Translations under genes and position numbers: made by a program | DNA from: Gemmatimonadota bacterium | GTDB lineage: Bacteria; Gemmatimonadota; Gemmatimonadetes; Gemmatimonadales; Gemmatimonadaceae | Reading direction: 5' to 3' | NCBI GenBank assembly: GCA_028287235.1 | Contig: JAQBQB010000022.1 | Span: forward strand, 1 to 64,000 | DNA: 64,000 bases | Notes under the pieces: generated by a model | Database searches by the model: none | Seen by the model: the letters and a program-made list of their open reading frames with translations, nothing else | Told to the model about the DNA's origin: nothing | Shown: positions 1 through 64,000 of the stretch, in pieces | Numbering within the stretch: the first letter of the stretch is position 1 | Layout: every line of letters begins with the position of its first letter

Positions 1-1118
1 ACATAGACCGGCGCCTTCGGCTCCTCGAACGTTCCGGGAAGCGAGATCCCGATGTTCGCGTGCTTCGATTCTCCGGGCCCGTTCACGATGCACCCCATCA
101 CCGCCACGCGCATCTCTTCCACACCTGGATGCCGCGCGCGCCACTCCGGCATCTGCTCCCGCAGATACGTCTGAATGTCCTCGGCCATGTGCTGAAAGAA
201 CGTCGACGTCGTGCGGCCACAGCCGGGGCACGCTGTCACCTGTGGGGTGAACGAGCGCAGCCCCAATGACTGAAGGATTTGCTGCGCGACCTGCACCTCC
301 TCGGTGCGATCGCCGTTCGGCTTCGGCGTGAGTGACACGCGGATCGTGTCGCCGATCCCCTCCGACACCAGAATCGACAGCCCCGCGGTGCTGGCGACGA
401 CACCCTTGGTGCCGAGCCCGGCCTCGGTGAGCCCCAGGTGCAACGGGTAATCGCAGCGGGCGGCGAGCCGCCGGTACACCTCCACGAGGTCCTGCACCAG
501 CGAGACCTTGGCCGAGATGATGATGCGATCGTGCGCGAGCCCCACCTCCTCGGCCACGAGCGCCGAGCGGAGCGCGCTCTCGAGCATCGCCTCGATGTAG
601 ACATCGTGCGCGTCGAGCGGCTCGGGTCGCCGCGCGTTCTCGTCCATCATCGCCGTGAGCAGATCCTGGTCGAGCGAGCCCCAGTTCACACCGATGCGAA
701 CCGGCTTGCCGTTCGCGACCGCTATCGAGACGATCGTCCGAAAGTTGTCGTCTCGGCGCTTGCCGCCGACGTTTCCGGGATTGATCCGGTATTTCGCGAG
801 CGCGCGCGCGCACTCCGGATATTTCGCGAGCAGCAGATGCCCGTTGTAGTGAAAGTCGCCAATGATCGGGACGTCTATCCCCATGTCGGAGAGACGGCGC
901 ACGATCTCGGGCACGGCGGCTGCCGCGGGCTCGTTGTTCACCGTCACGCGAACGAGCTGGGATCCGGCGGCGGCGAGCGCTGCCGTTTGCGCGACAGTGA
1001 GATCCACGTCTGCGGTATCCGTGTTCGTCATCGACTGCACGACGATCGGATGCGCGCTGCCGACGGAGACTTCACCGATCGTCGTGGTGACTGTGCGGCG
1101 GCGAGGCGCGAAAGGCAT
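1..1118 (-). CDS. ispG: 4-hydroxy-3-methylbut-2-enyl diphosphate synthase IspG, 3' end cut off by window
   Basis: Penultimate enzyme of the non-mevalonate (MEP) isoprenoid pathway, a cytoplasmic [4Fe-4S] enzyme that reductively dehydrates MEcPP to HMBPP. Reading the reverse strand from ATG at 1118 gives [20 protein letters not shown], then [22 protein letters not shown] and WGSLDQDLL. Toward the window edge come the cluster region ACPGCGR and [15 protein letters not shown], both IspG hallmarks with the iron-sulfur cysteines. About 372 codons are present and the C-terminus runs off position 1. No clear ribosome binding site precedes the ATG. The gene is divergent from the small membrane protein at 1237. 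Family assignment is secure; only the end is missing. Confidence 0.95.
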
Positions 1119-1236
1119 GGATGAAAGATAAGGCGGGCGAAGCGCCGGCACACGCGAGCGCTGGCAATCCGGTTGGAACGGCGTAGACTATGCTTGTTCT
1201 ACCACTCGCACTGCGATCCTCGATTCTGGAGTGCAC

Positions 1237-1692
1237 ATGCCGGACGATCTCGACCAGCCGCCCCGCGCCTACACGACTGCCGATGTCGCGTCACAGCCGG
1301 AGCCCACCAGAAAACGTCTGGGGTGGAGGGGGAAGGTGGTGCTTTCGATCGTCACCGTGCTCGTCGTCGGCGCGCTCGGCCTCGCGGCGTACGTCTGGAC
1401 CGCGCTGCACTACACCTATTCCTCGGGCGACCGCGCCGGCTTCATTCAGAAATTTTCCAAGAAAGGGTGGCTCTGCAAGACTTGGGAGGGTGAGCTCGCG
1501 ATGGCCAACCTCCCCGGAACTCAACCCGAGATCTTTGCCTTTTCCGTGCGCAGCGATTCGGTGGCCGACCTGATCACGAAGTCGATGGGGAAGCGCGTGG
1601 ACATTACCTACGAGCAACATCGAGGCGTCCCAACGCAATGTTTTGCCGAGACTCAATACTTCGTTACGGGCATCCGGGAGGCGCCGCAATGA
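1237..1692 (+). CDS. small single-pass membrane protein, unknown function
   Basis: About 151 residues. The N-terminus is hydrophilic (MPDDLDQPPRAYTT) and is followed near residues 30-55 by one strong membrane helix (VVLSIVTVLVVGALGLAAYV). The remaining ~95 residues are soluble and contain two cysteines (GWLCKTWEGE and PTQCFAETQYF) that could form a disulfide if exported. I chose ATG 1237 because GGAG lies 5 nt upstream; GTG 1231 overlaps that site. The short spacing and the terminator-like hairpin downstream suggest a single-gene unit. I recognise no family. A membrane anchor with a periplasmic domain is inference from the hydrophobic pattern. Confidence 0.7.
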   Translation: MPDDLDQPPRAYTTADVASQPEPTRKRLGWRGKVVLSIVTVLVVGALGLAAYVWTALHYTYSSGDRAGFIQKFSKKGWLCKTWEGELAMANLPGTQPEIFAFSVRSDSVADLITKSMGKRVDITYEQHRGVPTQCFAETQYFVTGIREAPQ

Positions 1693-1830
1693 GCGGAAAT
1701 TCTGCTTCGGGCGCTAAAAGGCATAGTTAAGCCTCTCAGACCGACCTCAACTGGTGCGCACGAAGTAGCTATTGCGGCACGCCCCAGGTCTAGATATCTT
1801 TTTCTCGGCACCACCCGTTCGCGAACATGC

Positions 1831-1867
1831 AGACCCGGGCGGAATACTTGCCTCGGGTCTTTTTTTA
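1831..1867 (+). terminator. intrinsic terminator or attenuator upstream of csp
   Basis: AGACCCG (1831-1837) pairs with CGGGTCT (1854-1860), with extra GC pairing inside, and is followed directly by seven T. It lies 140 nt after the membrane-protein gene and about 110 nt before the cold-shock start. It can end the upstream transcript; if the csp promoter is upstream of it, it would act in the csp leader. The sequence cannot distinguish these. Confidence 0.6.
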
Positions 1868-1977
1868 TGTTCGTAAGTGGGTGAGGCTGACGCGATGGCA
1901 CAAAGGCGCGCGTCACGGCAACATTTGTCAGGGTCAGCGCTTCCGCCCCCTGTACAAAATCATATCAGGAGTTGGAA

Positions 1978-2184
1978 ATGCGTGTCACTGGCAAAGTGAA
2001 GTGGTTTAATGACGCCAAGGGTTTTGGCTTCATTACCCCGGACAACGGACAGAAGGATTGCTTCGTGCACTACAGCGCCATTCAGGGCAACGGGTTCAAG
2101 ACGTTGGCTGAAGGCGATGCCGTGGAGTTCGAGATCGTCGAGGGTCAGAAAGGCCCCGCCGCCGAGAACGTGACGAAGCGCTAA
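1978..2184 (+). CDS. CspA-family cold-shock protein
   Basis: A 68-residue single OB-fold RNA/DNA chaperone, the usual CspA length. It starts [18 protein letters not shown]. The RNP1 motif KGFGFI and RNP2-like CFVHYSAI are both present, followed by the typical tail [14 protein letters not shown] 1978 is chosen because AGGAG sits at 1967-1971; an in-frame TTG at 1972 lies too close to that site. A strong hairpin terminator follows immediately, so it is probably transcribed alone. The leader of over 100 nt fits cold-shock genes, whose mRNAs are often regulated through the 5' UTR, but no cold-box is proven here. A paralogue lies at 18049. Confidence 0.95.
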
Positions 2185-2204
2185 ATTCTTCGCTTCACTA
2201 CCAC

Positions 2205-2245
2205 GAACGGGGCGTCACTCGAAAGAGTGGCGCCCCGTTTTCGTT
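2205..2245 (+). terminator. intrinsic terminator after csp
   Basis: The stem ACGGGGCG.CACTC / GAGTG.CGCCCCGT closes a GAAA tetraloop and ends in TTTTCGTTT. It lies 20 nt after the cold-shock stop and just before the end of the convergent argH, so it may serve both strands. Confidence 0.85.
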
Positions 2246-2260
2246 TGCACAACCTGACCG

Positions 2261-3664
2261 TTAGATCAGTGTCTTTCGCGCGCTCTCGATCTGTGTGCGC
2301 ACCGCCGCCGGTCCTGTGCCCCCTTCCGTTTCTCGACGCTCGACGGATGCCACCGCCGAGAGCGCTTCGAACACATCGGCACCGAAGCCCGAGTGCGCGG
2401 CCTTGAACGCCTTGAACGGCAACGCGTGCAGATCAGCTCCTGACTCCTCGCTCTGCCGCACGAGTGCGCCAACCGCAGCGTGCGCCTCTCGAAAGCTCGC
2501 GCCCTTGCCCACCAGGTAATCGGCGAGATCGGTGGCCATCATGCTGCTCGCGAGCGCCGCCCTCATCTTCTCCGGGCGAAAGGTGATCTCGTCCAAGGCG
2601 CCCGCCACGCCGGGAAGCACGAGCATCACGGTGTCCACCGCGTCGAACAGCGCGCGCTTGTCGTCCTGCAGATCCTTGTTGTAACCGCTGGGGAGTCCCT
2701 TGAGCGTCGCGAGGAGTGACGTGAGATCGCCCAGCAAGCGGCCGCCGGATCCGCGCGCAAGCTCGAGCGCGTCGGGATTGCGCTTCTGTGGCATCATGCT
2801 CGAACCGGTGGTGAACGAGTCGCCGAACTGCAGGAAGCCGAACTCGCTCGTGCCATAGATGATCAGATCCTCGGCGAGCCGCGAGAGATGGATCGCGAGC
2901 ATGGACAGCGTGAACAGCAGCTCGGCCACGAAGTCGCGATCGCTCACGGCGTCGATGCTGTTGGGCGAGAGCTGGGCGAAGCCAAGGCTGCCCTGGAGGA
3001 GCACGCGCGAGATGGGGAATGCGCAGCCGGCGACCGCGCCGGAGCCGAGCGGGAGCACCGCGGCGGCGCGACCGGAAGTGGCGAGGCGCGCGCGATCGCG
3101 GTCGAGGGGCCAGAAGTGCGAGAGCATCCAGTGCGCTGCGGACACGGGTTGCGCGCGCTGCATGTGCGTGTAGGCGGGCATGAGGACGTTCGCCTGCGCC
3201 AGCGATTCGGCGTGCGCGAGCATCACGTGCTGTAGATCGCGAACCACGCCGTCGAGCAGGGTGCACGCGTCCATCGACCAGAGACGTGTCGCGGTCGCGA
3301 CCTGATCGTTTCGGCTGCGACCCGTGTGAAGCTTGGACGCGACATCGCCGACTTCCTCGTGGAGGAGGCGGTCGATGAGCGTGTGCACGTCCTCGTCGGA
3401 CGCGATGGGCTGCGCGCCGGCGCGGAGGCGAGCGGCGACGGCGTCGAGCCCGTGCTCGAGCGCGAGACTCTCTTCGACGGTGACGACGCCCGCGCTCCAG
3501 AGCGCGATCGCCCAGGCCTTCGAGAGGCGAATATCGAAGGGCCAGAGACGAAAGTCGACGCCGATGGAGCGATTGAGCGCGTCGAGAGCGGGAGCGCTCT
3601 CACCGGCGAAGCGCCCGCCCCAGAGCTTGTGCGCGGATGCGCCAACGAGCTTGAGCGCGGTCAT
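2261..3664 (-). CDS. argH: argininosuccinate lyase
   Basis: Last step of arginine synthesis: argininosuccinate to arginine plus fumarate, in the cytoplasm as a tetramer. The product is 467 residues, the normal family length. It opens with [11 protein letters not shown] and contains [17 protein letters not shown]. The fumarase/aspartase-superfamily signature [16 protein letters not shown] carries the mobile catalytic serine loop. The ATG at 3664 overlaps the argG stop by 4 nt (ATGA), so the gene is translationally coupled to argG and shares its ArgR-controlled promoter. Assignment is secure. Confidence 0.97.
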
Positions 3665-4944
3665 GCGACCGCCATTGCGCGCCGGGCCGCCACATTGTCC
3701 GCCGCATCCGCGGAGGCCTGGGCCGCATCGGCAGCGGCGTCGCGCTCGAGATCCTTGAGCGCGCGCACGCGCTGCGAAAGTCCGTAGAGGCGAATGAAGC
3801 CGGCCGCGTCGCTCTGCTTGTAGACGTCGTCCTCGCCGAAGGTGACGAAGCGCTCGTCGTACAGCGCGTGAATGCTTTCACGGCCGATGACATTGATCGA
3901 TCCCTTATAGAGGCGCATTGTGACCGTACCGGTGATGCGCTCCTGTGTGACGTTCACGAACGCGTCATAGGCTTCGCGCTCGGTGGTCCACCAGCGGCCT
4001 TCGTAGACGAGATCGGCGTACCGCGGCGCGATGAGATCCTTCGCGGCGAGCGTCTTCCGGTCGAGCACGAGCTGCTCGAGCTCCGAATGTGCCGCGTACA
4101 GGATGGCGCCGCCCGGCGTCTCGTAGATACCGCGCGACTTCATGCCGACCATACGGTCTTCGACGAGGTCGACGACACCAACGCCGTGTTTGCCGCCGAT
4201 CTTGTTGAGCGCCGCGATGAGATCGACCGCACCCATCGTTTTGCCGTTGACCGAGACCGGTGTGCCCTTCTCGAAGCCGATGACCACGCTCTCCGGGGTG
4301 TCCGGAGCCTGGGTCACGGGACGCGTGAGCATCAACAGGTCGTCGGGCGGCGCCGAGTTCGGATCCTCGAGGATGCCGCCTTCGTGCGACAGATGCCAGA
4401 GGTTGGCGTCGCGCGAGTAGATCTTGGCGCGGGTCGCGACGATCGGGATGCCGCGGGCCTCCGCGTACGCGATGGCGTCTTCGCGGCTGCGAATGCTCCA
4501 CTCGCGCCAGGGCGCGATGACCGGGAGGTCGGGCGCAAAGGCTGCGAAAGTGAGCTCGAAGCGGACCTGGTCATTGCCCTTGCCGGTACAGCCGTGGGCG
4601 AGCGCATCGGCGCCGACCTGACGGGCGATCTCCACCATGCGACGCGCGATGAGCGGCCGAGCCATGGAGGTACCGAGCAAGTATTTCCTGTTATAGATCG
4701 CGCCCGCGCGAAGCGTCGGGAAAATGAACGACTCTGCGAACTCGTCGCGAAGGTCTTCGATGTGGCACTCGTCGGCGCCGGATGCGAGCGCCTTCTCGCG
4801 CACGCCCGCGAGCTCTTCGCTGCCCTGGCCGATGTCGGCCGCGACGCAGACGATGCGTGAGCCGCCATAGTTCTCCTTGAGCCAGGGAACGATGATCGAG
4901 GTATCGAGTCCGCCTGAGTAGGCGAGGACGATGGTCCGGTACAT
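3661..4944 (-). CDS. argG: argininosuccinate synthase
   Basis: Joins citrulline and aspartate with ATP to make argininosuccinate. The product is 427 residues. The N-terminal PP-loop [15 protein letters not shown] binds ATP, and the [13 protein letters not shown] segment is typical. The C-terminus carries an extra alanine-rich tail of about 35 residues (from roughly [12 protein letters not shown]) beyond the usual ~400-residue core. AAGGAG lies 7 nt before the ATG. Two ARG-box-like sites lie 15-51 nt upstream, so ArgR repression is likely. Transcribed with argH. argF is not in the window, so citrulline formation is encoded elsewhere. Confidence 0.97.
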
Positions 4945-4958
4945 GTGCGCTCCTTAGA

Positions 4959-4995
4959 ATGCAAAGTTATGCAACTAGAGCGCATATTTAATCAT
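4959..4995. promoter_or_regulatory. tandem ARG boxes before argGH
   Basis: Two 16-nt sites with 6-4-6 architecture: ATGCAA-AGTT-ATGCAA (4959-4974) and, on the reverse strand, ATGATT-AAAT-ATGCGC (4980-4995), separated by 5 bp. Paired ARG boxes with short spacing are the known ArgR hexamer target. The same architecture recurs before argC. Function is inferred from sequence and the adjacent argR gene. Confidence 0.7.
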
Positions 4996-5046
4996 TTTCA
5001 CGACCGGCGTCAATGGCGGCGGGCCTATCGAGTCCAGTGGGCCGGC

Positions 5047-5505
5047 TCAAGAGCCATTCGACAGCCGAACGAGCCGATCGGTGAGCGAGCTCCGCGCGTC
5101 GGCGGAGCGGCACACGATCAAGACTGTGTTCTCGCCGCCGAGCGTGCCCATGATCTCCGGCCAGCCCTGCGAGTCGATCGCTTCAGCGATGGGCTGCGCC
5201 CCGCCTGGCAGCGTGTGGAGGACGATCAGCTCACCCACGCCGTCGATGCGCGAGAAGAGCTCTGGTAACAGCATGTCCAGCGACGGCTTAGAGTCGTCGG
5301 CGACCATTTCCGGAAGGAGATACCGCGTACCGTCCTCGGTGGGCGCGCGGACGACTCCGAGCTCATGCAAGTCGCGAGAAAGCGTCGCTTGAGTCACGGT
5401 CCACCCGCGCGCGGCCAGGAGCTTCCGAAGCTCCTCCTGGTTGGAGATCTCGTGGGCGGCGATGAGCTGGAGAATGGCATTCTGCCGGTCGGTTTTCTTG
5501 CTCAT
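5047..5505 (-). CDS. argR: arginine repressor ArgR
   Basis: Transcriptional regulator that senses L-arginine and binds ARG boxes as a hexamer. About 152 residues from ATG 5505 (MSKKTDRQNAILQLIA), matching the family length; a TTG start at 5541 would add 12 residues. The N-terminal winged helix contains the ArgR signature TQATLSRDLHELGVVR. The C-terminal oligomerisation and arginine-binding domain includes LHTLPGGAQPIAEAID and the GTLGGENTVLIVCR segment. It lies between the two halves of the regulon it should control. It is 102 nt upstream of argG on the same strand, so partial co-transcription with argGH is possible. Confidence 0.95.
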   Translation of the reverse strand: MSKKTDRQNAILQLIAAHEISNQEELRKLLAARGWTVTQATLSRDLHELGVVRAPTEDGTRYLLPEMVADDSKPSLDMLLPELFSRIDGVGELIVLHTLPGGAQPIAEAIDSQGWPEIMGTLGGENTVLIVCRSADARSSLTDRLVRLSNGS

Positions 5506-5579
5506 CCGAGGGGTGCCGTCCGTGAAGAGGTCGAGGCCCAATGCGGCGTGCCGCAGCGACCGGGATTGACAGAATGGCT

Positions 5580-5595
5580 ATGCATTATTATGCAT
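5580..5595. promoter_or_regulatory. ARG box overlapping the argC/argR intergenic promoter
   Basis: ATGCAT-TATT-ATGCAT, a perfect inverted repeat with the same 6-4-6 layout as the boxes before argG. It ends 5 nt before the argC start and embeds a TATTAT -10-like hexamer. ArgR binding here would block the argC promoter directly and could also affect argR. Confidence 0.75.
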
Positions 5596-5600
5596 TATGA

Positions 5601-6560
5601 GTGAATAAAATACCAGTCGGCGTGCTCGGGGCCAGCGGATACGCCGGCCGCGAGCTCTGCGCACTCATTCTTCGTCACCCCGCGCTGTCGCTCGCCTTTG
5701 CCACGGCGAACGACCAGCGCGGCACGACTGTGCGCATCGCCGGCCGCGACGTGACGTTTGCATCGCCTGACGACGCGCGGCTCGGCGATGTGGAGCTGGT
5801 GTTCAGCGCGTTGCCGCATGGTGCGTCGAAAGAGTGGGTGGCAAGAATCCAGGAGGCTGGGGCTCGCGCCGTTGATCTATCTGCTGATCTGCGTCCCGGC
5901 AACGGATGTGAAGGTATCGCGTACGGGCTCACGGAGCTCAATCGCGCCCTCATTGCCGGCGCGACCGTCGTTGCCAACCCCGGATGCTATCCCACGTCCA
6001 TTCTCGTCGCCTTGGCGCCCCTGGCCGAGCGCGGGCTGATCGCCGAGGGCGGAACGATCGTCGCCAACTCGGCGAGCGGCGTCACAGGGGCCGGTAACTC
6101 GCCCAAGCGCGAGCTGCTGTTTGCCGAAGTCGCGGACGATTTCCGCGCATACGGAATCGGCAATACGCATCGCCATCTCAACGAGATGCGCGCCACGCTC
6201 GACGGGTGGAAGGCGAACGCGGACCTCGTGTTCACGCCGCACCTGCTGCCGGTGGCGCGCGGGATTCTGTCGACGATAACCGTTCCGTTGACTCGCCCGT
6301 TGGACGACGTCCTTCAGCCGTGGCGGGAGACGTATGCGGCGGAGCCATTCATAGAGATCGCCGAGGCGACTCCGGCGCTCCGGGACGTCGTGCATCGCAA
6401 CGTCGTTCGCATTTCGGCTACGCCGCTCGCGGGAACGCGCGCGCCGATGCTGCTCGTGACGTCGGCGATCGACAATCTCGTGAAGGGCGCCGCGGGCCAG
6501 GCCGTACAGAACGCCAACCTCATGCTCGGTCTCGACGAAACGGCGGGGTTGCCGCTGTGA
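5601..6560 (+). CDS. argC: N-acetyl-gamma-glutamyl-phosphate reductase
   Basis: NADPH-dependent reduction of N-acetylglutamyl phosphate to the semialdehyde in ornithine synthesis. The product is 319 residues. The N-terminal Rossmann motif is GVLGASGYAGREL, and the catalytic cysteine lies in ANPGCYPTSILVALAPL. Later motifs are GVTGAGNSPKRELLF and TPHLLPVARGILST. The only start that keeps the first beta strand is GTG 5601 (MNKIPVGVLG). It lies immediately beside the operator with no ribosome binding site, which suggests a leaderless transcript. The stop overlaps the argB start by 4 nt. Confidence 0.95.
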   Translation: MNKIPVGVLGASGYAGRELCALILRHPALSLAFATANDQRGTTVRIAGRDVTFASPDDARLGDVELVFSALPHGASKEWVARIQEAGARAVDLSADLRPGNGCEGIAYGLTELNRALIAGATVVANPGCYPTSILVALAPLAERGLIAEGGTIVANSASGVTGAGNSPKRELLFAEVADDFRAYGIGNTHRHLNEMRATLDGWKANADLVFTPHLLPVARGILSTITVPLTRPLDDVLQPWRETYAAEPFIEIAEATPALRDVVHRNVVRISATPLAGTRAPMLLVTSAIDNLVKGAAGQAVQNANLMLGLDETAGLPL

Positions 6561-7327
6561 CGCGTGTGATCAAGATCGGCGGCCGGCCGCAGAGCGATCC
6601 GACATTGGCCATCGCGCTGGCGTCCGATTGGATGCAGGCCAAGACGAACGGCGGTCTCGTGCTCGTGCACGGGGGGGGCGACGAGGTGAGCTTGCTGCAG
6701 GCGACCCTCGGCGGGAGCACGAAGTTCGTGCACGGACGCCGCGTCACGACCGAGCGCGACATCGATCTGGTCCGCATGGCGCTGTCGGGAAGCGCCAACA
6801 AGCGACTCGTGTCCACTCTCGTCGAGAGCGGGATCGAGGCCGTCGGCCTGTCGGGCGAGGATGCCACGCTCATTGGCGCCTCGCCGATGAACGCCGAGGA
6901 GCTCGGGTTCGTCGGGATTCCGAAGACGGTGAACGTGGCGTTTCTGCGCCATCTGCTCTCGGGCGGCTATCTGCCGGTGATCTCGCCGGTGAGCCGCGAC
7001 TCGAGCGGGTCGATGGGATCGGCGCTGAATGTGAACGGCGATGACGCAGCCGCGGCGATCGCGATCGCACTCGGGGCGGCCGAGCTGTTGCTCGTCGCCG
7101 ACGTCGAAGGGGTGATGGCGGATGGCCTGGTCATTTCGTCGCTCACACCGGAGACGGCGGCGGAGATGATCGCCGATGGAACGGCGGGAGGAGGAATGCG
7201 GGCGAAGCTCGAGGCAGGATTGGCGGCGGTCGCCGGGGGAGTGAAGCGCGTTCGCATCTCCGACATCGCGGCGATCGCCGATCCGACTCGCGGGACGGTG
7301 TTGCACGCTATTGGAGAACTCTCATGA
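6557..7327 (+). CDS. argB: acetylglutamate kinase
   Basis: Phosphorylates N-acetylglutamate with ATP. From GTG 6557 (GTGA overlap with argC) the product is 256 residues of the amino-acid kinase fold. Visible motifs are VIKIGGRP at the N-terminus, LVLVHGGGDEVS for phosphate and substrate binding, and SANKRLVSTLVE. NVNGDDAAAAIAIALGA and the C-terminal GGGMRAKLEAGLAAVAGGVKRVRI bind nucleotide. It is somewhat shorter than many ArgB proteins, and LysZ-type kinases are relatives. No LysW carrier is nearby and an acetyl-forming enzyme follows, which supports acetylglutamate as substrate. Confidence 0.9.
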   Translation: MTRVIKIGGRPQSDPTLAIALASDWMQAKTNGGLVLVHGGGDEVSLLQATLGGSTKFVHGRRVTTERDIDLVRMALSGSANKRLVSTLVESGIEAVGLSGEDATLIGASPMNAEELGFVGIPKTVNVAFLRHLLSGGYLPVISPVSRDSSGSMGSALNVNGDDAAAAIAIALGAAELLLVADVEGVMADGLVISSLTPETAAEMIADGTAGGGMRAKLEAGLAAVAGGVKRVRISDIAAIADPTRGTVLHAIGELS

Positions 7328-8541
7328 CCATTTCGATAATGCCCAACGAATCGGCCACCGGGGCCGCACTGACCCCGACCACGGCGACCACCACGGATGC
7401 GCTGCTCGGCAACTACAAGCGCGCGCCGGGGCAGTTCGTCGACGGAGAGGGCGTCCATCTGATCGACGCCGACGGCAAGCGATACCTCGATTTCGTCAGC
7501 GGAATCGCCGTCAACGCGCTCGGATACGGCGACACCGGACTTCGCCAGGCGCTGCATAGTGCGGCCGATGGACTGATCCACGTATCGAACCTGTACGCGA
7601 CCGAGCCAGGCGAGCGCCTGGCGGCCACCCTCGTGGAGAAGTCGTTCGCGGACAAGGTCTTTTTCTGCAACTCGGGCGCGGAGGCCAACGAGGGCGCGTT
7701 CAAGTTTGCGCGGCGGTGGGCTCGCACGCGTGGCGACGCGAAGCACGAGATCATCGCGTTGCGAGGCGCGTTTCATGGACGGCTCTTCGGGACGCTGGCG
7801 GCGACGGACCGTCCGTCGTACCGCGTGCCGTTCCGGCCGTTGGCCGGCGGCATCGGCATCGTGGAGCGCGACATCGGCGACCTCGACGTCGCGTTGAATT
7901 CGGAGACCGTGGCAGCCGTGATCCTCGAGCCGATCCAGGGCGAGGGTGGCGTGCGGGTGATGGACGCCGGGTTCGTGCGCGAGGTCCGCGCGTTGACCAA
8001 GGAGCGGGACGTGGCGCTCGTCTTCGACGAGATCCAGTGCGGCCTTGGCCGCACCGGGACCTTGTTCGCGTACGAGCAGTTCGGCGTGGAGCCCGACATG
8101 CTTACCCTCGCGAAGCCGATTGCGGGCGGTTTGCCGATGGGCGCGGTCCTCATCACGGACGAGATTGCGTCGACCATCAAGCCCGGCGACCACGGCACCA
8201 CGTTCGGCGGCGGACCGTTCGTCGCGTCCGTGGCGAACCACGTACTGGCGCGCGTCTCGGATCCGGCGATGCTGCGGCACGTGTCCGAGAACGGCGCATG
8301 GTTCGGAAAGCAGCTCCAGGACATCGCGCAGCGGACCGGTCGGATTCGTGCCGTTCGCGGGATGGGCTACATGTGGGGCATAGACGTCATGGGAACGGCG
8401 GCGCACGTCGTGAACGAAGCCTTCGCGGCCGGGCTGCTGACCTGCTCGGCCGGCGAGTACACTGTGCGCCTGCTTCCTCCGCTCGTCGCTACGCGCGACG
8501 AGCTGGCGCTGGGCCTCGGCATTCTCGAAGAGATCCTCTAA
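7324..8541 (+). CDS. argD: acetylornithine aminotransferase
   Basis: PLP-dependent class III aminotransferase converting acetylglutamate semialdehyde to N-acetylornithine. The product is 405 residues. After a loose Thr/Ala-rich N-terminus come GKRYLDFVSGIAVNALGY, FFCNSGAEANEGAFKFAR (cofactor phosphate site), FDEIQCGLGRTG and LTLAKPIAGGLPMG with the Schiff-base lysine. ATGA overlap with argB and TAATG overlap with the next gene mark a tightly coupled operon. Succinylornithine or ornithine aminotransferases are the only realistic alternatives; context favours ArgD. Confidence 0.95.
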   Translation: MTISIMPNESATGAALTPTTATTTDALLGNYKRAPGQFVDGEGVHLIDADGKRYLDFVSGIAVNALGYGDTGLRQALHSAADGLIHVSNLYATEPGERLAATLVEKSFADKVFFCNSGAEANEGAFKFARRWARTRGDAKHEIIALRGAFHGRLFGTLAATDRPSYRVPFRPLAGGIGIVERDIGDLDVALNSETVAAVILEPIQGEGGVRVMDAGFVREVRALTKERDVALVFDEIQCGLGRTGTLFAYEQFGVEPDMLTLAKPIAGGLPMGAVLITDEIASTIKPGDHGTTFGGGPFVASVANHVLARVSDPAMLRHVSENGAWFGKQLQDIAQRTGRIRAVRGMGYMWGIDVMGTAAHVVNEAFAAGLLTCSAGEYTVRLLPPLVATRDELALGLGILEEIL

Positions 8542-9032
8542 TGACCGCGGACGTCGTCATTCGCCGAGCACGGGCGGCGGACGCTGTCGCGATCGCCGAG
8601 CTCGTCGCGACCTTCGCCGCGGAGGCGCTAATGCTGCGCCGGACGCCCGAGATGGTCGAGCTGGCGATCGACGACTACGTGGTTGGTGTGAATACGCGCG
8701 GTCAGATCGTCGCATGCGGCGCGTTGAAGGAGTACTCGCCGTCGGTGGCCGAGATCGCCGCGATCGCGGTGTCGCGCGACGTCCATGGATGTGGGGTAGG
8801 AAAGGCAATCGTGAGCGCCGTCGAGACATTGGCGCTCAAGCGCGGCGTTTACGACGTGTTCGCGCTCACGCTGCAGCCGGCGTTCTTCGCGGCGATCGGC
8901 TACCAGCGCGTGGACCGCGCGCGGTACCCCGAAAAAATCCGTCGCGACTGCCTCGGCTGCGCTCGCCGGTTCGCGTGCAACGAGATCTGCTTCGCGAAGA
9001 ATCTCCGCCTCGAGTCGCGGGCGGCGGCGTAG
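8541..9032 (+). CDS. N-acetylglutamate synthase, single-domain GNAT type
   Basis: 163-residue GNAT acetyltransferase, likely making N-acetylglutamate from acetyl-CoA and glutamate, the first step of the pathway. IAAIAVSRDVHGCGVGKAIV is the acetyl-CoA-binding region (a variant of Q/RxxGxG/A), with the typical ArgA-type run VFALTLQPAFFAAIGYQRV. It lacks the kinase-like domain of classical ArgA, as in short bacterial synthases. Odd feature: the tail has four clustered cysteines, CLGCARRFACNEIC, a possible metal or regulatory site. It starts on the argD stop (TAATG), so it belongs to the argCBD operon. Confidence 0.82.
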   Translation: MTADVVIRRARAADAVAIAELVATFAAEALMLRRTPEMVELAIDDYVVGVNTRGQIVACGALKEYSPSVAEIAAIAVSRDVHGCGVGKAIVSAVETLALKRGVYDVFALTLQPAFFAAIGYQRVDRARYPEKIRRDCLGCARRFACNEICFAKNLRLESRAAA

Positions 9033-9057
9033 AGAGCACGCGGATAGATTCCGCCGC

Positions 9058-9672
9058 ATGGGTCGTCCGGATCGACGGGTCGAACTGAAGGGGCTGCGGC
9101 AGGCGTTCGACGAAGTGCGCTTCGGCGCGCAGCGAACGTTGAACTTGCGCGAGTCGCTCCCGACGGCGCACGCCGCCGTCACGCGCACCGAAGCCTGGCT
9201 GCGGCAGCAACAGGTCGATCGCGCGGATGAAGTCTTGATCATCACCGGGCGCGGGAATCAGAGCGAGGGCGGTATCTCCGTCGTGCGCCAGAGCGTGATC
9301 GCGCTGCTGCACACGCTCAAGCGCCGGGGCGTCGTCGCCGGCCACGAGGAGCATACGCAAGGCTCCTTCGTGGTGATGCTGGCGCCGGTGTCCGCGCTTT
9401 GGGAATCGCCGGCGAGAAATCGCGGCCGGGGCGTCGCTCCACCGCCTCCCACACCTCCGTCGCTCGACGACCTGGATCAAGACACCAAGATCCTCCTGCG
9501 CAATCTTGCCGAACGAGCGCTCGAAGGCCTCGGGATCAAGGACACCGCCACGTTTCTGCAGGGTGAGATGCTCAAACATTTTGGTGCGATCGCGGCCACG
9601 ATCGGCGACGCGCCGAACCGTGAGGCGCGGCTGCGCGACGCCATCCGAACGGCGCTGGATCAGTACGAGTGA
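9058..9672 (+). CDS. Smr/MutS2-C-terminal-like domain protein
   Basis: 204 residues. The N-terminal half contains LNLRESLPTAHAAV, about 35 further residues and VLIITGRGNQSEGGISVVRQ. This matches the Smr layout LDLRG...IITGKG...LR, a nuclease or nucleic-acid-binding fold also found at the end of MutS2. A proline-rich linker (RGVAPPPPTPPS) leads to a helical C-terminal half of unknown role. There is no MutS ATPase part, so this is a stand-alone Smr-like protein. It begins 25 nt after the arginine operon with no evident ribosome binding site and may be read through from it. The family call is by motif only. Confidence 0.6.
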   Translation: MGRPDRRVELKGLRQAFDEVRFGAQRTLNLRESLPTAHAAVTRTEAWLRQQQVDRADEVLIITGRGNQSEGGISVVRQSVIALLHTLKRRGVVAGHEEHTQGSFVVMLAPVSALWESPARNRGRGVAPPPPTPPSLDDLDQDTKILLRNLAERALEGLGIKDTATFLQGEMLKHFGAIAATIGDAPNREARLRDAIRTALDQYE

Positions 9673-9727
9673 GCGACCGGCGCCGCTCGGCGATAATTTC
9701 ACTCATCACTTCCCTCCGGGTTTACAC

Positions 9728-11824
9728 GTGCACATTCGCATTGCAGCCGTTCTGCTCGTCTGCGTGGGCGTTTCCGCCACATCGCAGCAGCCCATGGTCG
9801 GCTACACCGCGGCCAACGCCTCGCACGAGCGCGAGCTCGAGGCGAACGCGATCAAGCGTCCGTCTCCGACCAGCGCGTCGGTTCACTCCAAGCAGCTGTC
9901 GAGTGAAACGCACGTTGCCGGGACGCCTGCGCAGGCGCGCACTCGCGACTACGTGATTGCGCAGATGAAGAAGTGGGGGATCGAGACCGAGGTTCGCGCG
10001 TACGACGTGTGGATGCCGCATCCGACTTCGGTGCGTGTGGCGCGCGTGTCGCCGCAGCCGAAGGAGCTCGCGCTCGCCGAGCCGGCGATCGCTGAAGATC
10101 CGACGTCGAAGCTCTCGCAGTATCCCACCGTGAACGGGTACAGCGGAGAGGGCGACGTGACGGCGGAAGTCGTCTACGTCAACTACGGATTGATCGAAGA
10201 CTACGCGCAGCTCGATTCGATGCACGTGTCGGTGAAGGGGAAGATTGCGATCGCGCGTTACGGGCGGTCGTACCGTGGCATCAAAGCGCGCGAAGCCGAG
10301 AAACACGGCGCTGTCGGGCTGTTGATCTACAGCGATCCACAGGACGACGGCTTCGTCGCCGGCGACGTGTACCCCGACGGTCCAATGCGTAACAGCTCGG
10401 GTGTACAGCGCGGCAGCATCCTCAATCCGGATGGCGATCCGTCGACTCCTGGATACGGCAGCACCGCCGGTGTTCCGCGCCTGACGCCCGACAAGATGGA
10501 GATCTCGCACATTCCCGTGGTGCCGATCGGCTATGGCAACGCTGGCGAACTGCTCAAGTACGTGCGCGGCGCCGGTGTGCCGCGCGGCTGGCAGGGAGGA
10601 CTTCCGTTTCACTACCACGTGGGTGCCGGACCGGTGCGCGCTCGTATCGCGGTAAAGGACGACCGCGGCACAAAGCCGCTCAAACCGATCTACGATACGT
10701 TCGGTTTCGTGCGCGGCAGCGAGTTTCCGAACGAGCTCGTGATCATTGGTGGGCACCGCGACGCGTGGGGTCCAGGCGCCGCGGACAACGTGAGCGGCAC
10801 TGTGAGCATCCTCGAAGCGGCCCGCGCCGTGGCGGAGGAGTTGAAGGCGGGCGTTCGTCCGAAGCGCACACTGGTGTTCGCGACGTGGGACGCCGAAGAG
10901 TGGGGCCTGCTCGGATCCACGGAGTTCGTGGAGGACGACTCGCTGCGATTGAGCCGCGACGCGGTGGCGTACTTCAATCAGGATGTCGCGGCGCAGGGCT
11001 CTCGGTTCAGCGGCGGCGGATCGCCGTCGCTACGACCGATGCTGCGCGACGTGGCGCGGGTCGTCGCCGATCCGAACGGCAACGGAAGCGTCTACAGCGA
11101 GTGGCGCAAGGCGAGCGCGGTGGCCGACACGGCCGAGCCGCAGATGGGAGACCCGGGTGGCGGCTCCGACTTCGCCGGCTTCTACAATCACCTCGGTATT
11201 CCGATCGCCGAGTGGGGATTCGGCGGCGCGGGCGGCGTGTATCACTCGCAGTACGACAGCTACACCTGGATGACGAAATTCGGCGATCCGGGCTTCCAGT
11301 ATCACGCCGCGGCGGCGCGTGTAGGAACGGCGATGATGCTTCGCATCGCCAATGCCGACATCCTGCCGTACGACTACGTGGAATACGCGAAGACGATGCG
11401 CCGGTACGTGGCGCCGATCGACCGCCTGGTGGCGGACCACCGCTGGAGTGCGCCCACGGCCACGCTGCGTGCGTCGATCGATCGCCTCGAGCGCGAAGGT
11501 GTTGCGTTCGCCGCGGCGCGCGACTCCGCGCTGGCGGGATCGGTAGCGACGGCCACGCTACAGCGGACGAACCGCGCGCTGCTGCAAGTCGAACGGTCGC
11601 TGATCCGGCCGCAGGGTCTGCGGAGCCGCCCGTGGTTCCGCAACCTCATCTACGTAGCCGACGAGAACAACGGCTACGCGAACATGGTGCTTCCGTCGGT
11701 AAACGAAGCCATTCGCTCGAACGATGAAGCGCTGACGCGAACCGAGATCGAAGACTTGGCGAGCCGGTTCGACCGCGCGGCGCAGGCGTTGGCCGATGCG
11801 CGCGGCGCGCTCAAGGCACGCTAA
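9728..11824 (+). CDS. secreted M28-family zinc peptidase, glutamate carboxypeptidase II-like
   Basis: About 698 residues from GTG 9728, beginning with a signal peptide (MHIRIAAVLLVCVGVSATS). Domains in order: N-terminal part of the peptidase fold, PA domain (KGKIAIARYGRSYRGIKARE), catalytic zinc domain, and C-terminal helical dimerisation domain as in transferrin receptor/PSMA proteins. Zinc and catalytic residues lie in GGHRDAWGPGAADNVSGT, TWDAEEWGLLGSTEFVE, YFNQDVAAQG and VYHSQYDSYTWM. It probably trims peptides outside the cytoplasm. The precise start is less certain because no strong ribosome binding site is visible. It converges with the next gene with a 6-nt gap. Confidence 0.9.
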   Translation: MHIRIAAVLLVCVGVSATSQQPMVGYTAANASHERELEANAIKRPSPTSASVHSKQLSSETHVAGTPAQARTRDYVIAQMKKWGIETEVRAYDVWMPHPTSVRVARVSPQPKELALAEPAIAEDPTSKLSQYPTVNGYSGEGDVTAEVVYVNYGLIEDYAQLDSMHVSVKGKIAIARYGRSYRGIKAREAEKHGAVGLLIYSDPQDDGFVAGDVYPDGPMRNSSGVQRGSILNPDGDPSTPGYGSTAGVPRLTPDKMEISHIPVVPIGYGNAGELLKYVRGAGVPRGWQGGLPFHYHVGAGPVRARIAVKDDRGTKPLKPIYDTFGFVRGSEFPNELVIIGGHRDAWGPGAADNVSGTVSILEAARAVAEELKAGVRPKRTLVFATWDAEEWGLLGSTEFVEDDSLRLSRDAVAYFNQDVAAQGSRFSGGGSPSLRPMLRDVARVVADPNGNGSVYSEWRKASAVADTAEPQMGDPGGGSDFAGFYNHLGIPIAEWGFGGAGGVYHSQYDSYTWMTKFGDPGFQYHAAAARVGTAMMLRIANADILPYDYVEYAKTMRRYVAPIDRLVADHRWSAPTATLRASIDRLEREGVAFAAARDSALAGSVATATLQRTNRALLQVERSLIRPQGLRSRPWFRNLIYVADENNGYANMVLPSVNEAIRSNDEALTRTEIEDLASRFDRAAQALADARGALKAR

Positions 11825-11830
11825 CGACGA

Positions 11831-13198
11831 TCAACGTTGGGTCGGCGCGGCGACGGGCGGTGCGGCGAGCGACCGCCCGACGACCACGCCCACCACGGTG
11901 CTCAGGCCGATCACGAGCGCGACGACCGCGATGACGGCGTAGACGAGCTGTCGGGGAGACATCGGCCAGGGCAAGGCCGAAGTTGCAGGTGCGCGCACCG
12001 CGGTGGGTTCGGGTTGTTCGAAACGGGACTCGAACTTCACCGCTGTCGGCGATTGCAGCTCCAACTCGTCCGGAGACAGAGCGACTACCGGAATGCCGCG
12101 CGGCGAGGACCGCCGCCGCGCAACATAGGCGCGCGGTAGTGACTTACCGGCGACGTCGCGCGTTACCGGCACCACTCCCATCACCGGCCTCGCGCCGACG
12201 GGACTGCTGACGCGCAGGGGTCGCGGTTCGGCGAGCGTCGAGATTCCTCGCACGGGGCTGATGCGATGACCGAGTGCCAGGTCTCCGCCCCGGGGCGGAG
12301 TAATCAAGTGCGGAGTCGTCGTCGCGCTCGACATCATCGCCGCGACATCGATCGGTGTACGGGACGCTGCCGGAACATGAGAATCGAGCTCGATTGGCGC
12401 TTGTTCCTCTACGACGGGCGTGGTCGCGCGCGGCGGTTCCAGATTGACGACGCGCGTCCGTGCCTCGCTCGGCGCCACGCCGGGAATCGCGCCGCTGCAC
12501 ACGCAGCCGAGGCACGCAGAGGCGTCGATCAGCACGTTTTTCCCGGTCAGCACATGCTGCGCGAGCTCCGCGACGAGGTCTTCGCCGTCCAGCTCAACGA
12601 GCGTTCGGGATCCCCCGTCGCTCCACAGCGCATCCACGGCAGGCAAGCCGCCCGGTTGCGACCGGAAACGTCGCCGATCGGGAGGGATGATCGACTCGAA
12701 CACGCGCGGCTGTTCATCGAGCGTGATCTGCCGCTCAGCGAGCATGGCGATCAGCGCATCGGGCGTCATGCGAATGTCGATGGAGTCGTCGATGGCGCCT
12801 GGGCAGCACCCGACGTACGTGACGCGTGTGCGCGTCGGCTGCGAGAGAGTGCGAACGTACCGCGCCACCGCAACCGGTGGTGCAACGAGCGGGAGGAGGA
12901 CCGGGCGCAGATCCCCGCCTACGGTGAGCAGTCGATGCGCGACGATCGGACAGCTGCAGTGGACCGCCGGCCCGGGCCCGAACTGCGGAAGACGGCGGAG
13001 CACGCCTGCCGCGATGAGCTCGTCGCCCCAGCTTGCTGGAATGACGTTGGCGAAGCCCGCCTGGAGACACGCGTGCGCGAGTTGCACCGGCGTTGCCGGC
13101 AACGCGGCGAGCAGCGCATCTGTGCCGAGGATTGCGATCGGCACCGTATGCGGAACAGTTGGCTGGGTCGACGTCGGTCCGGCCACCGCGAGAGTCAT
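11831..13198 (-). CDS. [FeFe]-hydrogenase large-subunit-like protein with C-terminal membrane helix
   Basis: About 455 residues from ATG 13198 (frame open to ATG 13330). The first ~240 resemble the catalytic domain of iron-only hydrogenase/NARF proteins. HCSCP (~80-84) stands for motif 1 and is followed by LLPLVAPPVAVARYV. YVGCCPGAIDD (~129-139) stands for motif 2, and ACLGCVCSGAIPG (~228-240) for motif 3. All cluster-type cysteines are retained, but the lysine and glutamate of PCxxKxxE are lost. There is no N-terminal ferredoxin domain. A low-complexity linker follows, then one membrane helix (VYAVIAVVALVIGLSTVVGV). Hydrogenase activity is unlikely; an Fe-S sensor or redox role is inference. 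Divergent from a Crp/Fnr regulator. Confidence 0.6.
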   Translation of the reverse strand: MTLAVAGPTSTQPTVPHTVPIAILGTDALLAALPATPVQLAHACLQAGFANVIPASWGDELIAAGVLRRLPQFGPGPAVHCSCPIVAHRLLTVGGDLRPVLLPLVAPPVAVARYVRTLSQPTRTRVTYVGCCPGAIDDSIDIRMTPDALIAMLAERQITLDEQPRVFESIIPPDRRRFRSQPGGLPAVDALWSDGGSRTLVELDGEDLVAELAQHVLTGKNVLIDASACLGCVCSGAIPGVAPSEARTRVVNLEPPRATTPVVEEQAPIELDSHVPAASRTPIDVAAMMSSATTTPHLITPPRGGDLALGHRISPVRGISTLAEPRPLRVSSPVGARPVMGVVPVTRDVAGKSLPRAYVARRRSSPRGIPVVALSPDELELQSPTAVKFESRFEQPEPTAVRAPATSALPWPMSPRQLVYAVIAVVALVIGLSTVVGVVVGRSLAAPPVAAPTQR

Positions 13199-13328
13199 GG
13201 ACGCACGAGCTGATGCGGGTACGCCAACGCGGAGCGAGCAGGACGAGGGCCGATCGCATCGGCGGAATCCTGCAACTGAGGCACTCGCAACCCGCCTGTC
13301 AAGAGCGGCCCAGACATTGCAACCCCCC

Positions 13329-14087
13329 ATGAACGTTGCGGGACGTGAGGATGGCGTGGGGGAGACAACGGCAGGACTCGCGCGGCTTACTGATGCCGAG
13401 CGAGAGGCGCTGACCGCGTACGCGGCTCGCGCGTCGTGGCCTTCGGGCTTCGCGATCTACCAACGCAGCGCGGCGGCGGACGGAGTGTTCGTGGTGACAC
13501 ACGGCCGCGTCGTCTTGCGGAGTCGTGTGCGCGCCGGGCGCGGTTTCGTGCCCTGGATCGCCACGCCTGGAGAGACGTTCGGATCCGAAGGGCTCTCCCA
13601 CAATGCGCGCTACGCGACGGACGCGCGTGCCGATGAGGAAAGCGAAACACTCTTCCTCAGTTCGACGCGCTTTCGCTCGTTCGTGCGCGAACAGCCGCAA
13701 CACTCGCTCACGCTGATCAACCAGCTGATGGCGGAGCGCGCCTCGCTGCTCGACAAGCTGCGAGAGCTGACGACCCTCAGCGTGGAACAGCGGCTCATCG
13801 CCACCCTGGTGCGCATGTCGAGCAACAGCACGTTCACGCGCGAGGACGGCCGGATTGTGCTGTGCACGCAGCGCTACCGCCTGCTGTGTGAGCTCGTCGG
13901 TGCGACCCGCGAATCCGTATCGCTCGTGCTTGCCCGGCTGACCGGAGAGGGGCTGGTCGAACGAAAGGGCACGACGCTCATCATCGCGCCTCCGGCCATG
14001 CTGGCCGAACGGATCGACCTGGCGGCGCTGGACAACGAACTTCCGTTCCCGACAGTCACCGACGGCCAGGAACAGGCGATCCAATAG
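13329..14087 (+). CDS. Crp/Fnr-family transcriptional regulator
   Basis: 252 residues. The N-terminal cyclic-nucleotide-binding-like beta roll (GFAIYQRSAAADGVFVVTHG to about residue 115) leads to the long dimer helix and a C-terminal winged helix. The recognition region is LLCELVGATRESVSLVLARL, followed by the wing GLVERKGTTLII. The N-terminal cysteine cluster of oxygen-sensing Fnr is absent; its cysteines lie in or beside the helix-turn-helix. The ligand is unknown. The start is ATG 13329. The divergent hydrogenase-like gene begins 130 nt away (or overlaps if its first ATG is used), which suggests joint control. Confidence 0.88.
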   Translation: MNVAGREDGVGETTAGLARLTDAEREALTAYAARASWPSGFAIYQRSAAADGVFVVTHGRVVLRSRVRAGRGFVPWIATPGETFGSEGLSHNARYATDARADEESETLFLSSTRFRSFVREQPQHSLTLINQLMAERASLLDKLRELTTLSVEQRLIATLVRMSSNSTFTREDGRIVLCTQRYRLLCELVGATRESVSLVLARLTGEGLVERKGTTLIIAPPAMLAERIDLAALDNELPFPTVTDGQEQAIQ

Positions 14088-14108
14088 GAGCCGGCTCAAA
14101 GAATGATG

Positions 14109-14144
14109 CACGCCCGTTCGAGTATCGGACGGGCGTGTATCTTT
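14109..14144 (+). terminator. intrinsic terminator after the Crp/Fnr gene
   Basis: CACGCCCGT (14109-14117) pairs perfectly with ACGGGCGTG (14129-14137), followed by TATCTTTT. It lies 22 nt downstream of the regulator stop. Confidence 0.75.
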
Positions 14145-14242
14145 TCGGCGCCTCTGGCACATCTTGAATCACATGCCTCGTTCCTCGAACCTCGATTCCC
14201 GCCACACAATGCGACATGCCTGATGGCCCAGGGCGCCAGCCC

Positions 14243-14569
14243 ATGGCGCGCGTTCCGACGATCGTTCCACGCGAACTTTCGAGTTTGCTCAGCGACGGCG
14301 AATCGGTCGTCGTGATCGACGTACGCGAGCCGTACGAGTGGAACATCGGACGGATCCCCAGCGCGCGTCTCATGCCGCTCGGAACCCTTCCGTCAGCCGC
14401 GGCGGCTCTGGACCGTGACGCGGACATCGTCGTCTACTGCCATCACGGAGCTCGCAGCGAAGCCGCCGCATACGAGCTGCTCGCCGCGGGGTTTCGTCGC
14501 GTGCGAAATCTCACGGGCGGCATCGATCGGTGGAGCGCCGAGGTGGATTCCACGGTGCAACGGTATTGA
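14243..14569 (+). CDS. rhodanese-domain protein, likely sulfurtransferase
   Basis: About 108 residues from ATG 14243 (MARVPTIVPREL); ATG 14216 would add nine. It is a single rhodanese domain: VVVIDVREPYEWNIGRIPSA is the substrate-side signature. The active loop CHHGARS carries the persulfide-forming cysteine, followed by NLTGGIDRWS. Such single-domain proteins (GlpE/PspE type) move sulfane sulfur to thiophilic acceptors in the cytoplasm. The stop overlaps the start of the next gene (TGATG), so the two are translationally coupled. Confidence 0.88.
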   Translation: MARVPTIVPRELSSLLSDGESVVVIDVREPYEWNIGRIPSARLMPLGTLPSAAAALDRDADIVVYCHHGARSEAAAYELLAAGFRRVRNLTGGIDRWSAEVDSTVQRY

Positions 14570-15459
14570 TGCTGATCGGCCTCGTGGTGGTTGCGCTCGT
14601 GGCCGTGGGATGGTGGCGACGGGCGCATCTCCGGGCCATGATACAGTTGACCGAACGTCACCGGCGCCTCGGACCCGATGGCGTGGTGATCGGTGGTGAA
14701 GGCTTCGTGCTCGCGCGCGCGGACGCGCCTGCCGTTCTCCTGCTGCACGGTGCGGGCGACACACCGCAAACCCTCCGCTACCTTGCGGGCGCGTTGCACG
14801 CCAATGGATTTCACGTGGCGGTGCCGTTGCTTCCGGGCCACGGCCGCAGCGTGCGCGACTTCATCCGCGTTACGGCAGATCAGCTCACGGCGGCCGCGCG
14901 GTCGAGCTACGCGGCGCTCAAGTCGACGCACGATTGGGTAGGCGTCATCGGGCTGTCGATGGGCGGCGCGCTGGCGGTGCAGCTCGCGGCAGACGATCCG
15001 CAACTGCCCGCGCTCGGCCTGGCGGCGCCGTATCTGGCGATGCCGCGGAAGATCGAGCGAGCGGCCCGGCTCGCGCGACTTTGGGGACCGCTCGTGCCCA
15101 TCGTGCGATCGGGGGAAGGGCTGTCGGTACTCGATCCCGTCGAGCGCGATCGAAACCTGGCCTACGGAGTTTTCAGCGCCGCCGGCCTTCGCGCACTTCG
15201 GCTGACGATGCGGCGCGCGATCGACGGGGCGCCGCGCGTTGCGGCGCCGACACTCGTCGTGCAGTCACGCCAGGACAATCGCATCAGTGTCGCGGAGGCC
15301 GAGCGAGCGTTTGCACGGCTCGGTTCGCGCGAGAAACGGCTCGAGTGGGTGAGCGGCGGGGCGCACATCATCACGGTCGACTACGGGCGTGACGAAGTGA
15401 TCGCGTTGTTGACTGCATGGATGCAGACGCACAGCGCCGTGGGGAAAACGGCGGGATGA
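14569..15459 (+). CDS. membrane-anchored alpha/beta hydrolase (esterase/lipase-like)
   Basis: 296 residues with an N-terminal membrane helix (MLIGLVVVALVAVGWWRRA). The alpha/beta-hydrolase core follows: oxyanion segment VLLLHGAGDTP, PLLPGHGRS, nucleophile elbow GLSMGGA, acid in VVQSRQDNRI and catalytic histidine in SGGAHIITVD. The cap and GLSMGG elbow resemble monoacylglycerol lipase/carboxylesterase-type enzymes (Est30-like); the substrate is unknown. Co-transcribed with the upstream rhodanese gene and ended by a hairpin terminator. Confidence 0.85.
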   Translation: MLIGLVVVALVAVGWWRRAHLRAMIQLTERHRRLGPDGVVIGGEGFVLARADAPAVLLLHGAGDTPQTLRYLAGALHANGFHVAVPLLPGHGRSVRDFIRVTADQLTAAARSSYAALKSTHDWVGVIGLSMGGALAVQLAADDPQLPALGLAAPYLAMPRKIERAARLARLWGPLVPIVRSGEGLSVLDPVERDRNLAYGVFSAAGLRALRLTMRRAIDGAPRVAAPTLVVQSRQDNRISVAEAERAFARLGSREKRLEWVSGGAHIITVDYGRDEVIALLTAWMQTHSAVGKTAG

Positions 15460-15460
15460 G

Positions 15461-15488
15461 AAAACGGCCGGCGAATGGCCGGCCGTTT
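15461..15488. terminator. bidirectional hairpin terminator
   Basis: AAAACGGCCGGC-GAAT-GGCCGGCCGTTT, with T/A runs on both sides. It separates the hydrolase gene from the convergent histone-like gene. Confidence 0.75.
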
Positions 15489-15524
15489 CAGAGCTTCAAC
15501 TCCGACTGGAGGTATCGGTACCCG

Positions 15525-15983
15525 TCAGCTCGTCACTCGGTCGACGAGCCCTTCACCAAACTCCTTGATGGACTCCACGCCCTCGGTGACCGCGGTCGTG
15601 GCCTGCTGTGCGACTTCCTTCGCGACGCGAGTTACGCGCGAGAGAGCCGAGCCGCCGCCGGACTTCCGCGCACCACCGCCACTGCGCTTGGCCGCCGGCT
15701 TCTTCGCGCTCTTCTTGACTGCCGGGCGCTTTACCGGAGACTTCTTCGCAGGCGATTTCTTCGCCGCCGTTTTTCTGGCTGGCGCGCTTCCGCGCTTTGC
15801 CGATTTCTTGATGGCTGGGCGCTTCGCTGCTCCTTTCTTCGCTGCTCCCCTCTTCGCTGCTCCGCGCTTCACTGCCCCCTTCTTCGCTGCCTTCTTCCCG
15901 CCGGTGCGCGCTTTCGATCCGCCGCGCTTACTTCCGGTCCTGCCGCCAGACTTCCCGCGAGACTTCTTGGCGCGTGTAGCCAT
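15525..15983 (-). CDS. histone H1-like Lys/Ala-rich DNA-binding protein
   Basis: 152 residues, extremely basic. The first ~105 are low-complexity Lys/Ala/Arg/Gly/Ser with repeated AAKKG, KRGAAK and KKSPAKK units like the C-terminal tail of eukaryotic H1 or bacterial AlgP/HctB-type proteins. The last ~45 (SALSRVTRVAKEVAQQATTA onward) look like an ordinary amphipathic helix. It presumably binds DNA non-specifically and compacts it. GGAGAAGG lies upstream of the ATG. A second KSPAK-rich gene is at 61238. Low complexity makes homology claims weak; the composition is directly visible. Confidence 0.8.
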   Translation of the reverse strand: MATRAKKSRGKSGGRTGSKRGGSKARTGGKKAAKKGAVKRGAAKRGAAKKGAAKRPAIKKSAKRGSAPARKTAAKKSPAKKSPVKRPAVKKSAKKPAAKRSGGGARKSGGGSALSRVTRVAKEVAQQATTAVTEGVESIKEFGEGLVDRVTS

Positions 15984-16121
15984 GATCCTTCTCCTCGGAG
16001 TCGGTGGTGAAATTCACGATGGAGAATAGCAAGAACCGGACGATGCGGTAAGAGCGTGAGCGTTGCCGCGCGCTGAGCATATACGTACAATGCATTTCAC
16101 GGAGCCCAATCGTCCGCTTCG

Positions 16122-17135
16122 ATGATCGCCCTCCCTCCCGCCATGCCTCCTCTCGTCATTCCCCATCTCACTCCCGGCGAACGCGTCACCGGTGAGCTGC
16201 TGGTCTACGAACGCTCAGACAAGAAGACGAACGCGGGCGATCCGTACGTGATTCTCACGCTCGGGAACTCCAGCGGGCGGATCGACACGGCGCCGATCTG
16301 GTCGGACAAGTTGGAGTGGGCCGATGGCGCGCGGTCGGGGAAAGTCGTCCAGGCGATCGGCGACGTCACGATCTACGCCAAGGGGGGACCCGGCAAGAAG
16401 CAACTCCTGCTCACCGGCCCGGTCCGGATTCTTCCCGACGAGATGTTCCGGGCGGAGGACTTCCTGCCGTCGATCGACGGGGACTGTACGAAGCTCTGGA
16501 GTTGGATCGACCGAATCCGGGCCGAAGTCGAGTCGCGTACGCTGCGGCGAGTGTTGGACCTGTTCTTTGCCGACGACGACTTCCGCGTTCGCTTCGAGCG
16601 GACACCGGCATCGACGAGCGGCCATCATGCGAAGCTGGGCGGATTGCTCATGCACGTGTTCGAGGTGACAAACATCGCCAAGCAAACCGCCCGAACGATG
16701 CACGCGAACGTGGACCTCGCGGTCGCGGGAGCGCTCCTGCACGACATCGGGAAAGTCGAAGCATACGAGATCGGACCGAACGGCTTTTCATTCACACCAT
16801 GCGGACTGCTGCTCGGACACGTGGTACTGGGAAGCCTGATGCTCGAGCGGCGCATTGCAGCGCTCACGGAGTCCGTCTGCTCCGACGCACAGCTCACCGA
16901 GCTGCACCACATGATCCTGTCGCATCACGGGTCGCTGCAGTTTGGCAGCCCGGTGCAGCCGATGACGACCGAGGCGGAGATCGTCCACTGGGCGGACGAA
17001 GCGTCGGCCAAGGCGACGGACATGCTCGAGCTACTTGGCGATGAGGAGCAGTTCAGCGGCGGCAAGGAGTTCTCCGACCGGTCGCACTGGCGCCTCGGCC
17101 GACGTATCTGGCGACGGCCGCACACGTGGGAATGA
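16122..17135 (+). CDS. OB-fold plus HD-domain protein, YhaM-like 3'-5' exoribonuclease
   Basis: 337 residues. The N-terminal OB-fold (VTGELLVYERSDKKTNAGDPYVILTLG, residues ~20-110) probably binds single-stranded nucleic acid. The HD domain (residues ~160-310) has metal ligands in HHAKLGGLLMHVFEV, the diagnostic HDIGK in ALLHDIGKVEAYEIG, LLLGHVVLG, MILSHHGSLQFGSP and HWADEASAK. This architecture and spacing match YhaM/CbfI exonucleases. Single gene with no obvious partner. A phosphohydrolase of other specificity is the alternative. Confidence 0.85.
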   Translation: MIALPPAMPPLVIPHLTPGERVTGELLVYERSDKKTNAGDPYVILTLGNSSGRIDTAPIWSDKLEWADGARSGKVVQAIGDVTIYAKGGPGKKQLLLTGPVRILPDEMFRAEDFLPSIDGDCTKLWSWIDRIRAEVESRTLRRVLDLFFADDDFRVRFERTPASTSGHHAKLGGLLMHVFEVTNIAKQTARTMHANVDLAVAGALLHDIGKVEAYEIGPNGFSFTPCGLLLGHVVLGSLMLERRIAALTESVCSDAQLTELHHMILSHHGSLQFGSPVQPMTTEAEIVHWADEASAKATDMLELLGDEEQFSGGKEFSDRSHWRLGRRIWRRPHTWE

Positions 17136-17627
17136 CGAATCAAGCCTAAGGTTCATCTAGGGCCGGGCGTGCTTCCGCGAAGACGGGCGGCCGAATACGG
17201 CGGCGAGCGCATCCGTTGCGTCCTGCGTCCGAACGACGCATCGAGCCGGGCGCCCGAACCGTGCATGCCGCACTGCACGTTGATCCCGCCTCACTCCGAT
17301 TGCGCCGATTGGTGTGGAGGGGCGTCGCACGCTCTCTCCAAGGGGAACCATTCGTCCCGCTAACCGTATAACACAGTCGCGAGTTCACGCGCGGGTTGCG
17401 CGGAGCCGTTCGCCTGCTGTAAAGCCCGTGGAAGCGGGCTTGGTCCAGTCGGAACGTGTGCGTGGTGTCCGCACGCGACCGTACACGCGAAAGCGAGCCC
17501 AGCGGCGAAGCGGCCTCCAAGTGACAAATTGGTTCCTTGGTTAGTCTTAGAGAATTAGAAGGTTATCTTTCTAGAAGGCGTACCGGCGCCGCCGTCATCC
17601 GGGCTGTCAGCTGTCGAGGAGAGGTAT
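17136..17627. other. 492-nt intergenic region without a supported gene
   Basis: No reading frame here has coding character. A small hairpin, AAGCCCG-TGGAAG-CGGGCTT, lies at 17422-17441 without a T run. The last ~100 nt before the next gene (from about 17520) are much more AT-rich than the surroundings and probably contain its promoter. The length and hairpin leave room for a non-coding RNA, but nothing I can name. Confidence 0.4.
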
Positions 17628-17837
17628 ATGCGCAAGCCACGTCCCGCTACGTATAACCCAGCGCAAGCACTGAATCTGATCGCGAACGACCGAACGGGCA
17701 CGTCGTTGAGCTGCCCGTCGTGCTCTGGTCCGATCGAGCGCACACCGAACGAGGTCCCGGCCCCTCCGCGCTCGCACGTCACGCTCCGGTGCTGTGCGTG
17801 TGGTCGCATCGCTCGTTACATCGCCGGCGCCGCCTAA
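17628..17837 (+). CDS. small zinc-ribbon-like protein, unknown function
   Basis: 69 residues. [11 protein letters not shown] (CxxC) and, about 30 residues later, [10 protein letters not shown] (CxxC) form a four-cysteine zinc-ribbon pattern. An N-terminal basic stretch [17 protein letters not shown] precedes it. GAGGAGAGG lies 6-14 nt upstream of the ATG, a good ribosome binding site. It lies 211 nt before a cold-shock gene on the same strand and may share its long transcript. No family recognised; metal binding is inferred from the cysteine spacing. Confidence 0.65.
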
Positions 17838-18048
17838 CGCCGTAGCGTTTGTACGCTTGGACGGGACTAAGAATCTCGTACGAGACCTCCCACAAGTTGC
17901 ACAAAACTTGCCTCGACCCCCCTCTAAGCGGCCTCGCCGGTCGATTGGCGAGCCTGCGAGGCGGAGGGTTGATCACGCCTACGGAGCAGGCGGTTGGCTC
18001 ACCAGGCGCGGGATCGAGAATCGGGGCTTCTTGCAAGAGGTACGTTCA

Positions 18049-18255
18049 ATGGCTCGCATAACCGGCACCGTGAAGTGGTTTAACGACGCGAAGGGCTACG
18101 GCTTCCTCTCACGCGAGGGAGGCCCCGATGTCTTCGTCCACTTCAGCGCCATTCAGGGAAACGGCTTCAAGTCCTTGGCCGAGGGGGATCGCGTGGAATT
18201 CGAGATCGTTCAAGGGCAAAAAGGACCGCAGGCAGCCGACGTCACCAAGGCGTGA
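18049..18255 (+). CDS. CspA-family cold-shock protein (second copy)
   Basis: 68 residues, one OB fold: [20 protein letters not shown] with RNP1 KGYGFL, and [20 protein letters not shown]. It is closely similar to the protein at 1978; the [18 protein letters not shown] core is shared almost residue for residue. AAGAGG precedes the ATG. The roughly 210-nt leader before it carries no other gene and may hold cold-responsive RNA structure. A perfect 18-bp terminator hairpin follows. Confidence 0.95.
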
Positions 18256-18272
18256 TCCCGCGCGGACGGTCG

Positions 18273-18312
18273 AACGAGAAACGCCCCGGCAACTGCCGGG
18301 GCGTTTCTCGTT
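18273..18312. terminator. strong intrinsic terminator after csp
   Basis: An 18-bp perfect stem, AACGAGAAACGCCCCGGC / GCCGGGGCGTTTCTCGTT, with loop AACT. It lies between the cold-shock gene and the convergent membrane-protein gene and can act in both directions. Confidence 0.85.
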
Positions 18313-18348
18313 GTCGGAGCCTCGAGCTCGGTCGGCGTGCAAGGCCGA

Positions 18349-20271
18349 TCAACGTACTCGCATACCAGAGAGCGTTTGCTGATCGACCGTGATCGGCAGG
18401 ATGTGGAAACGGGTGCCCGCCAGTCCGAGCCGAGTGAATTCCTCGGCCCGCATCACGTGTACCTGTCCTGGATACAGCTTCAGCAATTCGTCGCCCGTCC
18501 AATTGGCGAGAGAATTCTGGATCATGAAGCACAGCTTGTTCAACGCCAGCGCCTTTGCGGCACCGCTCGCATCCCCTGCGCGCCCCGGAAAGCAAGCGGC
18601 AGGCAAAGCGTCCTGGTGTAACTGCACATCCATGATCAGCGGCGTCCGGCGCAAGAACGGGTCGTTCCGCACGAGCTGGCGGCTCCACATGTAGTCGCCT
18701 GACGAGAACACGACAATCTTGGCGGGCAAGTGCGACATGTAGTCGTACGCGCGATAGTACGGACCGATGATCGATTCGACTTGCATGCCGCGCACCGGCA
18801 GCTCGACGACGAGACTCGCGGCGAGTGACGTTCCGAGCAGCATCGCGGCGCGCCGTGCGCCGATTGCCGCCGCGAGAATCTCGGATCCGCACGCCGCGAG
18901 CAGGGCAAAGTTGCCAAGGTTGGCGTAGACGTATCGATATCCCCAGCCTTCGCCTTGGATCGGCGTGGAGAGAGCGCGAATCACCACCGTGAACACGAGG
19001 CTCGTTGCGGCGTCCCGTGAAAAGGCGTCCAAGCGACTCCAGGACAGACACGCGGCAACCACGCAGATCACAGCGATCGGTGAATTCCACGTCGCAACGA
19101 GCGTCAGATGCATGGCGCTCGTGTACAGGTCGAATATGGACGGTACGCCCAGAAAGCCGCGAGCCGTTGCCGCCGTTGCCGACAGCGCCGCCGCATCGAT
19201 TGGGGCGATCGAGCTGCCTCCCGTTCCCAGCTGACTTCTCCAAAACACGATTCCAATTCCGTACATGAGCATCATGTACCCAGCGGTCGCGAGCCGGCGC
19301 TGACGTACGTATCGGAATAGAAAGGGCAGAACGAAGAGCAGGTGCGGCGTCGGACTGTGCACGCCCAACGCGAGAAAGCCAACGAGAGGCAGCGCGATGA
19401 TCGACCACCGACGATCCACGACGTACAGCCAGAGCCAGACCAACGCGAAGAACAAATGTGTCGGCATCGCGTACATCGTCATCGACATGACGAGGAACTG
19501 CGTCGACACCGCGAGCACCGCCATGGCGATCCACGCGCGGTGAGGTCGCTCCGGCCAAAGCCGCCGTGCGATCGAGCCGACGAGCAAAACTGAAACGGTC
19601 GCCAGCACCGGTCCTGCGAACCGATCGACGCCCAACGCCAGGAAGGCGGCGCGTATCAACGAGTGGACAGGCAGGTAGCTCAGATGCCATGTGCAGGGCT
19701 GCGCGATCGCGATCGACGTGGGCGTGAGATTTTGAATCCACCGACACCACTCCGGCGACACGACGGCGTTCCAGCGCCCATGCGCGAATATCGCCGCCTG
19801 GAACCAGGCCGAGTATTCGTCGTCGGCCAGAAAGAACCGATGAAAAATCAGGTCTGTTCCAACGACTGTGATGACGAACACCCAGGCCGCCATGACGAAC
19901 GTTCCGACTCGCGCGTGCGCCGCCCACTCGAACGGGACGGCCGGGAGCAGCTCCTCTTCCCCGACCGGCCGGCGGAGCAGCACCAACGTCGCGATGGCGA
20001 AGAGCGCGACGAGGGCGAGCCACGGCAACTCGATTCGAACATACTGATCAAAGAACAAGCTGTAGTAGCGAAGCTGAAACCTGTCGACAGATGGAATTGC
20101 CAGGACGCCGACGCACGCGAGCCAGAGCGTCGCGATGGCGGCGAAGAGAACGGTACGTCGAGCTGTCGAATGGGAGCCGGGAACGTCCGGCAGTTCAGGG
20201 TCCGGCGGCGAGGCGGAATCGCTCACAGAGCCTTGGTCGGAGAGGGACGGATCTTGCTTCGCGATTGCCAT
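18349..20271 (-). CDS. GT-C-like multi-pass membrane protein, possible glycosyltransferase
   Basis: About 640 residues from ATG 20271 (MAIAKQDPSLSD), 32 nt from the divergent ligase-type gene; a GTG at 20286 is possible. A disordered acidic N-terminus is followed by about ten to twelve membrane helices and a soluble C-terminal domain (from ~YMSHLPAKIVVFSSGDYMWS). The loop after the second or third helix has FHRFFLADDEYSAWFQA. An acidic DDE in the first large loop is typical of GT-C glycosyltransferases of the PMT/ArnT kind. It is a clear paralogue of 41548-43281 (shared DDEYSAWFQA, PEWCRWI, LTPTSI, LSYLP-HSL, GEGWGYR-Y). Glycosyl transfer is inference. Confidence 0.7.
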   Translation of the reverse strand: MAIAKQDPSLSDQGSVSDSASPPDPELPDVPGSHSTARRTVLFAAIATLWLACVGVLAIPSVDRFQLRYYSLFFDQYVRIELPWLALVALFAIATLVLLRRPVGEEELLPAVPFEWAAHARVGTFVMAAWVFVITVVGTDLIFHRFFLADDEYSAWFQAAIFAHGRWNAVVSPEWCRWIQNLTPTSIAIAQPCTWHLSYLPVHSLIRAAFLALGVDRFAGPVLATVSVLLVGSIARRLWPERPHRAWIAMAVLAVSTQFLVMSMTMYAMPTHLFFALVWLWLYVVDRRWSIIALPLVGFLALGVHSPTPHLLFVLPFLFRYVRQRRLATAGYMMLMYGIGIVFWRSQLGTGGSSIAPIDAAALSATAATARGFLGVPSIFDLYTSAMHLTLVATWNSPIAVICVVAACLSWSRLDAFSRDAATSLVFTVVIRALSTPIQGEGWGYRYVYANLGNFALLAACGSEILAAAIGARRAAMLLGTSLAASLVVELPVRGMQVESIIGPYYRAYDYMSHLPAKIVVFSSGDYMWSRQLVRNDPFLRRTPLIMDVQLHQDALPAACFPGRAGDASGAAKALALNKLCFMIQNSLANWTGDELLKLYPGQVHVMRAEEFTRLGLAGTRFHILPITVDQQTLSGMRVR

Positions 20272-20303
20272 GGAACGTACGGCCACCAGACCGTGAGCGC
20301 ATC

Positions 20304-21281
20304 ATGACGATACACACGACGCGTGCAGGCGCCATCGTCCGCCAACTCGATGACATCGAGATCGACGGCGGCAGCGGCACGCTCGACTTCGGACGTGGCA
20401 AAACGTTGCACGTGTCGAGTCTGGACAAGCCGTACTTTCCCGACGACGGCATCACCAAGGGCGGCGTCATGCGCTACTACGCGGGCGTCTCGCCGATGCT
20501 GCTTCCGGTCATCGCCGATCGGCCGCTCATCCTGAAGCGCTATCCGGACGGGATCGACGGCCCCTCATTCTTTCAACAAAATGCGGGGGCACACGTCCCT
20601 GACGGCGTGCGCGTGGCGCGGGTCGCCACCGCGGGAGGCGAGCGTGCCGAGCGCATCATCGGCGGCGACCTTCTTACGCTGCTCTACACCGTGCAAATCG
20701 GCACCATCGCGGTCCACACCTGGCAGGCTCGACTACAAAGTCCCGCGAGTGCGGACTCGACAACGATCGATCTCGACCCCGGCGACGACGTGCCGTTTCG
20801 CGAAGTGGTCACGTTGGCGAAACACATCAAATCTGAACTTGACAGAATGATGCTCCTGGGTGCAATCAAGACATCGGGTTCCAGTGGCCTGCACATCGTA
20901 GTGCCGTTGCCGCCGAAGACGGCGTTCGAGGACGCGGCGCGGGTCGCGGAACGCATAGCCGAACGCGTGGTGGAGGAGCACCCGGATCGCGCGACGATCG
21001 AGCGCAGCATCAAGTCGAGACCGGCGGGAACGATCTACGTCGACGCCCAACAGAACGCGCAGGGAAAGAGCGTCGTTGCGGCCTATTCCGTGCGTGAGCG
21101 AACGGGGGCGACGGTTTCGGCACCCCTCGACTGGAAGGAACTTTGCAGCTCGCTGCGGATCGAATCCTTCACCGTCGACACGATGCCGGTCCGGCTCCGA
21201 AAGGTCGGAGACCTGTGGGGCGTCGCAATGAAGCGCCGCAACACCAAACGCGCGATCGATCGCGTCCTCGATGACGCGTAA
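20304..21281 (+). CDS. LigD-type DNA polymerase/primase domain protein
   Basis: 325 residues of the archaeo-eukaryotic primase-like PolDom found in bacterial NHEJ ligase LigD. Motifs: LDKPYFPDDGITKGGVMRYY, catalytic acids in TIDLDPGDDVPF, IKTSGSSGLHIVVPL, and YVDAQQNAQGKSVVAAYSVR followed by APLDWKEL, the classic LigD-Pol tail. No ligase or phosphoesterase domain is fused, and no Ku gene is in the window. It would fill gaps or add nucleotides at double-strand breaks, using NTPs or dNTPs. The start ATG 20304 is divergent from the membrane protein. A small gene follows 14 nt downstream. Confidence 0.9.
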   Translation: MTIHTTRAGAIVRQLDDIEIDGGSGTLDFGRGKTLHVSSLDKPYFPDDGITKGGVMRYYAGVSPMLLPVIADRPLILKRYPDGIDGPSFFQQNAGAHVPDGVRVARVATAGGERAERIIGGDLLTLLYTVQIGTIAVHTWQARLQSPASADSTTIDLDPGDDVPFREVVTLAKHIKSELDRMMLLGAIKTSGSSGLHIVVPLPPKTAFEDAARVAERIAERVVEEHPDRATIERSIKSRPAGTIYVDAQQNAQGKSVVAAYSVRERTGATVSAPLDWKELCSSLRIESFTVDTMPVRLRKVGDLWGVAMKRRNTKRAIDRVLDDA

Positions 21282-21295
21282 GCAGGAGAAGGGAC

Positions 21296-21592
21296 ATGGT
21301 GATGCAACAGCCATTCAGCGAAGAGCTGGCGCCGATCTATCGGCGGGAGTTGCCGGGGGGCGGGTACGTCCTGATCGACGTCAAGCGTGAGCGTGCGCTG
21401 GCACGGACGTGCGTGTCGGTGGAGCGGCGGACGAAAGAGGAGCGGCGCGATGGACACCGCCCGGTCGTGATCGCCGAAGCAGACGGCGACGAACGCTCGC
21501 CCGGATTCGCCGAGCTGTACCGGATTGCCGCGGACAACGCGGCGATCGCCCGTGCGATCCTCGAGCTCGAAGGTCCGCAGCGCGCGGACTAG
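21296..21592 (+). CDS. small hypothetical protein downstream of LigD-Pol
   Basis: 98 residues, charged and soluble, with no recognised motif. It contains ELPGGGYVLIDVKRERALAR and RRDGHRPVVIAEADGDERSP, which read like one small alpha/beta domain. AGGAGAAGGG lies just before ATG 21296, and the 14-nt gap to the polymerase gene suggests co-transcription. Its stop overlaps the end of the convergent NrtR-like gene by 4 nt. The good ribosome binding site and operon position support a real gene; function unknown. Confidence 0.6.
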   Translation: MVMQQPFSEELAPIYRRELPGGGYVLIDVKRERALARTCVSVERRTKEERRDGHRPVVIAEADGDERSPGFAELYRIAADNAAIARAILELEGPQRAD

Positions 21593-22266
21593 CCGAGCAG
21601 GTCGAACCGAATGCCGCGCCGCTGCCGGCGCCGGCGCGGTGGTGCGTAGCGAAAGAGCTGCGCCGGACGCCCGCGTCCCTCGCTACGCCACTCATCGGTC
21701 GCTTCCACGAGCGCTGAGGCGTGCAAGGAGCGACGAAAGCTCGCCTTGTGAAGCCGGCGGCCCAACAACAGCTCGTAGACCGCCTGGAGCTCGCTGAGCG
21801 TGAAAGCGGCCGGCAGGAGCCGAAAGGCGATGGGGTGCTGATCGACGCGAGCCCGCATCGCGGTCATGGCAACCTCGATCTCCTCGCGATGGCGCACGCC
21901 GAGCGCGGGAAGCTCGGACAGCCCCACCCAGTCCGCGCTGCGCCGCGCGCCGCCGCCGGCATCGGGGACGAGCCCGAAATACGTGACGGTGAGCTGGGCG
22001 CCGCCGAGCGTCGCGGCCTGATCGAGAAACGACGGCGCGGCGCCTGCCGCATCCCGCGCGATCCGCGCTGCCGCTTCGTCGAGCGACTCTTCGCCGCGGA
22101 GCGTATCGGACGGCAGCGTCCATCGCTCGCGCCCCCGCGCTTTGCCGACATCGCCGGGCGCGAGCAACACCGCGAGCTCGCTGCCGCGCGGGGTGAGCAA
22201 GACGACGTCGATCGCGAGTGTTACGGTGCGCGGCGTCGTGCGCGAAGAGGACGTTCGATCGGGCAT
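21589..22266 (-). CDS. NrtR-like Nudix-fold transcriptional regulator
   Basis: 225 residues. The N-terminal half is a Nudix fold (TLAIDVVLLTPRGSELAVLL, RGRERWTLPSDTL). The Nudix box position reads GEESLDEAAARIARDAAG, so the catalytic REUxEE glutamates are lost. The C-terminal half is a winged helix (FTLSELQAVYELLLGRRLHK, then SFRRSLHASALV), with a basic tail. This layout, a dead Nudix domain fused to a winged helix, is that of NrtR, which senses ADP-ribose-type ligands and controls NAD metabolism. No NAD gene is adjacent, so the target is unknown. A palindrome lies just upstream. Confidence 0.78.
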   Translation of the reverse strand: MPDRTSSSRTTPRTVTLAIDVVLLTPRGSELAVLLAPGDVGKARGRERWTLPSDTLRGEESLDEAAARIARDAAGAAPSFLDQAATLGGAQLTVTYFGLVPDAGGGARRSADWVGLSELPALGVRHREEIEVAMTAMRARVDQHPIAFRLLPAAFTLSELQAVYELLLGRRLHKASFRRSLHASALVEATDEWRSEGRGRPAQLFRYAPPRRRRQRRGIRFDLLG

Positions 22267-22271
22267 TGCAC

Positions 22272-22291
22272 GCGAATTAGTAACAATTCGC
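22272..22291. promoter_or_regulatory. palindrome before the NrtR-like gene, putative operator
   Basis: GCGAATT (22272-22278) and AATTCGC (22285-22291), a 7-bp perfect inverted repeat around a 6-nt centre, 5 nt upstream of the start codon. Position and symmetry suggest autoregulation by the adjacent regulator; this is inference. Confidence 0.5.
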
Positions 22292-22317
22292 TAATAAAGT
22301 CAAGCCCGCGCCGGCGT

Positions 22318-24234
22318 TTACGGCGACGACGGGGCGCGCGGTACTGCCAATCGATCGATTCCCGCGCCGAATTGCAACAGTGGCGGGATGCTGATCGGAA
22401 GTCGGCCAGTGATGGACGTCACGCCGATCAGTGCGCGGCCCGCCGCAGTCTGCGAGACGGGGAACCCTCCCCACGCAACAAGGTAGCTCGATGCAGCCGG
22501 CACCTGCTGCAACATGTACGGGTTGCCGAACGCCACGATCAGCGTGCGCGGATGACGGCGCACGAGGTCGCGCATGAACTGCGCAATCGGCTCCGGCGCG
22601 TTGGGGTTGGAAATGTTCGTTCCGGTCGAGAGGTACGACCCCACGACGGCGACGTCGACCGAGTCCGACAGCGCGAGCAGCCGGCCAAAGTTCGGCGACG
22701 GATCTTCCGGGTTGATCAACTCGGTGCGGAGCGACGGCACGGCCTGCCGTAACTCTGCATTGAAGGTCGCGCCGGCGGGCAAGTCGGTGCGCGTCGCGAT
22801 CGTGATCGACAGCACCCGCGTCGGCGCGCCCGTGCGCGCGAACGGAACGAGACTGAGCGAGTCCTTCGCGAGCGTGATCGACTTCTCCGCCGCCAGCGAT
22901 GCGACCGCGAGGTTCGCCGTATCTCCGACGACCGCGCGCACCGAGTCGAGATCCACCACTCGGCGCCGGTCGAGACCAAAGCGCCGCTTGATCTCTAGCA
23001 CCCGGCGAACCGACGAGTCCACGCGCGCCTGCGTAAAGCGGCCTTCGCGTACGCCGGCGACGACCGCGTCGATCGCTCCCGGAATGTCACTCGGCATCAG
23101 CAGAATGTCGTTCCCGGCCGCGAGAGCGAGCTTCGACGCTTCCGCGATACCGATGCTGTTGTTCACCGCCACGCCATAGTTGCCGGCGGCCACCTGCCCA
23201 GTCGCAGGCGCGGCCTTCCCTGCCGTGAGGCGCGCCAGGACACCGTTCATGTCCATGGCGTCGGTGATCAGCAAGCCATTGAAGCCGAGCTGGCGGCGCA
23301 GAAGTCCGGTCATGATCACCGGATTCAGCGTTGCCGGCACCGACGCGGTGTCGAGCGACGGAATGAGACCATGGAACGTCATCATGCCTTGCACGCCGGC
23401 AGCGATGGCGCGGCGAAAGGGCACGAGCTCAACGGAATCGAGCCGCTCGCGGCTCGCGTGAATCGTCGACACGGTGAGATGCGAGTTCTCGTCCGTGTCG
23501 CCGTGTCCCGGGAAATGTTTCCCGGTCGCCATCATCCCATGTTCTTGGATACCGTGAATCAACGCGGCGCCCATGTCGGCGACGAGACGCGGGTTTTCAC
23601 TGAACGACCGCACGCCGATCACCGGGTTCGCCGGGTTGTTGTTGACGTCGAGCACCGGCGCGAAGGCGATGTGTACGCCGAGCGCACGTCCTTCGAGCGC
23701 CGTGACGCGCCCTTGTTGGTACGCGAGCGACGTGTCGCGCGATGCGCCGAGGCCCATCTGCGGCGGAAACATCGTGGCGCCGCCGAGGTAGATGTTGTTC
23801 GGCAGGAAATAGCCGCCGCGCTGCCGGAATCCGGCGCCCGTTTCATAGTCCGCGCCGACGACGAGCGGCAGCGTGCTGAGTCGCTGCATCGCGTTGAGCT
23901 TCACGGCGGTCTCGATCGGAGACCCGATGGATACGATGAATCCGCCGACGTGCTCGTGCGCGATCAATTGCTGGATGCGCGCCCAGTTCGCGCTCGACGT
24001 TGGAGCGTAGTCGCCGAAGAGCTGCGGCCACACGAGCTGGGCGGCTTTGTCGCGCGGGGACAGCGTCGCCATGACGGAGTCGACCCACGGAGAGGGGCGA
24101 GAGGCGACAGGCGAGGCGGCGGAGGTGCTCGTCGATGAACGCGCGCACGCGAACAGCGTAGCCACGCCGAGCGCTGCAAACACGGACCGCACGACCTTGC
24201 CGCTCGTCTCCCTGCCGCCCGTCTCGCTCACCAT
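22318..24234 (-). CDS. GH3 beta-N-acetylhexosaminidase-like lipoprotein
   Basis: About 638 residues from ATG 24234. The lipoprotein signal peptide ends at ATLFAC. The family 3 glycoside hydrolase catalytic domain shows GGFIVSIG, KHFPGHGDTDENSH (the NagZ-type substrate and acid-base loop) and LLITDAMDMNG with the nucleophile aspartate. A C-terminal alpha/beta sandwich domain follows (LVVA-like strands, VAVVGSYLSTGTNISN). It probably removes N-acetylhexosamine residues, possibly from peptidoglycan, at the cell envelope. The start overlaps the stop of the upstream YggX-like gene, so the two are coupled. Confidence 0.9.
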   Translation of the reverse strand: MVSETGGRETSGKVVRSVFAALGVATLFACARSSTSTSAASPVASRPSPWVDSVMATLSPRDKAAQLVWPQLFGDYAPTSSANWARIQQLIAHEHVGGFIVSIGSPIETAVKLNAMQRLSTLPLVVGADYETGAGFRQRGGYFLPNNIYLGGATMFPPQMGLGASRDTSLAYQQGRVTALEGRALGVHIAFAPVLDVNNNPANPVIGVRSFSENPRLVADMGAALIHGIQEHGMMATGKHFPGHGDTDENSHLTVSTIHASRERLDSVELVPFRRAIAAGVQGMMTFHGLIPSLDTASVPATLNPVIMTGLLRRQLGFNGLLITDAMDMNGVLARLTAGKAAPATGQVAAGNYGVAVNNSIGIAEASKLALAAGNDILLMPSDIPGAIDAVVAGVREGRFTQARVDSSVRRVLEIKRRFGLDRRRVVDLDSVRAVVGDTANLAVASLAAEKSITLAKDSLSLVPFARTGAPTRVLSITIATRTDLPAGATFNAELRQAVPSLRTELINPEDPSPNFGRLLALSDSVDVAVVGSYLSTGTNISNPNAPEPIAQFMRDLVRRHPRTLIVAFGNPYMLQQVPAASSYLVAWGGFPVSQTAAGRALIGVTSITGRLPISIPPLLQFGAGIDRLAVPRAPSSP

Positions 24235-24503
24235 TGAATCGTCCCCTTCTTCGTGGTGTCGACGTCCTCTTCCGCACCGGACTTGAAGAGAAACGCCTCC
24301 ATGTTCTGCTTGAGAAAGCTCCGCGCCTGCGGATCCATGACGTTGAGACCGTAGTGGTTGATCAACATCGTCTGCTGCTTGAGCCAGAGGCCCCAGCAAT
24401 CCTGGCAAATATTCTCGACGACGCGTTGGCCGATCGCACCAGGAAATGGCGGGCGCTCGAAACCAGGTTTCGTCTGATTACATCTCGTGCAAGAAATATC
24501 CAT
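24228..24503 (-). CDS. YggX-like Fe(II)-trafficking / oxidative-damage protein
   Basis: 91 residues. The core FPGAIGQRVVENICQDCWGLWLKQQTMLINHYGLNVMD closely follows the YggX pattern (LG-RI...W--W---QTMLINE--LN), and FLKQNMEAFLF is the usual C-terminal helix. Unlike E. coli YggX it has a CTRC pair at the N-terminus and C-x2-C in ICQDC, making a potential four-cysteine metal site. Family members protect Fe-S clusters and interact with MutY. Its 3' end overlaps the GH3 gene. Confidence 0.82.
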   Translation of the reverse strand: MDISCTRCNQTKPGFERPPFPGAIGQRVVENICQDCWGLWLKQQTMLINHYGLNVMDPQARSFLKQNMEAFLFKSGAEEDVDTTKKGTIQW

Positions 24504-24620
24504 GTAAGGCCTCCGGGTCGTACTGAAAGCTACTTATGACGGGCATTAATGGCGCCAAGTGGACAGGCGGACACCCTTGGTCTCTGCGCCCTGAGATCGG
24601 GATGCAGAGTCGAAGACGGA

Positions 24621-24654
24621 AGTGGGCCAACCGGCTGACGCCAGTTGGCCCACT
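24621..24654. terminator. hairpin between desaturase and YggX-like genes
   Basis: AGTGGGCCAAC (24621-24631) pairs perfectly with GTTGGCCCACT (24644-24654). No long T run follows on either strand. It is probably a terminator of factor-dependent or weak intrinsic type, sited in the 215-nt gap. Confidence 0.45.
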
Positions 24655-24718
24655 GTATTCTCAGATCAGAGCCCAGAGACCGAGAGTGGTCGCGCCTCAG
24701 GAATCGGTATTCCGAGCC

Positions 24719-25471
24719 TCAATGCCCGCGCGCGTAATCCACTTTGGCGAGCCGTACGAACTGCAGCATACGGATGTACAACCAGCCTACGTCGAACTCG
24801 AACCACTTGGCCGCAAAGCGCGCGGATTTCGGGTCGGCATGGTGGTTGTTGTGCAACTCTTCGCCGCCGAGCCAGATGGCGATCGGGGAGATGTTGCGGC
24901 TCTCGTCCTTGACCTGGAAGTTGCGATAGCCGAGCGCGTGACCGACGCCGTTGACGATGCCCGCCGCCCAGAACGGAATCCACAGCATCTGCGCGCCCCA
25001 CACGGCCGCGCCGATGAAGAAGCCGAACAGATAGATGTCGATCGCGAGCATGACGAGGATGCCGACCCAGTTGAGGCGGCTCAGCACGTGACGCTCGATC
25101 CAATCGGTGGGCGTGCCCTTGCCGTACTTCTCGAGGATGCCCGGCTGGCGCACGGCCTTGCGATAGTAGAAGGCGCCCTTGAAGACGATGTTGCGCAGGC
25201 CTTCCATGAGCGGGCTATGCGGATCGCCTTCACGATCGGCGAACGCATGATGCTTCCGATGGCACGCCACCCATTCCTGCGTCACGATCGCGGTGGTGAG
25301 CCACAGCCAGAGACGCATCGGAAGCGCGGCGATATAGTGTAACCGAACCCCGCGGTGCGTCTGCGCACGATGGAGGAACAACGTGACGCACACGTTCGTG
25401 AAATGACCGGCGATCACGATGAACAGGACCGGCATCCACCAATGAGATGCCAACGCGCCAAATCCTGGCAT
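24719..25471 (-). CDS. membrane fatty acyl-CoA desaturase
   Basis: 250 residues from ATG 25471, with GGAG 8 nt upstream. Integral-membrane di-iron desaturase with all three histidine boxes: HRAQTH (HxxxxH), HRKHH (HxxHH) and EELHNNHH. Four hydrophobic segments bracket them (e.g. WWMPVLFIVIAGHFTNV, LWLWLTTAIVT, GILVMLAIDIYLFGFFIGAA). It probably introduces a delta-9-type double bond into membrane acyl chains. The length is the shorter bacterial type without a fused cytochrome b5. Confidence 0.93.
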   Translation of the reverse strand: MPGFGALASHWWMPVLFIVIAGHFTNVCVTLFLHRAQTHRGVRLHYIAALPMRLWLWLTTAIVTQEWVACHRKHHAFADREGDPHSPLMEGLRNIVFKGAFYYRKAVRQPGILEKYGKGTPTDWIERHVLSRLNWVGILVMLAIDIYLFGFFIGAAVWGAQMLWIPFWAAGIVNGVGHALGYRNFQVKDESRNISPIAIWLGGEELHNNHHADPKSARFAAKWFEFDVGWLYIRMLQFVRLAKVDYARGH

Positions 25472-25583
25472 TGCGTTACTCCACAATCGAAAGAAGAGAA
25501 AGACGTACAGGCTTCAAAATCTAACGGACGGCCTGACTCGCTGCTATACAGACGATTTGGCGGAGATCGAAGCCACTATTGCG

Positions 25584-27635
25584 TCAGCGTTTGGTCGGGC
25601 TCGCTGGAATGGGCGGAACAGCACCTCCGCCCGTCGACGAGGACTGGCGCTCGACGGGCGGCGCATCGCCCCACACGTCGTTCGAAGAGTTCCAGTCGGG
25701 CACGTTTGCATCCGGCCACAAGCGCACCCCCGTAACCGGCCTGATCGCGGGTATGGTCGCCGTGTAGCGATCCGACTGCGCCCAGATCTGCACCGGCAGC
25801 TTGACGTCCTGCGTCGTTCCGTCGTTGAACTTGAGCCGCATGGTCACCGGAAAGGGAATGCTCGTCACGCGCCGGAGATGGACTTCCACGAGACTCTGGC
25901 CGGCGAGCTGGCGCATCCCCACTCCGTCGATCGCGATGTCGAGAACATCCGTTCCATAGAAGAACGCGTTCCAGAACCATGCGAGGTCCTCGCCCGAAAC
26001 GTCCTCCACCGTGCGAAAGAAATCCGCCGGCGTCGGATGTTTGAACGCCCAACGCCGCGTGTATTCGCGCATCGCACGATCCATCGCGTCGCGGCCGATC
26101 ACGTTGTCGCGCAGCGCGAGCAGCACCGCGCCAGGCTTACGATACCCGATGGCGCCGAGTGCGCCGGGATCGATGCGATCGGGCGGCGTCATCAGCGGCG
26201 ATTGCGTCCCGTTGTCGACCGATTGCTTCCAGTTCGCAACGTACGCCGGAAACGCGTTGGTGCCCGGCGCGCGTCGCTCGTTCGAGAACGCGTTCTGATA
26301 CGTATTGAAGCCTTCGTCCATCCACGCGTACCGACGTTCGTTCGAGCCGACGATCATCGGGAACCACTCGTGTCCTTGCTCGTGATCGATCGTGCCGAAT
26401 ATCGACGCGGGATCCGCGGTGCCATACCCGACCATCACGAACATGGGATACTCCATGCCGCCGACTGGTCCGGCGACGGACGTCGCCTGCGGATAGGGAT
26501 AGTGCATCCACAGCTCCGAATAGGTGCGGATGGACCACTGCGTCTGCTCCGCCGCCGCTTCCCACGCCTTGCCGGCTTTAGGGAACTGATAATACGCCTG
26601 CGTCAGCACGCCGTCCCAACTCGCGGCGTCCCACCGGAAATCCGGCGCGGCCGCCCACGCGACGTCGCGCACGTGCTCGGCGCGAAATCGCCAGGTCTTC
26701 ATCCCGCCGACGGCGCGATGCCTGGCCGCCGCAGCCTCGTCCGCGGTGATCACCGGCAACACGCGCGAGGAGTTCATCGCGTGGCCGAGTCTGTCCATCT
26801 GTGCCGACGAAAGTACCTCGGTGCGGTTCTGCAGCACACCGCTGGCGGCGACGACGTAGCCGGCGGGTACCGTCACGGAAAAGTCGATGTCGCCGTACTC
26901 GAGATAGAACTCGCCCTGGCCGAGGTAGGGATCGGTGTTCCACCCGCGCACGTCGTCGTAGACCACCATGCGCGGGTACCATTGAGCAATCTCATATAGC
27001 GCGCTGTCGCGCCCCATCCGGTCGGAGCCGTGCTCCGGAATGGCGAACGAGTATTGCATGCCGATGGCGATCGAGCCGCCGTGCGGCGCGAGCGGCGTGT
27101 CGAGATCGATGCGCAGCATCGTGTCGTCGATCTTGCCCGTGGTGCCGCGGCCGTTGACCTGCAACCCGGTGAGGTCGTACCCGCCGTCGAATCCGCGGAC
27201 GCCCCACCGAGATTCCGCGGGGAACATCGCCGAACCCTTGCTCCCCGGCCGATATAGGTTCTGATCGAGTTGCAACCACACGAAGCGCAGCGTATCGGGG
27301 GAGTTGTTGGTATAGCGAATGCTCACCGTTCCGCGAAGCTTTTTCGTCGCCGTGTCGAGCGTCGCAGCCACGGTATAGTCGGCGCGCTGCTGCCAGTAGT
27401 CGGGCCCAGGCGCACCGGTAGCCGTGCGATAGAGATTCGGACCGGGCCACTCCATGCGGTCGATGCGCCGGAAGGGATCCGCCGCCGTCGTGAACGTGGG
27501 CCGAGTGACCGTCGGCTCGGCAGGGGGAGTCCCCTCTCGGAACGTCTCGACCCGGACCGGAGTCATCACCTCGGGCCGGTGCCAGGCGCACGCGCTCACG
27601 GACATGAGCAGGGCGACCATCATGGAACGAGGCAC
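25584..27635 (-). CDS. M1-family zinc metallopeptidase, lipoprotein
   Basis: About 683 residues from GTG 27635, chosen because AAGGAG lies 9 nt upstream. The signal peptide MMVALLMSVSAC ends in a lipobox cysteine. The N-terminal beta domain (TVSIRYTNNSPDTL) precedes the M1 fold with VGGMEYPMFVMV (GxMEN variant) and the zinc motif HEQGHEW, with the third ligand in AWMDEGFNTY. The C-terminal part contains AFFYGTDVLDIAIDGV. It is probably an aminopeptidase acting on peptides at the cell surface or in the periplasm. The tail is Ser/Pro rich. Confidence 0.9.
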   Translation of the reverse strand: MPRSMMVALLMSVSACAWHRPEVMTPVRVETFREGTPPAEPTVTRPTFTTAADPFRRIDRMEWPGPNLYRTATGAPGPDYWQQRADYTVAATLDTATKKLRGTVSIRYTNNSPDTLRFVWLQLDQNLYRPGSKGSAMFPAESRWGVRGFDGGYDLTGLQVNGRGTTGKIDDTMLRIDLDTPLAPHGGSIAIGMQYSFAIPEHGSDRMGRDSALYEIAQWYPRMVVYDDVRGWNTDPYLGQGEFYLEYGDIDFSVTVPAGYVVAASGVLQNRTEVLSSAQMDRLGHAMNSSRVLPVITADEAAAARHRAVGGMKTWRFRAEHVRDVAWAAAPDFRWDAASWDGVLTQAYYQFPKAGKAWEAAAEQTQWSIRTYSELWMHYPYPQATSVAGPVGGMEYPMFVMVGYGTADPASIFGTIDHEQGHEWFPMIVGSNERRYAWMDEGFNTYQNAFSNERRAPGTNAFPAYVANWKQSVDNGTQSPLMTPPDRIDPGALGAIGYRKPGAVLLALRDNVIGRDAMDRAMREYTRRWAFKHPTPADFFRTVEDVSGEDLAWFWNAFFYGTDVLDIAIDGVGMRQLAGQSLVEVHLRRVTSIPFPVTMRLKFNDGTTQDVKLPVQIWAQSDRYTATIPAIRPVTGVRLWPDANVPDWNSSNDVWGDAPPVERQSSSTGGGAVPPIPASPTKR

Positions 27636-27749
27636 GCGGTCATTCTCCTTGAGTGACGGTGGTGGACGCTGCATAGTGACACCGTACGAGCGCCGCACCC
27701 CCGCGCTCGCCTTGCGACGACACTCGAGCCCCGATAGGCTGACTTCGTA

Positions 27750-28874
27750 ATGCGCAATCGATCTGGTTCTACCCCATCACTGACGCCAAGTGTCGACTCG
27801 AGCCAGTTGCGGGCCACCGCCGCGGGCACGACAAAGTTCAGCGAGCGTTTCGCGACGCGCTTTGCCGCGGATTATTTTCGCGCCACCACCTTCGGTCCAA
27901 CCGTGTCGTCCATCGGCATCGGGACGTATCTCGGGGAGAGCACGGCGGACGACGACGCCTCGTACGAAGCGGCGGTCGCGCATGCGATCGAATCGGGCGT
28001 CAACGTCATCGACACGGCGATCAATTACCGCTGCCAACGGTCGGAGCGCGCGGTAGGCGCCGCAATCCAACATGTGCTCGCCGTTGGGCCGGTCGCACGC
28101 CACGAGCTCCTGGTTTGCTCCAAGGGCGGATATATCCCCTTGAACGGCGCACCGCCAGCGACGCGAGAGGAGTACCAGAAATACGTCCAACGGGAATTCA
28201 TCGACCCGGAAATCCTCCGTCCGGAGGACATCGTGGCTGGAGGGCACAGCCTGGCTCCGCGGTTTCTCCGATACTGCCTGGCGAAGACACGTCAGAACCT
28301 CGGGCTGAGAACGATCGACGTCTATTACGTCCACAATCCGGAGCAGCAGTTGGGCAGCATCGCTCCCGAGGAGGTTCGCGCCCGCCTCCGAGCAGCGTTC
28401 ATGGTGCTCGAAGACGCGGCAACGCGAGGCGAGATCGGGGTGTACGGAGTGGCGACCTGGGAGGGGCTGCGGCTGCCGCCGGACGCGAAGTGCCACCTTG
28501 GATTGGAGAGTATGGTCGGCCTGGCTCGCGAGGTGGGCGGCAACGATCACCATTTCCGGGCCGTGCAACTTCCGCTGAACCTGGGCATCAGCGAGGGCGC
28601 TCGCGTGGCGACCCAGCCGCTCGGCACTCGTCAGGTCACCGTCTTGGAAGCGGCTACTGAGCTCGGCATGTCGGTTTTCGGCAGCGCCACGCTGCTACAA
28701 GCGAAGCTGACCTCTGGACTGCCGGCGGCTATCGGGGCCGCCTTTCCAGGGTCTCGGACGGACGCTCAGCGAGCCATTTCGTTTGCCCGCTCCTTGCCGG
28801 GGATAACGTCGGCGCTGGTCGGTATGAAACGGATCGATCACGTGGACGAAAACTTGGCTTCGGCGTCGTCGTAA
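27750..28874 (+). CDS. aldo/keto reductase family protein
   Basis: 374 residues forming a TIM barrel. Catalytic residues are recognisable: aspartate in VIDTAINYRC with the following tyrosine, and lysine in LLVCSKGGYIPL. The histidine strand is IDVYYVHNPEQQL. The C-terminal cofactor segment is SLPGITSALVGMKRIDHVDEN. The ~45-residue N-terminal leader is poorly conserved in character and the true start may be internal. It probably reduces a carbonyl substrate with NADPH; the substrate is unknown. Monocistronic by position. Confidence 0.88.
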   Translation: MRNRSGSTPSLTPSVDSSQLRATAAGTTKFSERFATRFAADYFRATTFGPTVSSIGIGTYLGESTADDDASYEAAVAHAIESGVNVIDTAINYRCQRSERAVGAAIQHVLAVGPVARHELLVCSKGGYIPLNGAPPATREEYQKYVQREFIDPEILRPEDIVAGGHSLAPRFLRYCLAKTRQNLGLRTIDVYYVHNPEQQLGSIAPEEVRARLRAAFMVLEDAATRGEIGVYGVATWEGLRLPPDAKCHLGLESMVGLAREVGGNDHHFRAVQLPLNLGISEGARVATQPLGTRQVTVLEAATELGMSVFGSATLLQAKLTSGLPAAIGAAFPGSRTDAQRAISFARSLPGITSALVGMKRIDHVDENLASASS

Positions 28875-28950
28875 CAGGAGACCTCGCCGGATCGTCGAGC
28901 TGCGTGCGGTCGAAGGGGATTCAGGCAAATCCGCAGTCGGGGCGCGTAAC

Positions 28951-28983
28951 TGCATATCGTTGATCTAGAACGATTTATGCAGA
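28951..28983. repeat. imperfect inverted repeat upstream of the first prepilin gene
   Basis: CTGCATA-TCGTT pairs with AACGA-TT-TATGCAG across GATCTAG. It lies 77 nt after the aldo/keto reductase stop and about 155 nt before the prepilin start, in an AT-richer spacer. No T run follows, so an operator is as likely as a terminator. The rest of 28875-29138 shows no gene. Confidence 0.4.
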
Positions 28984-29138
28984 TGCCCGAGTGGCGAGAC
29001 TGCGCGCGCGTTACGCCGCAGCCCGGAGGTGTAACGCGCACATAATGGCGCCCCCGTACCTTATCACTTCAATGAACGCCGTATTGCCCGCCTCAAGCCT
29101 GGCGAGCAGAACGGTTCTGTCCAGCGATACGAGCGCAA

Positions 29139-29834
29139 GTGAGTCAATTGGGAATTGTGACAACGAAGTCGACGATTCAGACGCAGCGCCGTGCTGGATT
29201 CACACTGATCGAAACGATCGTGACGGTCGGGCTGATCTCCGTACTTGCTGCGTTCGTCATTCCCACGGTCATTCAAAAGGCGTCAGCGGCGGATCCGGTC
29301 AAGGTTCAGAACGACCTGAATGCGATTCGGCAGGGGATGGAAACCTTCGCGGGCGACGTGAAGGCGGGCTTTCCGAACCAGGTCAGAGTGCTGACCTCAG
29401 TGCCGCTGACCACGAATCATCTCATCGATAGCACGACGTTGATCAGCGCCGGCCAGATCCTGATCTGGAACGGTCCGTACCTGGCGTCCACGATTGGGAC
29501 GAACCCGATGGACAGCCTGGCGACCGGATACTCCGGCTACATCATGAACCACATCCAGCGCTACGACATCATCAACAACGCCGGGGAGTTCTACGGCGGT
29601 GCTGGACCGACGCATTTTTCGGCGAACTCGACGTTGTTCGCTTCGTTGCGGATCGACGGACTCACGGCGCTTCAGGCGGCAATCATCAACGCCATGATCG
29701 ATGGTGTAGACGATGTGAACGTAGGGTCCGGATTGCTTCACGCGGGAGCGAACGCTTCGGGCCGTTTCCGCTTCGACCCACCTGTGAACGGCAACGTGAC
29801 GGCGTACTTCCTCGCGTCGCCGATCACTACGTGA
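29139..29834 (+). CDS. prepilin/pseudopilin 1 (MSHA/GspG-like)
   Basis: 231 residues from GTG 29139; GTG 29157 is also possible. Prepilin leader ...QRRAG|FTLIETIVTVGLISVLAA with Glu5 and Pro22 of the mature N-terminal helix, which anchors the subunit in the membrane before assembly. The globular part has the WNGPYL motif (GspG-like W-x-GPY), then LRIDGLTALQAAIINAMIDG and a C-terminal strand VTAYFLASP. Needs a PilD-type peptidase encoded elsewhere. First gene of a two-pilin unit, with GTGA overlap to the next; probably a minor pilin of the MSHA-like system. Confidence 0.87.
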   Translation: MSQLGIVTTKSTIQTQRRAGFTLIETIVTVGLISVLAAFVIPTVIQKASAADPVKVQNDLNAIRQGMETFAGDVKAGFPNQVRVLTSVPLTTNHLIDSTTLISAGQILIWNGPYLASTIGTNPMDSLATGYSGYIMNHIQRYDIINNAGEFYGGAGPTHFSANSTLFASLRIDGLTALQAAIINAMIDGVDDVNVGSGLLHAGANASGRFRFDPPVNGNVTAYFLASPITT

Positions 29835-30559
29835 CCCAGTCGCGGGAGCCTCGCATGCGCACCCTCCGCACCCTTCGTATACCTCGTGGCCAACGTCGCG
29901 GGTTTACCCTGGTCGAGACGATTGTCACCGTCGGCATTCTGTCCGTGCTGGCGGCGTTTGTCGTTCCGTCGGTGCTCAACAAAGCCGATAGCGCCGATCC
30001 GGTGAAGGTCGCCAACGACCTCAACTCCATCTCGACGGCGATTCAATCGTTCGCGTCGGACGTGAAGGGAACGCTGCCCGGCGACCTGGAAGATCTCACC
30101 GCGCCGTTGCTGACGAACGCGTCGTGCAACACGATCAACCCGTGCGACTCGACCGTCACGCACACCGACATCTATACGGCGCAGCAGGTGCGGCTCTGGC
30201 ACGGACCGTATCTGTCCGCGTCGATTGCGGCGGATCCTGCCGCATCGCTGCGCAGCGGGTACGTCGCCGAGATCCACAACATGCTCACGCGCTTCGATTC
30301 GTACAGCGGCGTGCCGGAGTTCTGCACGAGCATCGGTACGCAGACGGTGCCGTGCGCCGGATTCATCGCTTCGAACCCGCTGTACGTGGCGGTGCGGGTG
30401 GACAGCTTGAACTTGACGCAGGCGCTGACGGTGAACGCAATCATCGACGGGCCGAACGAGTCCCAGCCGGGGCTGCAGGGACGTTTCCGCTTCCCGAGTC
30501 CGCCATCGCCGACGGCGTTGGCGACTCCAGCCTACTTTCTGGCGACCCCGGTGCCGTAA
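29831..30559 (+). CDS. prepilin/pseudopilin 2
   Basis: 242 residues from GTG 29831, overlapping the previous stop. Leader RGQRRG|FTLVETIVTVGILSVLAA with Glu5. Shares the SADPVKVxNDLN segment, the LWHGPYL motif, the VRVDSLNLTQALTVNAIIDG segment and a C-terminal AYFLATPVP with pseudopilin 1, so it arose by tandem duplication. It adds four cysteines (ASCNTINPCDS, EFCTS, TVPCAG), likely disulfides in the exported domain. Probably a minor pilin. Confidence 0.87.
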   Translation: MTQSREPRMRTLRTLRIPRGQRRGFTLVETIVTVGILSVLAAFVVPSVLNKADSADPVKVANDLNSISTAIQSFASDVKGTLPGDLEDLTAPLLTNASCNTINPCDSTVTHTDIYTAQQVRLWHGPYLSASIAADPAASLRSGYVAEIHNMLTRFDSYSGVPEFCTSIGTQTVPCAGFIASNPLYVAVRVDSLNLTQALTVNAIIDGPNESQPGLQGRFRFPSPPSPTALATPAYFLATPVP

Positions 30560-30711
30560 CGTTTTGTTCCGTCCGCTAAAGTTTCGGACGATTGTGCCGA
30601 AACTCATTGATCAGCTTGTGTTTGTCGCTAGGGAAGTTGGTGCAAACTGTCCCTTGCCGGTTGGGCCGGTTTTCGTAAAATTGATGGGCTCAGGACGAAG
30701 CCTGCTACTAG
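30560..30711. promoter_or_regulatory. structured intergenic segment after the pilin pair
   Basis: Three local hairpins are visible: GTCCG/CGGAC near 30570-30590, GGGA-GTT / AAC-TCCC (30631-30653), and CCGG-TTGGG-CCGG followed by TTTTCG (30658-30674), which looks like a weak terminator. No gene supported. It may combine the 3' end of the pilin unit with leader RNA for the lipoprotein gene. Confidence 0.4.
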
Positions 30712-30852
30712 CTCCGGGACGCCTACGGGGCACCGAATGTGGCGGGTGGTACTCCGAGGTGTGGCGCCGCGAATGATGCCACATCGTACTTCGTGCTGAA
30801 TCCGGCGCTGTCGCCGGACAACCTATTTTTTGGGACGAGACTTCGACGATGA
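30712..30852 (+). pseudogene. possible remnant of a pilin C-terminus
   Basis: An open frame of 46 codons follows a TAG at 30709. It contains CGAANDATSYFVLNPALSPD, resembling the C-terminal strand of the two preceding pilins (TAYFLASP, PAYFLATP). Its TGA overlaps the ATG of the next gene by 4 nt, as in genuine coupled genes here. No leader or N-terminal helix is present, and the only start is GTG 30739. Read as a decayed pilin tail; chance resemblance is possible. Confidence 0.35.
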
Positions 30853-33656
30853 TCTCTCTCCGGTCGGTCACGACCTTCACCGCTGCGCTTGTTGTCGCCC
30901 TGAGTCTGTCGGGCTGCGCCGATACAGCGACAAATCCGCTCACCTCGAGTGGGCTACGCCCCTCCGGCGCGAGCTTTTCCAGCTCGAAGACGGTGACGGG
31001 AGCGATTGATTCCCGTGTGCTGCTCAACAAGGCCGGGGATGCGAGTCTCGAAGTCCATACCGGCACCTTCGACGACGCCACGAACGTTGCCGCGGCAAAC
31101 GGCACCCTGTCGTCGCTGACCTACACCGTCAAGAACGGATCGACGATGGTCACGACCCATACGGTCAAGTTCAACAAGACCGCGTCGAGCTACTTCGTGC
31201 ATTTGAATCTCTGTCAGTCGTCGAATGATGACGATGACGACGATGACGGAAGCAGCAGCGCGTCCGCGTGCTCGCAGCATTGGTTGCCAGCCTACAAGCT
31301 GACGGTGTCGGCGAACCTCAAGGGTTTGGGCTCGGACGGCAAATCCTCAGGCACGGCGAGCGGCGACGCGATCGTCATGTATCTGCCGGACATCGACCTG
31401 ACACAGCAGGCGCTCTCGATCGTTGGCGGCGGCGGATTGACGCCCGCGACCAGCGTGACGCCGGCTGTGCCGACGACCTTCTCGGTTCCCTTCCCCAATA
31501 ACAAGCCGATCGTGAACGGGCCGCTGGGTAGCGGCACCGTGCCAAACGGCGTCGGTGTGCAGACGACCTGTCTCGTCACGGTCGATGGACTACCGCAGCT
31601 GCCGTTTCCGAGCGGCGTGTACAACAAGTACACGAACCCGAACGCGTTCGGCTATGTCGGTGGGGTTACGCAAACCATCGCTGCCGGGACGAGCATACCC
31701 TGTCAGTTCACGCTGTCCTTGCCGGCTGGAGCGCACAAGATCGTCGTGACGGCGATCGTGCTCTATCCGGGCGATTACGACGCGACGAACAACAGCACCG
31801 CCACGTTCACGGTCACCGCGGCGCTTGGCCCGCCGGACATTGCAGCGGCCACGCTACAGCAACAGGCGTCGACGGGCGGTGCCCTTTCCCCGTTGGGCGG
31901 CTTCACGGTGATGGCCACCGTGCCGATCAACCTGGTGCAGTGGGTGTCGCTGGTCTCCGGTGCACCCACCGGGCCGATCGCGTGTACGCTGACGCTGACG
32001 AACACGAGCATCGCCAACTCCACGCCGGTGTCGTACAACGGCAGCGCGCCAAGCTCGTCGGCTTCGTGCGTCGTTCTGGTCACGTTTCCCGCAGCCGGCA
32101 CGTACACCATCACGAGCACGGTCGCTACGCCGGCAACGGTCACCGACCCGAATCTCCTGAACAACACGGCGACGAACACGCTGGTCGTGACGAGCGGGCC
32201 GCCGTCCAGCACCGTGGCGGTCGGTGACATCTCGTACGCCGACCCGTACAACGCCGGCGCCATCAATGCCCTCACGGCCACCGGCGCGCCCGAGGATACC
32301 GTGCACGCGGGCGACCTCGTCACCTACACGGCCGGGCTCAACGTCGCTGGGCTCACCAATACGAGCGCGGTGAACGTGACGTGCAAGGTCATGGAAGGAA
32401 CGACAGATCTGGCGAGCAGAATCACCTGGGTGACGGGACCGACCTTGAATGCCGTGACCGCGGGACAAAAGGCCTGCGTGTTCAAGCTCGCGTTCGACGA
32501 AACGGATAATGTGGCGCACAATCACACGATCACGGTGTCGGTGACGACTCCGGGGTCGACGAACAACGCCACGTCGGCGAGCACGAGTCTCAATGGAACG
32601 ATCAGCAACGTGGTGCGCGTGCACACGGTCGCCGCGCCGCTCCAGCGCGTTGGTGACGGCACGGCGGCGAACGCAGCCGCGATCGTGAACATGGACACGA
32701 CGAAACAATCGACCGCGGTGACGTTCCAAACGGTGATCGCGAACGCGACGACGCACGCGACGCGTGTGGATTGTGCACTGACCGCGAACACGCTGTTGCT
32801 GCAGGCGGCGGTCGGGACGGTGACGGGCGTGAACGTGCCGGCGAACGGATCGGCGAAATGCCAGTTCAAGGTGACCGCGGCCACGGTGGGATCGTATCCG
32901 TTGTCGGTCACCGTGACGCCGTCCTCGGGCGCCCCGCTCGACCCCATTCCCGCGGCTGACCATGTTGCGAACGGCGTCATTACGGTCGTGAGCACGGGCG
33001 CCTTCACGAGCATCAACCTGCAGTCGGTGGGCTTGGATCAGCGGTGGTACAGCGCGAGCGGCGGGCCGGCATTCCCGGTCTATTCGCTGAACGTTCAGCG
33101 ACTCGACATCAACCAGATGGCGCTGCTCGTTGTGCCGGCACAGGCGACGCTCGGTCACTTCACGCTCAACACGCAGATCGTCAACGGTGCGTACTCCTAT
33201 CCGGTAGCGAGCATCTCTGGAGATGTGCTTCGGTCGGAGACGAGCGGGACTCGCTGCTCGGATGTTGCGGCGCCGGCAGGTACGGCGTACGCGAATGCGC
33301 CGGCGGATTTCCCGACGGCCAACATCACGTTCGCGGCCGACATCTGCGCTGCGCCCACGACGGTGGGCACGAACACCGGGTACCAGGCGATCACCATCGA
33401 CTTTACCCAGTCGATGACCCACGCGATCATCAACCCCGATCCCAAGTTCGTTCTTGGCGGAGCGACCGCGGCGGATGTATATGTGAAGGTCGATCTGTTC
33501 TTCTCCCTGACGCCAGGGGGAACGAGCGATCATGTGTCGGCGATCATCCGGCTACCGCTGAACGCGCCCCGATCCGCCGACATCAACGACGGGAATGGTC
33601 ACGATCTGTGGACGCAGACCTCCGCGGCGCCGTTGGTGGTCACGTCGATTCCATGA
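30849..33656 (+). CDS. large CARDB/DUF11-like repeat lipoprotein in the pilin cluster
   Basis: 935 residues. Signal peptide with lipobox LSLSGC near residue 23. The mature protein is rich in Thr/Ser/Val/Asn and built of immunoglobulin-like beta repeats: AGAHKIVVTAIVLYPGDYDATNNSTATFTV and AAGTYTITSTVATPATVTDPNLLNNTATNTL are typical CARDB-type units ending in D-x-NN. Near residue 128 is a run of seven aspartates after a cysteine (NLCQSSNDDDDDDDG), a possible calcium site. It lies between prepilin groups on the same strand. A surface-exposed adhesin or stalk working with the pilus is inference. Confidence 0.78.
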   Translation: MISLRSVTTFTAALVVALSLSGCADTATNPLTSSGLRPSGASFSSSKTVTGAIDSRVLLNKAGDASLEVHTGTFDDATNVAAANGTLSSLTYTVKNGSTMVTTHTVKFNKTASSYFVHLNLCQSSNDDDDDDDGSSSASACSQHWLPAYKLTVSANLKGLGSDGKSSGTASGDAIVMYLPDIDLTQQALSIVGGGGLTPATSVTPAVPTTFSVPFPNNKPIVNGPLGSGTVPNGVGVQTTCLVTVDGLPQLPFPSGVYNKYTNPNAFGYVGGVTQTIAAGTSIPCQFTLSLPAGAHKIVVTAIVLYPGDYDATNNSTATFTVTAALGPPDIAAATLQQQASTGGALSPLGGFTVMATVPINLVQWVSLVSGAPTGPIACTLTLTNTSIANSTPVSYNGSAPSSSASCVVLVTFPAAGTYTITSTVATPATVTDPNLLNNTATNTLVVTSGPPSSTVAVGDISYADPYNAGAINALTATGAPEDTVHAGDLVTYTAGLNVAGLTNTSAVNVTCKVMEGTTDLASRITWVTGPTLNAVTAGQKACVFKLAFDETDNVAHNHTITVSVTTPGSTNNATSASTSLNGTISNVVRVHTVAAPLQRVGDGTAANAAAIVNMDTTKQSTAVTFQTVIANATTHATRVDCALTANTLLLQAAVGTVTGVNVPANGSAKCQFKVTAATVGSYPLSVTVTPSSGAPLDPIPAADHVANGVITVVSTGAFTSINLQSVGLDQRWYSASGGPAFPVYSLNVQRLDINQMALLVVPAQATLGHFTLNTQIVNGAYSYPVASISGDVLRSETSGTRCSDVAAPAGTAYANAPADFPTANITFAADICAAPTTVGTNTGYQAITIDFTQSMTHAIINPDPKFVLGGATAADVYVKVDLFFSLTPGGTSDHVSAIIRLPLNAPRSADINDGNGHDLWTQTSAAPLVVTSIP

Positions 33657-33699
33657 TGTGCAGATGTCGTAGTGCGTTGCGAACGCGACGGAGGAAGTA

Positions 33700-34335
33700 A
33701 TGGCTGCGTGGCGATCGAGAAAGGGTTTTACGCTGATGGAGGTAGCGGTGTCGGCGGTACTGATTGGTATCCTTGCCGCCGCTACGGTGCCAACGCTTTC
33801 CGAATTCGTCGAGACGCGCGACGCCGAGTCCACGGCGAAGACCCTGGCGACGATCGCCAATGGCGTCGCTGCGTTCAAGACCGCCGTCGTCGCCGGTGCG
33901 GCGGGAACGAACGTCTATCCGAAGAACATCTCGTATCTGACGAACGCGATTACAGCTACCAGCCTGAGCAGCTGCGGCACGACTTATTCAGCGGTGGGTC
34001 CAACCACAAACCTCGTCGCCAACTGGACGGCCAACGCGCCATTCGTTCCGTTCTACATCCAGGGGGGTGGCACGAGCGCGCTCGCGACACCGCTAGGGAT
34101 CATTCAGGACGCGATGATACGAAGTGGTACGACGGCAGTCGTGGGCACGCTGGCGATTCAGATGTTGGCGATCGACTCAATGGACGCCGTTCGCCTCGAG
34201 CGGGTGATCGACGGCGACGACGCCACGGGCGCGAATCTCACGACCGGGCTGCTCCGCATCACCTTCAACGGTTCGGGCACGGCTGCGCGTACGGCCGACA
34301 TCCAGTACGTCATGCCCGTCGCGAACAAGTGTTGA
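33700..34335 (+). CDS. prepilin/pseudopilin 3
   Basis: 211 residues, ATG 33700 with GGAGG 4 nt upstream. Leader MAAWRSRKG|FTLMEVAVSAVLIGILAA with Glu5. The globular part diverges most of the seven (NWTANAPFVPFY in place of W-x-GPY) but keeps the IDSMDAVRLERVIDGDD segment and ends IQYVMPVANKC with a terminal cysteine. It lies 43 nt after the lipoprotein gene and overlaps pseudopilin 4, so the three are probably one transcript. Confidence 0.86.
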   Translation: MAAWRSRKGFTLMEVAVSAVLIGILAAATVPTLSEFVETRDAESTAKTLATIANGVAAFKTAVVAGAAGTNVYPKNISYLTNAITATSLSSCGTTYSAVGPTTNLVANWTANAPFVPFYIQGGGTSALATPLGIIQDAMIRSGTTAVVGTLAIQMLAIDSMDAVRLERVIDGDDATGANLTTGLLRITFNGSGTAARTADIQYVMPVANKC

Positions 34336-34904
34336 CCAACCGCGCGCGACTCCGGAAGGGATTTACGCTCGCGGAGGTCATCGTCAGCATCACGCTGGTG
34401 GCGATTCTCTCCGCGGTCGTCGTTCCAGTGGTGCGCGGCCGCTTTCAGGACGGATACGAGAATTCGTTAATTCAAGAATTCTCTACTCTCGCGGCGGGCA
34501 TCAATGCCTACCGACAGGACATCGGCAAATACCCGCCGAAGCTCGATTACCTGTCGGCGATTCCCGCGGTAGGAACGGCGAAGGATTTTTGCGGAAACCT
34601 GCTGGCCGCGAGCGATTGGGCGAAGTGGCGCGGCCCGTACGTTTCACGGATGATCACGAACTCGCCCGCCTACTACGTGGTGGCGCAATCGGATTCCGTT
34701 CAAGATCTCCTGACTCGTCCGGCGGGTTTTCTGAACACGATCCAAATTCAGATCGTCGGTCCCGATACGGTCACGACCGTACATGTGGACCTGAAAATCG
34801 ACGGCTCCGTTCTGCGAACCGGCGGCACGCTGCTCTGGTCGTCGGGTGCCGGAGTGTCGACCGAGATGCGTTACGTCATTCCGACGCGCACCAACGGCTG
34901 TTGA
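34329..34904 (+). CDS. prepilin/pseudopilin 4
   Basis: About 191 residues from GTG 34329 or TTG 34332, both overlapping the previous stop (7 or 4 nt). Leader NRARLRKG|FTLAEVIVSITLVAILSA with Glu5 and a valine/proline-rich helix end. KWRGPYVSRM is the W-x-GPY motif; MRYVIPTRTNGC ends in a cysteine like pseudopilin 3, so the pair may share a terminal disulfide topology. It ends 9 nt before the convergent giant regulator gene. Confidence 0.85.
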   Translation: MLTNRARLRKGFTLAEVIVSITLVAILSAVVVPVVRGRFQDGYENSLIQEFSTLAAGINAYRQDIGKYPPKLDYLSAIPAVGTAKDFCGNLLAASDWAKWRGPYVSRMITNSPAYYVVAQSDSVQDLLTRPAGFLNTIQIQIVGPDTVTTVHVDLKIDGSVLRTGGTLLWSSGAGVSTEMRYVIPTRTNGC

Positions 34905-34913
34905 TTCGCCGAG

Positions 34914-37900
34914 CTAGCGCGAGTTGCGGGCCGCGAGCTGTAGCCGGAAATCGGTAACCGCGATCGTCGCAAAGGTCGCCCGACCACCGAGCCACACCTG
35001 CGCGGCCGCTGCGCTGACGTCGCCCAGGAAGGTCAGCGACGACCGCCACCGCGCCTGCCCGTCCACGAAGAACGTGACGGACCGATCGTCGCCGATCGAC
35101 AGCTCGAGAAGATGGCTCGCGTCATTTCCGAGAGACGTTGCGCGATCGGAGAACGTTTGCTGTCCGACTGAATAGACGAAGTTTCCGGACGCGGCGTCCC
35201 ACTGAATGGCGATGAGCGGAGCAAAGCGCGGCACGCGCGGGTTGAGTTGTGCCTCAGCCGTCGCGGGCACGAGCGCGATAGCGAACGTCGCCGCCGCGGG
35301 CCTGCCTGTGAACGGAGCGAACAGCCGCGCGCCGGTTCGCAGCCCCGCACGGAGCTGCACGCTCGAGCGCAACAGCACGCCGCTCTCCCATTCGAGATCC
35401 CCATTGGGGTAGAGCGCCGGCGACATCGTACCGGGCGCGCGCGCAACGTACGGCAGGGGCTCACCAAGCGGCAGCCAACGCGAATCAATTCGCGGCGCCG
35501 AGAACGAGTCTGCGATCGTGATCGACTGTGTCGTGCTCACCGCCAGCGCAACCGTGTCGGCGCGCCAGCCCGGGATCGACGCAATGACCGACGCATTGCC
35601 CGGTGCTCGACCCACCACGTGCAGCGAGGACGACGGCTTGTTCGTCGGATCGGCGGGCTGCACGATTTTGGGATCGAGAACGCTCCATCGAACCGAGCGC
35701 GCGGGGAGTGCAGCGCCGTCCACCTGGAGATTCAACAGCGTGAGGAGCGCAGTGTCGCCGAGTGCGAGTGATGAACCGCCAATGATGCGGAGCCGATCGA
35801 CGTACCCCTGGCGCGGTCCGCGCCATGCCGCGATGGAAAACTGTCGTCCCGCCGGAGTGAGACGCCGCACGTCTCCACCGAGCGACGGCCGCGTGTAAAC
35901 GGCGAGATCGCCATCGCGCGCCGACTCGAAGGCGAGCGTGCGTCCGTCGGGCGAAAACGTCGCGTGGTCCTCGTCGCCGCGGTCGGACACCGTCCACAAA
36001 CGCCCGTCGACGAGATCCTGCACGTAGACGCGCGATCCACCACCGCGGGAACTGGTGAAGGCGAGGAACCTGCCGTCGGCCGACCAGCTCGCGTGATAGT
36101 CGTCGGCAGCGCTGGACGTCACGTTGCGCGTGTCCGTTCCGTCGGCGCGACTGACGTACACGTCCCGTTGCCGGCTGGCGGCCGATCGAGCGACCCAGGA
36201 GATCGATGCTCCATCCGGCGACCACTGTGCTTCGGTGACCGCTCGTGCGGACGACGTGTCGAGCGGGATCGGCGCGGAGTTGGTTCCGATCCACTTCACG
36301 AACAGGTCGGAGTCGAGGCTGCCGTCGTCCAACGTTCGAGTCGAAGTGAAGAGCAGGGCGCGACCGTCGGGCGACCAACCCATCGCGACATTGTCGCCGG
36401 CAGCGACGGCGACTGGAATGGTGTCGCGCCGATCGGCCGAGATCACGAACAGGCTCTGCCCGTGAGACGTCACGCGCTCGACCGCCACATGCTGTTTCGT
36501 AGGCGACAACAATGGAGCCGTCCACGCTGACGGCAAGGAATCCAACCACGCGGGGCCCGGCATATCCGGCGGAGGCGGCTGCAATGGAGACGGCCCGCGC
36601 GAGGCCCCCGGCAACGATTGAAGCGCCGTCTGGCCGCGCACGCCCCGCTCCACGAGCACGAGGGTGTCCGACACTACCCGTGTAGCGGCTCGTGCCGCGA
36701 GGCCGCGACGCGCAACGATTCCGATCGCCACGATGATCACCGAGACGGCAATCGACATCAGCCATTGCTGCCGAGTGGCGACGCGAACACGGCTGCGCCG
36801 TGCGGGAGTCGCGGCGCTTGGTTGACGTGGCGGATCGGGGACCTCCGCCTCGGCCGCTACATCTTCCGGCAGGTCGATGGCATCGGCGGCATTGCGCGTG
36901 TCCGGTACATCGGGCGGCTCGTCGACGGGTGCCGTCGTGGTGCCGGGAAGCGCCAACTGACCGCGTCCGAACGCCGTCAGCAACGATTCGATCTCGCGTC
37001 GCGCGCGTTCCTCTGGCGCGAACGTGAGCGCGATGCTCAGCAGCCGCGCCACTTCGGCCGCCGCGCCGACGGCCGCCGCCGCGAAGGCACCGGCACGCGC
37101 GTGTACGAATGCCTCTGAGCCGCGTGCGGCCAACGCATACAGGGCCGCGAGCTCCGCATCGGTACGGGTGTTCTCCGCGCGGAGCGCGTCCGCCGCCCAG
37201 CTGGCGAGCAATGCTCGGCCGGCCAGCCCACTGGTCTCGACCAGAAAGGACAGCGCGCAATCGTGCGCCAACACGAAGCCGTCTCCGACCGTGCGAAGTA
37301 ATCCAGCACGGGTCAGCGCTTCCGCCGCCTCGAGCGCCGCGGACTCGGGCAGATGCGCCGCGGCGGCGAGCAGCCGGAGCGATGCACTTCGCTCGAAAAG
37401 CGACGCCGCAAAGAAGACGCGGCGTTGGGAGGACGTCGCGGCCTGCAGCCTGGCCCAGAGGATGTCGCGGAGCGGCGCCGGCGTGTCCGTCGGCGCGTCG
37501 CCTGCCGCGGCGCGGCGCGCGAGATCGATCGCGGCGAAGGGAAACCCGTTGGTGGCGCGGGCGATCCGGTCGACGTCGATGAGAGATTCGTGATGTGATC
37601 CGCGGAGCGCTTCGCGCACGATGGACGCCGCTTCATCGACCGACAACGGCTCGAGCACGATGCGCATGTCCGGGGCACCGTCCTCCGCGACGACGAGCGC
37701 ACGCAGCCGTTCGACGACCTGCGACGCGCTCCGCTCGGTGCGGTACGCAATCACGAGCATCACCGGGGACTGGTGCAGGCGGCGGGAAAGGTACGTCAGC
37801 AGATCCAACGTGGACGCCGATGCGTGCTGTGCATCGTCGATGATCAGGCAGACCGGCCGCTCGTACGCCACCGCGTCGATGAGCGCGGCGATGCCTTCGA

Positions 37901-39005
37901 AGAATCCAAGGCGTCCCGTGGCGTCCTCGATCGGCGCAACGGCGGGAAGCTCAAACGAGTCGCGTAACTCGGGAAGCAGCCGTGCTGCCTCGGCGAGCAG
38001 ATGCCGGCTCGCGCCCGAAATGCCGGGCGCGCGAACGATGGGCCGGAGCGCCTCGGCGATCGCGATGTATGGAAGTCCGCCGCCGCCGGCCGCCTCGCGG
38101 CCGCGGAAGAGCAGCACGTTGCCGAGATTGCGCGCGCGTTCGGTGAATTCGTCCAACAGGCGCGATTTTCCGAGCCCAGAGCTGCCTTCGACGAGAGTGG
38201 TCGCGCCGCGTTCGGCGCGGAGGCTCGTGAAGGCCTGGAGCATCTTCGAGAGCTCGGCGTCGCGCCCGACAAAGCTGGAGCTTCCTGTCCCATTGACGCG
38301 TTCGGCGGACTGCGGAGTTGTGCTTTCCTGTTTGCGGCGCTTCTGCAGGCGGTCGATCAGCGATCGAATCGCCGCGGGCATTTCAACGTCGAGCTCGTCG
38401 TGGAGCCGCGCGGCGAACTGGAGCGCCGAAGTGAGCGCCTGCGCGGGACGTCCGGCGGCGACGAGAGTGTTCGCCTCGAAAATCGCGGCTTCTTCGTCGT
38501 ACGGCGCGACGGCGGCCAATCGTTCCGCGAAGCGCAGGGCGTCACGTGCCCGGCCATCGCTCGCCGCAGCCCCGCCGGCTGCGAGCAGCGCCTGCTGGAA
38601 CCGGGCGCGGAGGCGGACCCGCTCGCTGTCGGACCAACGATCGAAGGCCGGCTCGCCGAGCTCGAGTCCTTCGAGGAACTCGCCGGCATACGCTTCGACG
38701 GCCTCATCCCATCGCCCGGAGTCGCAGGCCGCGAGAAACGAGTCGCGATCGATTCGGACCAGCCCGTCGCCGGCGATGGCGACATGTTCCCGGTCCTGGG
38801 GAAGCACCTCTTCTCCGAGGACGGTCCGGAGCCGGTGCAGCGACTGGCGGAAGGCGTTGCGTGCCTTTTCCTCTGGAATCTCGCCCCAAAGGATGCTGAT
38901 GAGCTCGTCACGCCTCGCCCGTCCGCGGACGGCGAGGTAGGCCAGCATGGCCAGCGACTTTCCGGGCCCTAGGCCTGGAAGAGTGCGGCCGTCGCTGGCC
39001 ACCAC
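34914..39005 (-). CDS. giant SARP/BTAD regulator fused to AAA ATPase, membrane helix, PD40 propeller and lectin-like tail
   Basis: 1363 residues from GTG 39005 (a second GTG at 39008). Order: winged-helix DNA-binding region and BTAD helical repeat (1-225; RRDELISILWGEIPEEKARN, AFRQSLHRLRTVLGE). An AAA/AfsR-like ATPase follows with Walker A GSSGLGKS (~274-281) and Walker B VCLIIDDAQ (~385-393), then helical repeats to ~690. One membrane helix lies at ~748-767 (WLMSIAVSVIIVAIGIVARR). Several PD40/TolB-like repeats follow (WSPDGRALLFTS, WSADGRFLAFTS, FSPDGRTLAFES), then a concanavalin-like beta domain ending ATFATIAVTDFRLQL. It could bind DNA inside the cell and sense a ligand outside. Sits amid the prepilin genes. 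Confidence 0.82.
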   Translation of the reverse strand: MVASDGRTLPGLGPGKSLAMLAYLAVRGRARRDELISILWGEIPEEKARNAFRQSLHRLRTVLGEEVLPQDREHVAIAGDGLVRIDRDSFLAACDSGRWDEAVEAYAGEFLEGLELGEPAFDRWSDSERVRLRARFQQALLAAGGAAASDGRARDALRFAERLAAVAPYDEEAAIFEANTLVAAGRPAQALTSALQFAARLHDELDVEMPAAIRSLIDRLQKRRKQESTTPQSAERVNGTGSSSFVGRDAELSKMLQAFTSLRAERGATTLVEGSSGLGKSRLLDEFTERARNLGNVLLFRGREAAGGGGLPYIAIAEALRPIVRAPGISGASRHLLAEAARLLPELRDSFELPAVAPIEDATGRLGFFEGIAALIDAVAYERPVCLIIDDAQHASASTLDLLTYLSRRLHQSPVMLVIAYRTERSASQVVERLRALVVAEDGAPDMRIVLEPLSVDEAASIVREALRGSHHESLIDVDRIARATNGFPFAAIDLARRAAAGDAPTDTPAPLRDILWARLQAATSSQRRVFFAASLFERSASLRLLAAAAHLPESAALEAAEALTRAGLLRTVGDGFVLAHDCALSFLVETSGLAGRALLASWAADALRAENTRTDAELAALYALAARGSEAFVHARAGAFAAAAVGAAAEVARLLSIALTFAPEERARREIESLLTAFGRGQLALPGTTTAPVDEPPDVPDTRNAADAIDLPEDVAAEAEVPDPPRQPSAATPARRSRVRVATRQQWLMSIAVSVIIVAIGIVARRGLAARAATRVVSDTLVLVERGVRGQTALQSLPGASRGPSPLQPPPPDMPGPAWLDSLPSAWTAPLLSPTKQHVAVERVTSHGQSLFVISADRRDTIPVAVAAGDNVAMGWSPDGRALLFTSTRTLDDGSLDSDLFVKWIGTNSAPIPLDTSSARAVTEAQWSPDGASISWVARSAASRQRDVYVSRADGTDTRNVTSSAADDYHASWSADGRFLAFTSSRGGGSRVYVQDLVDGRLWTVSDRGDEDHATFSPDGRTLAFESARDGDLAVYTRPSLGGDVRRLTPAGRQFSIAAWRGPRQGYVDRLRIIGGSSLALGDTALLTLLNLQVDGAALPARSVRWSVLDPKIVQPADPTNKPSSSLHVVGRAPGNASVIASIPGWRADTVALAVSTTQSITIADSFSAPRIDSRWLPLGEPLPYVARAPGTMSPALYPNGDLEWESGVLLRSSVQLRAGLRTGARLFAPFTGRPAAATFAIALVPATAEAQLNPRVPRFAPLIAIQWDAASGNFVYSVGQQTFSDRATSLGNDASHLLELSIGDDRSVTFFVDGQARWRSSLTFLGDVSAAAAQVWLGGRATFATIAVTDFRLQLAARNSR

Positions 39006-39118
39006 GGATGGGGAGCCAAGGACCTTGAAATCGAACAGCGGAGTGTTGTTTCGCAGCGTCGTCGCCGAGCGTCCTAGGTCATGATCGCAACCTGAGCGAT
39101 CAGATGAAACAAGCTACG

Positions 39119-39128
39119 CTAACGTTAG
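39119..39128. promoter_or_regulatory. perfect palindrome CTAACGTTAG
   Basis: A 10-bp perfect palindrome, about 110 nt before the giant regulator start. It contains the TAACG word that recurs in the phased arrays downstream, once on each strand. Confidence 0.45.
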
Positions 39129-39150
39129 TTATGACAGATGATTGCGCCGT

Positions 39151-39190
39151 CCGTAACACTTGGTCAAAGGCGACTAACGACCGAGTAACG
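39151..39190. promoter_or_regulatory. phased TAAC array, copy 1
   Basis: CCGTAAC (TAAC at 39154), TAACG (39175) and TAACG (39186): spacings of 21 and 11 nt, two turns and one turn of the helix. The identical layout recurs 150 nt downstream. SARP-type regulators bind direct repeats spaced about 11 nt, so this is a candidate target of the adjacent BTAD protein. Confidence 0.55.
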
Positions 39191-39300
39191 CCTCGCGGCG
39201 ATAATTCCTTCATCAAAACGTGTGGAACGCTGTCGTCCGGCGCGCGTGGCGTGACGGGCTCAAGTGGCCAGAACGGGGACAATTCGAATGAGACCTTGTC

Positions 39301-39340
39301 CCGTAACGGAGTGAATACGTCGAATAACGCGGCCGTAACC
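39301..39340. promoter_or_regulatory. phased TAAC array, copy 2
   Basis: CCGTAAC (TAAC at 39304), TAACG (39325) and TAAC (39336), again 21 and 11 nt apart. It ends 66 nt before the start of pseudopilin 5, the right distance for activation of that promoter. The region 39006-39406 holds no convincing gene otherwise; the frame upstream of the prepilin leader reads as low-complexity, non-coding sequence. Confidence 0.55.
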
Positions 39341-39406
39341 CCGGCCGAATACAGTTCCGCTCAGGTGGATGGCCGACGGGTTGGGACTGCCGAAAAACTG
39401 AGCTTC

Positions 39407-40030
39407 ATGAATTACAGGCACTTTGCGCGTGCGTCGACTCTTGGATTCACCCTTCCCGAAATCCTTGTCTCGCTCAGCCTGATCGCAGCATTAGCGGCAG
39501 TCGTCGTTCCGGCGATGTTGAGCCAGGTGAAGAAGGGCGATCCGACGCGTGTGGGGAACGACGTGGTGAACATCAGAAGTGCGGTGGAGGCATTCCTGGG
39601 CGATGTGCGACGGTATCCGGGGGGTTTCAGCCAGCTTACGCTTCCGATTGCTCTGACTGATCAGCCGCTCTCGGGTACGATGCCGGCCACCTACTTCTAC
39701 GGAACTGCAGAGGTCTCGAGGTGGCGGGGATCGTACCTCGGCGAAGATGCAACCGCGGCGCTAAAGACGGGCTTTGGTTGGAAGTTCGAGAGTCAGTTCG
39801 CAAGCGCAGGGTACGGATCGTCGGGCACCGTAGCGTCCACTACGTCACAGAAGTACCTGTTGCTCACCATCGGCGTGACGGACGTGGCAAGTGCGCAGCA
39901 GCTCGATGCGATGTTCGACGATGGTGATCTCAACGCCGGGTTGATTCGTTATCGGGTTTGTACGGCGGCGCCGGCGTGCACGGCGGGCGCATTAGACACC
40001 GTGAAGTTTTTGCTGATGCCAATTTACTGA
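39407..40030 (+). CDS. prepilin/pseudopilin 5
   Basis: 207 residues from ATG 39407 (MNYRHFARASTLG|FTLPEIL). The same frame is open to 39104, but the extra 101 residues lack coding character and would bury the leader. Glu5 and the VVVPA helix end are present. Globular features: KKGDPTRVGNDVVNIRSAVEAF, RWRGSYLGED (W-x-GPY variant), GVTDVASAQQLDAMFDDGD and a C-terminal VKFLLMPIY. The two cysteines near the end (VCTAAPACTAG) may pair. It lies under the phased TAAC arrays, so it is the likeliest target of the giant regulator. Confidence 0.85.
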   Translation: MNYRHFARASTLGFTLPEILVSLSLIAALAAVVVPAMLSQVKKGDPTRVGNDVVNIRSAVEAFLGDVRRYPGGFSQLTLPIALTDQPLSGTMPATYFYGTAEVSRWRGSYLGEDATAALKTGFGWKFESQFASAGYGSSGTVASTTSQKYLLLTIGVTDVASAQQLDAMFDDGDLNAGLIRYRVCTAAPACTAGALDTVKFLLMPIY

Positions 40031-40128
40031 TGCGACGAGCGCTAGTTCAGCTCTGCAGTTTCTGTTGATCGATTTGGTTCAGTTCGCAACGCAGGTTCAT
40101 TGACGTTCGCCCCTTTTCGGAGATGATC

Positions 40129-40725
40129 ATGAAGAAGCAAGTTCGCCGCAATGGTTTCACGCTCCCTGAAATTCTCGTCACGGTGACCGTGGTTGCCGTT
40201 CTCGCAGCCGTAGTCGTTCCCGCGGTCACGCAGTATGTCAGCAAGGGCGATTCGCCGGCGACGCAGACCGATCTGACCCAGATCCGGAATGCGATCACCG
40301 CGTACTCGGCCGATACGCGCGCCTATCCCGGCACGTTCTACGATCTCGAGAGCAGCCCGTCTGGCCTGACGTCGTGGAAGGGACCGTACACCGGTGCGAC
40401 GCTGGTTGGTGCGACGGGCGCCGGAACGTTCACGAGCGCTGGTTTGAACGTCAAGCTTGGACCGGCCATCACATCGGGCAGCGGCTATGTGACGACCCCG
40501 TTGGTGTTCGTCGTCACCAGCGCGACCTGTCAGGATCTGTGGAACCTCGACAAGACGATCGACGGCGGCACGGGCAGCAGCGGTCAGGCGGACGTGAACT
40601 CCACGTCTGGATCGGTTCAGTGGGGAACCGCCTGCAATGCGACGACCAACACCGGCACGAGCGCCGCGACGGCGCCGGCTTCGGCGGCGGCGATCACCCT
40701 GCGCCTGCTGACGATCGGCTCCTGA
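40129..40725 (+). CDS. prepilin/pseudopilin 6, major-pilin candidate
   Basis: 198 residues from ATG 40129, 6 nt after GGAG; ATG 40123 touches the ribosome binding site and is unlikely. Short leader MKKQVRRNG|FTLPEILVTVTVVAVLAAVVVPA with Glu5. SWKGPYTGAT is the W-x-GPY motif. Two cysteines (ATCQDLWNLDKTIDGG and GTACNATT) are placed as in pseudopilin 7, with which it is roughly co-linear along its whole length. Short leader, own ribosome binding site and Thr/Gly/Ala-rich surface are typical of an abundant subunit; that role is inference. Confidence 0.88.
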   Translation: MKKQVRRNGFTLPEILVTVTVVAVLAAVVVPAVTQYVSKGDSPATQTDLTQIRNAITAYSADTRAYPGTFYDLESSPSGLTSWKGPYTGATLVGATGAGTFTSAGLNVKLGPAITSGSGYVTTPLVFVVTSATCQDLWNLDKTIDGGTGSSGQADVNSTSGSVQWGTACNATTNTGTSAATAPASAAAITLRLLTIGS

Positions 40726-40878
40726 TTCTTCGCTGGGCTGGCGGTTCGGGGGCGGCGGCGAAGCGTCGCCTCGCCCCTGGATACGCCGCTACGATCGGAT
40801 TGGACGGTTCGTGAACAACAACTTGCAGTCTCGCGGCGAATCCATTCGCCCGCAGATCGAAATTTTGGGGGGCAACTC

Positions 40879-41484
40879 ATGATGAAGCGCGTGCGTCGCA
40901 GTGGTTTCACACTGCCTGAAGTCCTGGTGACCGTCACGGTCGTTGCGGTACTCGCCGCGGTCGTCGTGCCGGCAGTAACGCAGTACGTCGGTAAGGGCGA
41001 CGCTCCGGCGACGCAGACCGATCTCAACGAGATCCGCAACTCCATCACGGCGTACGTGTCGGACACGCGAAAGTATCCCACCACCTTCTATGATCTTTCG
41101 GCCGGTGGATCGGGTACGGTTACGGGTTGGAAGGGGCCATACAACACGGTCCAGCTGGCCGGGGCAACTGCGGCCGGTACGTTCACGAGTGCCGGTTTGA
41201 ACATCAAGCTGGGCGCCGCATTCACCAACTCAGGTGGTTACCTCACCACGCCGTTGGTGTTCAACTCGTCGACCGCGACCTGCCAGGATCTCTGGAACCT
41301 GGATAAGTCGATTGACGGCGGAACGGGGCTCATCGCCGATGCAGCCACGATGTCGACGAGTGGTCTCGTTACCTGGGTCACCGCGTGCAACGTCGCGAAC
41401 GGTACGGGCAACAACGCGGCTACGGCATTGCTTACTGCCGGCAACCCGGTAATTACGTTGCGAGTTCTCGCGGTCGGAACCTGA
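40879..41484 (+). CDS. prepilin/pseudopilin 7, tandem paralogue of 6
   Basis: 201 residues, ATG 40879 (MMKRVRRSG|FTLPEVLVTVTVVAVLAA) preceded by GGGGGG. It shares VVVPAVTQYV-KGD-PATQTDL, GWKGPYN, AGTFTSAGLN-KLG and ATCQDLWNLDK-IDGGTG with pseudopilin 6. The divergence is mainly in the C-terminal 50 residues. A strong terminator follows, so genes 5-7 or 6-7 form one unit. Either copy may be the filament subunit, or they may be expressed alternately. Confidence 0.88.
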   Translation: MMKRVRRSGFTLPEVLVTVTVVAVLAAVVVPAVTQYVGKGDAPATQTDLNEIRNSITAYVSDTRKYPTTFYDLSAGGSGTVTGWKGPYNTVQLAGATAAGTFTSAGLNIKLGAAFTNSGGYLTTPLVFNSSTATCQDLWNLDKSIDGGTGLIADAATMSTSGLVTWVTACNVANGTGNNAATALLTAGNPVITLRVLAVGT

Positions 41485-41514
41485 TCTCGCAGAATCGCTC
41501 TACGATCAAATGGA

Positions 41515-41546
41515 AGCGCGGCGACCTCATGGTCGCCGCGCTTTTT
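41515..41546. terminator. intrinsic terminator between pilin 7 and the pilus operon
   Basis: AGCGCGGCGACC-TCAT-GGTCGCCGCGCT, a 12-bp perfect stem followed by TTTTCTT. It lies directly between convergent genes. Confidence 0.85.
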
Positions 41547-41547
41547 C

Positions 41548-43281
41548 TTAGGGAGCAATCTGAAATGCTCCCATCGAGAACGGCGCTAGCGGCAGTCCGT
41601 GGGCGATCAGATCCGCGCGGCTGATCGTCGTTTGTCGGAGCGTTGCCGTCGCGGCCAACGCCGCCTGATTCTCGGGCGTCAACTCGCGCCGGCTCATGAT
41701 TTTCGGGGTGTTCCGCAAGAACGGATCGTTGCGCACGAGCTGCCGGCCCCAGTTCACGAGATCGGCCGGGTAGATCACGACGTCGTACGGCAACGTCGAC
41801 ATCCATTCCAAGCCGTTCCGATATGGTGAGATCACCTGCGCGACATTTCGCGCACGGAGCGGGAGCTGCACGAAGAGCGAAATGGCAAGCGACGCCACGA
41901 TGAGGCGCGTCGCCGTTCGCGCGCCGGTCGCGGTGGCGAGACGCTCCACGCCGACTGCCGCGAGTAGCGCAATGATTCCCAGCGCGTCGTAGATGAACCG
42001 ATACCCCCACCCCTCCCCCTGAGGCGTGGGCATGAGCATTCGCGCGACGATGATCAGCACGACACTCAACGATGCGTCACGAGAGAAAGTGTCCAGCCGA
42101 TCCCACGACAGCATGGCGACGATCATCAAGAGGATGACGAGCGGGGCGTTCCAGCTCGGAACGAGCGCCAAGTGTAGTCCGGTCGTCAGGCTCTGAACCG
42201 CCGTAGGAAGGTGGAACAAGCCCTTCGCGACGGCCGCGGTTGCGCCCGGTGATGCGAACGCCGGCGCGCTCTCGTTCGACACGCGGGCCAGATATCCGTA
42301 CCAATACGACAACCCGCCGGCGTACACGGCCGCGACGTACCCCAGAAACGCGTAGCGCCGGTTTCTCAGGTACCGCAACAGAAAGGGCGGAATGAGAAGC
42401 GCGTGAGGAAAGGGGCTATGTACGCCCAGCGCCGCAACGCCGACCCACGGGAGCAGTGCGTTGGACCACTTCCTTTCGTCGACGTAGAGCCAGAGCCAGG
42501 CGAGCGAGAACAACAGATGCGTCGACATCGAGAACATGGTCATCGACATGAACAGCACCTGCGTCGACGTCGCAGTGAAGAGAGCGGCGAGATACGCTCG
42601 CAACGGCCGCGACGGCCACACTTTTCGCGCGATCGACGCAACGAGCCAAACCGACAATCCGGCCGCAACGGGGCCGCCCAGCCGGTCGAGACCGAGCGCA
42701 ATGAAGCCCGCGTTATACAGCGAATGAATCGGTAAGTAGGACAGCCGCCAGGTACAGCCGGGTGTCGCGGAGATGGACGTAGGCGTCAACGCCGCGATCC
42801 ACCGGCACCACTCGGGCGCCACGACCGCCGACGCATGCCCGCGCGAATAGATCACTGCTTGAAACCACGCCGAGTACTCGTCATCCGCGAGGAGAAACCG
42901 GTGGAACACCAATGTGATTCCGCCCCACACCACCGCGGCGACCAATAGTGAGCCGAGTGCGATTACCCAGGGACGATAGCGCGGCTGCGAAAGCTCGACG
43001 TCAACCGAACCCAGCTGTCGTGTGCATAAGAGGACGACCACCGCGAAACCGGCTACGAGGCAGAGCGGCGCTGGTTCGATGCGCACGAACTGCTCGAAGA
43101 ACAGACTGAAGCCGATATAGTCGCGCATCGAGATGCGCGGTATCGCGATCAGGCCCGCGGCCACGACACCCAGCACGCAAACGGCCGCGAGACGAACGGC
43201 GCGTCTGGCGGCCTCACGATCGGAGTCGATCGGCGGTGTGAAGGCGATCTCCGCGACTCCGTTGCGCGCTGGTGCGTGCAC
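41548..43281 (-). CDS. GT-C-like multi-pass membrane protein at the end of the pilus operon
   Basis: 577 residues from GTG 43281, 4 nt after the secretin-domain lipoprotein gene, so it is the last gene of the pilus operon. About ten to twelve membrane helices. The first large loop holds FHRFLLADDEYSAWFQAVIY, with an acidic DDE like GT-C glycosyltransferases. The C-terminal soluble part contains YNVVIYPADLVNWGRQ-like sequence (TLPYDVVIYPADLVNW). Paralogous to 18349-20271 along its full length. Operon position suggests it modifies a pilin or exported protein, for example by glycosylation; that is inference and no lipid-linked sugar genes are nearby. Confidence 0.7.
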   Translation of the reverse strand: MHAPARNGVAEIAFTPPIDSDREAARRAVRLAAVCVLGVVAAGLIAIPRISMRDYIGFSLFFEQFVRIEPAPLCLVAGFAVVVLLCTRQLGSVDVELSQPRYRPWVIALGSLLVAAVVWGGITLVFHRFLLADDEYSAWFQAVIYSRGHASAVVAPEWCRWIAALTPTSISATPGCTWRLSYLPIHSLYNAGFIALGLDRLGGPVAAGLSVWLVASIARKVWPSRPLRAYLAALFTATSTQVLFMSMTMFSMSTHLLFSLAWLWLYVDERKWSNALLPWVGVAALGVHSPFPHALLIPPFLLRYLRNRRYAFLGYVAAVYAGGLSYWYGYLARVSNESAPAFASPGATAAVAKGLFHLPTAVQSLTTGLHLALVPSWNAPLVILLMIVAMLSWDRLDTFSRDASLSVVLIIVARMLMPTPQGEGWGYRFIYDALGIIALLAAVGVERLATATGARTATRLIVASLAISLFVQLPLRARNVAQVISPYRNGLEWMSTLPYDVVIYPADLVNWGRQLVRNDPFLRNTPKIMSRRELTPENQAALAATATLRQTTISRADLIAHGLPLAPFSMGAFQIAP

Positions 43282-43285
43282 GTGG

Positions 43286-43828
43286 CTAGGGCATGCCCGG
43301 CTTGTTCGTCCGCGACCGTACGATCAGCTCCGCCGTGCCGCGTCCCACGCCGAACGCCTTCATGATGGCTTCGACGGAAAGCGAATCGACGTTCACGGGG
43401 AGCGAATAGAACACCACCGCGTTGTTCGTCGGGGGTCGCATGTTCGGGGTCGGACTCTCGAGCGTCAGGTTGGCGAGCGACAGAACGGTCTGAATTGCCT
43501 GCGACACCGGGACGTCGATCAAGTGGAGTCGAACTTTCTTGTTGATCTCCGGAGAATAGACGAGCGTGACTCCGGCTTTGTTCGCGAGAAAATCGAGGAT
43601 CGGCCGAACATCGACCTCGGCGCCGTGCGTGTCCACCTCCACGCGAGCCTCCCGCGCCGTGTCCGGCGAGAGCAAGGGCAGCGGCGTGACGGCCGGCGGC
43701 GGCGAGGACGCAGGCGTCGAGATCTGCTGTTGCGGCAGCGCGGGCAGCGTTGCCGTCATGAATGGCTCCGGTGCGCGATGACAGGCGACGATCGCCACGG
43801 CAACCAGCAAGATGGCCGGACGCGCCAA
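43286..43828 (-). CDS. lipoprotein with secretin/TonB N-terminal (STN) domain
   Basis: 180 residues from TTG 43828. This start is chosen because AAGGAGGG lies 7 nt upstream and it gives a clean lipoprotein signal peptide, MARPAILLVAVAIVAC. A GTG at 43861 overlapping the previous stop is the alternative. A Pro/Ser-rich linker precedes the STN domain: VRPILDFLANKAGVTLVYSPEINKKVRLHLIDVPVSQAIQ, the short periplasmic module of secretins. There is no secretin pore domain. It probably assists or extends the MshL-like secretin periplasmic ring. Confidence 0.75.
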   Translation of the reverse strand: MARPAILLVAVAIVACHRAPEPFMTATLPALPQQQISTPASSPPPAVTPLPLLSPDTAREARVEVDTHGAEVDVRPILDFLANKAGVTLVYSPEINKKVRLHLIDVPVSQAIQTVLSLANLTLESPTPNMRPPTNNAVVFYSLPVNVDSLSVEAIMKAFGVGRGTAELIVRSRTNKPGMP

Positions 43829-43857
43829 TCGGCGGCCCTCCTTCTGTCCGTGATTGT

Positions 43858-45003
43858 TCACGGGGCGAGCCTCCGCAACGTCGTGATGTATTTCTTCATA
43901 CCGTCGATCGTCTCCGCGGGGGTCTTTCCGGGCGCGAGATCCACGAACCGTTGGTATTCGCCAATGGCGCCGCGAATATCCTGCTGCGACTGGAGAAACT
44001 TGCCGTATTCGTAGTGCACGGTAGGGTCGGTCGGAGCGATGCGGCCGGCTTCGTCGTACATGCGGCGGGCGCTGGCGGTGTCGCCGATCGCGCGGTACTC
44101 GGCAGCCTGCCGGAGGCGAACGGGCACGTTCGATCCATCGAGCTGCAGCGCGCGTGCGAACGCAGTCATCGCTTCGGCATGATGGCCGATCGCGTTGAAC
44201 GAGTCGCCGAGGTTCACCCACGCGTTCACGTTTTTCTCATCGCGCTTGATCGCCTGCTGAAACATCTGCGAGGCCCCGACCTGATTGCCGCGCGAGGACA
44301 TGAGCACGCCGTAATTGTTGAACGCGTCGGCCGGCGCTTGTGGCAGCGCGATGGTCTTCTCGTACAGCTCCTGCGCTCGATCGAGGTTGCCGCGCACCTG
44401 CTCGGCGTAGGCTTGCTTGAACAGCGAGTCCGCGGGATTGGTGCTCGTGGGACTGACGACGACGCGTACCGGCGTGGCCGCGGGGCTCGTCTGTTTCACT
44501 GTCGGCGGCGTGGGTGCCGGCGTGGATGCGGGCGTGGGTGCAGGCGCAACGCGAGGCGCCGTGGCCGAGTCGCGCACCGGCGCTGGCGGTTTGTCTTCGG
44601 CGACCGTCTTCGCCGCAGTTACCGCAGGCTTCGGCGCCGGCGCTTCGACGGTTGCCGGCCGGTCGACTTTCGCCGGGCTCGCGCCTTTCGACTGCGCGGG
44701 CACGGACGGAGCGCTGGCGACCGCGGTGGGCAACACCGGCGCAGCGACGACGGGGGCGCGCTGAATCGACGCAACCGGCGGGCGCGACGCCGGCGTCTTG
44801 CGAATGCGGGCGACGATGGCGCCGGCGATGACCAGACTGACGAGTACTACGCCGCCGACGAAGACTGCGGTACTCGAACGGCGTCCCTTCACTCCCTCCG
44901 GAAAGGGGAAAAACGTATCGGCTCGCGGAACCGCCTGCCGCTGACCGCTGCGCTGCGTTCGTTCGCGTTGCGCTTCCTTGAGCGCATCGCTTATGAGGCT
45001 CAT
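43858..45003 (-). CDS. MshN-like TPR protein with membrane anchor
   Basis: 381 residues. It opens MSLISDALKEAQRERTQR, the short cytoplasmic tag common at the start of such pilus/secretion TPR proteins. A membrane helix follows (TAVFVGGVVLVSLVIAGAIVA, ~46-66), then a long Pro/Ala/Thr linker and tetratricopeptide repeats in the C-terminal half (ADSLFKQAYAEQVRGNLDRA, AFNNYGVLMSSRGNQVGAS, AWVNLGDSFNAIGHHAEAM). It overlaps the MshM-like gene by 4 nt. Position and layout fit MshN, a periplasmic scaffold for secretin or pilus assembly. Confidence 0.8.
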   Translation of the reverse strand: MSLISDALKEAQRERTQRSGQRQAVPRADTFFPFPEGVKGRRSSTAVFVGGVVLVSLVIAGAIVARIRKTPASRPPVASIQRAPVVAAPVLPTAVASAPSVPAQSKGASPAKVDRPATVEAPAPKPAVTAAKTVAEDKPPAPVRDSATAPRVAPAPTPASTPAPTPPTVKQTSPAATPVRVVVSPTSTNPADSLFKQAYAEQVRGNLDRAQELYEKTIALPQAPADAFNNYGVLMSSRGNQVGASQMFQQAIKRDEKNVNAWVNLGDSFNAIGHHAEAMTAFARALQLDGSNVPVRLRQAAEYRAIGDTASARRMYDEAGRIAPTDPTVHYEYGKFLQSQQDIRGAIGEYQRFVDLAPGKTPAETIDGMKKYITTLRRLAP

Positions 45004-46433
45004 GGCCGCGTTCCGGGAACGATGCGTGGGGGAGCCGAGCGCTTTGCCGGCGCAGCGGGAACGCTATCCTTGGCTGTAGAGTCTTTGGCGCCGACGGCGG
45101 CGACCGCCGCGGCCGTGTGAGAGGCGCATGTCGACGTTACCGACGCGAGCTGGCGTGACAGGACCGAGTCCATCGCCGCACCGACCGGCTGCGGTGCGAC
45201 GCCCTGACAGGCCGACGTCGTGTCGCCATTGTCTAGGAACGCAATGGACGTGAGCACGGCGGCGCGCGTGCGCATCACACCGGCGGGCGCGTGCTGGCCG
45301 AGCTGGGTGAGATGATGGATCGCCGCCGCGCGATCGCCGCGCGACATCTCGAGCTGAGCGAGGCGAAGCAGCACATCGTCGAGGCGCGTCGATGCAGGAT
45401 AGGTCGTGACGAACGTCTGCAGGTCCCGCTCGGCGTCTGTGGCCGTCGCCTGCGTGGTCGCGCGCCAGTACAACGCTTCGTCGGGCGTCTGGATCGCGCG
45501 CTTTGGCCAGAACGCGACGCCAGCGGTGACGGCGGCGACGACTGCGACCGCGGCGATCATCGCCGCGCGGCGCCGGCCGCGCTTCTGCTGCGGCGCGCTC
45601 ATGTTCGCGCTCACCTCGGCGTCCTCTCCGCGCAGCGCGGCAACGGCCTTGCGGACATGCTCGGGCTGAATGTCGCGTGTCTGGGCCGCGTAACCGGCGA
45701 GCAGCGCCCGGTCGCAGATCAGGTTGATCAGTCGCGGCACGCCGTGCGAGCCGCGGTAGATCTCGGTGACCGCCTTCGGGCTGAAGCGAATTTGTCCGCG
45801 CGCACCGGCGACGTTCAGGCGGTGATGGATGTAGCGGTCGGTCTCCTGCTCGTCGAGATCGGTGAGCGTGCACCGGATGGAGACGCGCTGGTCGAGCTGT
45901 GCCATCTGCGGCGTGCGAATCTTGTCGAGCAGCTCCGGCTGGCCGACCAACACGATCTGAATGAGCTTTTCCTGATCGGTCTCGAGATTCGAGAGCACGC
46001 GAATCTGCTCGAGGAATTCGGCCGACAGATGCTGCGCTTCGTCGAAGATCGCCACGCAGCTCTTGCCGAGCGCGAGCTGGGCGAGGAGAAACTGATTCAG
46101 GCGGTCGAGCAAGTCCTTGCGCGATCCGCCCGACGGCACGCTGACGCCGAACTCGGTGAGCAACGCAGCGAGCATCTCCACGCCGTTGAGAAACGGGTTG
46201 AAAATGAGCGCCGACTGCGACTTGTCGCGATCGAGCTTCTCGATGAGATCGCGACACAAGGTAGTCTTGCCCGTACCCGGCTGGCCGGTGACGAGCATGA
46301 ATCCTTCGCGGTTGTTGATGCCGTACAGGAGCTGGCCTTCCGCTTCGCGATACTGCTGCGAGTAGAAGACGAACCGGGGGTTCGGGGTGAGTGAGAACGG
46401 CTTGTCGGTCAGCCCGTAAAACTGCTCGTACAT
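45000..46433 (-). CDS. MshM/ExeA-like AAA ATPase
   Basis: 477 residues. The N-terminus MYEQFYGLTDKPFSLTPNPRFVFYS is the signature of the ExeA/MshM group. Walker A GQPGTGKTT, Walker B SCVAIFDEAQHL, and sensor region GVPRLINLICDRALLAGY follow. After ~290 there is a membrane helix (RRAAMIAAVAVVAAVTAGVAFW) and a C-terminal periplasmic region rich in Ala with a possible TPR-like element. ExeA-type proteins use ATP to help insert or assemble the secretin through peptidoglycan. Starts 1 nt after the secretin stop. Confidence 0.9.
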   Translation of the reverse strand: MYEQFYGLTDKPFSLTPNPRFVFYSQQYREAEGQLLYGINNREGFMLVTGQPGTGKTTLCRDLIEKLDRDKSQSALIFNPFLNGVEMLAALLTEFGVSVPSGGSRKDLLDRLNQFLLAQLALGKSCVAIFDEAQHLSAEFLEQIRVLSNLETDQEKLIQIVLVGQPELLDKIRTPQMAQLDQRVSIRCTLTDLDEQETDRYIHHRLNVAGARGQIRFSPKAVTEIYRGSHGVPRLINLICDRALLAGYAAQTRDIQPEHVRKAVAALRGEDAEVSANMSAPQQKRGRRRAAMIAAVAVVAAVTAGVAFWPKRAIQTPDEALYWRATTQATATDAERDLQTFVTTYPASTRLDDVLLRLAQLEMSRGDRAAAIHHLTQLGQHAPAGVMRTRAAVLTSIAFLDNGDTTSACQGVAPQPVGAAMDSVLSRQLASVTSTCASHTAAAVAAVGAKDSTAKDSVPAAPAKRSAPPRIVPGTRP

Positions 46434-46434
46434 G

Positions 46435-48147
46435 CTATCGTCCCGTCACCGGCTGGCCACTGATGATGGTAGGCGTCAGGAAGATCACGAGCTCCGAGCG
46501 CGTCTCGGTCGTGTTGATGTGCTGAAAGAGCTTACCGAAGAACGGAAGATCCTTGAGGATCGGCACGCCGCTCACCGTTTTCTCCTTTCGCGATTGCACG
46601 AGACCGCCGATGATCATCGTCTCGCCGGCGCGGAGCCGTGCGATCGTGTCTCCCTCCCGGCGGGCAATCACCGGCGCGCTTGCCGTCGTTCCGTCGGAGA
46701 GCGAAATGGTCTCGATGTGGTCGATGTTCGTCACCGCCGGCCGAATGTCCATCGTGAGGATGTTGTCCTGAGAGATTTGAGCCAGGACGTCGAGCACGAC
46801 TCCGACAGAGATCTGCTGCGGATTGATCGTGCTCTGGATGCTGACGACGCCCCCATTGGGCCCGAGCAGCGGCGTTCTCGTGACGCTGAAGAAAATCTCG
46901 TCGGTCGTCACTTGGAAGATGGCGCGCTGATTGTTCAGCGCCGACGTCTTTTCGTTCGAGAGAACGCTCACGTTCCCTTGCGTGTTCAACGCCGTGAGCA
47001 CCGCGTTGATCTGGGTCGAGCCGCCGGTGAGCTTGAAGTTGACGTTTCCGGTGGTGCCGGTCGTCGTTACGCTGGGGTCGCTCGTGAGGTTGAAGCCATA
47101 TCGGCCGCTCGCCGAGATGACGTTCCAGTCGAGCCCGAACTGGAAAGTGTTCGAGAGGCTGACCTCGACGATCTTCGCTTCGATCAGCACCTGCCGAAGG
47201 ATGCTTCCCTGGAAGTCGTTGATGAATTGCTCGACCGCGGCGAGCTTCTCCGGCATCGCCCTGACGTTGATCAATCCGGAGATGGGACTGATGATCAGGC
47301 TCGAGCCGTCGGGGAAGGAGACGGTCGTGGCGCCGGTACCGAACGATCCGGCCGGCGCTTGTCCCGGCGCGTTGACGGCGGTTTGCTCGCCCGGAGCGCC
47401 GGTGCCGGTGGTGCGCATCCCGGAACCCATGATACCGATGAGCGCGACTCGAATTTCCTGCCAGATGTCGGCGACCGACTGCGCCGTGAGTACGTCGCCG
47501 CCGCCACCGGCGCCCGGACCTCCGGCGAACGAGCTCAGCCCCGTCGACGTGCCGGCTTGTACGCCGCCGGCCGACGAGAGTCGGCGCTGTACCACGGTGC
47601 TCATCGTTCCCGTGCGCGAGAGCGCAACGTAGTCGAGCGGGAAGGTACGTGTCTCCATGCGCACGGGAACCACGCGGAGCACGTTCCCTTGCAGTTGATA
47701 CGCGTAGCCGTTGCGCGACACCAATTCGTGCAGCGCTTCGTCGATGGTGACGTTGTGCAAGCTCGCGTGAGCCGTGCCCGTGACGCCCGGATCGACTGTC
47801 ACCGTGAGCCCGAGCTTGGCGCCGAGCTGGGCGACCGCGGTGGCGATCGGTGTTCCCGATGGCACGTCGATTTGGCTGATCCGCTGTTGCGGTGCAGCAG
47901 AGAGAGCCGGCTGTTTTCCCGGCAACTGCGGGAGCGAAGGCGGAGCGCCCGGATCGATCGTGAGGGCGGCCGGCGAGCTCGCGGCCGTCGTGGCTTGAGC
48001 CGGCGGCGGCTCGACGTGCACGGACGTGCGCACCTGCGATGCCGGCGCCGCACCGCCGCTCGCGCACGCCGCGAGCCACACCGATCCGGCAATCGCCACG
48101 AGCGCGGCGATCGGCGACCGAGGTCTGTTTCGCATCCAGGTCGACAT
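46435..48147 (-). CDS. MshL/PilQ-type secretin, outer-membrane pore lipoprotein
   Basis: 570 residues from ATG 48147, 7 nt after AAGGAG. Lipoprotein signal with WLAAC. N-terminal domains include LGLTVTVDPGVTGTAHASLHNVTIDEALHEL (STN/N0) and the N1-like SLIISPISGLINVRAMPEKLAAVEQFI. The C-terminal secretin domain has VLIEAKIVEVSLSN, NVSVLSNEKTSALNNQRA and GETMIIGGLVQ, ending FLTPTII, the classic secretin tail. It forms the gated outer-membrane ring for the filament. A Gly-rich insert near residue 215 is unusual. Confidence 0.93.
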   Translation of the reverse strand: MSTWMRNRPRSPIAALVAIAGSVWLAACASGGAAPASQVRTSVHVEPPPAQATTAASSPAALTIDPGAPPSLPQLPGKQPALSAAPQQRISQIDVPSGTPIATAVAQLGAKLGLTVTVDPGVTGTAHASLHNVTIDEALHELVSRNGYAYQLQGNVLRVVPVRMETRTFPLDYVALSRTGTMSTVVQRRLSSAGGVQAGTSTGLSSFAGGPGAGGGGDVLTAQSVADIWQEIRVALIGIMGSGMRTTGTGAPGEQTAVNAPGQAPAGSFGTGATTVSFPDGSSLIISPISGLINVRAMPEKLAAVEQFINDFQGSILRQVLIEAKIVEVSLSNTFQFGLDWNVISASGRYGFNLTSDPSVTTTGTTGNVNFKLTGGSTQINAVLTALNTQGNVSVLSNEKTSALNNQRAIFQVTTDEIFFSVTRTPLLGPNGGVVSIQSTINPQQISVGVVLDVLAQISQDNILTMDIRPAVTNIDHIETISLSDGTTASAPVIARREGDTIARLRAGETMIIGGLVQSRKEKTVSGVPILKDLPFFGKLFQHINTTETRSELVIFLTPTIISGQPVTGR

Positions 48148-48650
48148 CACGTGTCTCCTTCCTTGACGGCCACCGTGTGCGTAACTCCTTCGCGGTCCGT
48201 GAGAACGACGCGATCGCGTCCAACCGACTTGAGCCTGCCGCCGCCGGGAAGCGGGTCGCCCACATAGATCAATGCGTCGTTGATCACGGCCGCGCTTCGC
48301 GATCCCGCCATCAATGTCGCCGTGACGCGCCAATGAGTGGTGTCCACGGCGACCGGCGGAGGTGCCTCCCCCGGCGCGGAACGAACCTGCGCCACGCGAG
48401 GGAGGGGCTGCGGCGCGAACGGATCTCTGGGCACGACGATCGAGTCGCTGCGCGGCGCGACGTATCGCACCGAATCAGACAGCGGGGCGGAGTACATCAT
48501 GACTTGACTCACTTGCGGACTCGGAACGGGAATCGATGCGGGGCCCACGCGTCGAGGATCCGCGCTGCCAAGTGATCGCCATCCGACGAAACCGATGAGA
48601 GCGATCGCGACTGCGAGCAAAGCGATCCAGCGATGAATTCGGTCATCCAT
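48147..48650 (-). CDS. MshK/PilP-like pilus assembly protein
   Basis: 167 residues: a short N-terminus, one membrane helix (WIALLAVAIALIGFVGW), a Pro/Ser-rich linker with RDPFAPQPLPRV (the DPF motif of PilP/GspC-type proteins), and a small C-terminal beta domain (AVINDALIYVGDPLPGGGRLKSVG, RVVLTDREGVTHTVAV) like the HR domain that docks on the secretin. TGATG overlap with the secretin gene and 8-nt overlap with the J gene. It probably links the inner-membrane platform and the secretin. Confidence 0.8.
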   Translation of the reverse strand: MDDRIHRWIALLAVAIALIGFVGWRSLGSADPRRVGPASIPVPSPQVSQVMMYSAPLSDSVRYVAPRSDSIVVPRDPFAPQPLPRVAQVRSAPGEAPPPVAVDTTHWRVTATLMAGSRSAAVINDALIYVGDPLPGGGRLKSVGRDRVVLTDREGVTHTVAVKEGDT

Positions 48651-49236
48651 GCTGATTCGACCCCGCCGCTTCAAACACGGCCAAGATGAGACGGAACTGC
48701 GTGCCGGTCTTGGTGCGTTGCACGGACAGTCGCTGCAACGCGACGGACGGCGGCAGGTGATTGACGAGTGATAAGACCCCCGCGAAACCCCCTGTCGCGT
48801 CGACCGCGATCGTGTAGTCGGCGACTGCGACCGCGGGAGCCGACATCGCAGGCCCCGTGGGCGCCGGCGTGCTGTCCGGTGCGGCAAATCGCACCCGCAC
48901 GCCGCTCAGCCCGCTCAGCTCGGCGCGTGCGGCGATGTCCTCGGCGAGCGAGAAGCGCATCTCTCGCGGAACCGAGACCGAGAGCGATTCGGGCAGCGAG
49001 GTCGTCGCCAGGTCTGCCTCGCCAGCGGACGGTTTGAACGCCGAACGAAACGCCGAGATCTCCGACGCCGAGGCGTTGAGACGGCCGACGTCGAGGCGCA
49101 GCGGATCCATGCGGCGATGCAGCGCCATGCCGAGGACCACGAACACCACGGTGGCGAGCAGCGCGACGGCGATGCATTCGGTCTGCACTCGATTGCGCTG
49201 GAACATGCCACGGAGATCCGCCGTCGTCATGGCCAT
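48643..49236 (-). CDS. MshJ/PilO-like inner-membrane platform protein
   Basis: 197 residues with a cytoplasmic N-terminus, one membrane helix (CIAVALLATVVFVVLGMAL), a coiled segment, and a ferredoxin-like periplasmic domain (ADYTIAVDATGGFAGVLSLVNHLPPSVALQRLSVQ is the typical PilO/GspM strand-helix pattern). Partner of the PilN-like half of the preceding protein. Its start overlaps that gene's stop by 1 nt. Confidence 0.8.
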   Translation of the reverse strand: MAMTTADLRGMFQRNRVQTECIAVALLATVVFVVLGMALHRRMDPLRLDVGRLNASASEISAFRSAFKPSAGEADLATTSLPESLSVSVPREMRFSLAEDIAARAELSGLSGVRVRFAAPDSTPAPTGPAMSAPAVAVADYTIAVDATGGFAGVLSLVNHLPPSVALQRLSVQRTKTGTQFRLILAVFEAAGSNQHG

Positions 49237-50735
49237 CAGTGACTCGCTCCCGCGGTACGTGCCATCGAGAACGACAGCCGGAACTGAATCACCACCGGAC
49301 CAGTTGGCTTCGGCGTGGAATCGTTCGACGCCGGAGGAGCCGGATAGTCGAAATGATCGAGACTCGGCGACGCGACACCCTGCCGCGCGCGCACCGACCG
49401 AAAGAACGAGTCGAGCGTGCGCGCGGCTTGAGCCGCGGTGGCGCCGATCGCCTGTCCTTCGAGCGCCGCTATCCAGCCGGCGGCGGACCGCGCCACTTGC
49501 AGGCTGTCGAATCCGATGCCCGGCGGCGCTTCCTGCGCAATCGCGCCGAGGGAGGTCGCGAGCGTCGCACGTTCATCGCGCGCCGCATGAAGAAAGTCGA
49601 CCTGCTTCGCAAAGTTGCCGCGCCGCTCGGCGATCTGCCGCATCGGCTCGATCGCCGGAATCTCGCTGCGGATCGACGCCGACAGCCGCGCGGCATCGCC
49701 GCGGAGCGCCGCGAGCGCGAGGTATTGCGACGCGCACCAGAGCCCCGCAATCAGCGCCACCGCCGCCGCCGCGGTGGCGAATGCGTTCGGCCCGCGCACG
49801 AGGGTGGCCAGTCGACTCGCGAGCGTCGGCGGATGCGGATACAGATCGAGCGGGCCGTTGTTCCTGGCCTCGAGCACCGCACCCATTCCCACGACGGCCT
49901 CGGGGGTGTTCGCCCCTGAGAACAGACGCTTGACCTGCACGCCAAGGCGCTGCTCGAGCGCCGCCGCGAGCGCGTCGTACTCACTGTCGCGCGCGGCAAG
50001 CAGCAGTCGTGATGCCGCCGCGCCGCGGAACTGCTGGCGGAAGTACACCGCGCCCCGCTCGACCTGATCGAGGATCGATGCGACCGACGGGCGCTCGCCC
50101 TCGAGCGCGATCGGCGGATCGATGGCCAGCTCGAGCCGGCCGTCGAGGAAGAACGAGAGATGCGATCCGCCCTCGAGTACGACCAGCACCGCGGTGGGCT
50201 CGTGCGTGCCGCCACTCGCCTCGTACAGGCTGTGAATCGCCTTGGGGACGACCGTGGCGATCTGGACGTCGATTCCCTGCTCGACGAGACCATCGCGAAG
50301 CGCGTCGACCGTTTCACGCGGCGCACCGGCGACGAACAATTGCCGCGGCACCGTGCGCTCGTCGGCGCGATCCGGACCACGGCGCTCCTCGAGCGATGTG
50401 CCGCGGGTGAACGCGAACACCGGATCTGGAATGCCGAACACGCGTTGTACTTCGCGGCGCACGACGGGACGCAGCACGTCGTCCGACGCGCCGGGCAACG
50501 TCATCACGTGGTGAAACACCCCGAACTGTTCGATCGCCAACGCGACCTGGGGATTGGACGCGCCGGTCGCCGACACGAGCCGCACCAGCCGACCGATCGC
50601 CTCGGCAACCGACGTCGACAGGCGCTGGTCCGTCCATTCCTCGATGACGCGAATACCGGTGCGCTCGACCTGATACTCCACGAGGCACACACCGTCGTGG
50701 CCGACGAACGCACCGAAGCTGCGGCTGGCGCTCAT
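49236..50735 (-). CDS. MshI: PilM-PilN fusion protein of the pilus platform
   Basis: 499 residues. The N-terminal ~300 are an actin-like PilM domain (FGAFVGHDGVCLVEYQ, VVPKAIHSLYEASG, TAVLVVLEGGSHLSFFLDG, GMGAVLEARN). A membrane helix at about 318-342 (FATAAAAVALIAGLWCASQYL) follows, then a coiled and ferredoxin-like PilN domain (LATSLGAIAQEAPPGIGFDS onward). In most type IV pili PilM and PilN are separate; the fusion fits the MSHA arrangement. Overlaps the G gene by 4 nt. It couples the cytoplasmic ATPase to the periplasmic platform. Confidence 0.82.
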   Translation of the reverse strand: MSASRSFGAFVGHDGVCLVEYQVERTGIRVIEEWTDQRLSTSVAEAIGRLVRLVSATGASNPQVALAIEQFGVFHHVMTLPGASDDVLRPVVRREVQRVFGIPDPVFAFTRGTSLEERRGPDRADERTVPRQLFVAGAPRETVDALRDGLVEQGIDVQIATVVPKAIHSLYEASGGTHEPTAVLVVLEGGSHLSFFLDGRLELAIDPPIALEGERPSVASILDQVERGAVYFRQQFRGAAASRLLLAARDSEYDALAAALEQRLGVQVKRLFSGANTPEAVVGMGAVLEARNNGPLDLYPHPPTLASRLATLVRGPNAFATAAAAVALIAGLWCASQYLALAALRGDAARLSASIRSEIPAIEPMRQIAERRGNFAKQVDFLHAARDERATLATSLGAIAQEAPPGIGFDSLQVARSAAGWIAALEGQAIGATAAQAARTLDSFFRSVRARQGVASPSLDHFDYPAPPASNDSTPKPTGPVVIQFRLSFSMARTAGASH

Positions 50736-51949
50736 CGGCGACCGATCGTGTTGTAGATGTTCAAGATCGGGAGAACGATCGCCAGCGCCACGGTGAGAAT
50801 CACGCCACCGATCAGCGCGATGAGCATGGGCTGCAGGAGCGTGATCATGCGCCGCACCGACGCCGGAATCTCGCGGCTGTAGTACTCCTTGGTGCGCGCG
50901 AGTGCCTGATCCAGGTTACCGGTCGCTTCGCCGAGCGCGACGGAGCGCAGCACGACGGTTGGAAAGAGCGGCGACTGTCCGAGCGCCGACGCGATGGAGA
51001 CACCCTGGGTCACCTGCTCGCGCGCCGCGCCAACCGCCAGCGAAACGGCCCGGTTCGAGATGATGCGCTCGATGATCGTGAGCGACAACACGAGATCGAC
51101 ACCGGTGCGATAGAACAGACTCAGATACGTCACGACGCGAGCCATGTTCACATCCTTCACCACCGGACCGAAGACCGGCAGCTTGAGGATCATCCGATCG
51201 ATGAACAGGCGGCCGCGATCGGTGCGATAGGTGAAGTACAGGACGAACACGATCGCGTTGAACGAGAGCAACACGATCAGCCACTTCGTGCGAACGAGCT
51301 GCGACGCGAAGAGAATGACACGCGTTGGAAGCGGCAGCTTGGTTTTCTGGCTGTTGAGCAGCGGAAGGATCTTCGGGAAGACGAAGCCGATCAAGCCGAT
51401 GACCAGCAAGCCGACGGCGACGACGACGACGATCGGGTACATCGTCGCCTGCTTGAGCTGCGAGCTGATGCCTTCCTGCCAGTCCATGTATTCCACGAGC
51501 TGGCGTAACGCATAACCGAGCTCACCGCTCGCTTCGCCGGCGCGGATCGTTCCGATGCACAGCTCGGGAAACGCGCGCGGATGCTCCGCCATCGCGGCCG
51601 AGAGACTCTGTCCCTCTTCGGACACGGAGTAGCGGATCTCGCCGATGATCTTGCTGAGGCGCTTCGACGACAGGCGCTTCGACACGTCGTCGAGCGCTTC
51701 GAGAATTGGAATGCCGACTTCGAACGAGCCCGCGACGTACTCGAGAAACGCGAGCAGCTCTTTGCGGTCGACGGTGCCGTCGGTGGTGGTGCGGGCGGCC
51801 TGCGTCCGCTCGCGCACTTCGGTACGGATGAGGAACGAACCCCGCTGGCGGAGTTGATCCTCGAGCGCAGCTTCATTCGGGGCATTGATGAACCCCTCCT
51901 GAACCGCGCCGCTACCCGTGAGTGCGCTATACCAGAACTCAGGCACCAA
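50732..51949 (-). CDS. MshG/GspF/PilC inner-membrane platform protein
   Basis: 405 residues from TTG 51949 or GTG 51946. Two homologous GspF domains: LAFLEYVAGSFEVGIPILEALDDVSKRLSS and later VVTYLSLFYRTGVDLVLSLTIIERIISN, each preceding the conserved helical bundle (GEASGELGYALRQLVEYMDWQ, GEATGNLDQALARTKEYY). Three membrane segments (IVVVVAVGLLVIGLIGFVFP, LIVLLSFNAIVFVLYFTY, LIALIGGVILTVALAIVLPI). It is the rotor-like membrane protein on which the pilus is built. 15 nt after the E gene. Confidence 0.94.
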   Translation of the reverse strand: MVPEFWYSALTGSGAVQEGFINAPNEAALEDQLRQRGSFLIRTEVRERTQAARTTTDGTVDRKELLAFLEYVAGSFEVGIPILEALDDVSKRLSSKRLSKIIGEIRYSVSEEGQSLSAAMAEHPRAFPELCIGTIRAGEASGELGYALRQLVEYMDWQEGISSQLKQATMYPIVVVVAVGLLVIGLIGFVFPKILPLLNSQKTKLPLPTRVILFASQLVRTKWLIVLLSFNAIVFVLYFTYRTDRGRLFIDRMILKLPVFGPVVKDVNMARVVTYLSLFYRTGVDLVLSLTIIERIISNRAVSLAVGAAREQVTQGVSIASALGQSPLFPTVVLRSVALGEATGNLDQALARTKEYYSREIPASVRRMITLLQPMLIALIGGVILTVALAIVLPILNIYNTIGRR

Positions 51950-51964
51950 TCGCCTCGAACGCGT

Positions 51965-53671
51965 TTATGCTGTAACCCGGAGAACTTCGTCGAGCGTCGT
52001 CATACCCGAACGAACCTTCAGCAGCCCATCGTCCAGGAGGGTGGGACGGTTGGCCATACGGCGGATGTCGTCGGACGACCGCCTTTCATATATGGCAGAG
52101 ACGATTTCCTCGCCGATTGGCAAAAACTCAAAGATGCCGATTCGGCCACGGAAGCCGGTGTTACGGCAGAGTTTGCAGCCCGCGCCGCGGTACGTCGTCG
52201 CCCCCTCGAGCACCGGGAAGCGCCGACGAATGGCATCGGGCAGCTCCGCCTTCACCTTGCAGTCCTGGCAGAGCATGCGGACGAGCCGCTGCGACACGAT
52301 CAGCGAGATCGCCGACGCCACGATGAACGGCTCCGCACCCATGTCGAGCAGACGCGGAATGGCGCCCGCCGCCGTGGTGGTGTGCAGCGTCGTCAGCACG
52401 AGGTGGCCCGTGAGCGCCGCGCTCAGCGCGATCTGCACCGTTTCCTGATCGCGCATCTCACCGACCAGAATCACGTCCGGGTCGTGCCGCAGCATGGAAC
52501 GAAGACCCGACGCGAAGGTCAGCCCGGCGCGCACGTTGATCTGCGATTGCCGAATGCGCTCGACCTCGTACTCCACCGGGTCTTCGAGCGTGATCAGACA
52601 ACGCTCACCGGTATTCATCTCCAACAGCGCCGAGTACAGCGTCGTGGTTTTGCCGGATCCGGTGGGGCCGGTGACGGGCAACAGTCCGAACGGTTTGTCC
52701 AGCGCCTCACGCAACAGCGCGAGATCGGGCGGATTGATGCCGAGCACCTCGAGCTTGAGGTTCACGCGGCTGCGATCGAGCACGCGGAGGACCGTGTCCT
52801 CGCCGTGTACAGTGGGGAAGGTGGATACGCGCAGATCCACCTGTCGTCCGTCGACCCGCGATCGCACGCGCCCATCCTGCGGCAAGCGGCTTTCGGCGAT
52901 GTCGAGGCTCGCGAGAATCTTGATCCGGCTGAGCAGCGACGCCTGGAGCGCCTTGGGATACGACGGACCGTTTTGGAGCAAGCCGTCGACGCGGTAGCGA
53001 ATCTGGACGACTTCCTCGAGCGGCTCGATGTGGATGTCGGTGGCGCCGAGCAGCACGCCGCGCCGAATGATGTCGTCCGCCAGCTCGGCGGCGGTCATTC
53101 CATCTTCGCCGCCACCCGCCGAGCGCATGGGAGGCTGCGGGGCGGCGCCGCCGGCGTTTGCGGTCCACGTGGAGCGGGCGCGGGCCGCGACTTCCTGGCC
53201 AACGGTGGCGCCCGACGCCGTGAGCGCCGAAGGCGCGCCGGCGGACCCGTACACGGCTTCTACGAGCTGCGCGATCTCCGCGGGATCGGCGGCAGCGACG
53301 CGGATGTGCTTTCCGGTGGATCGCTCGAGGGAGCGTATGACGCCCACGTCGAACGGATTGCCCATCGCCACGAGAAGCGCCTTGGCTTCGTGCCGAAGCG
53401 GAATGACGTGCTGCGTTCGGGCGACGACCGAGGGAACGAGGCCGACCACCATGGGGTCGACGACGAGCTCGCGCGCCTCAAGGAAGGGAATGTCGGCGTC
53501 TTGCGCAAGCGTGCGCAGCAGGTCGCGCTCGCTGATGTAGCCGAGACCGACTAACGCCTCTCCGATCCGCTCCCCAGAAGTGAGCCGACGCTTGAGGGCT
53601 TCATCGAGCTGTGCTTGCGTGATGAGGCCCGATTCGACGAGCGACTCGCCGAGTCTTATTCTGCGCGACAT
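51965..53671 (-). CDS. MshE/GspE/PilB-type assembly ATPase with MshEN domain
   Basis: 568 residues. The N-terminus contains two tandem MshEN-type motifs, RLGESLVESGLITQAQLDEA and RIGEALVGLGYISERDLLRT, the pattern that binds cyclic-di-GMP in MshE. The secretion ATPase core follows: LLGATDIHIEPL, Walker A GPTGSGKT, Asp box LITLEDPVE, Walker B VILVGEMRD and His box LTTLHTT. A zinc-binding tetracysteine lies near the end (CQDC ... CKLCRNTG). It powers filament extension at the inner membrane. First gene of the reverse-strand pilus operon. Confidence 0.95.
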   Translation of the reverse strand: MSRRIRLGESLVESGLITQAQLDEALKRRLTSGERIGEALVGLGYISERDLLRTLAQDADIPFLEARELVVDPMVVGLVPSVVARTQHVIPLRHEAKALLVAMGNPFDVGVIRSLERSTGKHIRVAAADPAEIAQLVEAVYGSAGAPSALTASGATVGQEVAARARSTWTANAGGAAPQPPMRSAGGGEDGMTAAELADDIIRRGVLLGATDIHIEPLEEVVQIRYRVDGLLQNGPSYPKALQASLLSRIKILASLDIAESRLPQDGRVRSRVDGRQVDLRVSTFPTVHGEDTVLRVLDRSRVNLKLEVLGINPPDLALLREALDKPFGLLPVTGPTGSGKTTTLYSALLEMNTGERCLITLEDPVEYEVERIRQSQINVRAGLTFASGLRSMLRHDPDVILVGEMRDQETVQIALSAALTGHLVLTTLHTTTAAGAIPRLLDMGAEPFIVASAISLIVSQRLVRMLCQDCKVKAELPDAIRRRFPVLEGATTYRGAGCKLCRNTGFRGRIGIFEFLPIGEEIVSAIYERRSSDDIRRMANRPTLLDDGLLKVRSGMTTLDEVLRVTA

Positions 53672-53839
53672 GTACGATACCGTTCCGGGATCTGCGGGGA
53701 CGCGTCAGGCGCGGTTGACCGTCATCGGCCAACACCCGTGGATCGGACTGGGGGGGACAGCGAAGAGAGAAGGGGGGAAACCCCGGAAACTACTCTCAAA
53801 TGCCACTGTCCGCCACGACAAACAAACGTTTGTCCGATT

Positions 53840-54907
53840 CTACTGCTTCCAGTCGGCGATAAAAAGGTTGAGCTCACCTGCTTTCGACGCCCGGCCAGAC
53901 GCCCAGACGAGTTGCGTCCCGTCCGGACTGAACATCGGGAAACCATCGAATTCAGGATCGGCGGTTACTTGCTCCAGTCCTGTCCCATCCACGTTCAACA
54001 GATACAGGTCGAAATTCCGGCTTCGCGGATTCTTGTAGTTCGACGAGAAAATCACGTGGCGATCGTCGGGGGTGAAATACGGCGCGAAGTTGGCACCCCC
54101 CAAGTTGGTGATCTGATGCTGGTTCGTTCCATCCGCGTTCATGATCCAGATCTCCATGCGGTTTGGACGCACGAGACGCTGCTTCAGCAGATCCTGGTAG
54201 TTCGTCAACGCCGTGTCGGACGGATGCCAGGCGCGATACACGATCTGCTTTCCGTCGTGCGACCAGAACGGGCCGCCGTCATATCCGGGAAAAAAGGTGA
54301 GTCGCTTCAGATTGGTTCCGTCGACCTTCATGGTGTAGATGTCGAGATCCCCATCCTTGAGCGACGTGAAGACCATCGTCTGTCCGTCGGGCGACAGCGT
54401 ACCCTCGGCCGTGTAGACGCCGTAGTTGGTGAGACGCTTGAGGCTCGAGCCGTCGTCGTTGGCCGTGTAGATGTCGTACGGATCGAGTCCCCACACGTAT
54501 CCTTTGGACGGATCGGGCTTCGGCGGACAGGCCGTGTCGGCCGCGTGCGTCGAGCCGAAGAAGATCTTGCGATCGCCGTCGAAGAAGTAGCCGCAGGTGG
54601 TCTTGCCGAAGCCGGTGGATACTTTGCGCACGCCGCTGCCGTCGACGTTCATCACGTACTGCTGATCGCACGTTCTGCCGCCGCGCGTCGACTGGAAGAT
54701 CAAGCGCTTGCCGTCGCCGCTGAAATAGGCCTCGGCGTTCTCGCCGCCGAACGTGAGCTTGCGGATGTTCGAGAAGTGGCGCTCGCCGGGCTCGGGACTC
54801 GGAGAGGAGGAAGCGGCGTGCGGGGCGCACGCGAAAACCGCCGCCACGATGGTGATCGCGGCGGCGGAGGCTGGTCCAAAATTTCGCATCAGAGGGACAA
54901 GTCGCAT
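53840..54907 (-). CDS. PD40/TolB-like beta-propeller lipoprotein
   Basis: 355 residues from ATG 54907 (an in-frame ATG at 54889 is possible). Signal peptide with lipobox VFAC. The rest is made of PD40 blades: EAYFSGDGKRLIFQSTRGG, GTLSPDGQTMVFTSLKDGD, PFWSHDGKQIVYRAW, PYFTPDDRHVIFSSN and PMFSPDGTQLVWASG, alternating with DIY/LYxMNxDGT strands. Similar to the TolB C-terminal propeller but without the TolB N-terminal domain. It is probably a periplasmic or surface binding protein; partner unknown. 9 nt from the S41 protease gene, so probably co-transcribed. Confidence 0.88.
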   Translation of the reverse strand: MRLVPLMRNFGPASAAAITIVAAVFACAPHAASSSPSPEPGERHFSNIRKLTFGGENAEAYFSGDGKRLIFQSTRGGRTCDQQYVMNVDGSGVRKVSTGFGKTTCGYFFDGDRKIFFGSTHAADTACPPKPDPSKGYVWGLDPYDIYTANDDGSSLKRLTNYGVYTAEGTLSPDGQTMVFTSLKDGDLDIYTMKVDGTNLKRLTFFPGYDGGPFWSHDGKQIVYRAWHPSDTALTNYQDLLKQRLVRPNRMEIWIMNADGTNQHQITNLGGANFAPYFTPDDRHVIFSSNYKNPRSRNFDLYLLNVDGTGLEQVTADPEFDGFPMFSPDGTQLVWASGRASKAGELNLFIADWKQ

Positions 54908-54916
54908 CCCCCGAAT

Positions 54917-56524
54917 CTACGGCTTCTTCGGCGCCGCCGTAACACGTGCGGGCGTGGTGCTCGCCAGGGCGAACAAGTCGCGCTGCGAGGCACCCTTGTC
55001 GAGCAGGTCGATCGCCTTGCGCAGCGGCGCGTCGTACGGCAGGTCGCGACGCTTGGCCGTCGAGTCGCCGAACGCATAGTGGGCAACGCGCTGGTCGAGC
55101 GCGCGAGTCACGTAGCGGTTCGCGCCGTCGTAGGTCTTGCGATCCACGACAACTCCCTTGGCCTGCAGACGGTTGTAGAACTCGTTCACCCATGCCGGCT
55201 GAACGGTGAACGTCGGCGTTGCCGTCTTCGAGAGCTCGATGGCGTAGTCCTGCAGGACGGTGAAGAAGTCCTGGCTCTTCGGCGCCATGGCCTTGGTGAA
55301 CGTCTGCTCGGCGGTGCTGAGCGTGTCGTCCTGCACGATGACGTCGGGCGTGATACCGCCGCCGCCGTAGATCACGCGGCCGGCGTCGGACTTGAAGGCC
55401 GGACGCTTGGTCTTGGTTGCGTTCGTCTCGTTCGTGTCGACCTTTTCCTCGACGAACTGACCGTTCACGAACTTGCGCGGGCGCTGAATCGAGCGGCCGC
55501 TCGGCGTGAACCACTTGCCGGTGGTGAGCTTGAGCGCGTAGCCGCCGTCGAGATTGTAGATGCCCTGCACGAGACCTTTGCCGAAGCTCGTCTGTCCAAC
55601 GACGAGCGCGCGGTCATGATCCTGCAGCGCACCGGTGACGATCTCCGACGCTGACGCACTGCGCTCGTCGGTGAGGATCACGAGCGGAATGGTCGGCGCG
55701 ATCGGCGTGGCCTTGGCGTTCTCCACCTGCGGCGCGCCTTCGCGTCCTTTGACGCTCGCGATCTGCTGGCCGGGCTGGAGGAACATGTTCGCGATCTCGA
55801 GGCTCTCCGTGAGTATGCCACCCGGATCGCCGCGCAGATCGATGATGATGCCGCGGGCACCCTTGGCCTGCAGGTCCTTGAGCGCGGCAGCGGTGTTCTC
55901 GGCCGCGTTCTCGTTGAACTGTTGGAGCGGGATGTACCCGATCTTGTTCCCGAGGCTCAGCGTGTAGGCGACGGCGGGAATGTGAATCTCGCGGCGAATG
56001 AAGGTGCCGGCGATCGGCGCCGAAACGCCCGGACGGCCAAACGTCACGTTGACCTTGGTGCCCGGCGTGCCGAGGAGCGAGTCGGAAACCTGGTTGATCG
56101 TCCAGCCCTGGGTCGAGAGCGTTCCGACCTTGACGATGCGGTCGTTCTCGCGAATGCCGGCTTCTTCCGCCGGGGAGTTCGGGTAGACGGTGACGACGAG
56201 CAACTGTTTGGTGTCGGGATCCTGCTGAATGAGCATCCCGAGGCCACCGTACCGGCCGTTCGTGTGGCTGTTGAACTGCTTGAGATCCTTGGGGGTGAGC
56301 AACTCACTGTAAGGATCGTTCAGCTCTTTGACCAATCCGGCGGCCGCCTTTTCGTAGACGTCGGGCAGCGGGAGCGTGTCCACGTAGTTGTTGCCGACGA
56401 GCGACATGACCTGGTCGAGCAGCACGGCGCCCTCCCGCTGGCCCTTGGCCTGGAGGAGGAATCCGCCGGCGACGACGGGAATCATGAGCGCGCCGATCAG
56501 CGCGGTAGTGCGTTTGCGATTCAT
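54917..56524 (-). CDS. S41-family C-terminal processing peptidase (CtpA-like)
   Basis: 535 residues. N-terminal signal or anchor (TTALIGALMIPVVAGGFLL), then a PDZ domain (YGGLGMLIQQDPDTKQLLVV, AGIRENDRIVKVG). The S41 catalytic core shows IIDLRGDPGG, TDERSASASEIVTGALQD with the serine nucleophile, and VGQTSFGKGLVQG with the lysine. A C-terminal extension of ~150 residues follows. It cleaves C-terminal tails of periplasmic proteins. Upstream of, and likely transcribed with, the PD40 lipoprotein, which could be a substrate adaptor (inference). Confidence 0.93.
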   Translation of the reverse strand: MNRKRTTALIGALMIPVVAGGFLLQAKGQREGAVLLDQVMSLVGNNYVDTLPLPDVYEKAAAGLVKELNDPYSELLTPKDLKQFNSHTNGRYGGLGMLIQQDPDTKQLLVVTVYPNSPAEEAGIRENDRIVKVGTLSTQGWTINQVSDSLLGTPGTKVNVTFGRPGVSAPIAGTFIRREIHIPAVAYTLSLGNKIGYIPLQQFNENAAENTAAALKDLQAKGARGIIIDLRGDPGGILTESLEIANMFLQPGQQIASVKGREGAPQVENAKATPIAPTIPLVILTDERSASASEIVTGALQDHDRALVVGQTSFGKGLVQGIYNLDGGYALKLTTGKWFTPSGRSIQRPRKFVNGQFVEEKVDTNETNATKTKRPAFKSDAGRVIYGGGGITPDVIVQDDTLSTAEQTFTKAMAPKSQDFFTVLQDYAIELSKTATPTFTVQPAWVNEFYNRLQAKGVVVDRKTYDGANRYVTRALDQRVAHYAFGDSTAKRRDLPYDAPLRKAIDLLDKGASQRDLFALASTTPARVTAAPKKP

Positions 56525-56604
56525 GCGAGTGTCCAGCGTGTGTTGTACTTGAACGATAACGCCGAGGGGAACGAGCGCGAGATTCAGGCCGTTCTCCGCG
56601 CTCC

Positions 56605-56820
56605 CTACCGGTCGTCCGACGATTCGGGCGGGTGCGGTGGGGCCGACGCGGCCGGGGCGTCGCCACCATGACGGGCCCAGAGCGACTTCCAGGACATGGC
56701 GACGCCCGAGCGGAACCGCTTTTTCGTCAGGCGGAACCCCTCTGGTGAGATGGCGATGGTGAACAGCTCACCGTCGATCTCGATCTCGCGGCGGATCGTC
56801 TTGTCGAGCTTGGTGGACAT
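56605..56820 (-). CDS. small hypothetical protein
   Basis: 71 residues: MSTKLDKTIRREIEIDGELFTIAISPEGFRLTKKR looks like a compact beta-hairpin/helix domain, followed by SWKSLWARHGG and a Pro/Ser-rich acidic tail. No recognised family. It lies between the S41 protease and the RepA-like gene on the same strand; no good ribosome binding site is visible. Regular amphipathic composition argues for coding, but evidence is modest. Confidence 0.55.
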   Translation of the reverse strand: MSTKLDKTIRREIEIDGELFTIAISPEGFRLTKKRFRSGVAMSWKSLWARHGGDAPAASAPPHPPESSDDR

Positions 56821-56866
56821 GGTCTGTATACGTAATACACGCCGAGGCGCTGACTGTTCGACCGCG

Positions 56867-57727
56867 TTACGCCGCCGGACGGCCTCTGCCGGCGAGCATG
56901 TAGTCCACGTACCAATCTCTCTGTTGCTGACGAACCAGCGCTTCGCGGATCACGCCGCTTGCCTTGAGCATGTCGTGCGCGGGCTGCAAGACGCGCTGCA
57001 GGTGCGACGGATAGCGCTGCGCGAGCGGAAGTTGCTCGCGCAGCCGATCGAGCCCAATCCGCCAGGTCGCTGCTCCGCCAGACCGCGCCACCTCGATCAG
57101 CCGGTAGAGCCGGCGTGCGACGGGCGACGGAAGCGACAGGTAGCGTTGGACGTCGAGCGACACGACGTGTCGCGCCGCGAGATTCAGACGGAGAACGGGC
57201 GAGATGACCACGCGTGCCTCTCCCGGCTCGGCGGCGACCACCGCCGGGAAGAGCGCGAGTTGATCGCGCTCGGACGAGCGCCTTCGCTCGATCATGACGG
57301 AGCTGAGCAAGGTGAAGCTCGCGTCGCCCACGGCTCCGAGCGCGGCGTCGAAGTAACTCTGCTCGGATTGCAGCACGGTGCGCTCGAGCCGTGTCAGCGA
57401 CGCGCGTAGCTGCTCGTATGTGCGGCCGTCGACCTGCCGGCCGAGGGAGCGCAGAAACGCGTGGAGCGTGAACGACAGCACGCCGTCAGCCGGTGCATTC
57501 GCCTCCTGGTATCGGCGCATCAACTCGATGTAGACGTCCTGGTCGAAGGTGCCGGGCATGCGGTCGCCCGGATTCGCGAGAACGCGCCACCGGCCTCCGT
57601 CGTCCGTGGTATAGGAGATGGCCGCGTCCTCCGAGGTGTCGCTCAAACGGAAGAGCGGAAATTCCTCGAGCGAACGATCGAGCAGCACCGATCGCGCATG
57701 CGGGCGGCGCTTCACGGCCAGCGTCAT
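56867..57727 (-). CDS. replication initiator protein A-like protein
   Basis: 286 residues. It resembles the plasmid replication initiator A family: LEEFPLFRLSDTSEDAAISYT at the N-terminus, GDRMPGTFDQDVYIELMRRYQEA, a winged-helix-like middle (FTLHAFLRSLGRQVDGRTYEQLRASLTRLERT) and a second winged helix (LPSPVARRLYRLIEVAR). Such proteins bind iterons and start plasmid replication. Here it overlaps an SDR gene by 4 nt (ATGA), and no iterons or partition genes are visible, so a domesticated regulator role is likely. Family call is by motif pattern. Confidence 0.7.
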   Translation of the reverse strand: MTLAVKRRPHARSVLLDRSLEEFPLFRLSDTSEDAAISYTTDDGGRWRVLANPGDRMPGTFDQDVYIELMRRYQEANAPADGVLSFTLHAFLRSLGRQVDGRTYEQLRASLTRLERTVLQSEQSYFDAALGAVGDASFTLLSSVMIERRRSSERDQLALFPAVVAAEPGEARVVISPVLRLNLAARHVVSLDVQRYLSLPSPVARRLYRLIEVARSGGAATWRIGLDRLREQLPLAQRYPSHLQRVLQPAHDMLKASGVIREALVRQQQRDWYVDYMLAGRGRPAA

Positions 57728-58485
57728 GTAAGCGGCAGGAGCTCGCCCGTGATGGCGCTTGCGGCATCGGAACAGAGGAAGGTCACGACCTGCGCGACCT
57801 GCTCCCGCTCGATGTAATGCGCGTCGTCGCCCATGGCACTGACGTTCGCGGCGGTGCGGATAGACGTGGGTGCAACGGCATTGGCGCGCACGCCGTTCTT
57901 TCGCTCTTCAGCGGCGATGGATCGCATGAGCGTGGCGACGCCGGTCTTGGCCACGGCATACGCCGCTCGGTTCGACCCGGTCTTGCCCGGCAGCGCCGCT
58001 TCCGACGCGAAGAAGACGATCGCGCCGCGGTCGGCGCGGAGCATGGGAAGAAAGGCGCGAGCCGTGAGGTACGCGGTCGTGAGGTTGATCGCGATTTGGC
58101 GATTCCACACGTCGATCGCGCTTTCGGCGACCGGGCCGCTCATCGCGAAGCCGCCGGCCATGTGGACCAGCGATTTGAGCTTGTCGCCGTGATTGCGCCG
58201 GACCTGTTCGACCAGCGACGCGACGTCGTCGGCGTTGGTGAGGTCGCAGGCGTAGCCGCGGGCGGAGTGGCCGCGCGCTGTGAGTGCAGCCGCGCGGGCG
58301 TCCACGTGGTCGCGCGTGCGGTCGACGAGGATGAGCGACGCGCCCTGATCGGCGAAGGCCTGTGCCACGACTTCGCCAACCTGGCCTTCGGCGCCGACGC
58401 CGGTGAGTAGGACGGTGGACAACGGAGCCACGGGTTGAGGGTCGATGTATGTAACGACTAAGGATGGCTGTTTCCACGCCGACAA
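57724..58485 (-). CDS. short-chain dehydrogenase/reductase
   Basis: 253 residues from TTG 58485; GTG 58431 would give the usual short SDR N-terminus and may be the true start. Cofactor loop TGVGAEGQVG (variant of TGxxxGxG), DLTNADD, HMAGGFAMSGP in the NNAG position, FFASEAALPG with the catalytic serine, and YAVAKTG (YxxxK). C-terminal LCSDAASAITGELLPL is typical. Oxidoreductase of unknown substrate. Its stop overlaps the RepA-like start. Confidence 0.88.
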   Translation of the reverse strand: MSAWKQPSLVVTYIDPQPVAPLSTVLLTGVGAEGQVGEVVAQAFADQGASLILVDRTRDHVDARAAALTARGHSARGYACDLTNADDVASLVEQVRRNHGDKLKSLVHMAGGFAMSGPVAESAIDVWNRQIAINLTTAYLTARAFLPMLRADRGAIVFFASEAALPGKTGSNRAAYAVAKTGVATLMRSIAAEERKNGVRANAVAPTSIRTAANVSAMGDDAHYIEREQVAQVVTFLCSDAASAITGELLPLT

Positions 58486-58534
58486 ACCAGAACCGAACTC
58501 GACGTGGCACGGAGCGTGTTAGAGAGAGCAGCAC

Positions 58535-59830
58535 ATGTCACGACTCAAGCGCGTTGGTCTCGTCATCCTGATTGTCTGTCTTCTCGCGTTGGCCCTCATT
58601 GGCGTCCTGACCGTTACGCGTGGCACCCCGGTAGGCTCCGTGGTGACGCTCACCGACCGGGAGCCCCCGGCGATGACCGACTCGCTCTTCGAGCGGAGCT
58701 TCGAGCTGTTTACCGGTACACATGTGTTTGCCGGAAACGACGTTCAACAGGCGTTGAACGGCAACGGCACCTATCCACAGCTCTGGGCAGATCTGCGCTC
58801 GGCGAAAACCAGCATCACCGTGCAGATGTACTACTCGCTACCCGGAAAGGTGGCGGACACGATCGCGGCGGTGCTCAAGGAGCGCGCACGGGCCAAAGTC
58901 CGGGTGTTGTTTCTCGTCGACGCCTTCGGCTCACAACATTTGTCGAACCGGTGGCTCGACTCGCTGCGTGAAGCGGGTGTGGAAGTGGCCAGGCTTCGGC
59001 CGTTGCGCTGGTACACGATCCACAATGCGACCGACCGCTCTCACGTGCGGGTCGTGGTCGTCGACGGGCGCGTGGGGTACACCGGCGGCTTCGGGATTGC
59101 CGACTACTGGTTGGGCGACGGCCACCATGAGGAGCAGTGGCGCGAATCGAATGTGCGCTTCGAGGGCCCGGCGGTGATGCAACTCCAAGCCGCCTTCTCG
59201 GCGGCGTGGGCGGAGGCTACCGGTGAGCTGCTCACCGGGCGCCTGTTCTTTCCCAACTCGGGCTTCCAACCCGTGGGGCCGATTCACGCCGGCGTGTTGT
59301 ACACCGCGCCGACCACGGGGAGCACGCCGGCCGAGCGGTTCGTCGTGCTCACGATTGCGAGCGCGCGGAAAACTCTCTACATCACGAACTCCTACTTCGT
59401 GCCGGACGACGATTTCCGCCGCCTGCTCGAGGAGGCCGTCAAGCGCGGCGTGGACGTACGCGTGCTCACCGTGGGAGCGAAGACCGACGTGAAGACCACC
59501 TGGTGGGCGGGCCGCCATTCGTACGAGGAGCTGCTGAGCCACGGCGTGCGGATCTGGGAGTATCAGCCCACGATGTTGCACTCGAAAACGATCGTCGCCG
59601 ACGGCACCTGGAGCTCGGTGGGCTCCATGAACTTCGACAACCGCTCGATGGCGTTCAACAACGAGTCGAACCTCGTGGTGCTCGACGCCGGCTTCGGCGC
59701 GAAGATGGACTCGGTGTTCAACGACGATCTCCGCAACTCGAAGGAGATCAAGCTGGACGAGTTCAAACGCCGGTCGGTGTGGTCGAAGATGATCGAGTCA
59801 GTGTCCGCGCTCGCGTCGCGGCTGCTGTAG
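58535..59830 (+). CDS. phospholipase D-family protein, cardiolipin synthase-like
   Basis: 431 residues with an N-terminal membrane helix (VGLVILIVCLLALALIGVL). Two PLD half-domains: SHVRVVVVDGRVGYTGGFGI and LHSKTIVADGTWSSVGSMNF. The second is a normal HxKxxxxD motif followed by GSMNFDNRS. In the first the lysine is arginine (HxRxxxxD), which may lower or alter activity. Family members make cardiolipin from two phosphatidylglycerols or hydrolyse phosphodiesters. The ATG is preceded by a GAGAG stretch. Confidence 0.87.
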   Translation: MSRLKRVGLVILIVCLLALALIGVLTVTRGTPVGSVVTLTDREPPAMTDSLFERSFELFTGTHVFAGNDVQQALNGNGTYPQLWADLRSAKTSITVQMYYSLPGKVADTIAAVLKERARAKVRVLFLVDAFGSQHLSNRWLDSLREAGVEVARLRPLRWYTIHNATDRSHVRVVVVDGRVGYTGGFGIADYWLGDGHHEEQWRESNVRFEGPAVMQLQAAFSAAWAEATGELLTGRLFFPNSGFQPVGPIHAGVLYTAPTTGSTPAERFVVLTIASARKTLYITNSYFVPDDDFRRLLEEAVKRGVDVRVLTVGAKTDVKTTWWAGRHSYEELLSHGVRIWEYQPTMLHSKTIVADGTWSSVGSMNFDNRSMAFNNESNLVVLDAGFGAKMDSVFNDDLRNSKEIKLDEFKRRSVWSKMIESVSALASRLL

Positions 59831-59861
59831 CGGCGTAGCGGGCGTAGTCGGCGAGCCGTCG

Positions 59862-60410
59862 CTACCGAATATCTTCGCGGCCGAGCGCTGCGCGCACCGC
59901 CTCGCGCATGGCGACGAGCGCTTCGTCGCGCGAGGCCGGCGAGTCGTCGCGCACGTGCAGCTCGACGCCGTCGGCCACGGGCATGCGGCGCCAGCTCGCC
60001 GGCGGATCGTCGTCGTTCGCGGCTTTGCGCGTCTCGATGGTGGCGCCGAGCGCGGCGGCGAGCGAGGAGGCCACGCGGCGCTCGAGCGTATCGCCGGTGA
60101 ACTCCTTCATCTCCTTCTTGATCGCGTCGAGCGTCACACCTTCGCGCTGGCGGATCTTGATGGCGAGGAGCTGGAGGAAGTGGCGGTAGTTGTAAGTCGC
60201 CGCCGTGCCGGTGCCCTCGGGGCGCTCGAGCAATCCGTTCGCGACGTAGAAGCGAATGGAGCGCGCGCTCGGCGCGGCGCGCGCCGAGGCATTCGTGGGA
60301 CGCACACCGGCGGCGTCGACCAACGCGGTGACGTGCGCGGCGAGACCGCGAGCGTTCCACGGGGCTTGGCGCGAGTGCGCGCGCAGAAGAGCGATGGGGG
60401 ATTCAGACAT
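59862..60410 (-). CDS. MerR-family transcriptional regulator
   Basis: 182 residues from ATG 60410. N-terminal extension of ~45 residues, then a MerR-type winged helix: SARSIRFYVANGLLERPEGTG and YNYRHFLQLLAIKIRQREGVTLDAIKKEMKEF. The C-terminal part is a short helical region (TLERRVASSLAAALGATIET) without the cysteine metal motif of MerR or a large drug-binding domain, so the signal is unknown. Inverted repeats lie directly upstream. Confidence 0.8.
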   Translation of the reverse strand: MSESPIALLRAHSRQAPWNARGLAAHVTALVDAAGVRPTNASARAAPSARSIRFYVANGLLERPEGTGTAATYNYRHFLQLLAIKIRQREGVTLDAIKKEMKEFTGDTLERRVASSLAAALGATIETRKAANDDDPPASWRRMPVADGVELHVRDDSPASRDEALVAMREAVRAALGREDIR

Positions 60411-60426
60411 GAACCGCGAAGGACCT

Positions 60427-60470
60427 GTTCGAGAAGAGGCACTCGAACAATAACGTCCGAGCCCTCGAAC
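60427..60470. promoter_or_regulatory. GTTCGAG/CTCGAAC repeats upstream of the MerR gene
   Basis: GTTCGAG (60427-60433) and CTCGAAC (60442-60448) form a 7-bp perfect inverted repeat; a second CTCGAAC lies at 60464-60470. The group fills the gap between the kinase stop and the MerR start, so it is a candidate autoregulatory operator. Confidence 0.45.
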
Positions 60471-60472
60471 GA

Positions 60473-61150
60473 TCAGGGGAGACGTGCGGCGGGCAGGGCA
60501 AACGTCAGCGTCGTGCCCGTTGCCTCCGCGCTGTCGAACGAGATGGAGCCACCGTGCTCGCTGACGATGCGATGGGCGGTGGCGAGCCCGATGCCGGCGT
60601 GGCCGGGCTTGGTGGTGGCGAGCGGCTCGAAGACGTGCGCGGCGACGTCGGACGGCACCGGCGTTCCATCGTTGCGGAGCGAAGACCGCCACGAGCCATC
60701 GGGCGCGATGCTGGAGACGATCGAGAGGTCACTGCCCTCGGCGGCGGCTTCGATCGCGTTGGTGAGCGCGTTGCCGAACGCTTGCGCGAGCTGCTCCGCG
60801 TCGAGGCTGCAGGCCGCGCGCGGTTCGGCGGGCGTGTGTTGTAGGAGGAGGGCTTTGCTCTCGAGTGCGCCGCGCTGGCCCTCGATCACGTCGGTCCATA
60901 CCTCGTCGGGATCGGCGGGCTCGAGGCGCACCGGCGCGGGACGACCGTACTCGAGCAGCGCGGAGATGAGCGCGTTCAAACGCTCGGCTTCGCGGAGAAT
61001 GCGGCCGATGTTCTTCTCCATCACCGGGTCGTCGGTGATGCGGTAGCGAATCAACTGCGCGGCCGACGCGATGCCGAACACCGGATTGCGCATCTCGTGC
61101 GCAATCGCGGCCGCGACGTTCTGAGAGATCTTGACGCCCTCGCGATTCAT
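60473..61150 (-). CDS. sensorless histidine kinase
   Basis: 225 residues: HisKA with the phospho-acceptor in AIAHEMRNPVFGIASAAQ near residue 18, then HATPase_c with the N box AFGNALTNAIEAA, a short G1-like region, and GHAGIGLATAHRIVSEHGG (G2). There is no input, PAS, HAMP or membrane domain, so it must receive signals through a partner or act as an orphan cytoplasmic kinase. No response regulator is adjacent. The ATG at 61150 follows the terminator of the upstream gene. Confidence 0.87.
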   Translation of the reverse strand: MNREGVKISQNVAAAIAHEMRNPVFGIASAAQLIRYRITDDPVMEKNIGRILREAERLNALISALLEYGRPAPVRLEPADPDEVWTDVIEGQRGALESKALLLQHTPAEPRAACSLDAEQLAQAFGNALTNAIEAAAEGSDLSIVSSIAPDGSWRSSLRNDGTPVPSDVAAHVFEPLATTKPGHAGIGLATAHRIVSEHGGSISFDSAEATGTTLTFALPAARLP

Positions 61151-61167
61151 GTCGGCATATTAACGAA

Positions 61168-61209
61168 AAAACGGCAGTGGAGCGCGCATGCGACGCCCCA
61201 CTGCCGTTT
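61168..61209 (-). terminator. intrinsic terminator of the histone-like gene
   Basis: AACGGCAGTGG pairs with CCACTGCCGTT at the far side (ends near 61209). On the reverse strand it is followed by TTTTTT (61163-61168). It lies between the histone-like gene and the kinase start. Confidence 0.75.
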
Positions 61210-61237
61210 CACAACCGTGCGTGACGACGGTGCGTGC

Positions 61238-61996
61238 CTAGCGGCGCCCGGACTTCTTGGCGCCTTTCTTTGCCCCACCCTTCTTTGCGCCGCCCTTCGA
61301 CGCAGACTTTTTCGCGGCGCTCTTTCCCTTCGGAGCGGACTTGGCGCTCTTCTTCGCCACACCCTGTTTCGCCGTAGCCTTCTTGGCGCTCTTGGCGGGA
61401 CTCTTCTTCGCGGCGGCTTTCTTCATCGGCTTTGCGGGGCTTTTCTTGGCCGCGGTCTTCTGCGCACCGGCCTTCTTCGCCGCGCTCTTGGCGCCGCCCT
61501 GCTTGGTGCTGTTCGACGCGGGCGCCTTCTTGGCCGCCGCCGTCTTCACCGGAGCCGACTTGGCCGGCGCCGATTTAGCTGGAGCGGACTTGCTCGCCGA
61601 CGTGCCGCTGCCACCGCCGCCGGCGGCGTTCGCCGATGCCGCGGAGGCTCCTGCGCCGGACGACGAGCTTCCACTCGACGCGGCCGATTTTGAGCCGGCC
61701 GGACGTCCCGGGCGACCGGGGCGACGCGGCGCCTCGAAGGCATCCTCGTCATCATCGTCTTCGACGACTTCCACGACCGTGGGCTCCTCGTCGTCATCAT
61801 CTGGCTCGTCGGTGCTGTCCCAGAGATCGTCGCTGTCGTCCTTGTGGGTCGTCCAGCCGCCGTCCTCTTCGTCGTCGTCGTCATACGACGCACCACCGCC
61901 GCCACCACCACCGCCACCATATCCGAGACCATCGACGTCGTCGTCATCTCGATCGGAGAAACGAAACTCCTCGCGCAACTCGTCACCTCGCGGCAT
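61238..61996 (-). CDS. histone-like protein with acidic N-terminus and Lys/Ala-rich tail
   Basis: 252 residues from ATG 61996, 7 nt after AGGAGG. The first ~90 residues are strongly acidic with aspartate runs (DRDDDDVDG, YDDDDEEDGG, DDDDEEP, EDDDDEDAF) and a polyglycine stretch. Next is an AT-hook-like PRRPGRPGRPAGSK. The last ~130 residues are Lys/Ala/Ser repeats (KSAPAKS, AKKSPAKS, KKATAK) like histone H1 tails. It may bind DNA through hook and tail while the acidic part binds basic proteins. Low complexity throughout limits comparison. Confidence 0.8.
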   Translation of the reverse strand: MPRGDELREEFRFSDRDDDDVDGLGYGGGGGGGGGASYDDDDEEDGGWTTHKDDSDDLWDSTDEPDDDDEEPTVVEVVEDDDDEDAFEAPRRPGRPGRPAGSKSAASSGSSSSGAGASAASANAAGGGGSGTSASKSAPAKSAPAKSAPVKTAAAKKAPASNSTKQGGAKSAAKKAGAQKTAAKKSPAKPMKKAAAKKSPAKSAKKATAKQGVAKKSAKSAPKGKSAAKKSASKGGAKKGGAKKGAKKSGRR

Positions 61997-62201
61997 GCCC
62001 GCCTCCTGAGGGGTTGTTGTATCACGCAGAAAAAAATTCATCAGCACACGGTCGCCGGGACGGCTGCACTTCGTATGCCGAGTACCCATGCGTACCACGT
62101 GCAAAACGCATCGGCTCTTTTCAACGCCTTAGTATACTGAGCCAAGCGCTTCGTCAAGAAGCGAAGTAGCGAGTCACTACGAATTATCGGAGAGCGACAC
62201 T

Positions 62202-62657
62202 GTGCCGAAATTGATCGTGCTGTTTCATGGTGATGACCAAGCAGCGGCATCGTTGGCGGAAAGTGCGGCCGCGGGCGCGAAGGCAGTCCGGTTTACGGAG
62301 GTCGATATTCGGTCCGCGACCGCGACCGGCGGACCGCCGAAGCGCATCGAGTCGGCGGCGCAGCTGCGCGAGTACGATGGTGTGCTGTTGGCATACGCGG
62401 GTGACGAGGCGCCAGCCGAAGCGAGGGCGACGCTCGCTGAATTGGCGAACGGAGAGCCGATGCCGAACACGGTGTTCGGTGTGACCGGCGTGGATGCGGC
62501 CGCGCTTCAAGCGGTGGCGCAGCTTGGAGGGATCATCGTGTCGCAGCCACGCGGAGCGGACGGGAACGAGAGCGCGCGGCAGCTGGGCGCGCGAATGGCG
62601 AAGGTGATTGGGTGGGTGCGTCACGCGTTGGGGCATGAGGCGGAACACACGCACTAG
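62202..62657 (+). CDS. flavodoxin-like protein
   Basis: 151 residues from GTG 62202, with GGAG upstream. The alternating pattern starts KLIVLFHGDDQAAASLAESAAAGAK, where a flavodoxin would have the phosphate loop T/SxTGNT; here it is FHGDDQ, so FMN binding is doubtful. Later REYDGVLLAYAGDEAP and NTVFGVTGVD match WrbA/flavodoxin strands. Shorter than WrbA (~200). Role unknown. Confidence 0.6.
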   Translation: MPKLIVLFHGDDQAAASLAESAAAGAKAVRFTEVDIRSATATGGPPKRIESAAQLREYDGVLLAYAGDEAPAEARATLAELANGEPMPNTVFGVTGVDAAALQAVAQLGGIIVSQPRGADGNESARQLGARMAKVIGWVRHALGHEAEHTH

Positions 62658-62683
62658 GATGATAGGATGATAGGATGATAGGA
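62656..62683. repeat. AGGATGAT tandem repeat
   Basis: Three and a half copies of the 8-mer AGGATGAT, starting at the stop codon of the flavodoxin-like gene. An 8-nt unit is not a multiple of three but lies outside coding sequence; slippage would change only the spacing to the next promoter. Confidence 0.8.
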
Positions 62684-62740
62684 ACAGCGCGTGAACCTAT
62701 AATACATGCTATACTGACCATATTATGACGCGATAATGGC

Positions 62741-63391
62741 GTGAAAAATACCTATGACTTTGTCATATCTTTCGCCGCGGCGCTGGAGGGCGAAGGGCTG
62801 CCGCAGGCACTTTCCGGGCGGTCGATAGCGCTACTCAGAACGGGCGTTGGGCCGGTGAATGCGGCGTATTCGGTGACGCGGTTTCTCATGGAGAACACCG
62901 TCGGCGCGGTGATCGTTTGCGGCGTTGGGGGAGCCTATCCAGGATTCGGGTTGGCGACGGGAGACGTCGTCTGCGCCGAAAGCGAGACCTATGGGGATCT
63001 CGGCGCAGATTCTCCCGAAGGGTTTCTCGACATGCAGGCACTTGGATTTCCGGTGATCGAAGGCGCGGCTCCAGTCTTCAATCGTCTGCCGCTCGACCTG
63101 TTCCCGGTGCAGCGGCGCGTGCCGTTCGTCACGTGCGCGACGTGTACGGGAACCGACGCGAAGGCCGTGTCGCTCGCTGCACGCACCGGAGGCGCCGTGG
63201 AGTCGATGGAAGGCGCCGCGGTAGTTCACGTCGCGCGGCTCATGGGTGTGAACGTGGGCGAGGTGCGCGGCATCTCGAACGCGGTGGGAAATCGCGACCG
63301 CGCGCAGTGGCGCCTGAAGGAAGCGGCGGCGGCGGCGCGCACGGCGCTCATCAATTGGATCGAAGACGGAGGAGGAGCAGCTGGATGTTGA
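62741..63391 (+). CDS. mqnB: futalosine hydrolase
   Basis: Cleaves futalosine to dehypoxanthine futalosine in the futalosine route to menaquinone. 216 residues from GTG 62741. Nucleoside-phosphorylase/hydrolase fold: LLRTGVGPVNAAYSVTRFL, VIVCGVGGAYPGFGLATGDVV, ATCTGTDAKAVSLA, and VESMEGAAVVHVA with the purine-site acid. SNAVGNRDRAQWRLKEA is a MqnB-type tail. A TATAAT box at 62698-62703 is a plausible promoter element. It overlaps mqnD by 7 nt. Confidence 0.9.
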   Translation: MKNTYDFVISFAAALEGEGLPQALSGRSIALLRTGVGPVNAAYSVTRFLMENTVGAVIVCGVGGAYPGFGLATGDVVCAESETYGDLGADSPEGFLDMQALGFPVIEGAAPVFNRLPLDLFPVQRRVPFVTCATCTGTDAKAVSLAARTGGAVESMEGAAVVHVARLMGVNVGEVRGISNAVGNRDRAQWRLKEAAAAARTALINWIEDGGGAAGC

Positions 63392-64000
63392 GTCTCGCCA
63401 TTTCACCATGTCCAAACGACACGTTCATCTTTTGCGCGATGGTAGATAGCTTCCGCCTCGAGCTGGACGATGTGGAGTCACTGAATCTGCGCGCGGAGCG
63501 CGGTGAGTTCGACGTGACGAAGATTTCGGTGGCCGCGTATGGACGAATTCGCGAGCAGTACGCGCTACTGCGCGCGGGCGGCGCCGCCGGCTTTGGTGTT
63601 GGGCCGTTGCTCGTGAGCCGTGAAGCGCGTGCCCCGGGCGGGCGTGTGGCGATTCCAGGCGACCGAACGACGGCCGCGCTGCTCCTTCAACTGCTCGGCG
63701 ACTTCGACACGGTGCCGATGCGCTTCGATCTCATCGAAGGTGCAGTGTTGTCGGGCGCGGTGGACTGCGGAGTTCTGATCCACGAGGGCCGGTTCACCTA
63801 CGCCCAAAAGGGGCTCGTGAAGCTGGCCGACCTGGGCGAAGTGTGGGAGACGCGGATGCAGTGTCCAATTCCGCTGGGCGCGATCGCGATTCGCCGGGAG
63901 CTCGGCCCAGACGTGGCGCGCCGCGTGAACGCAGAGATCCGCGAGAGTCTCCTCCGCTCGCGCGCGCGGCCGGAGGAGTGCGCGGACTTCGTCCGGCGAC
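63385..64000 (+). CDS. mqnD: 1,4-dihydroxy-6-naphthoate synthase, 3' end cut off by window
   Basis: Converts cyclic dehypoxanthine futalosine to 1,4-dihydroxy-6-naphthoate in the futalosine menaquinone pathway. ATG 63385 gives MLSLAISPCPNDTFIFCAMV, the MqnD N-terminal signature (SPCPNDTF). Later motifs are FDVTKISVAAYG, GGRVAIPGDRTTAALLLQLL, AVDCGVLIHEGRFTYAQKGL and IPLGAIAIRREL. About 205 codons are present before the window edge, out of a usual ~280. Coupled to mqnB. Confidence 0.93.
   Translation, partial: MLSLAISPCPNDTFIFCAMVDSFRLELDDVESLNLRAERGEFDVTKISVAAYGRIREQYALLRAGGAAGFGVGPLLVSREARAPGGRVAIPGDRTTAALLLQLLGDFDTVPMRFDLIEGAVLSGAVDCGVLIHEGRFTYAQKGLVKLADLGEVWETRMQCPIPLGAIAIRRELGPDVARRVNAEIRESLLRSRARPEECADFVRR

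Follow-up and report, generated by a model that had tools for sequence, protein, structure and literature searches.

Both STAND ATPases and SARPs are familiar as switches that act in the cytoplasm, and regulators of the ToxR/CadC type are generally described as active while membrane-anchored. The regulator considered here is encoded in a window of 64,000 nucleotides (the whole stretch of DNA analysed) from a soil-type bacterium of the Gemmatimonadota. With AfsR, the large SARP of Streptomyces (SARP-NOD-TPR), it shares the succession of a SARP domain, a STAND/NOD ATPase and helical repeats. The predicted model matches AfsR, and the operator geometry is alike (11-bp direct repeats, 8 bp to the -10). 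In contrast, AfsR controls antibiotic production and its described layout contains neither a membrane helix nor an ectodomain (PMC10936776), whereas the window regulator has both and sits with pilins. As a candidate membrane helix is present in 47 of 49 relatives, we regard the protein as a variant and not as a plain AfsR.

By prediction the regulator also resembles ToxR and CadC, combining a DNA-binding end inside, a single transmembrane helix and an extracytoplasmic sensor in one chain. The difference lies in the cytoplasmic part, where a lone OmpR-type winged helix in ToxR/CadC stands against a SARP/BTAD unit with a STAND ATPase switch. The main text of a 2023 survey of transmembrane transcription regulators mentions neither BTAD, SARP and WD40 nor Gemmatimonadota (PMC10269533). 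The same genome encodes other membrane-tethered SARPs (SARP-TM-TPR and SARP-TM-Kelch), which have the same SARP unit and a one-helix tether but lack the STAND ATPase and the PD40/Ig/ConA tail. A description matching the layout of the regulator was not found in the subset of the open-access literature that was searched.

The neighbouring pilus genes compare well with the MSHA cluster of Vibrio: both include an MshE-like ATPase with a c-di-GMP-binding N-terminus, MshG, MshI/J-like proteins, MshL, MshM, an MshN-like protein and several prepilins. The window proteins MshL, GspE and GspF differ in scoring below the NCBIfam cut-offs, and the cluster is therefore named "MSHA-like". The Vibrio MSHA cluster is not known to contain a SARP regulator.

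Domain organization of the regulator

The gene occupies positions 34914-39005 of the minus strand as a single uninterrupted frame of 1363 amino acids, counted from a GTG. The first-pass annotation had described this frame correctly, but its end coordinate (39008) lies one codon too far. The true start is probably a non-ATG codon upstream of the GTG, at 39036-39056, because the orthologues open with a first strand FxLxLLGxPSL that is in frame upstream of the GTG here too (LFDFKVLGSPSVV). This strand can be reached from non-ATG codons only (CTG at 39038 or 39056), which are preceded by a stop at 39116.

Besides the window protein there are seven orthologues of 1356-1386 amino acids, with 37-57% identity, in three genera of Gemmatimonadaceae. 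A scan of genome contigs returned one orthologue only, apparently the public record of one of these genomes (G005; JAICWO01). The unusual length of the protein could raise the suspicion that assembly or sequencing error has fused two neighbouring genes, and nothing further was found in favor of it. The same fusion recurs across independent assemblies, in the seven orthologues and in more than 35 additional relatives, which makes such an artefact exceedingly improbable. A frameshift or two-gene join near residue 740, named beforehand as a way in which the annotation could fail, is refuted by the orthologues, which cross this residue unbroken.

From the N-terminus the regulator consists of a SARP DNA-binding/BTAD domain, a STAND-type ATPase, a disordered linker, one membrane helix, a TolB-like propeller, an Ig-like domain and a weakly concanavalin-like tail; a Pfam profile search matches the BTAD, AAA and PD40 segments that had been read from the sequence at first pass. 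The BTAD part (38346-38711, minus strand; residues 99-220) reaches 42 bits in Pfam (1.1e-10). Ahead of it lies the winged-helix part (about 38736-39056, minus strand), for which no Trans_reg_C match was reported in the window protein, its first strand lying upstream of the GTG. The predicted SARP structure superimposes on AfsR with a Foldseek TM-score of 0.73-0.74 (0.73 by target length), and a profile search with the regulator finds the AfsR structures 8k60, 8jke and 8hvr.

The core of the STAND-type ATPase (AAA_16; 37752-38273, minus strand; residues 245-418) scores 74 bits in Pfam, and the Walker A and B motifs noted earlier are present as GSSGLGKS and VCLIIDD. Foldseek matches this part to Apaf-1, a STAND-TPR protein (6mfv) and MalT, with the P-loop NTPase, winged helix and helical repeats that define STAND NTPases. 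Walker A was found in 47 of 49 family members; in one of these (G011) arginine replaces the lysine, so ATP hydrolysis may be dispensable for the function of the regulator.

The single transmembrane helix (36711-36767, minus strand) follows the disordered linker and coincides with the most hydrophobic stretch of the protein (residues 747-765, mean Kyte-Doolittle 2.32), close to the strong helix first placed at about 748-767. The AlphaFold model shows a low-confidence linker and then one long helix. In all eight orthologues the helix is kept in position while its sequence drifts, which supports the proposed membrane tethering. Positive charge flanks the helix on both sides and is stronger on the N side, leaving this excess as the sole indication of topology. 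It suggests that the DNA-binding end would lie inside, and the sensor would consequently be periplasmic.

The sensor part begins with a TolB/DPPIV-like beta-propeller (35808-36683, minus strand; residues 775-1066), whose PD40 blades, already recognized at first pass, are matched three times by Pfam (78 bits). The TolB equivalog model gives the regulator 97 bits where 343 are required, so the protein does not belong to this equivalog; the propeller is the sole common part. The tail (34917-35804, minus strand) comprises an Ig-like (Big_2-type) domain and a weak concanavalin-like beta domain. The former is well supported family-wide (24 of 46 members), and the latter gave a significant, weak laminin-G/concanavalin match in only 2-3 of 46 relatives and none in the window protein. 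Sequence searches of the tail against PDB and Pfam likewise recovered the Ig part and the concanavalin part weakly; the structure search of the ectodomain was dominated by the propeller and hardly probed the tail. Of the lectin-like tail claimed by the first-pass annotation the beta-rich character stands, and the lectin-like identity is weakly supported. Its "external ligand" is unsupported as written, given the predicted periplasmic position of the sensor and the weak lectin-like assignment.

The pilus block and its distribution

The pilus genes and the regulator form one block (28875-53839). Its left part contains, on the plus strand, two prepilins (29139-30559; 29139-29834 and 29831-30559), a 935-aa lipoprotein-like gene (30849-33656) that matches no family and is conserved in the corresponding clusters of both G003 and G005, and two more prepilins (33700-34904; the first at 33700-34335, the second ending at 34904), which converge with the regulator. 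On the other side, also on the plus strand, follow a divergent prepilin identified by its N_methyl motif and leader position (39407-40030; the listed open reading frame starts too early, at 39104) and two further T2SSG/N_methyl prepilins (40123-41484; 40123-40725 and 40879-41484). The minus strand carries a gene with a weak match to membrane glycosyltransferases (41548-43281) and the MSHA-like machinery (43858-53671): a TPR (MshN-like) protein, an MshM-like ATPase, an MshL-like secretin, MshJ-like and MshI/PilM-like proteins, GspF/MshG and MshE with its c-di-GMP-binding domain. The MSHA-type set of MshL, M, I, G and E with several prepilins is thus present in the window.

The regulator lies divergent to a prepilin inside the MSHA-like cluster in every one of the eight clade members whose flanks are intact. 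Of 179 family genomes, the nine that have the regulator are precisely those that have mshI, and MshM occurs in those nine and in one fragmented genome whose contig stops short of the site. Two genomes of the same genus (G001 and G004) cleanly lack the whole block of about 25 kb: the flanking AKR and TolB-like genes, 24.97 kb apart in the window, are adjacent in G001 and separated by 9 bp in G004. The block is gained and lost as a unit, the regulator together with the pilus. A complete cluster of the same pilus kind without such a regulator is found in G041, a member of another family.

Predicted operators

The divergent promoters have in common the motif TAACG-N6-TNACG, followed by an 8-bp gap and a -10-like hexamer. 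It turns up again ahead of further prepilin operons in the cluster, and the rest of those genomes is almost devoid of it; the assembly-machinery genes of the window have no such operators upstream. At the sequence level these promoters show the published SARP geometry of 11/22-bp direct repeats with the 3' repeat 8 bp from the -10 (PMC10936776).

The motif was derived from these same loci, which are relatives within one clade spread over three genera; only leave-one-out scoring, the second operons and genome-wide specificity therefore count as tests. A raw test of repeat period against shuffles was strong at 21 bp and marginal at 11-12 bp, which is why we relied on leave-one-out scores, with a model trained without the scored locus and 555 kb of control loci (maximum 12.0). 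The three predicted operators of the window, all on the plus strand, have the same layout. The first (39175-39205; TAACG-N6-TAACG with 11-bp period, 8-bp gap, GATAAT) points toward the divergent prepilin, scores 22.2 as the top of the 64 kb and is the sole exact match in the 5.7-Mb genome. The second (39325-39355; 17.5) directly precedes the prepilin start at 39407, and the third (29032-29062; 9.0) precedes the other prepilin operon; they rank second and third in the window. The divergent promoter ranks first in the window, G003, G005, G011, G134 and G132 (17.6-26.4). In G191 the top match (23.3) precedes a second prepilin operon of the cluster, and in G197 the divergent site scores only 4.9. 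An exact scan of 12 genomes gave 14 matches: 12 fall in the eight regulator genomes, with only one off the cluster and the divergent promoter matched in each genome. G041, with the pilus but without the regulator, has no match.

Proposed mechanism and alternative explanations

We consider it probable, from sequence and prediction, that the regulator is a membrane-anchored AfsR-type activator dedicated to the MSHA-like pilin genes, with a periplasmic sensor. The control of neighbouring prepilins proposed at first pass gains support from the conserved divergent placement, the joint presence and absence and the SARP-type operator at prepilin genes. The SARP domain would bind the 11-bp direct repeats that lie immediately 5' of the prepilin -10 and recruit RNA polymerase. 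By analogy to AfsR, the STAND ATPase may keep it inactive until the nucleotide state or oligomerisation changes. Flexible linker and helix would tether this part to the inner membrane, and occupancy of the propeller and Ig/concanavalin-like tail in the periplasm could set the state of the ATPase. The most sensible candidates for the signal would be pilin, unassembled or glycosylated, or a glycan of the envelope.

PilS/PilR is known to adjust the supply of PilA in a feedback manner. A comparable feedback sensor, in which propeller and tail read not an outside ligand but free or assembled pilin (or its glycan) in the inner membrane or periplasm and the SARP tunes pilin supply, would be the preferred explanation with the signal specified. 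We hold it to be a serious possibility that falls somewhat short of probable. The restriction of the predicted operators to prepilin operons, the co-occurrence of regulator and pilus genes, the protein partners bound by TolB-type propellers according to PDB titles, and the glycosyltransferase/ligase-like genes of the same clusters agree with it; on the other hand, pilins are missing from the vicinity of most relatives that share the architecture, whose ectodomains would accordingly respond to another signal. The long disordered linker beside the helix is a natural cleavage region, and the SARP-ATPase half might be cut off the membrane instead of working while anchored. Such a release appears unlikely, as a dedicated protease was not seen in the cluster and ToxR/CadC-type regulators are generally taken to act anchored. 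The missing link to pili in the wider family could also mean that the regulator acts mainly elsewhere and merely resides in the pilus block, but its identical position and orientation in three genera, its loss together with the block and the cluster-specific operator render this very improbable.

The regulator family and its implications

Proteins of this layout make up a large family that extends across the phylum: the regulator-type tail is present in 69 of 395 Gemmatimonadota genomes, and 44 of 49 family frames checked contain all modules. Members adjacent to prepilins are confined to one well-supported clade, and about 40 further members in the phylum have no adjoining prepilin. The co-occurrence with pilins that the first pass had proposed to survey accordingly applies to this clade; for the architecture as such it was rejected. 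A common neighbour gene across the wider family did not emerge by eye. Some subclades adjoin ygfZ/EF-G-like or folE/Trm112-like genes, which probably reflects shared descent.

There is in our judgement an even chance that the family, across the phylum, is a class of NLR-like (STAND) transcription activators that each span the membrane as a single protein. The propeller/Ig/ConA ectodomain of each would read an envelope signal and switch ATPase and SARP, and one clade of the class would have been recruited as the dedicated switch for a pilus block that comes and goes as a whole. The predicted operator defines a sequence on which binding could be tried, and the dozens of relatives in different neighbourhoods provide the means for asking what the ectodomains sense. 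A regulator of Gemmatimonadota type IV pilin genes did not turn up in the subset of the open-access literature searched; if our reading is true, there would now be a defined one, and a single chain would relay a signal across the membrane to a STAND switch and on to DNA, without a kinase or partner.

Domain organization of the regulator

The frame of the regulator (34914-39005, minus strand) is open over 1363 codons. The first-pass annotation had seen this single protein of 1363 residues correctly, and its domains were recovered by Pfam (BTAD, residues 99-220; AAA_16, residues 245-418; three stretches of PD40) and by AlphaFold/Foldseek. The first half of the model comprises a winged helix, a helical BTAD, the ATPase with additional helical repeats, a low-confidence linker and one long helix; Foldseek matched the SARP part to AfsR and the rest of this half to Apaf-1, a STAND-TPR protein and MalT. 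Residues 747-765 are the top hydrophobic stretch. In the second half, an all-beta propeller of the TolB/DPPIV kind comes first, then an Ig-like domain (recognized as Big_2 in 24 out of 46 relatives). The final beta domain gives only weak laminin-G/concanavalin signals, so that the lectin-like tail assumed earlier is not supported.

The strand FxLxLLGxPSL that opens the orthologues is present in the window in frame upstream of the GTG. No ATG, GTG or TTG is found in frame for it and two CTG codons are available; either initiation at a CTG or an error in the DNA sequence is the likely explanation. The remaining results on the regulator are unaffected by this question.

Orthologues and wider family

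Full-length orthologues (1356-1386 aa) are present in three genera: two other genomes of the window's genus encode proteins with 57 and 50% identity, and those of two further genera share 37-43%. This distribution rules out an artefact. The position of the membrane helix is constant among them while its sequence drifts, which supports the proposed membrane tethering better than one might have anticipated. The otherwise intact orthologue of genome G011 (L037, 7903-11979) carries arginine in place of the Walker A lysine (GPPGIGRT).

Of the 395 genomes of the phylum, 69 gave matches to a tail-only profile; they represent 33 out of 138 genera, and the matching frames usually measure some 1320-1400 aa. 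All four parts (SARP, ATPase, propeller, tail) were recognized by HMM in 44 of the 49 frames inspected, which take in the window regulator and its orthologues, and in 47 of the 49 a candidate helix lies between the ATPase and the propeller. In many relatives the SARP-ATPase match lies in a frame of approximately 760 aa, which does not extend over the membrane and propeller part. The window is contig 15 of a genome of 5.7 Mb, which encodes five further SARPs (L010-L014; contigs 22, 18, 28, 20 and 6) with a membrane helix after the BTAD; these have no ATPase, and TPR-like or Kelch-like parts follow the helix (SARP-TM-TPR, SARP-TM-Kelch). Given these proteins, the 44 complete frames and the spread of the tail, there is a general liking for tethered SARPs here, and the layout of the regulator is recurrent.

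A general link of this architecture to pilins is not borne out, as no prepilin is found near about 40 members of the wider family. In a tree of 47 members the pilin-linked ones form one group (support 100), the linkage requiring one change (as low in 0 of 500 shuffles). Other subclades of the regulator family have fixed housekeeping neighbourhoods, ygfZ/EF-G-like (L139, L140, L141, L147, L150) and folE/Trm112-like (L135, L144, L073, L148, L151, L155).

Link to the pilus cluster

The regulator lies within a prepilin cluster, divergent to a prepilin, in all eight genomes compared (the window's, G003, G005, G011, G132, G134, G191, G197), and in most of them MshL/M/N-like genes share its contig. 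Among the 179 genomes searched in the taxonomic family, the MshI-like gene and strong full regulator matches occur in the same nine. MshM orthologues add one genome, G189, which is 80% complete and whose 4.5-kb contig stops within the neighbouring prepilin. G134 has a second copy of the C-terminal half of the regulator at a contig end (contig 232; L072, 3-1421), beside another prepilin set. Within the window's genus, regulator and pilus are both present in three genomes and both absent in three. In another taxonomic family, genome G041 carries a complete MSHA-like cluster but no such regulator; the regulator is thus an addition to the pilus cluster and not a universal part of it.

The 24.97-kb block holding cluster and regulator (28875-53839) is flanked by aldo-keto reductase and TolB-like genes (at 28874 and 53840). 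These are adjacent in G004 (9 bp between them) and G001, which have neither regulator nor pilus, so that the block is a discrete unit within the genus that comes and goes as one. In G002 the aldo-keto reductase gene adjoins an S41 peptidase gene.

Two further genes of the block deserve mention. A lipoprotein-like protein of 935 aa (30849-33656), without a Pfam or NCBIfam match, lies among the prepilins and has counterparts at the corresponding position in G003 and G005. The MshE-like ATPase (51965-53671) has a c-di-GMP-binding N-terminal domain (NF053729, 62.6 bits against a cut-off of 38), and the pilus is therefore probably also under c-di-GMP control.

Candidate operator

TAACG is repeated in the divergent intergenic regions of the regulator loci. 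The common form is TAAYG-N6-TNACG, with two repeats 11 bp apart. With the second repeat counted as the heptamer RTNACGN, 8 bp separate it from a -10-like hexamer, in which A2 and T6 are invariant; the element reads towards the prepilin. This geometry equals that published for SARPs (PMC10936776), where direct repeats are spaced by 11 or 22 bp and the 3' one lies 8 bp from the -10 element.

With up to one mismatch the window contains four matches against 0.55 expected (as high in 0 of 100 shuffles), three of them preceding the prepilin operons at 39407 and 29139. A leave-one-locus-out weight matrix ranked the divergent promoter top in six out of the eight loci, among them the window in its full 64 kb, where scores were 22.2 and 17.5 at this promoter and 9.0 before the other prepilin operon; the maximum in 555 kb of wider-family control loci was 12.0. 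The best match in G191 precedes a prepilin of the cluster other than the divergent one; in G197 the divergent site ranks only third, the second-ranked preceding another prepilin. The exact pattern gave 14 matches in 12 genomes (reversed control: 2) and none in G041; it occurs at the divergent promoter in all eight regulator genomes, and all but one of the 12 matches in these genomes fall within the cluster. The loci are related to one another, and seven of them served to derive the pattern, so that the independent part consists of the matches at second operons and in G011 and of the specificity. The start that ORF finders assign to the divergent prepilin is 300 bp too early; the segment 39104-39406, holding two candidate operators, is probably non-coding. 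Divergent placement, co-occurrence and candidate operator together support the suggested link to the neighbouring prepilins more strongly than could be expected.

Proposed mechanism and signal

In AfsR, the NOD and TPR parts hold the protein in check, and binding of ATP releases it (PMC10936776). By analogy, the ATPase of the regulator may restrain the SARP unit. In contrast to AfsR, this restraint would be coupled via one helix to a periplasmic sensor of propeller, Ig-like and beta domain, the new element. Domains, helix, candidate operator and co-occurrence are the steps read from the sequences, and from these we infer DNA binding, activation, topology and sensing.

The external ligand suggested previously is not supported; the secretin implies an outer membrane, which a true outside ligand would need to cross. 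As candidate operators were found only before pilin genes, none preceding the assembly-machinery genes of the window, and as the pilus clusters include glycosyltransferase/ligase-like genes, the pilin level or a pilin glycan is a reasonable candidate for the signal.
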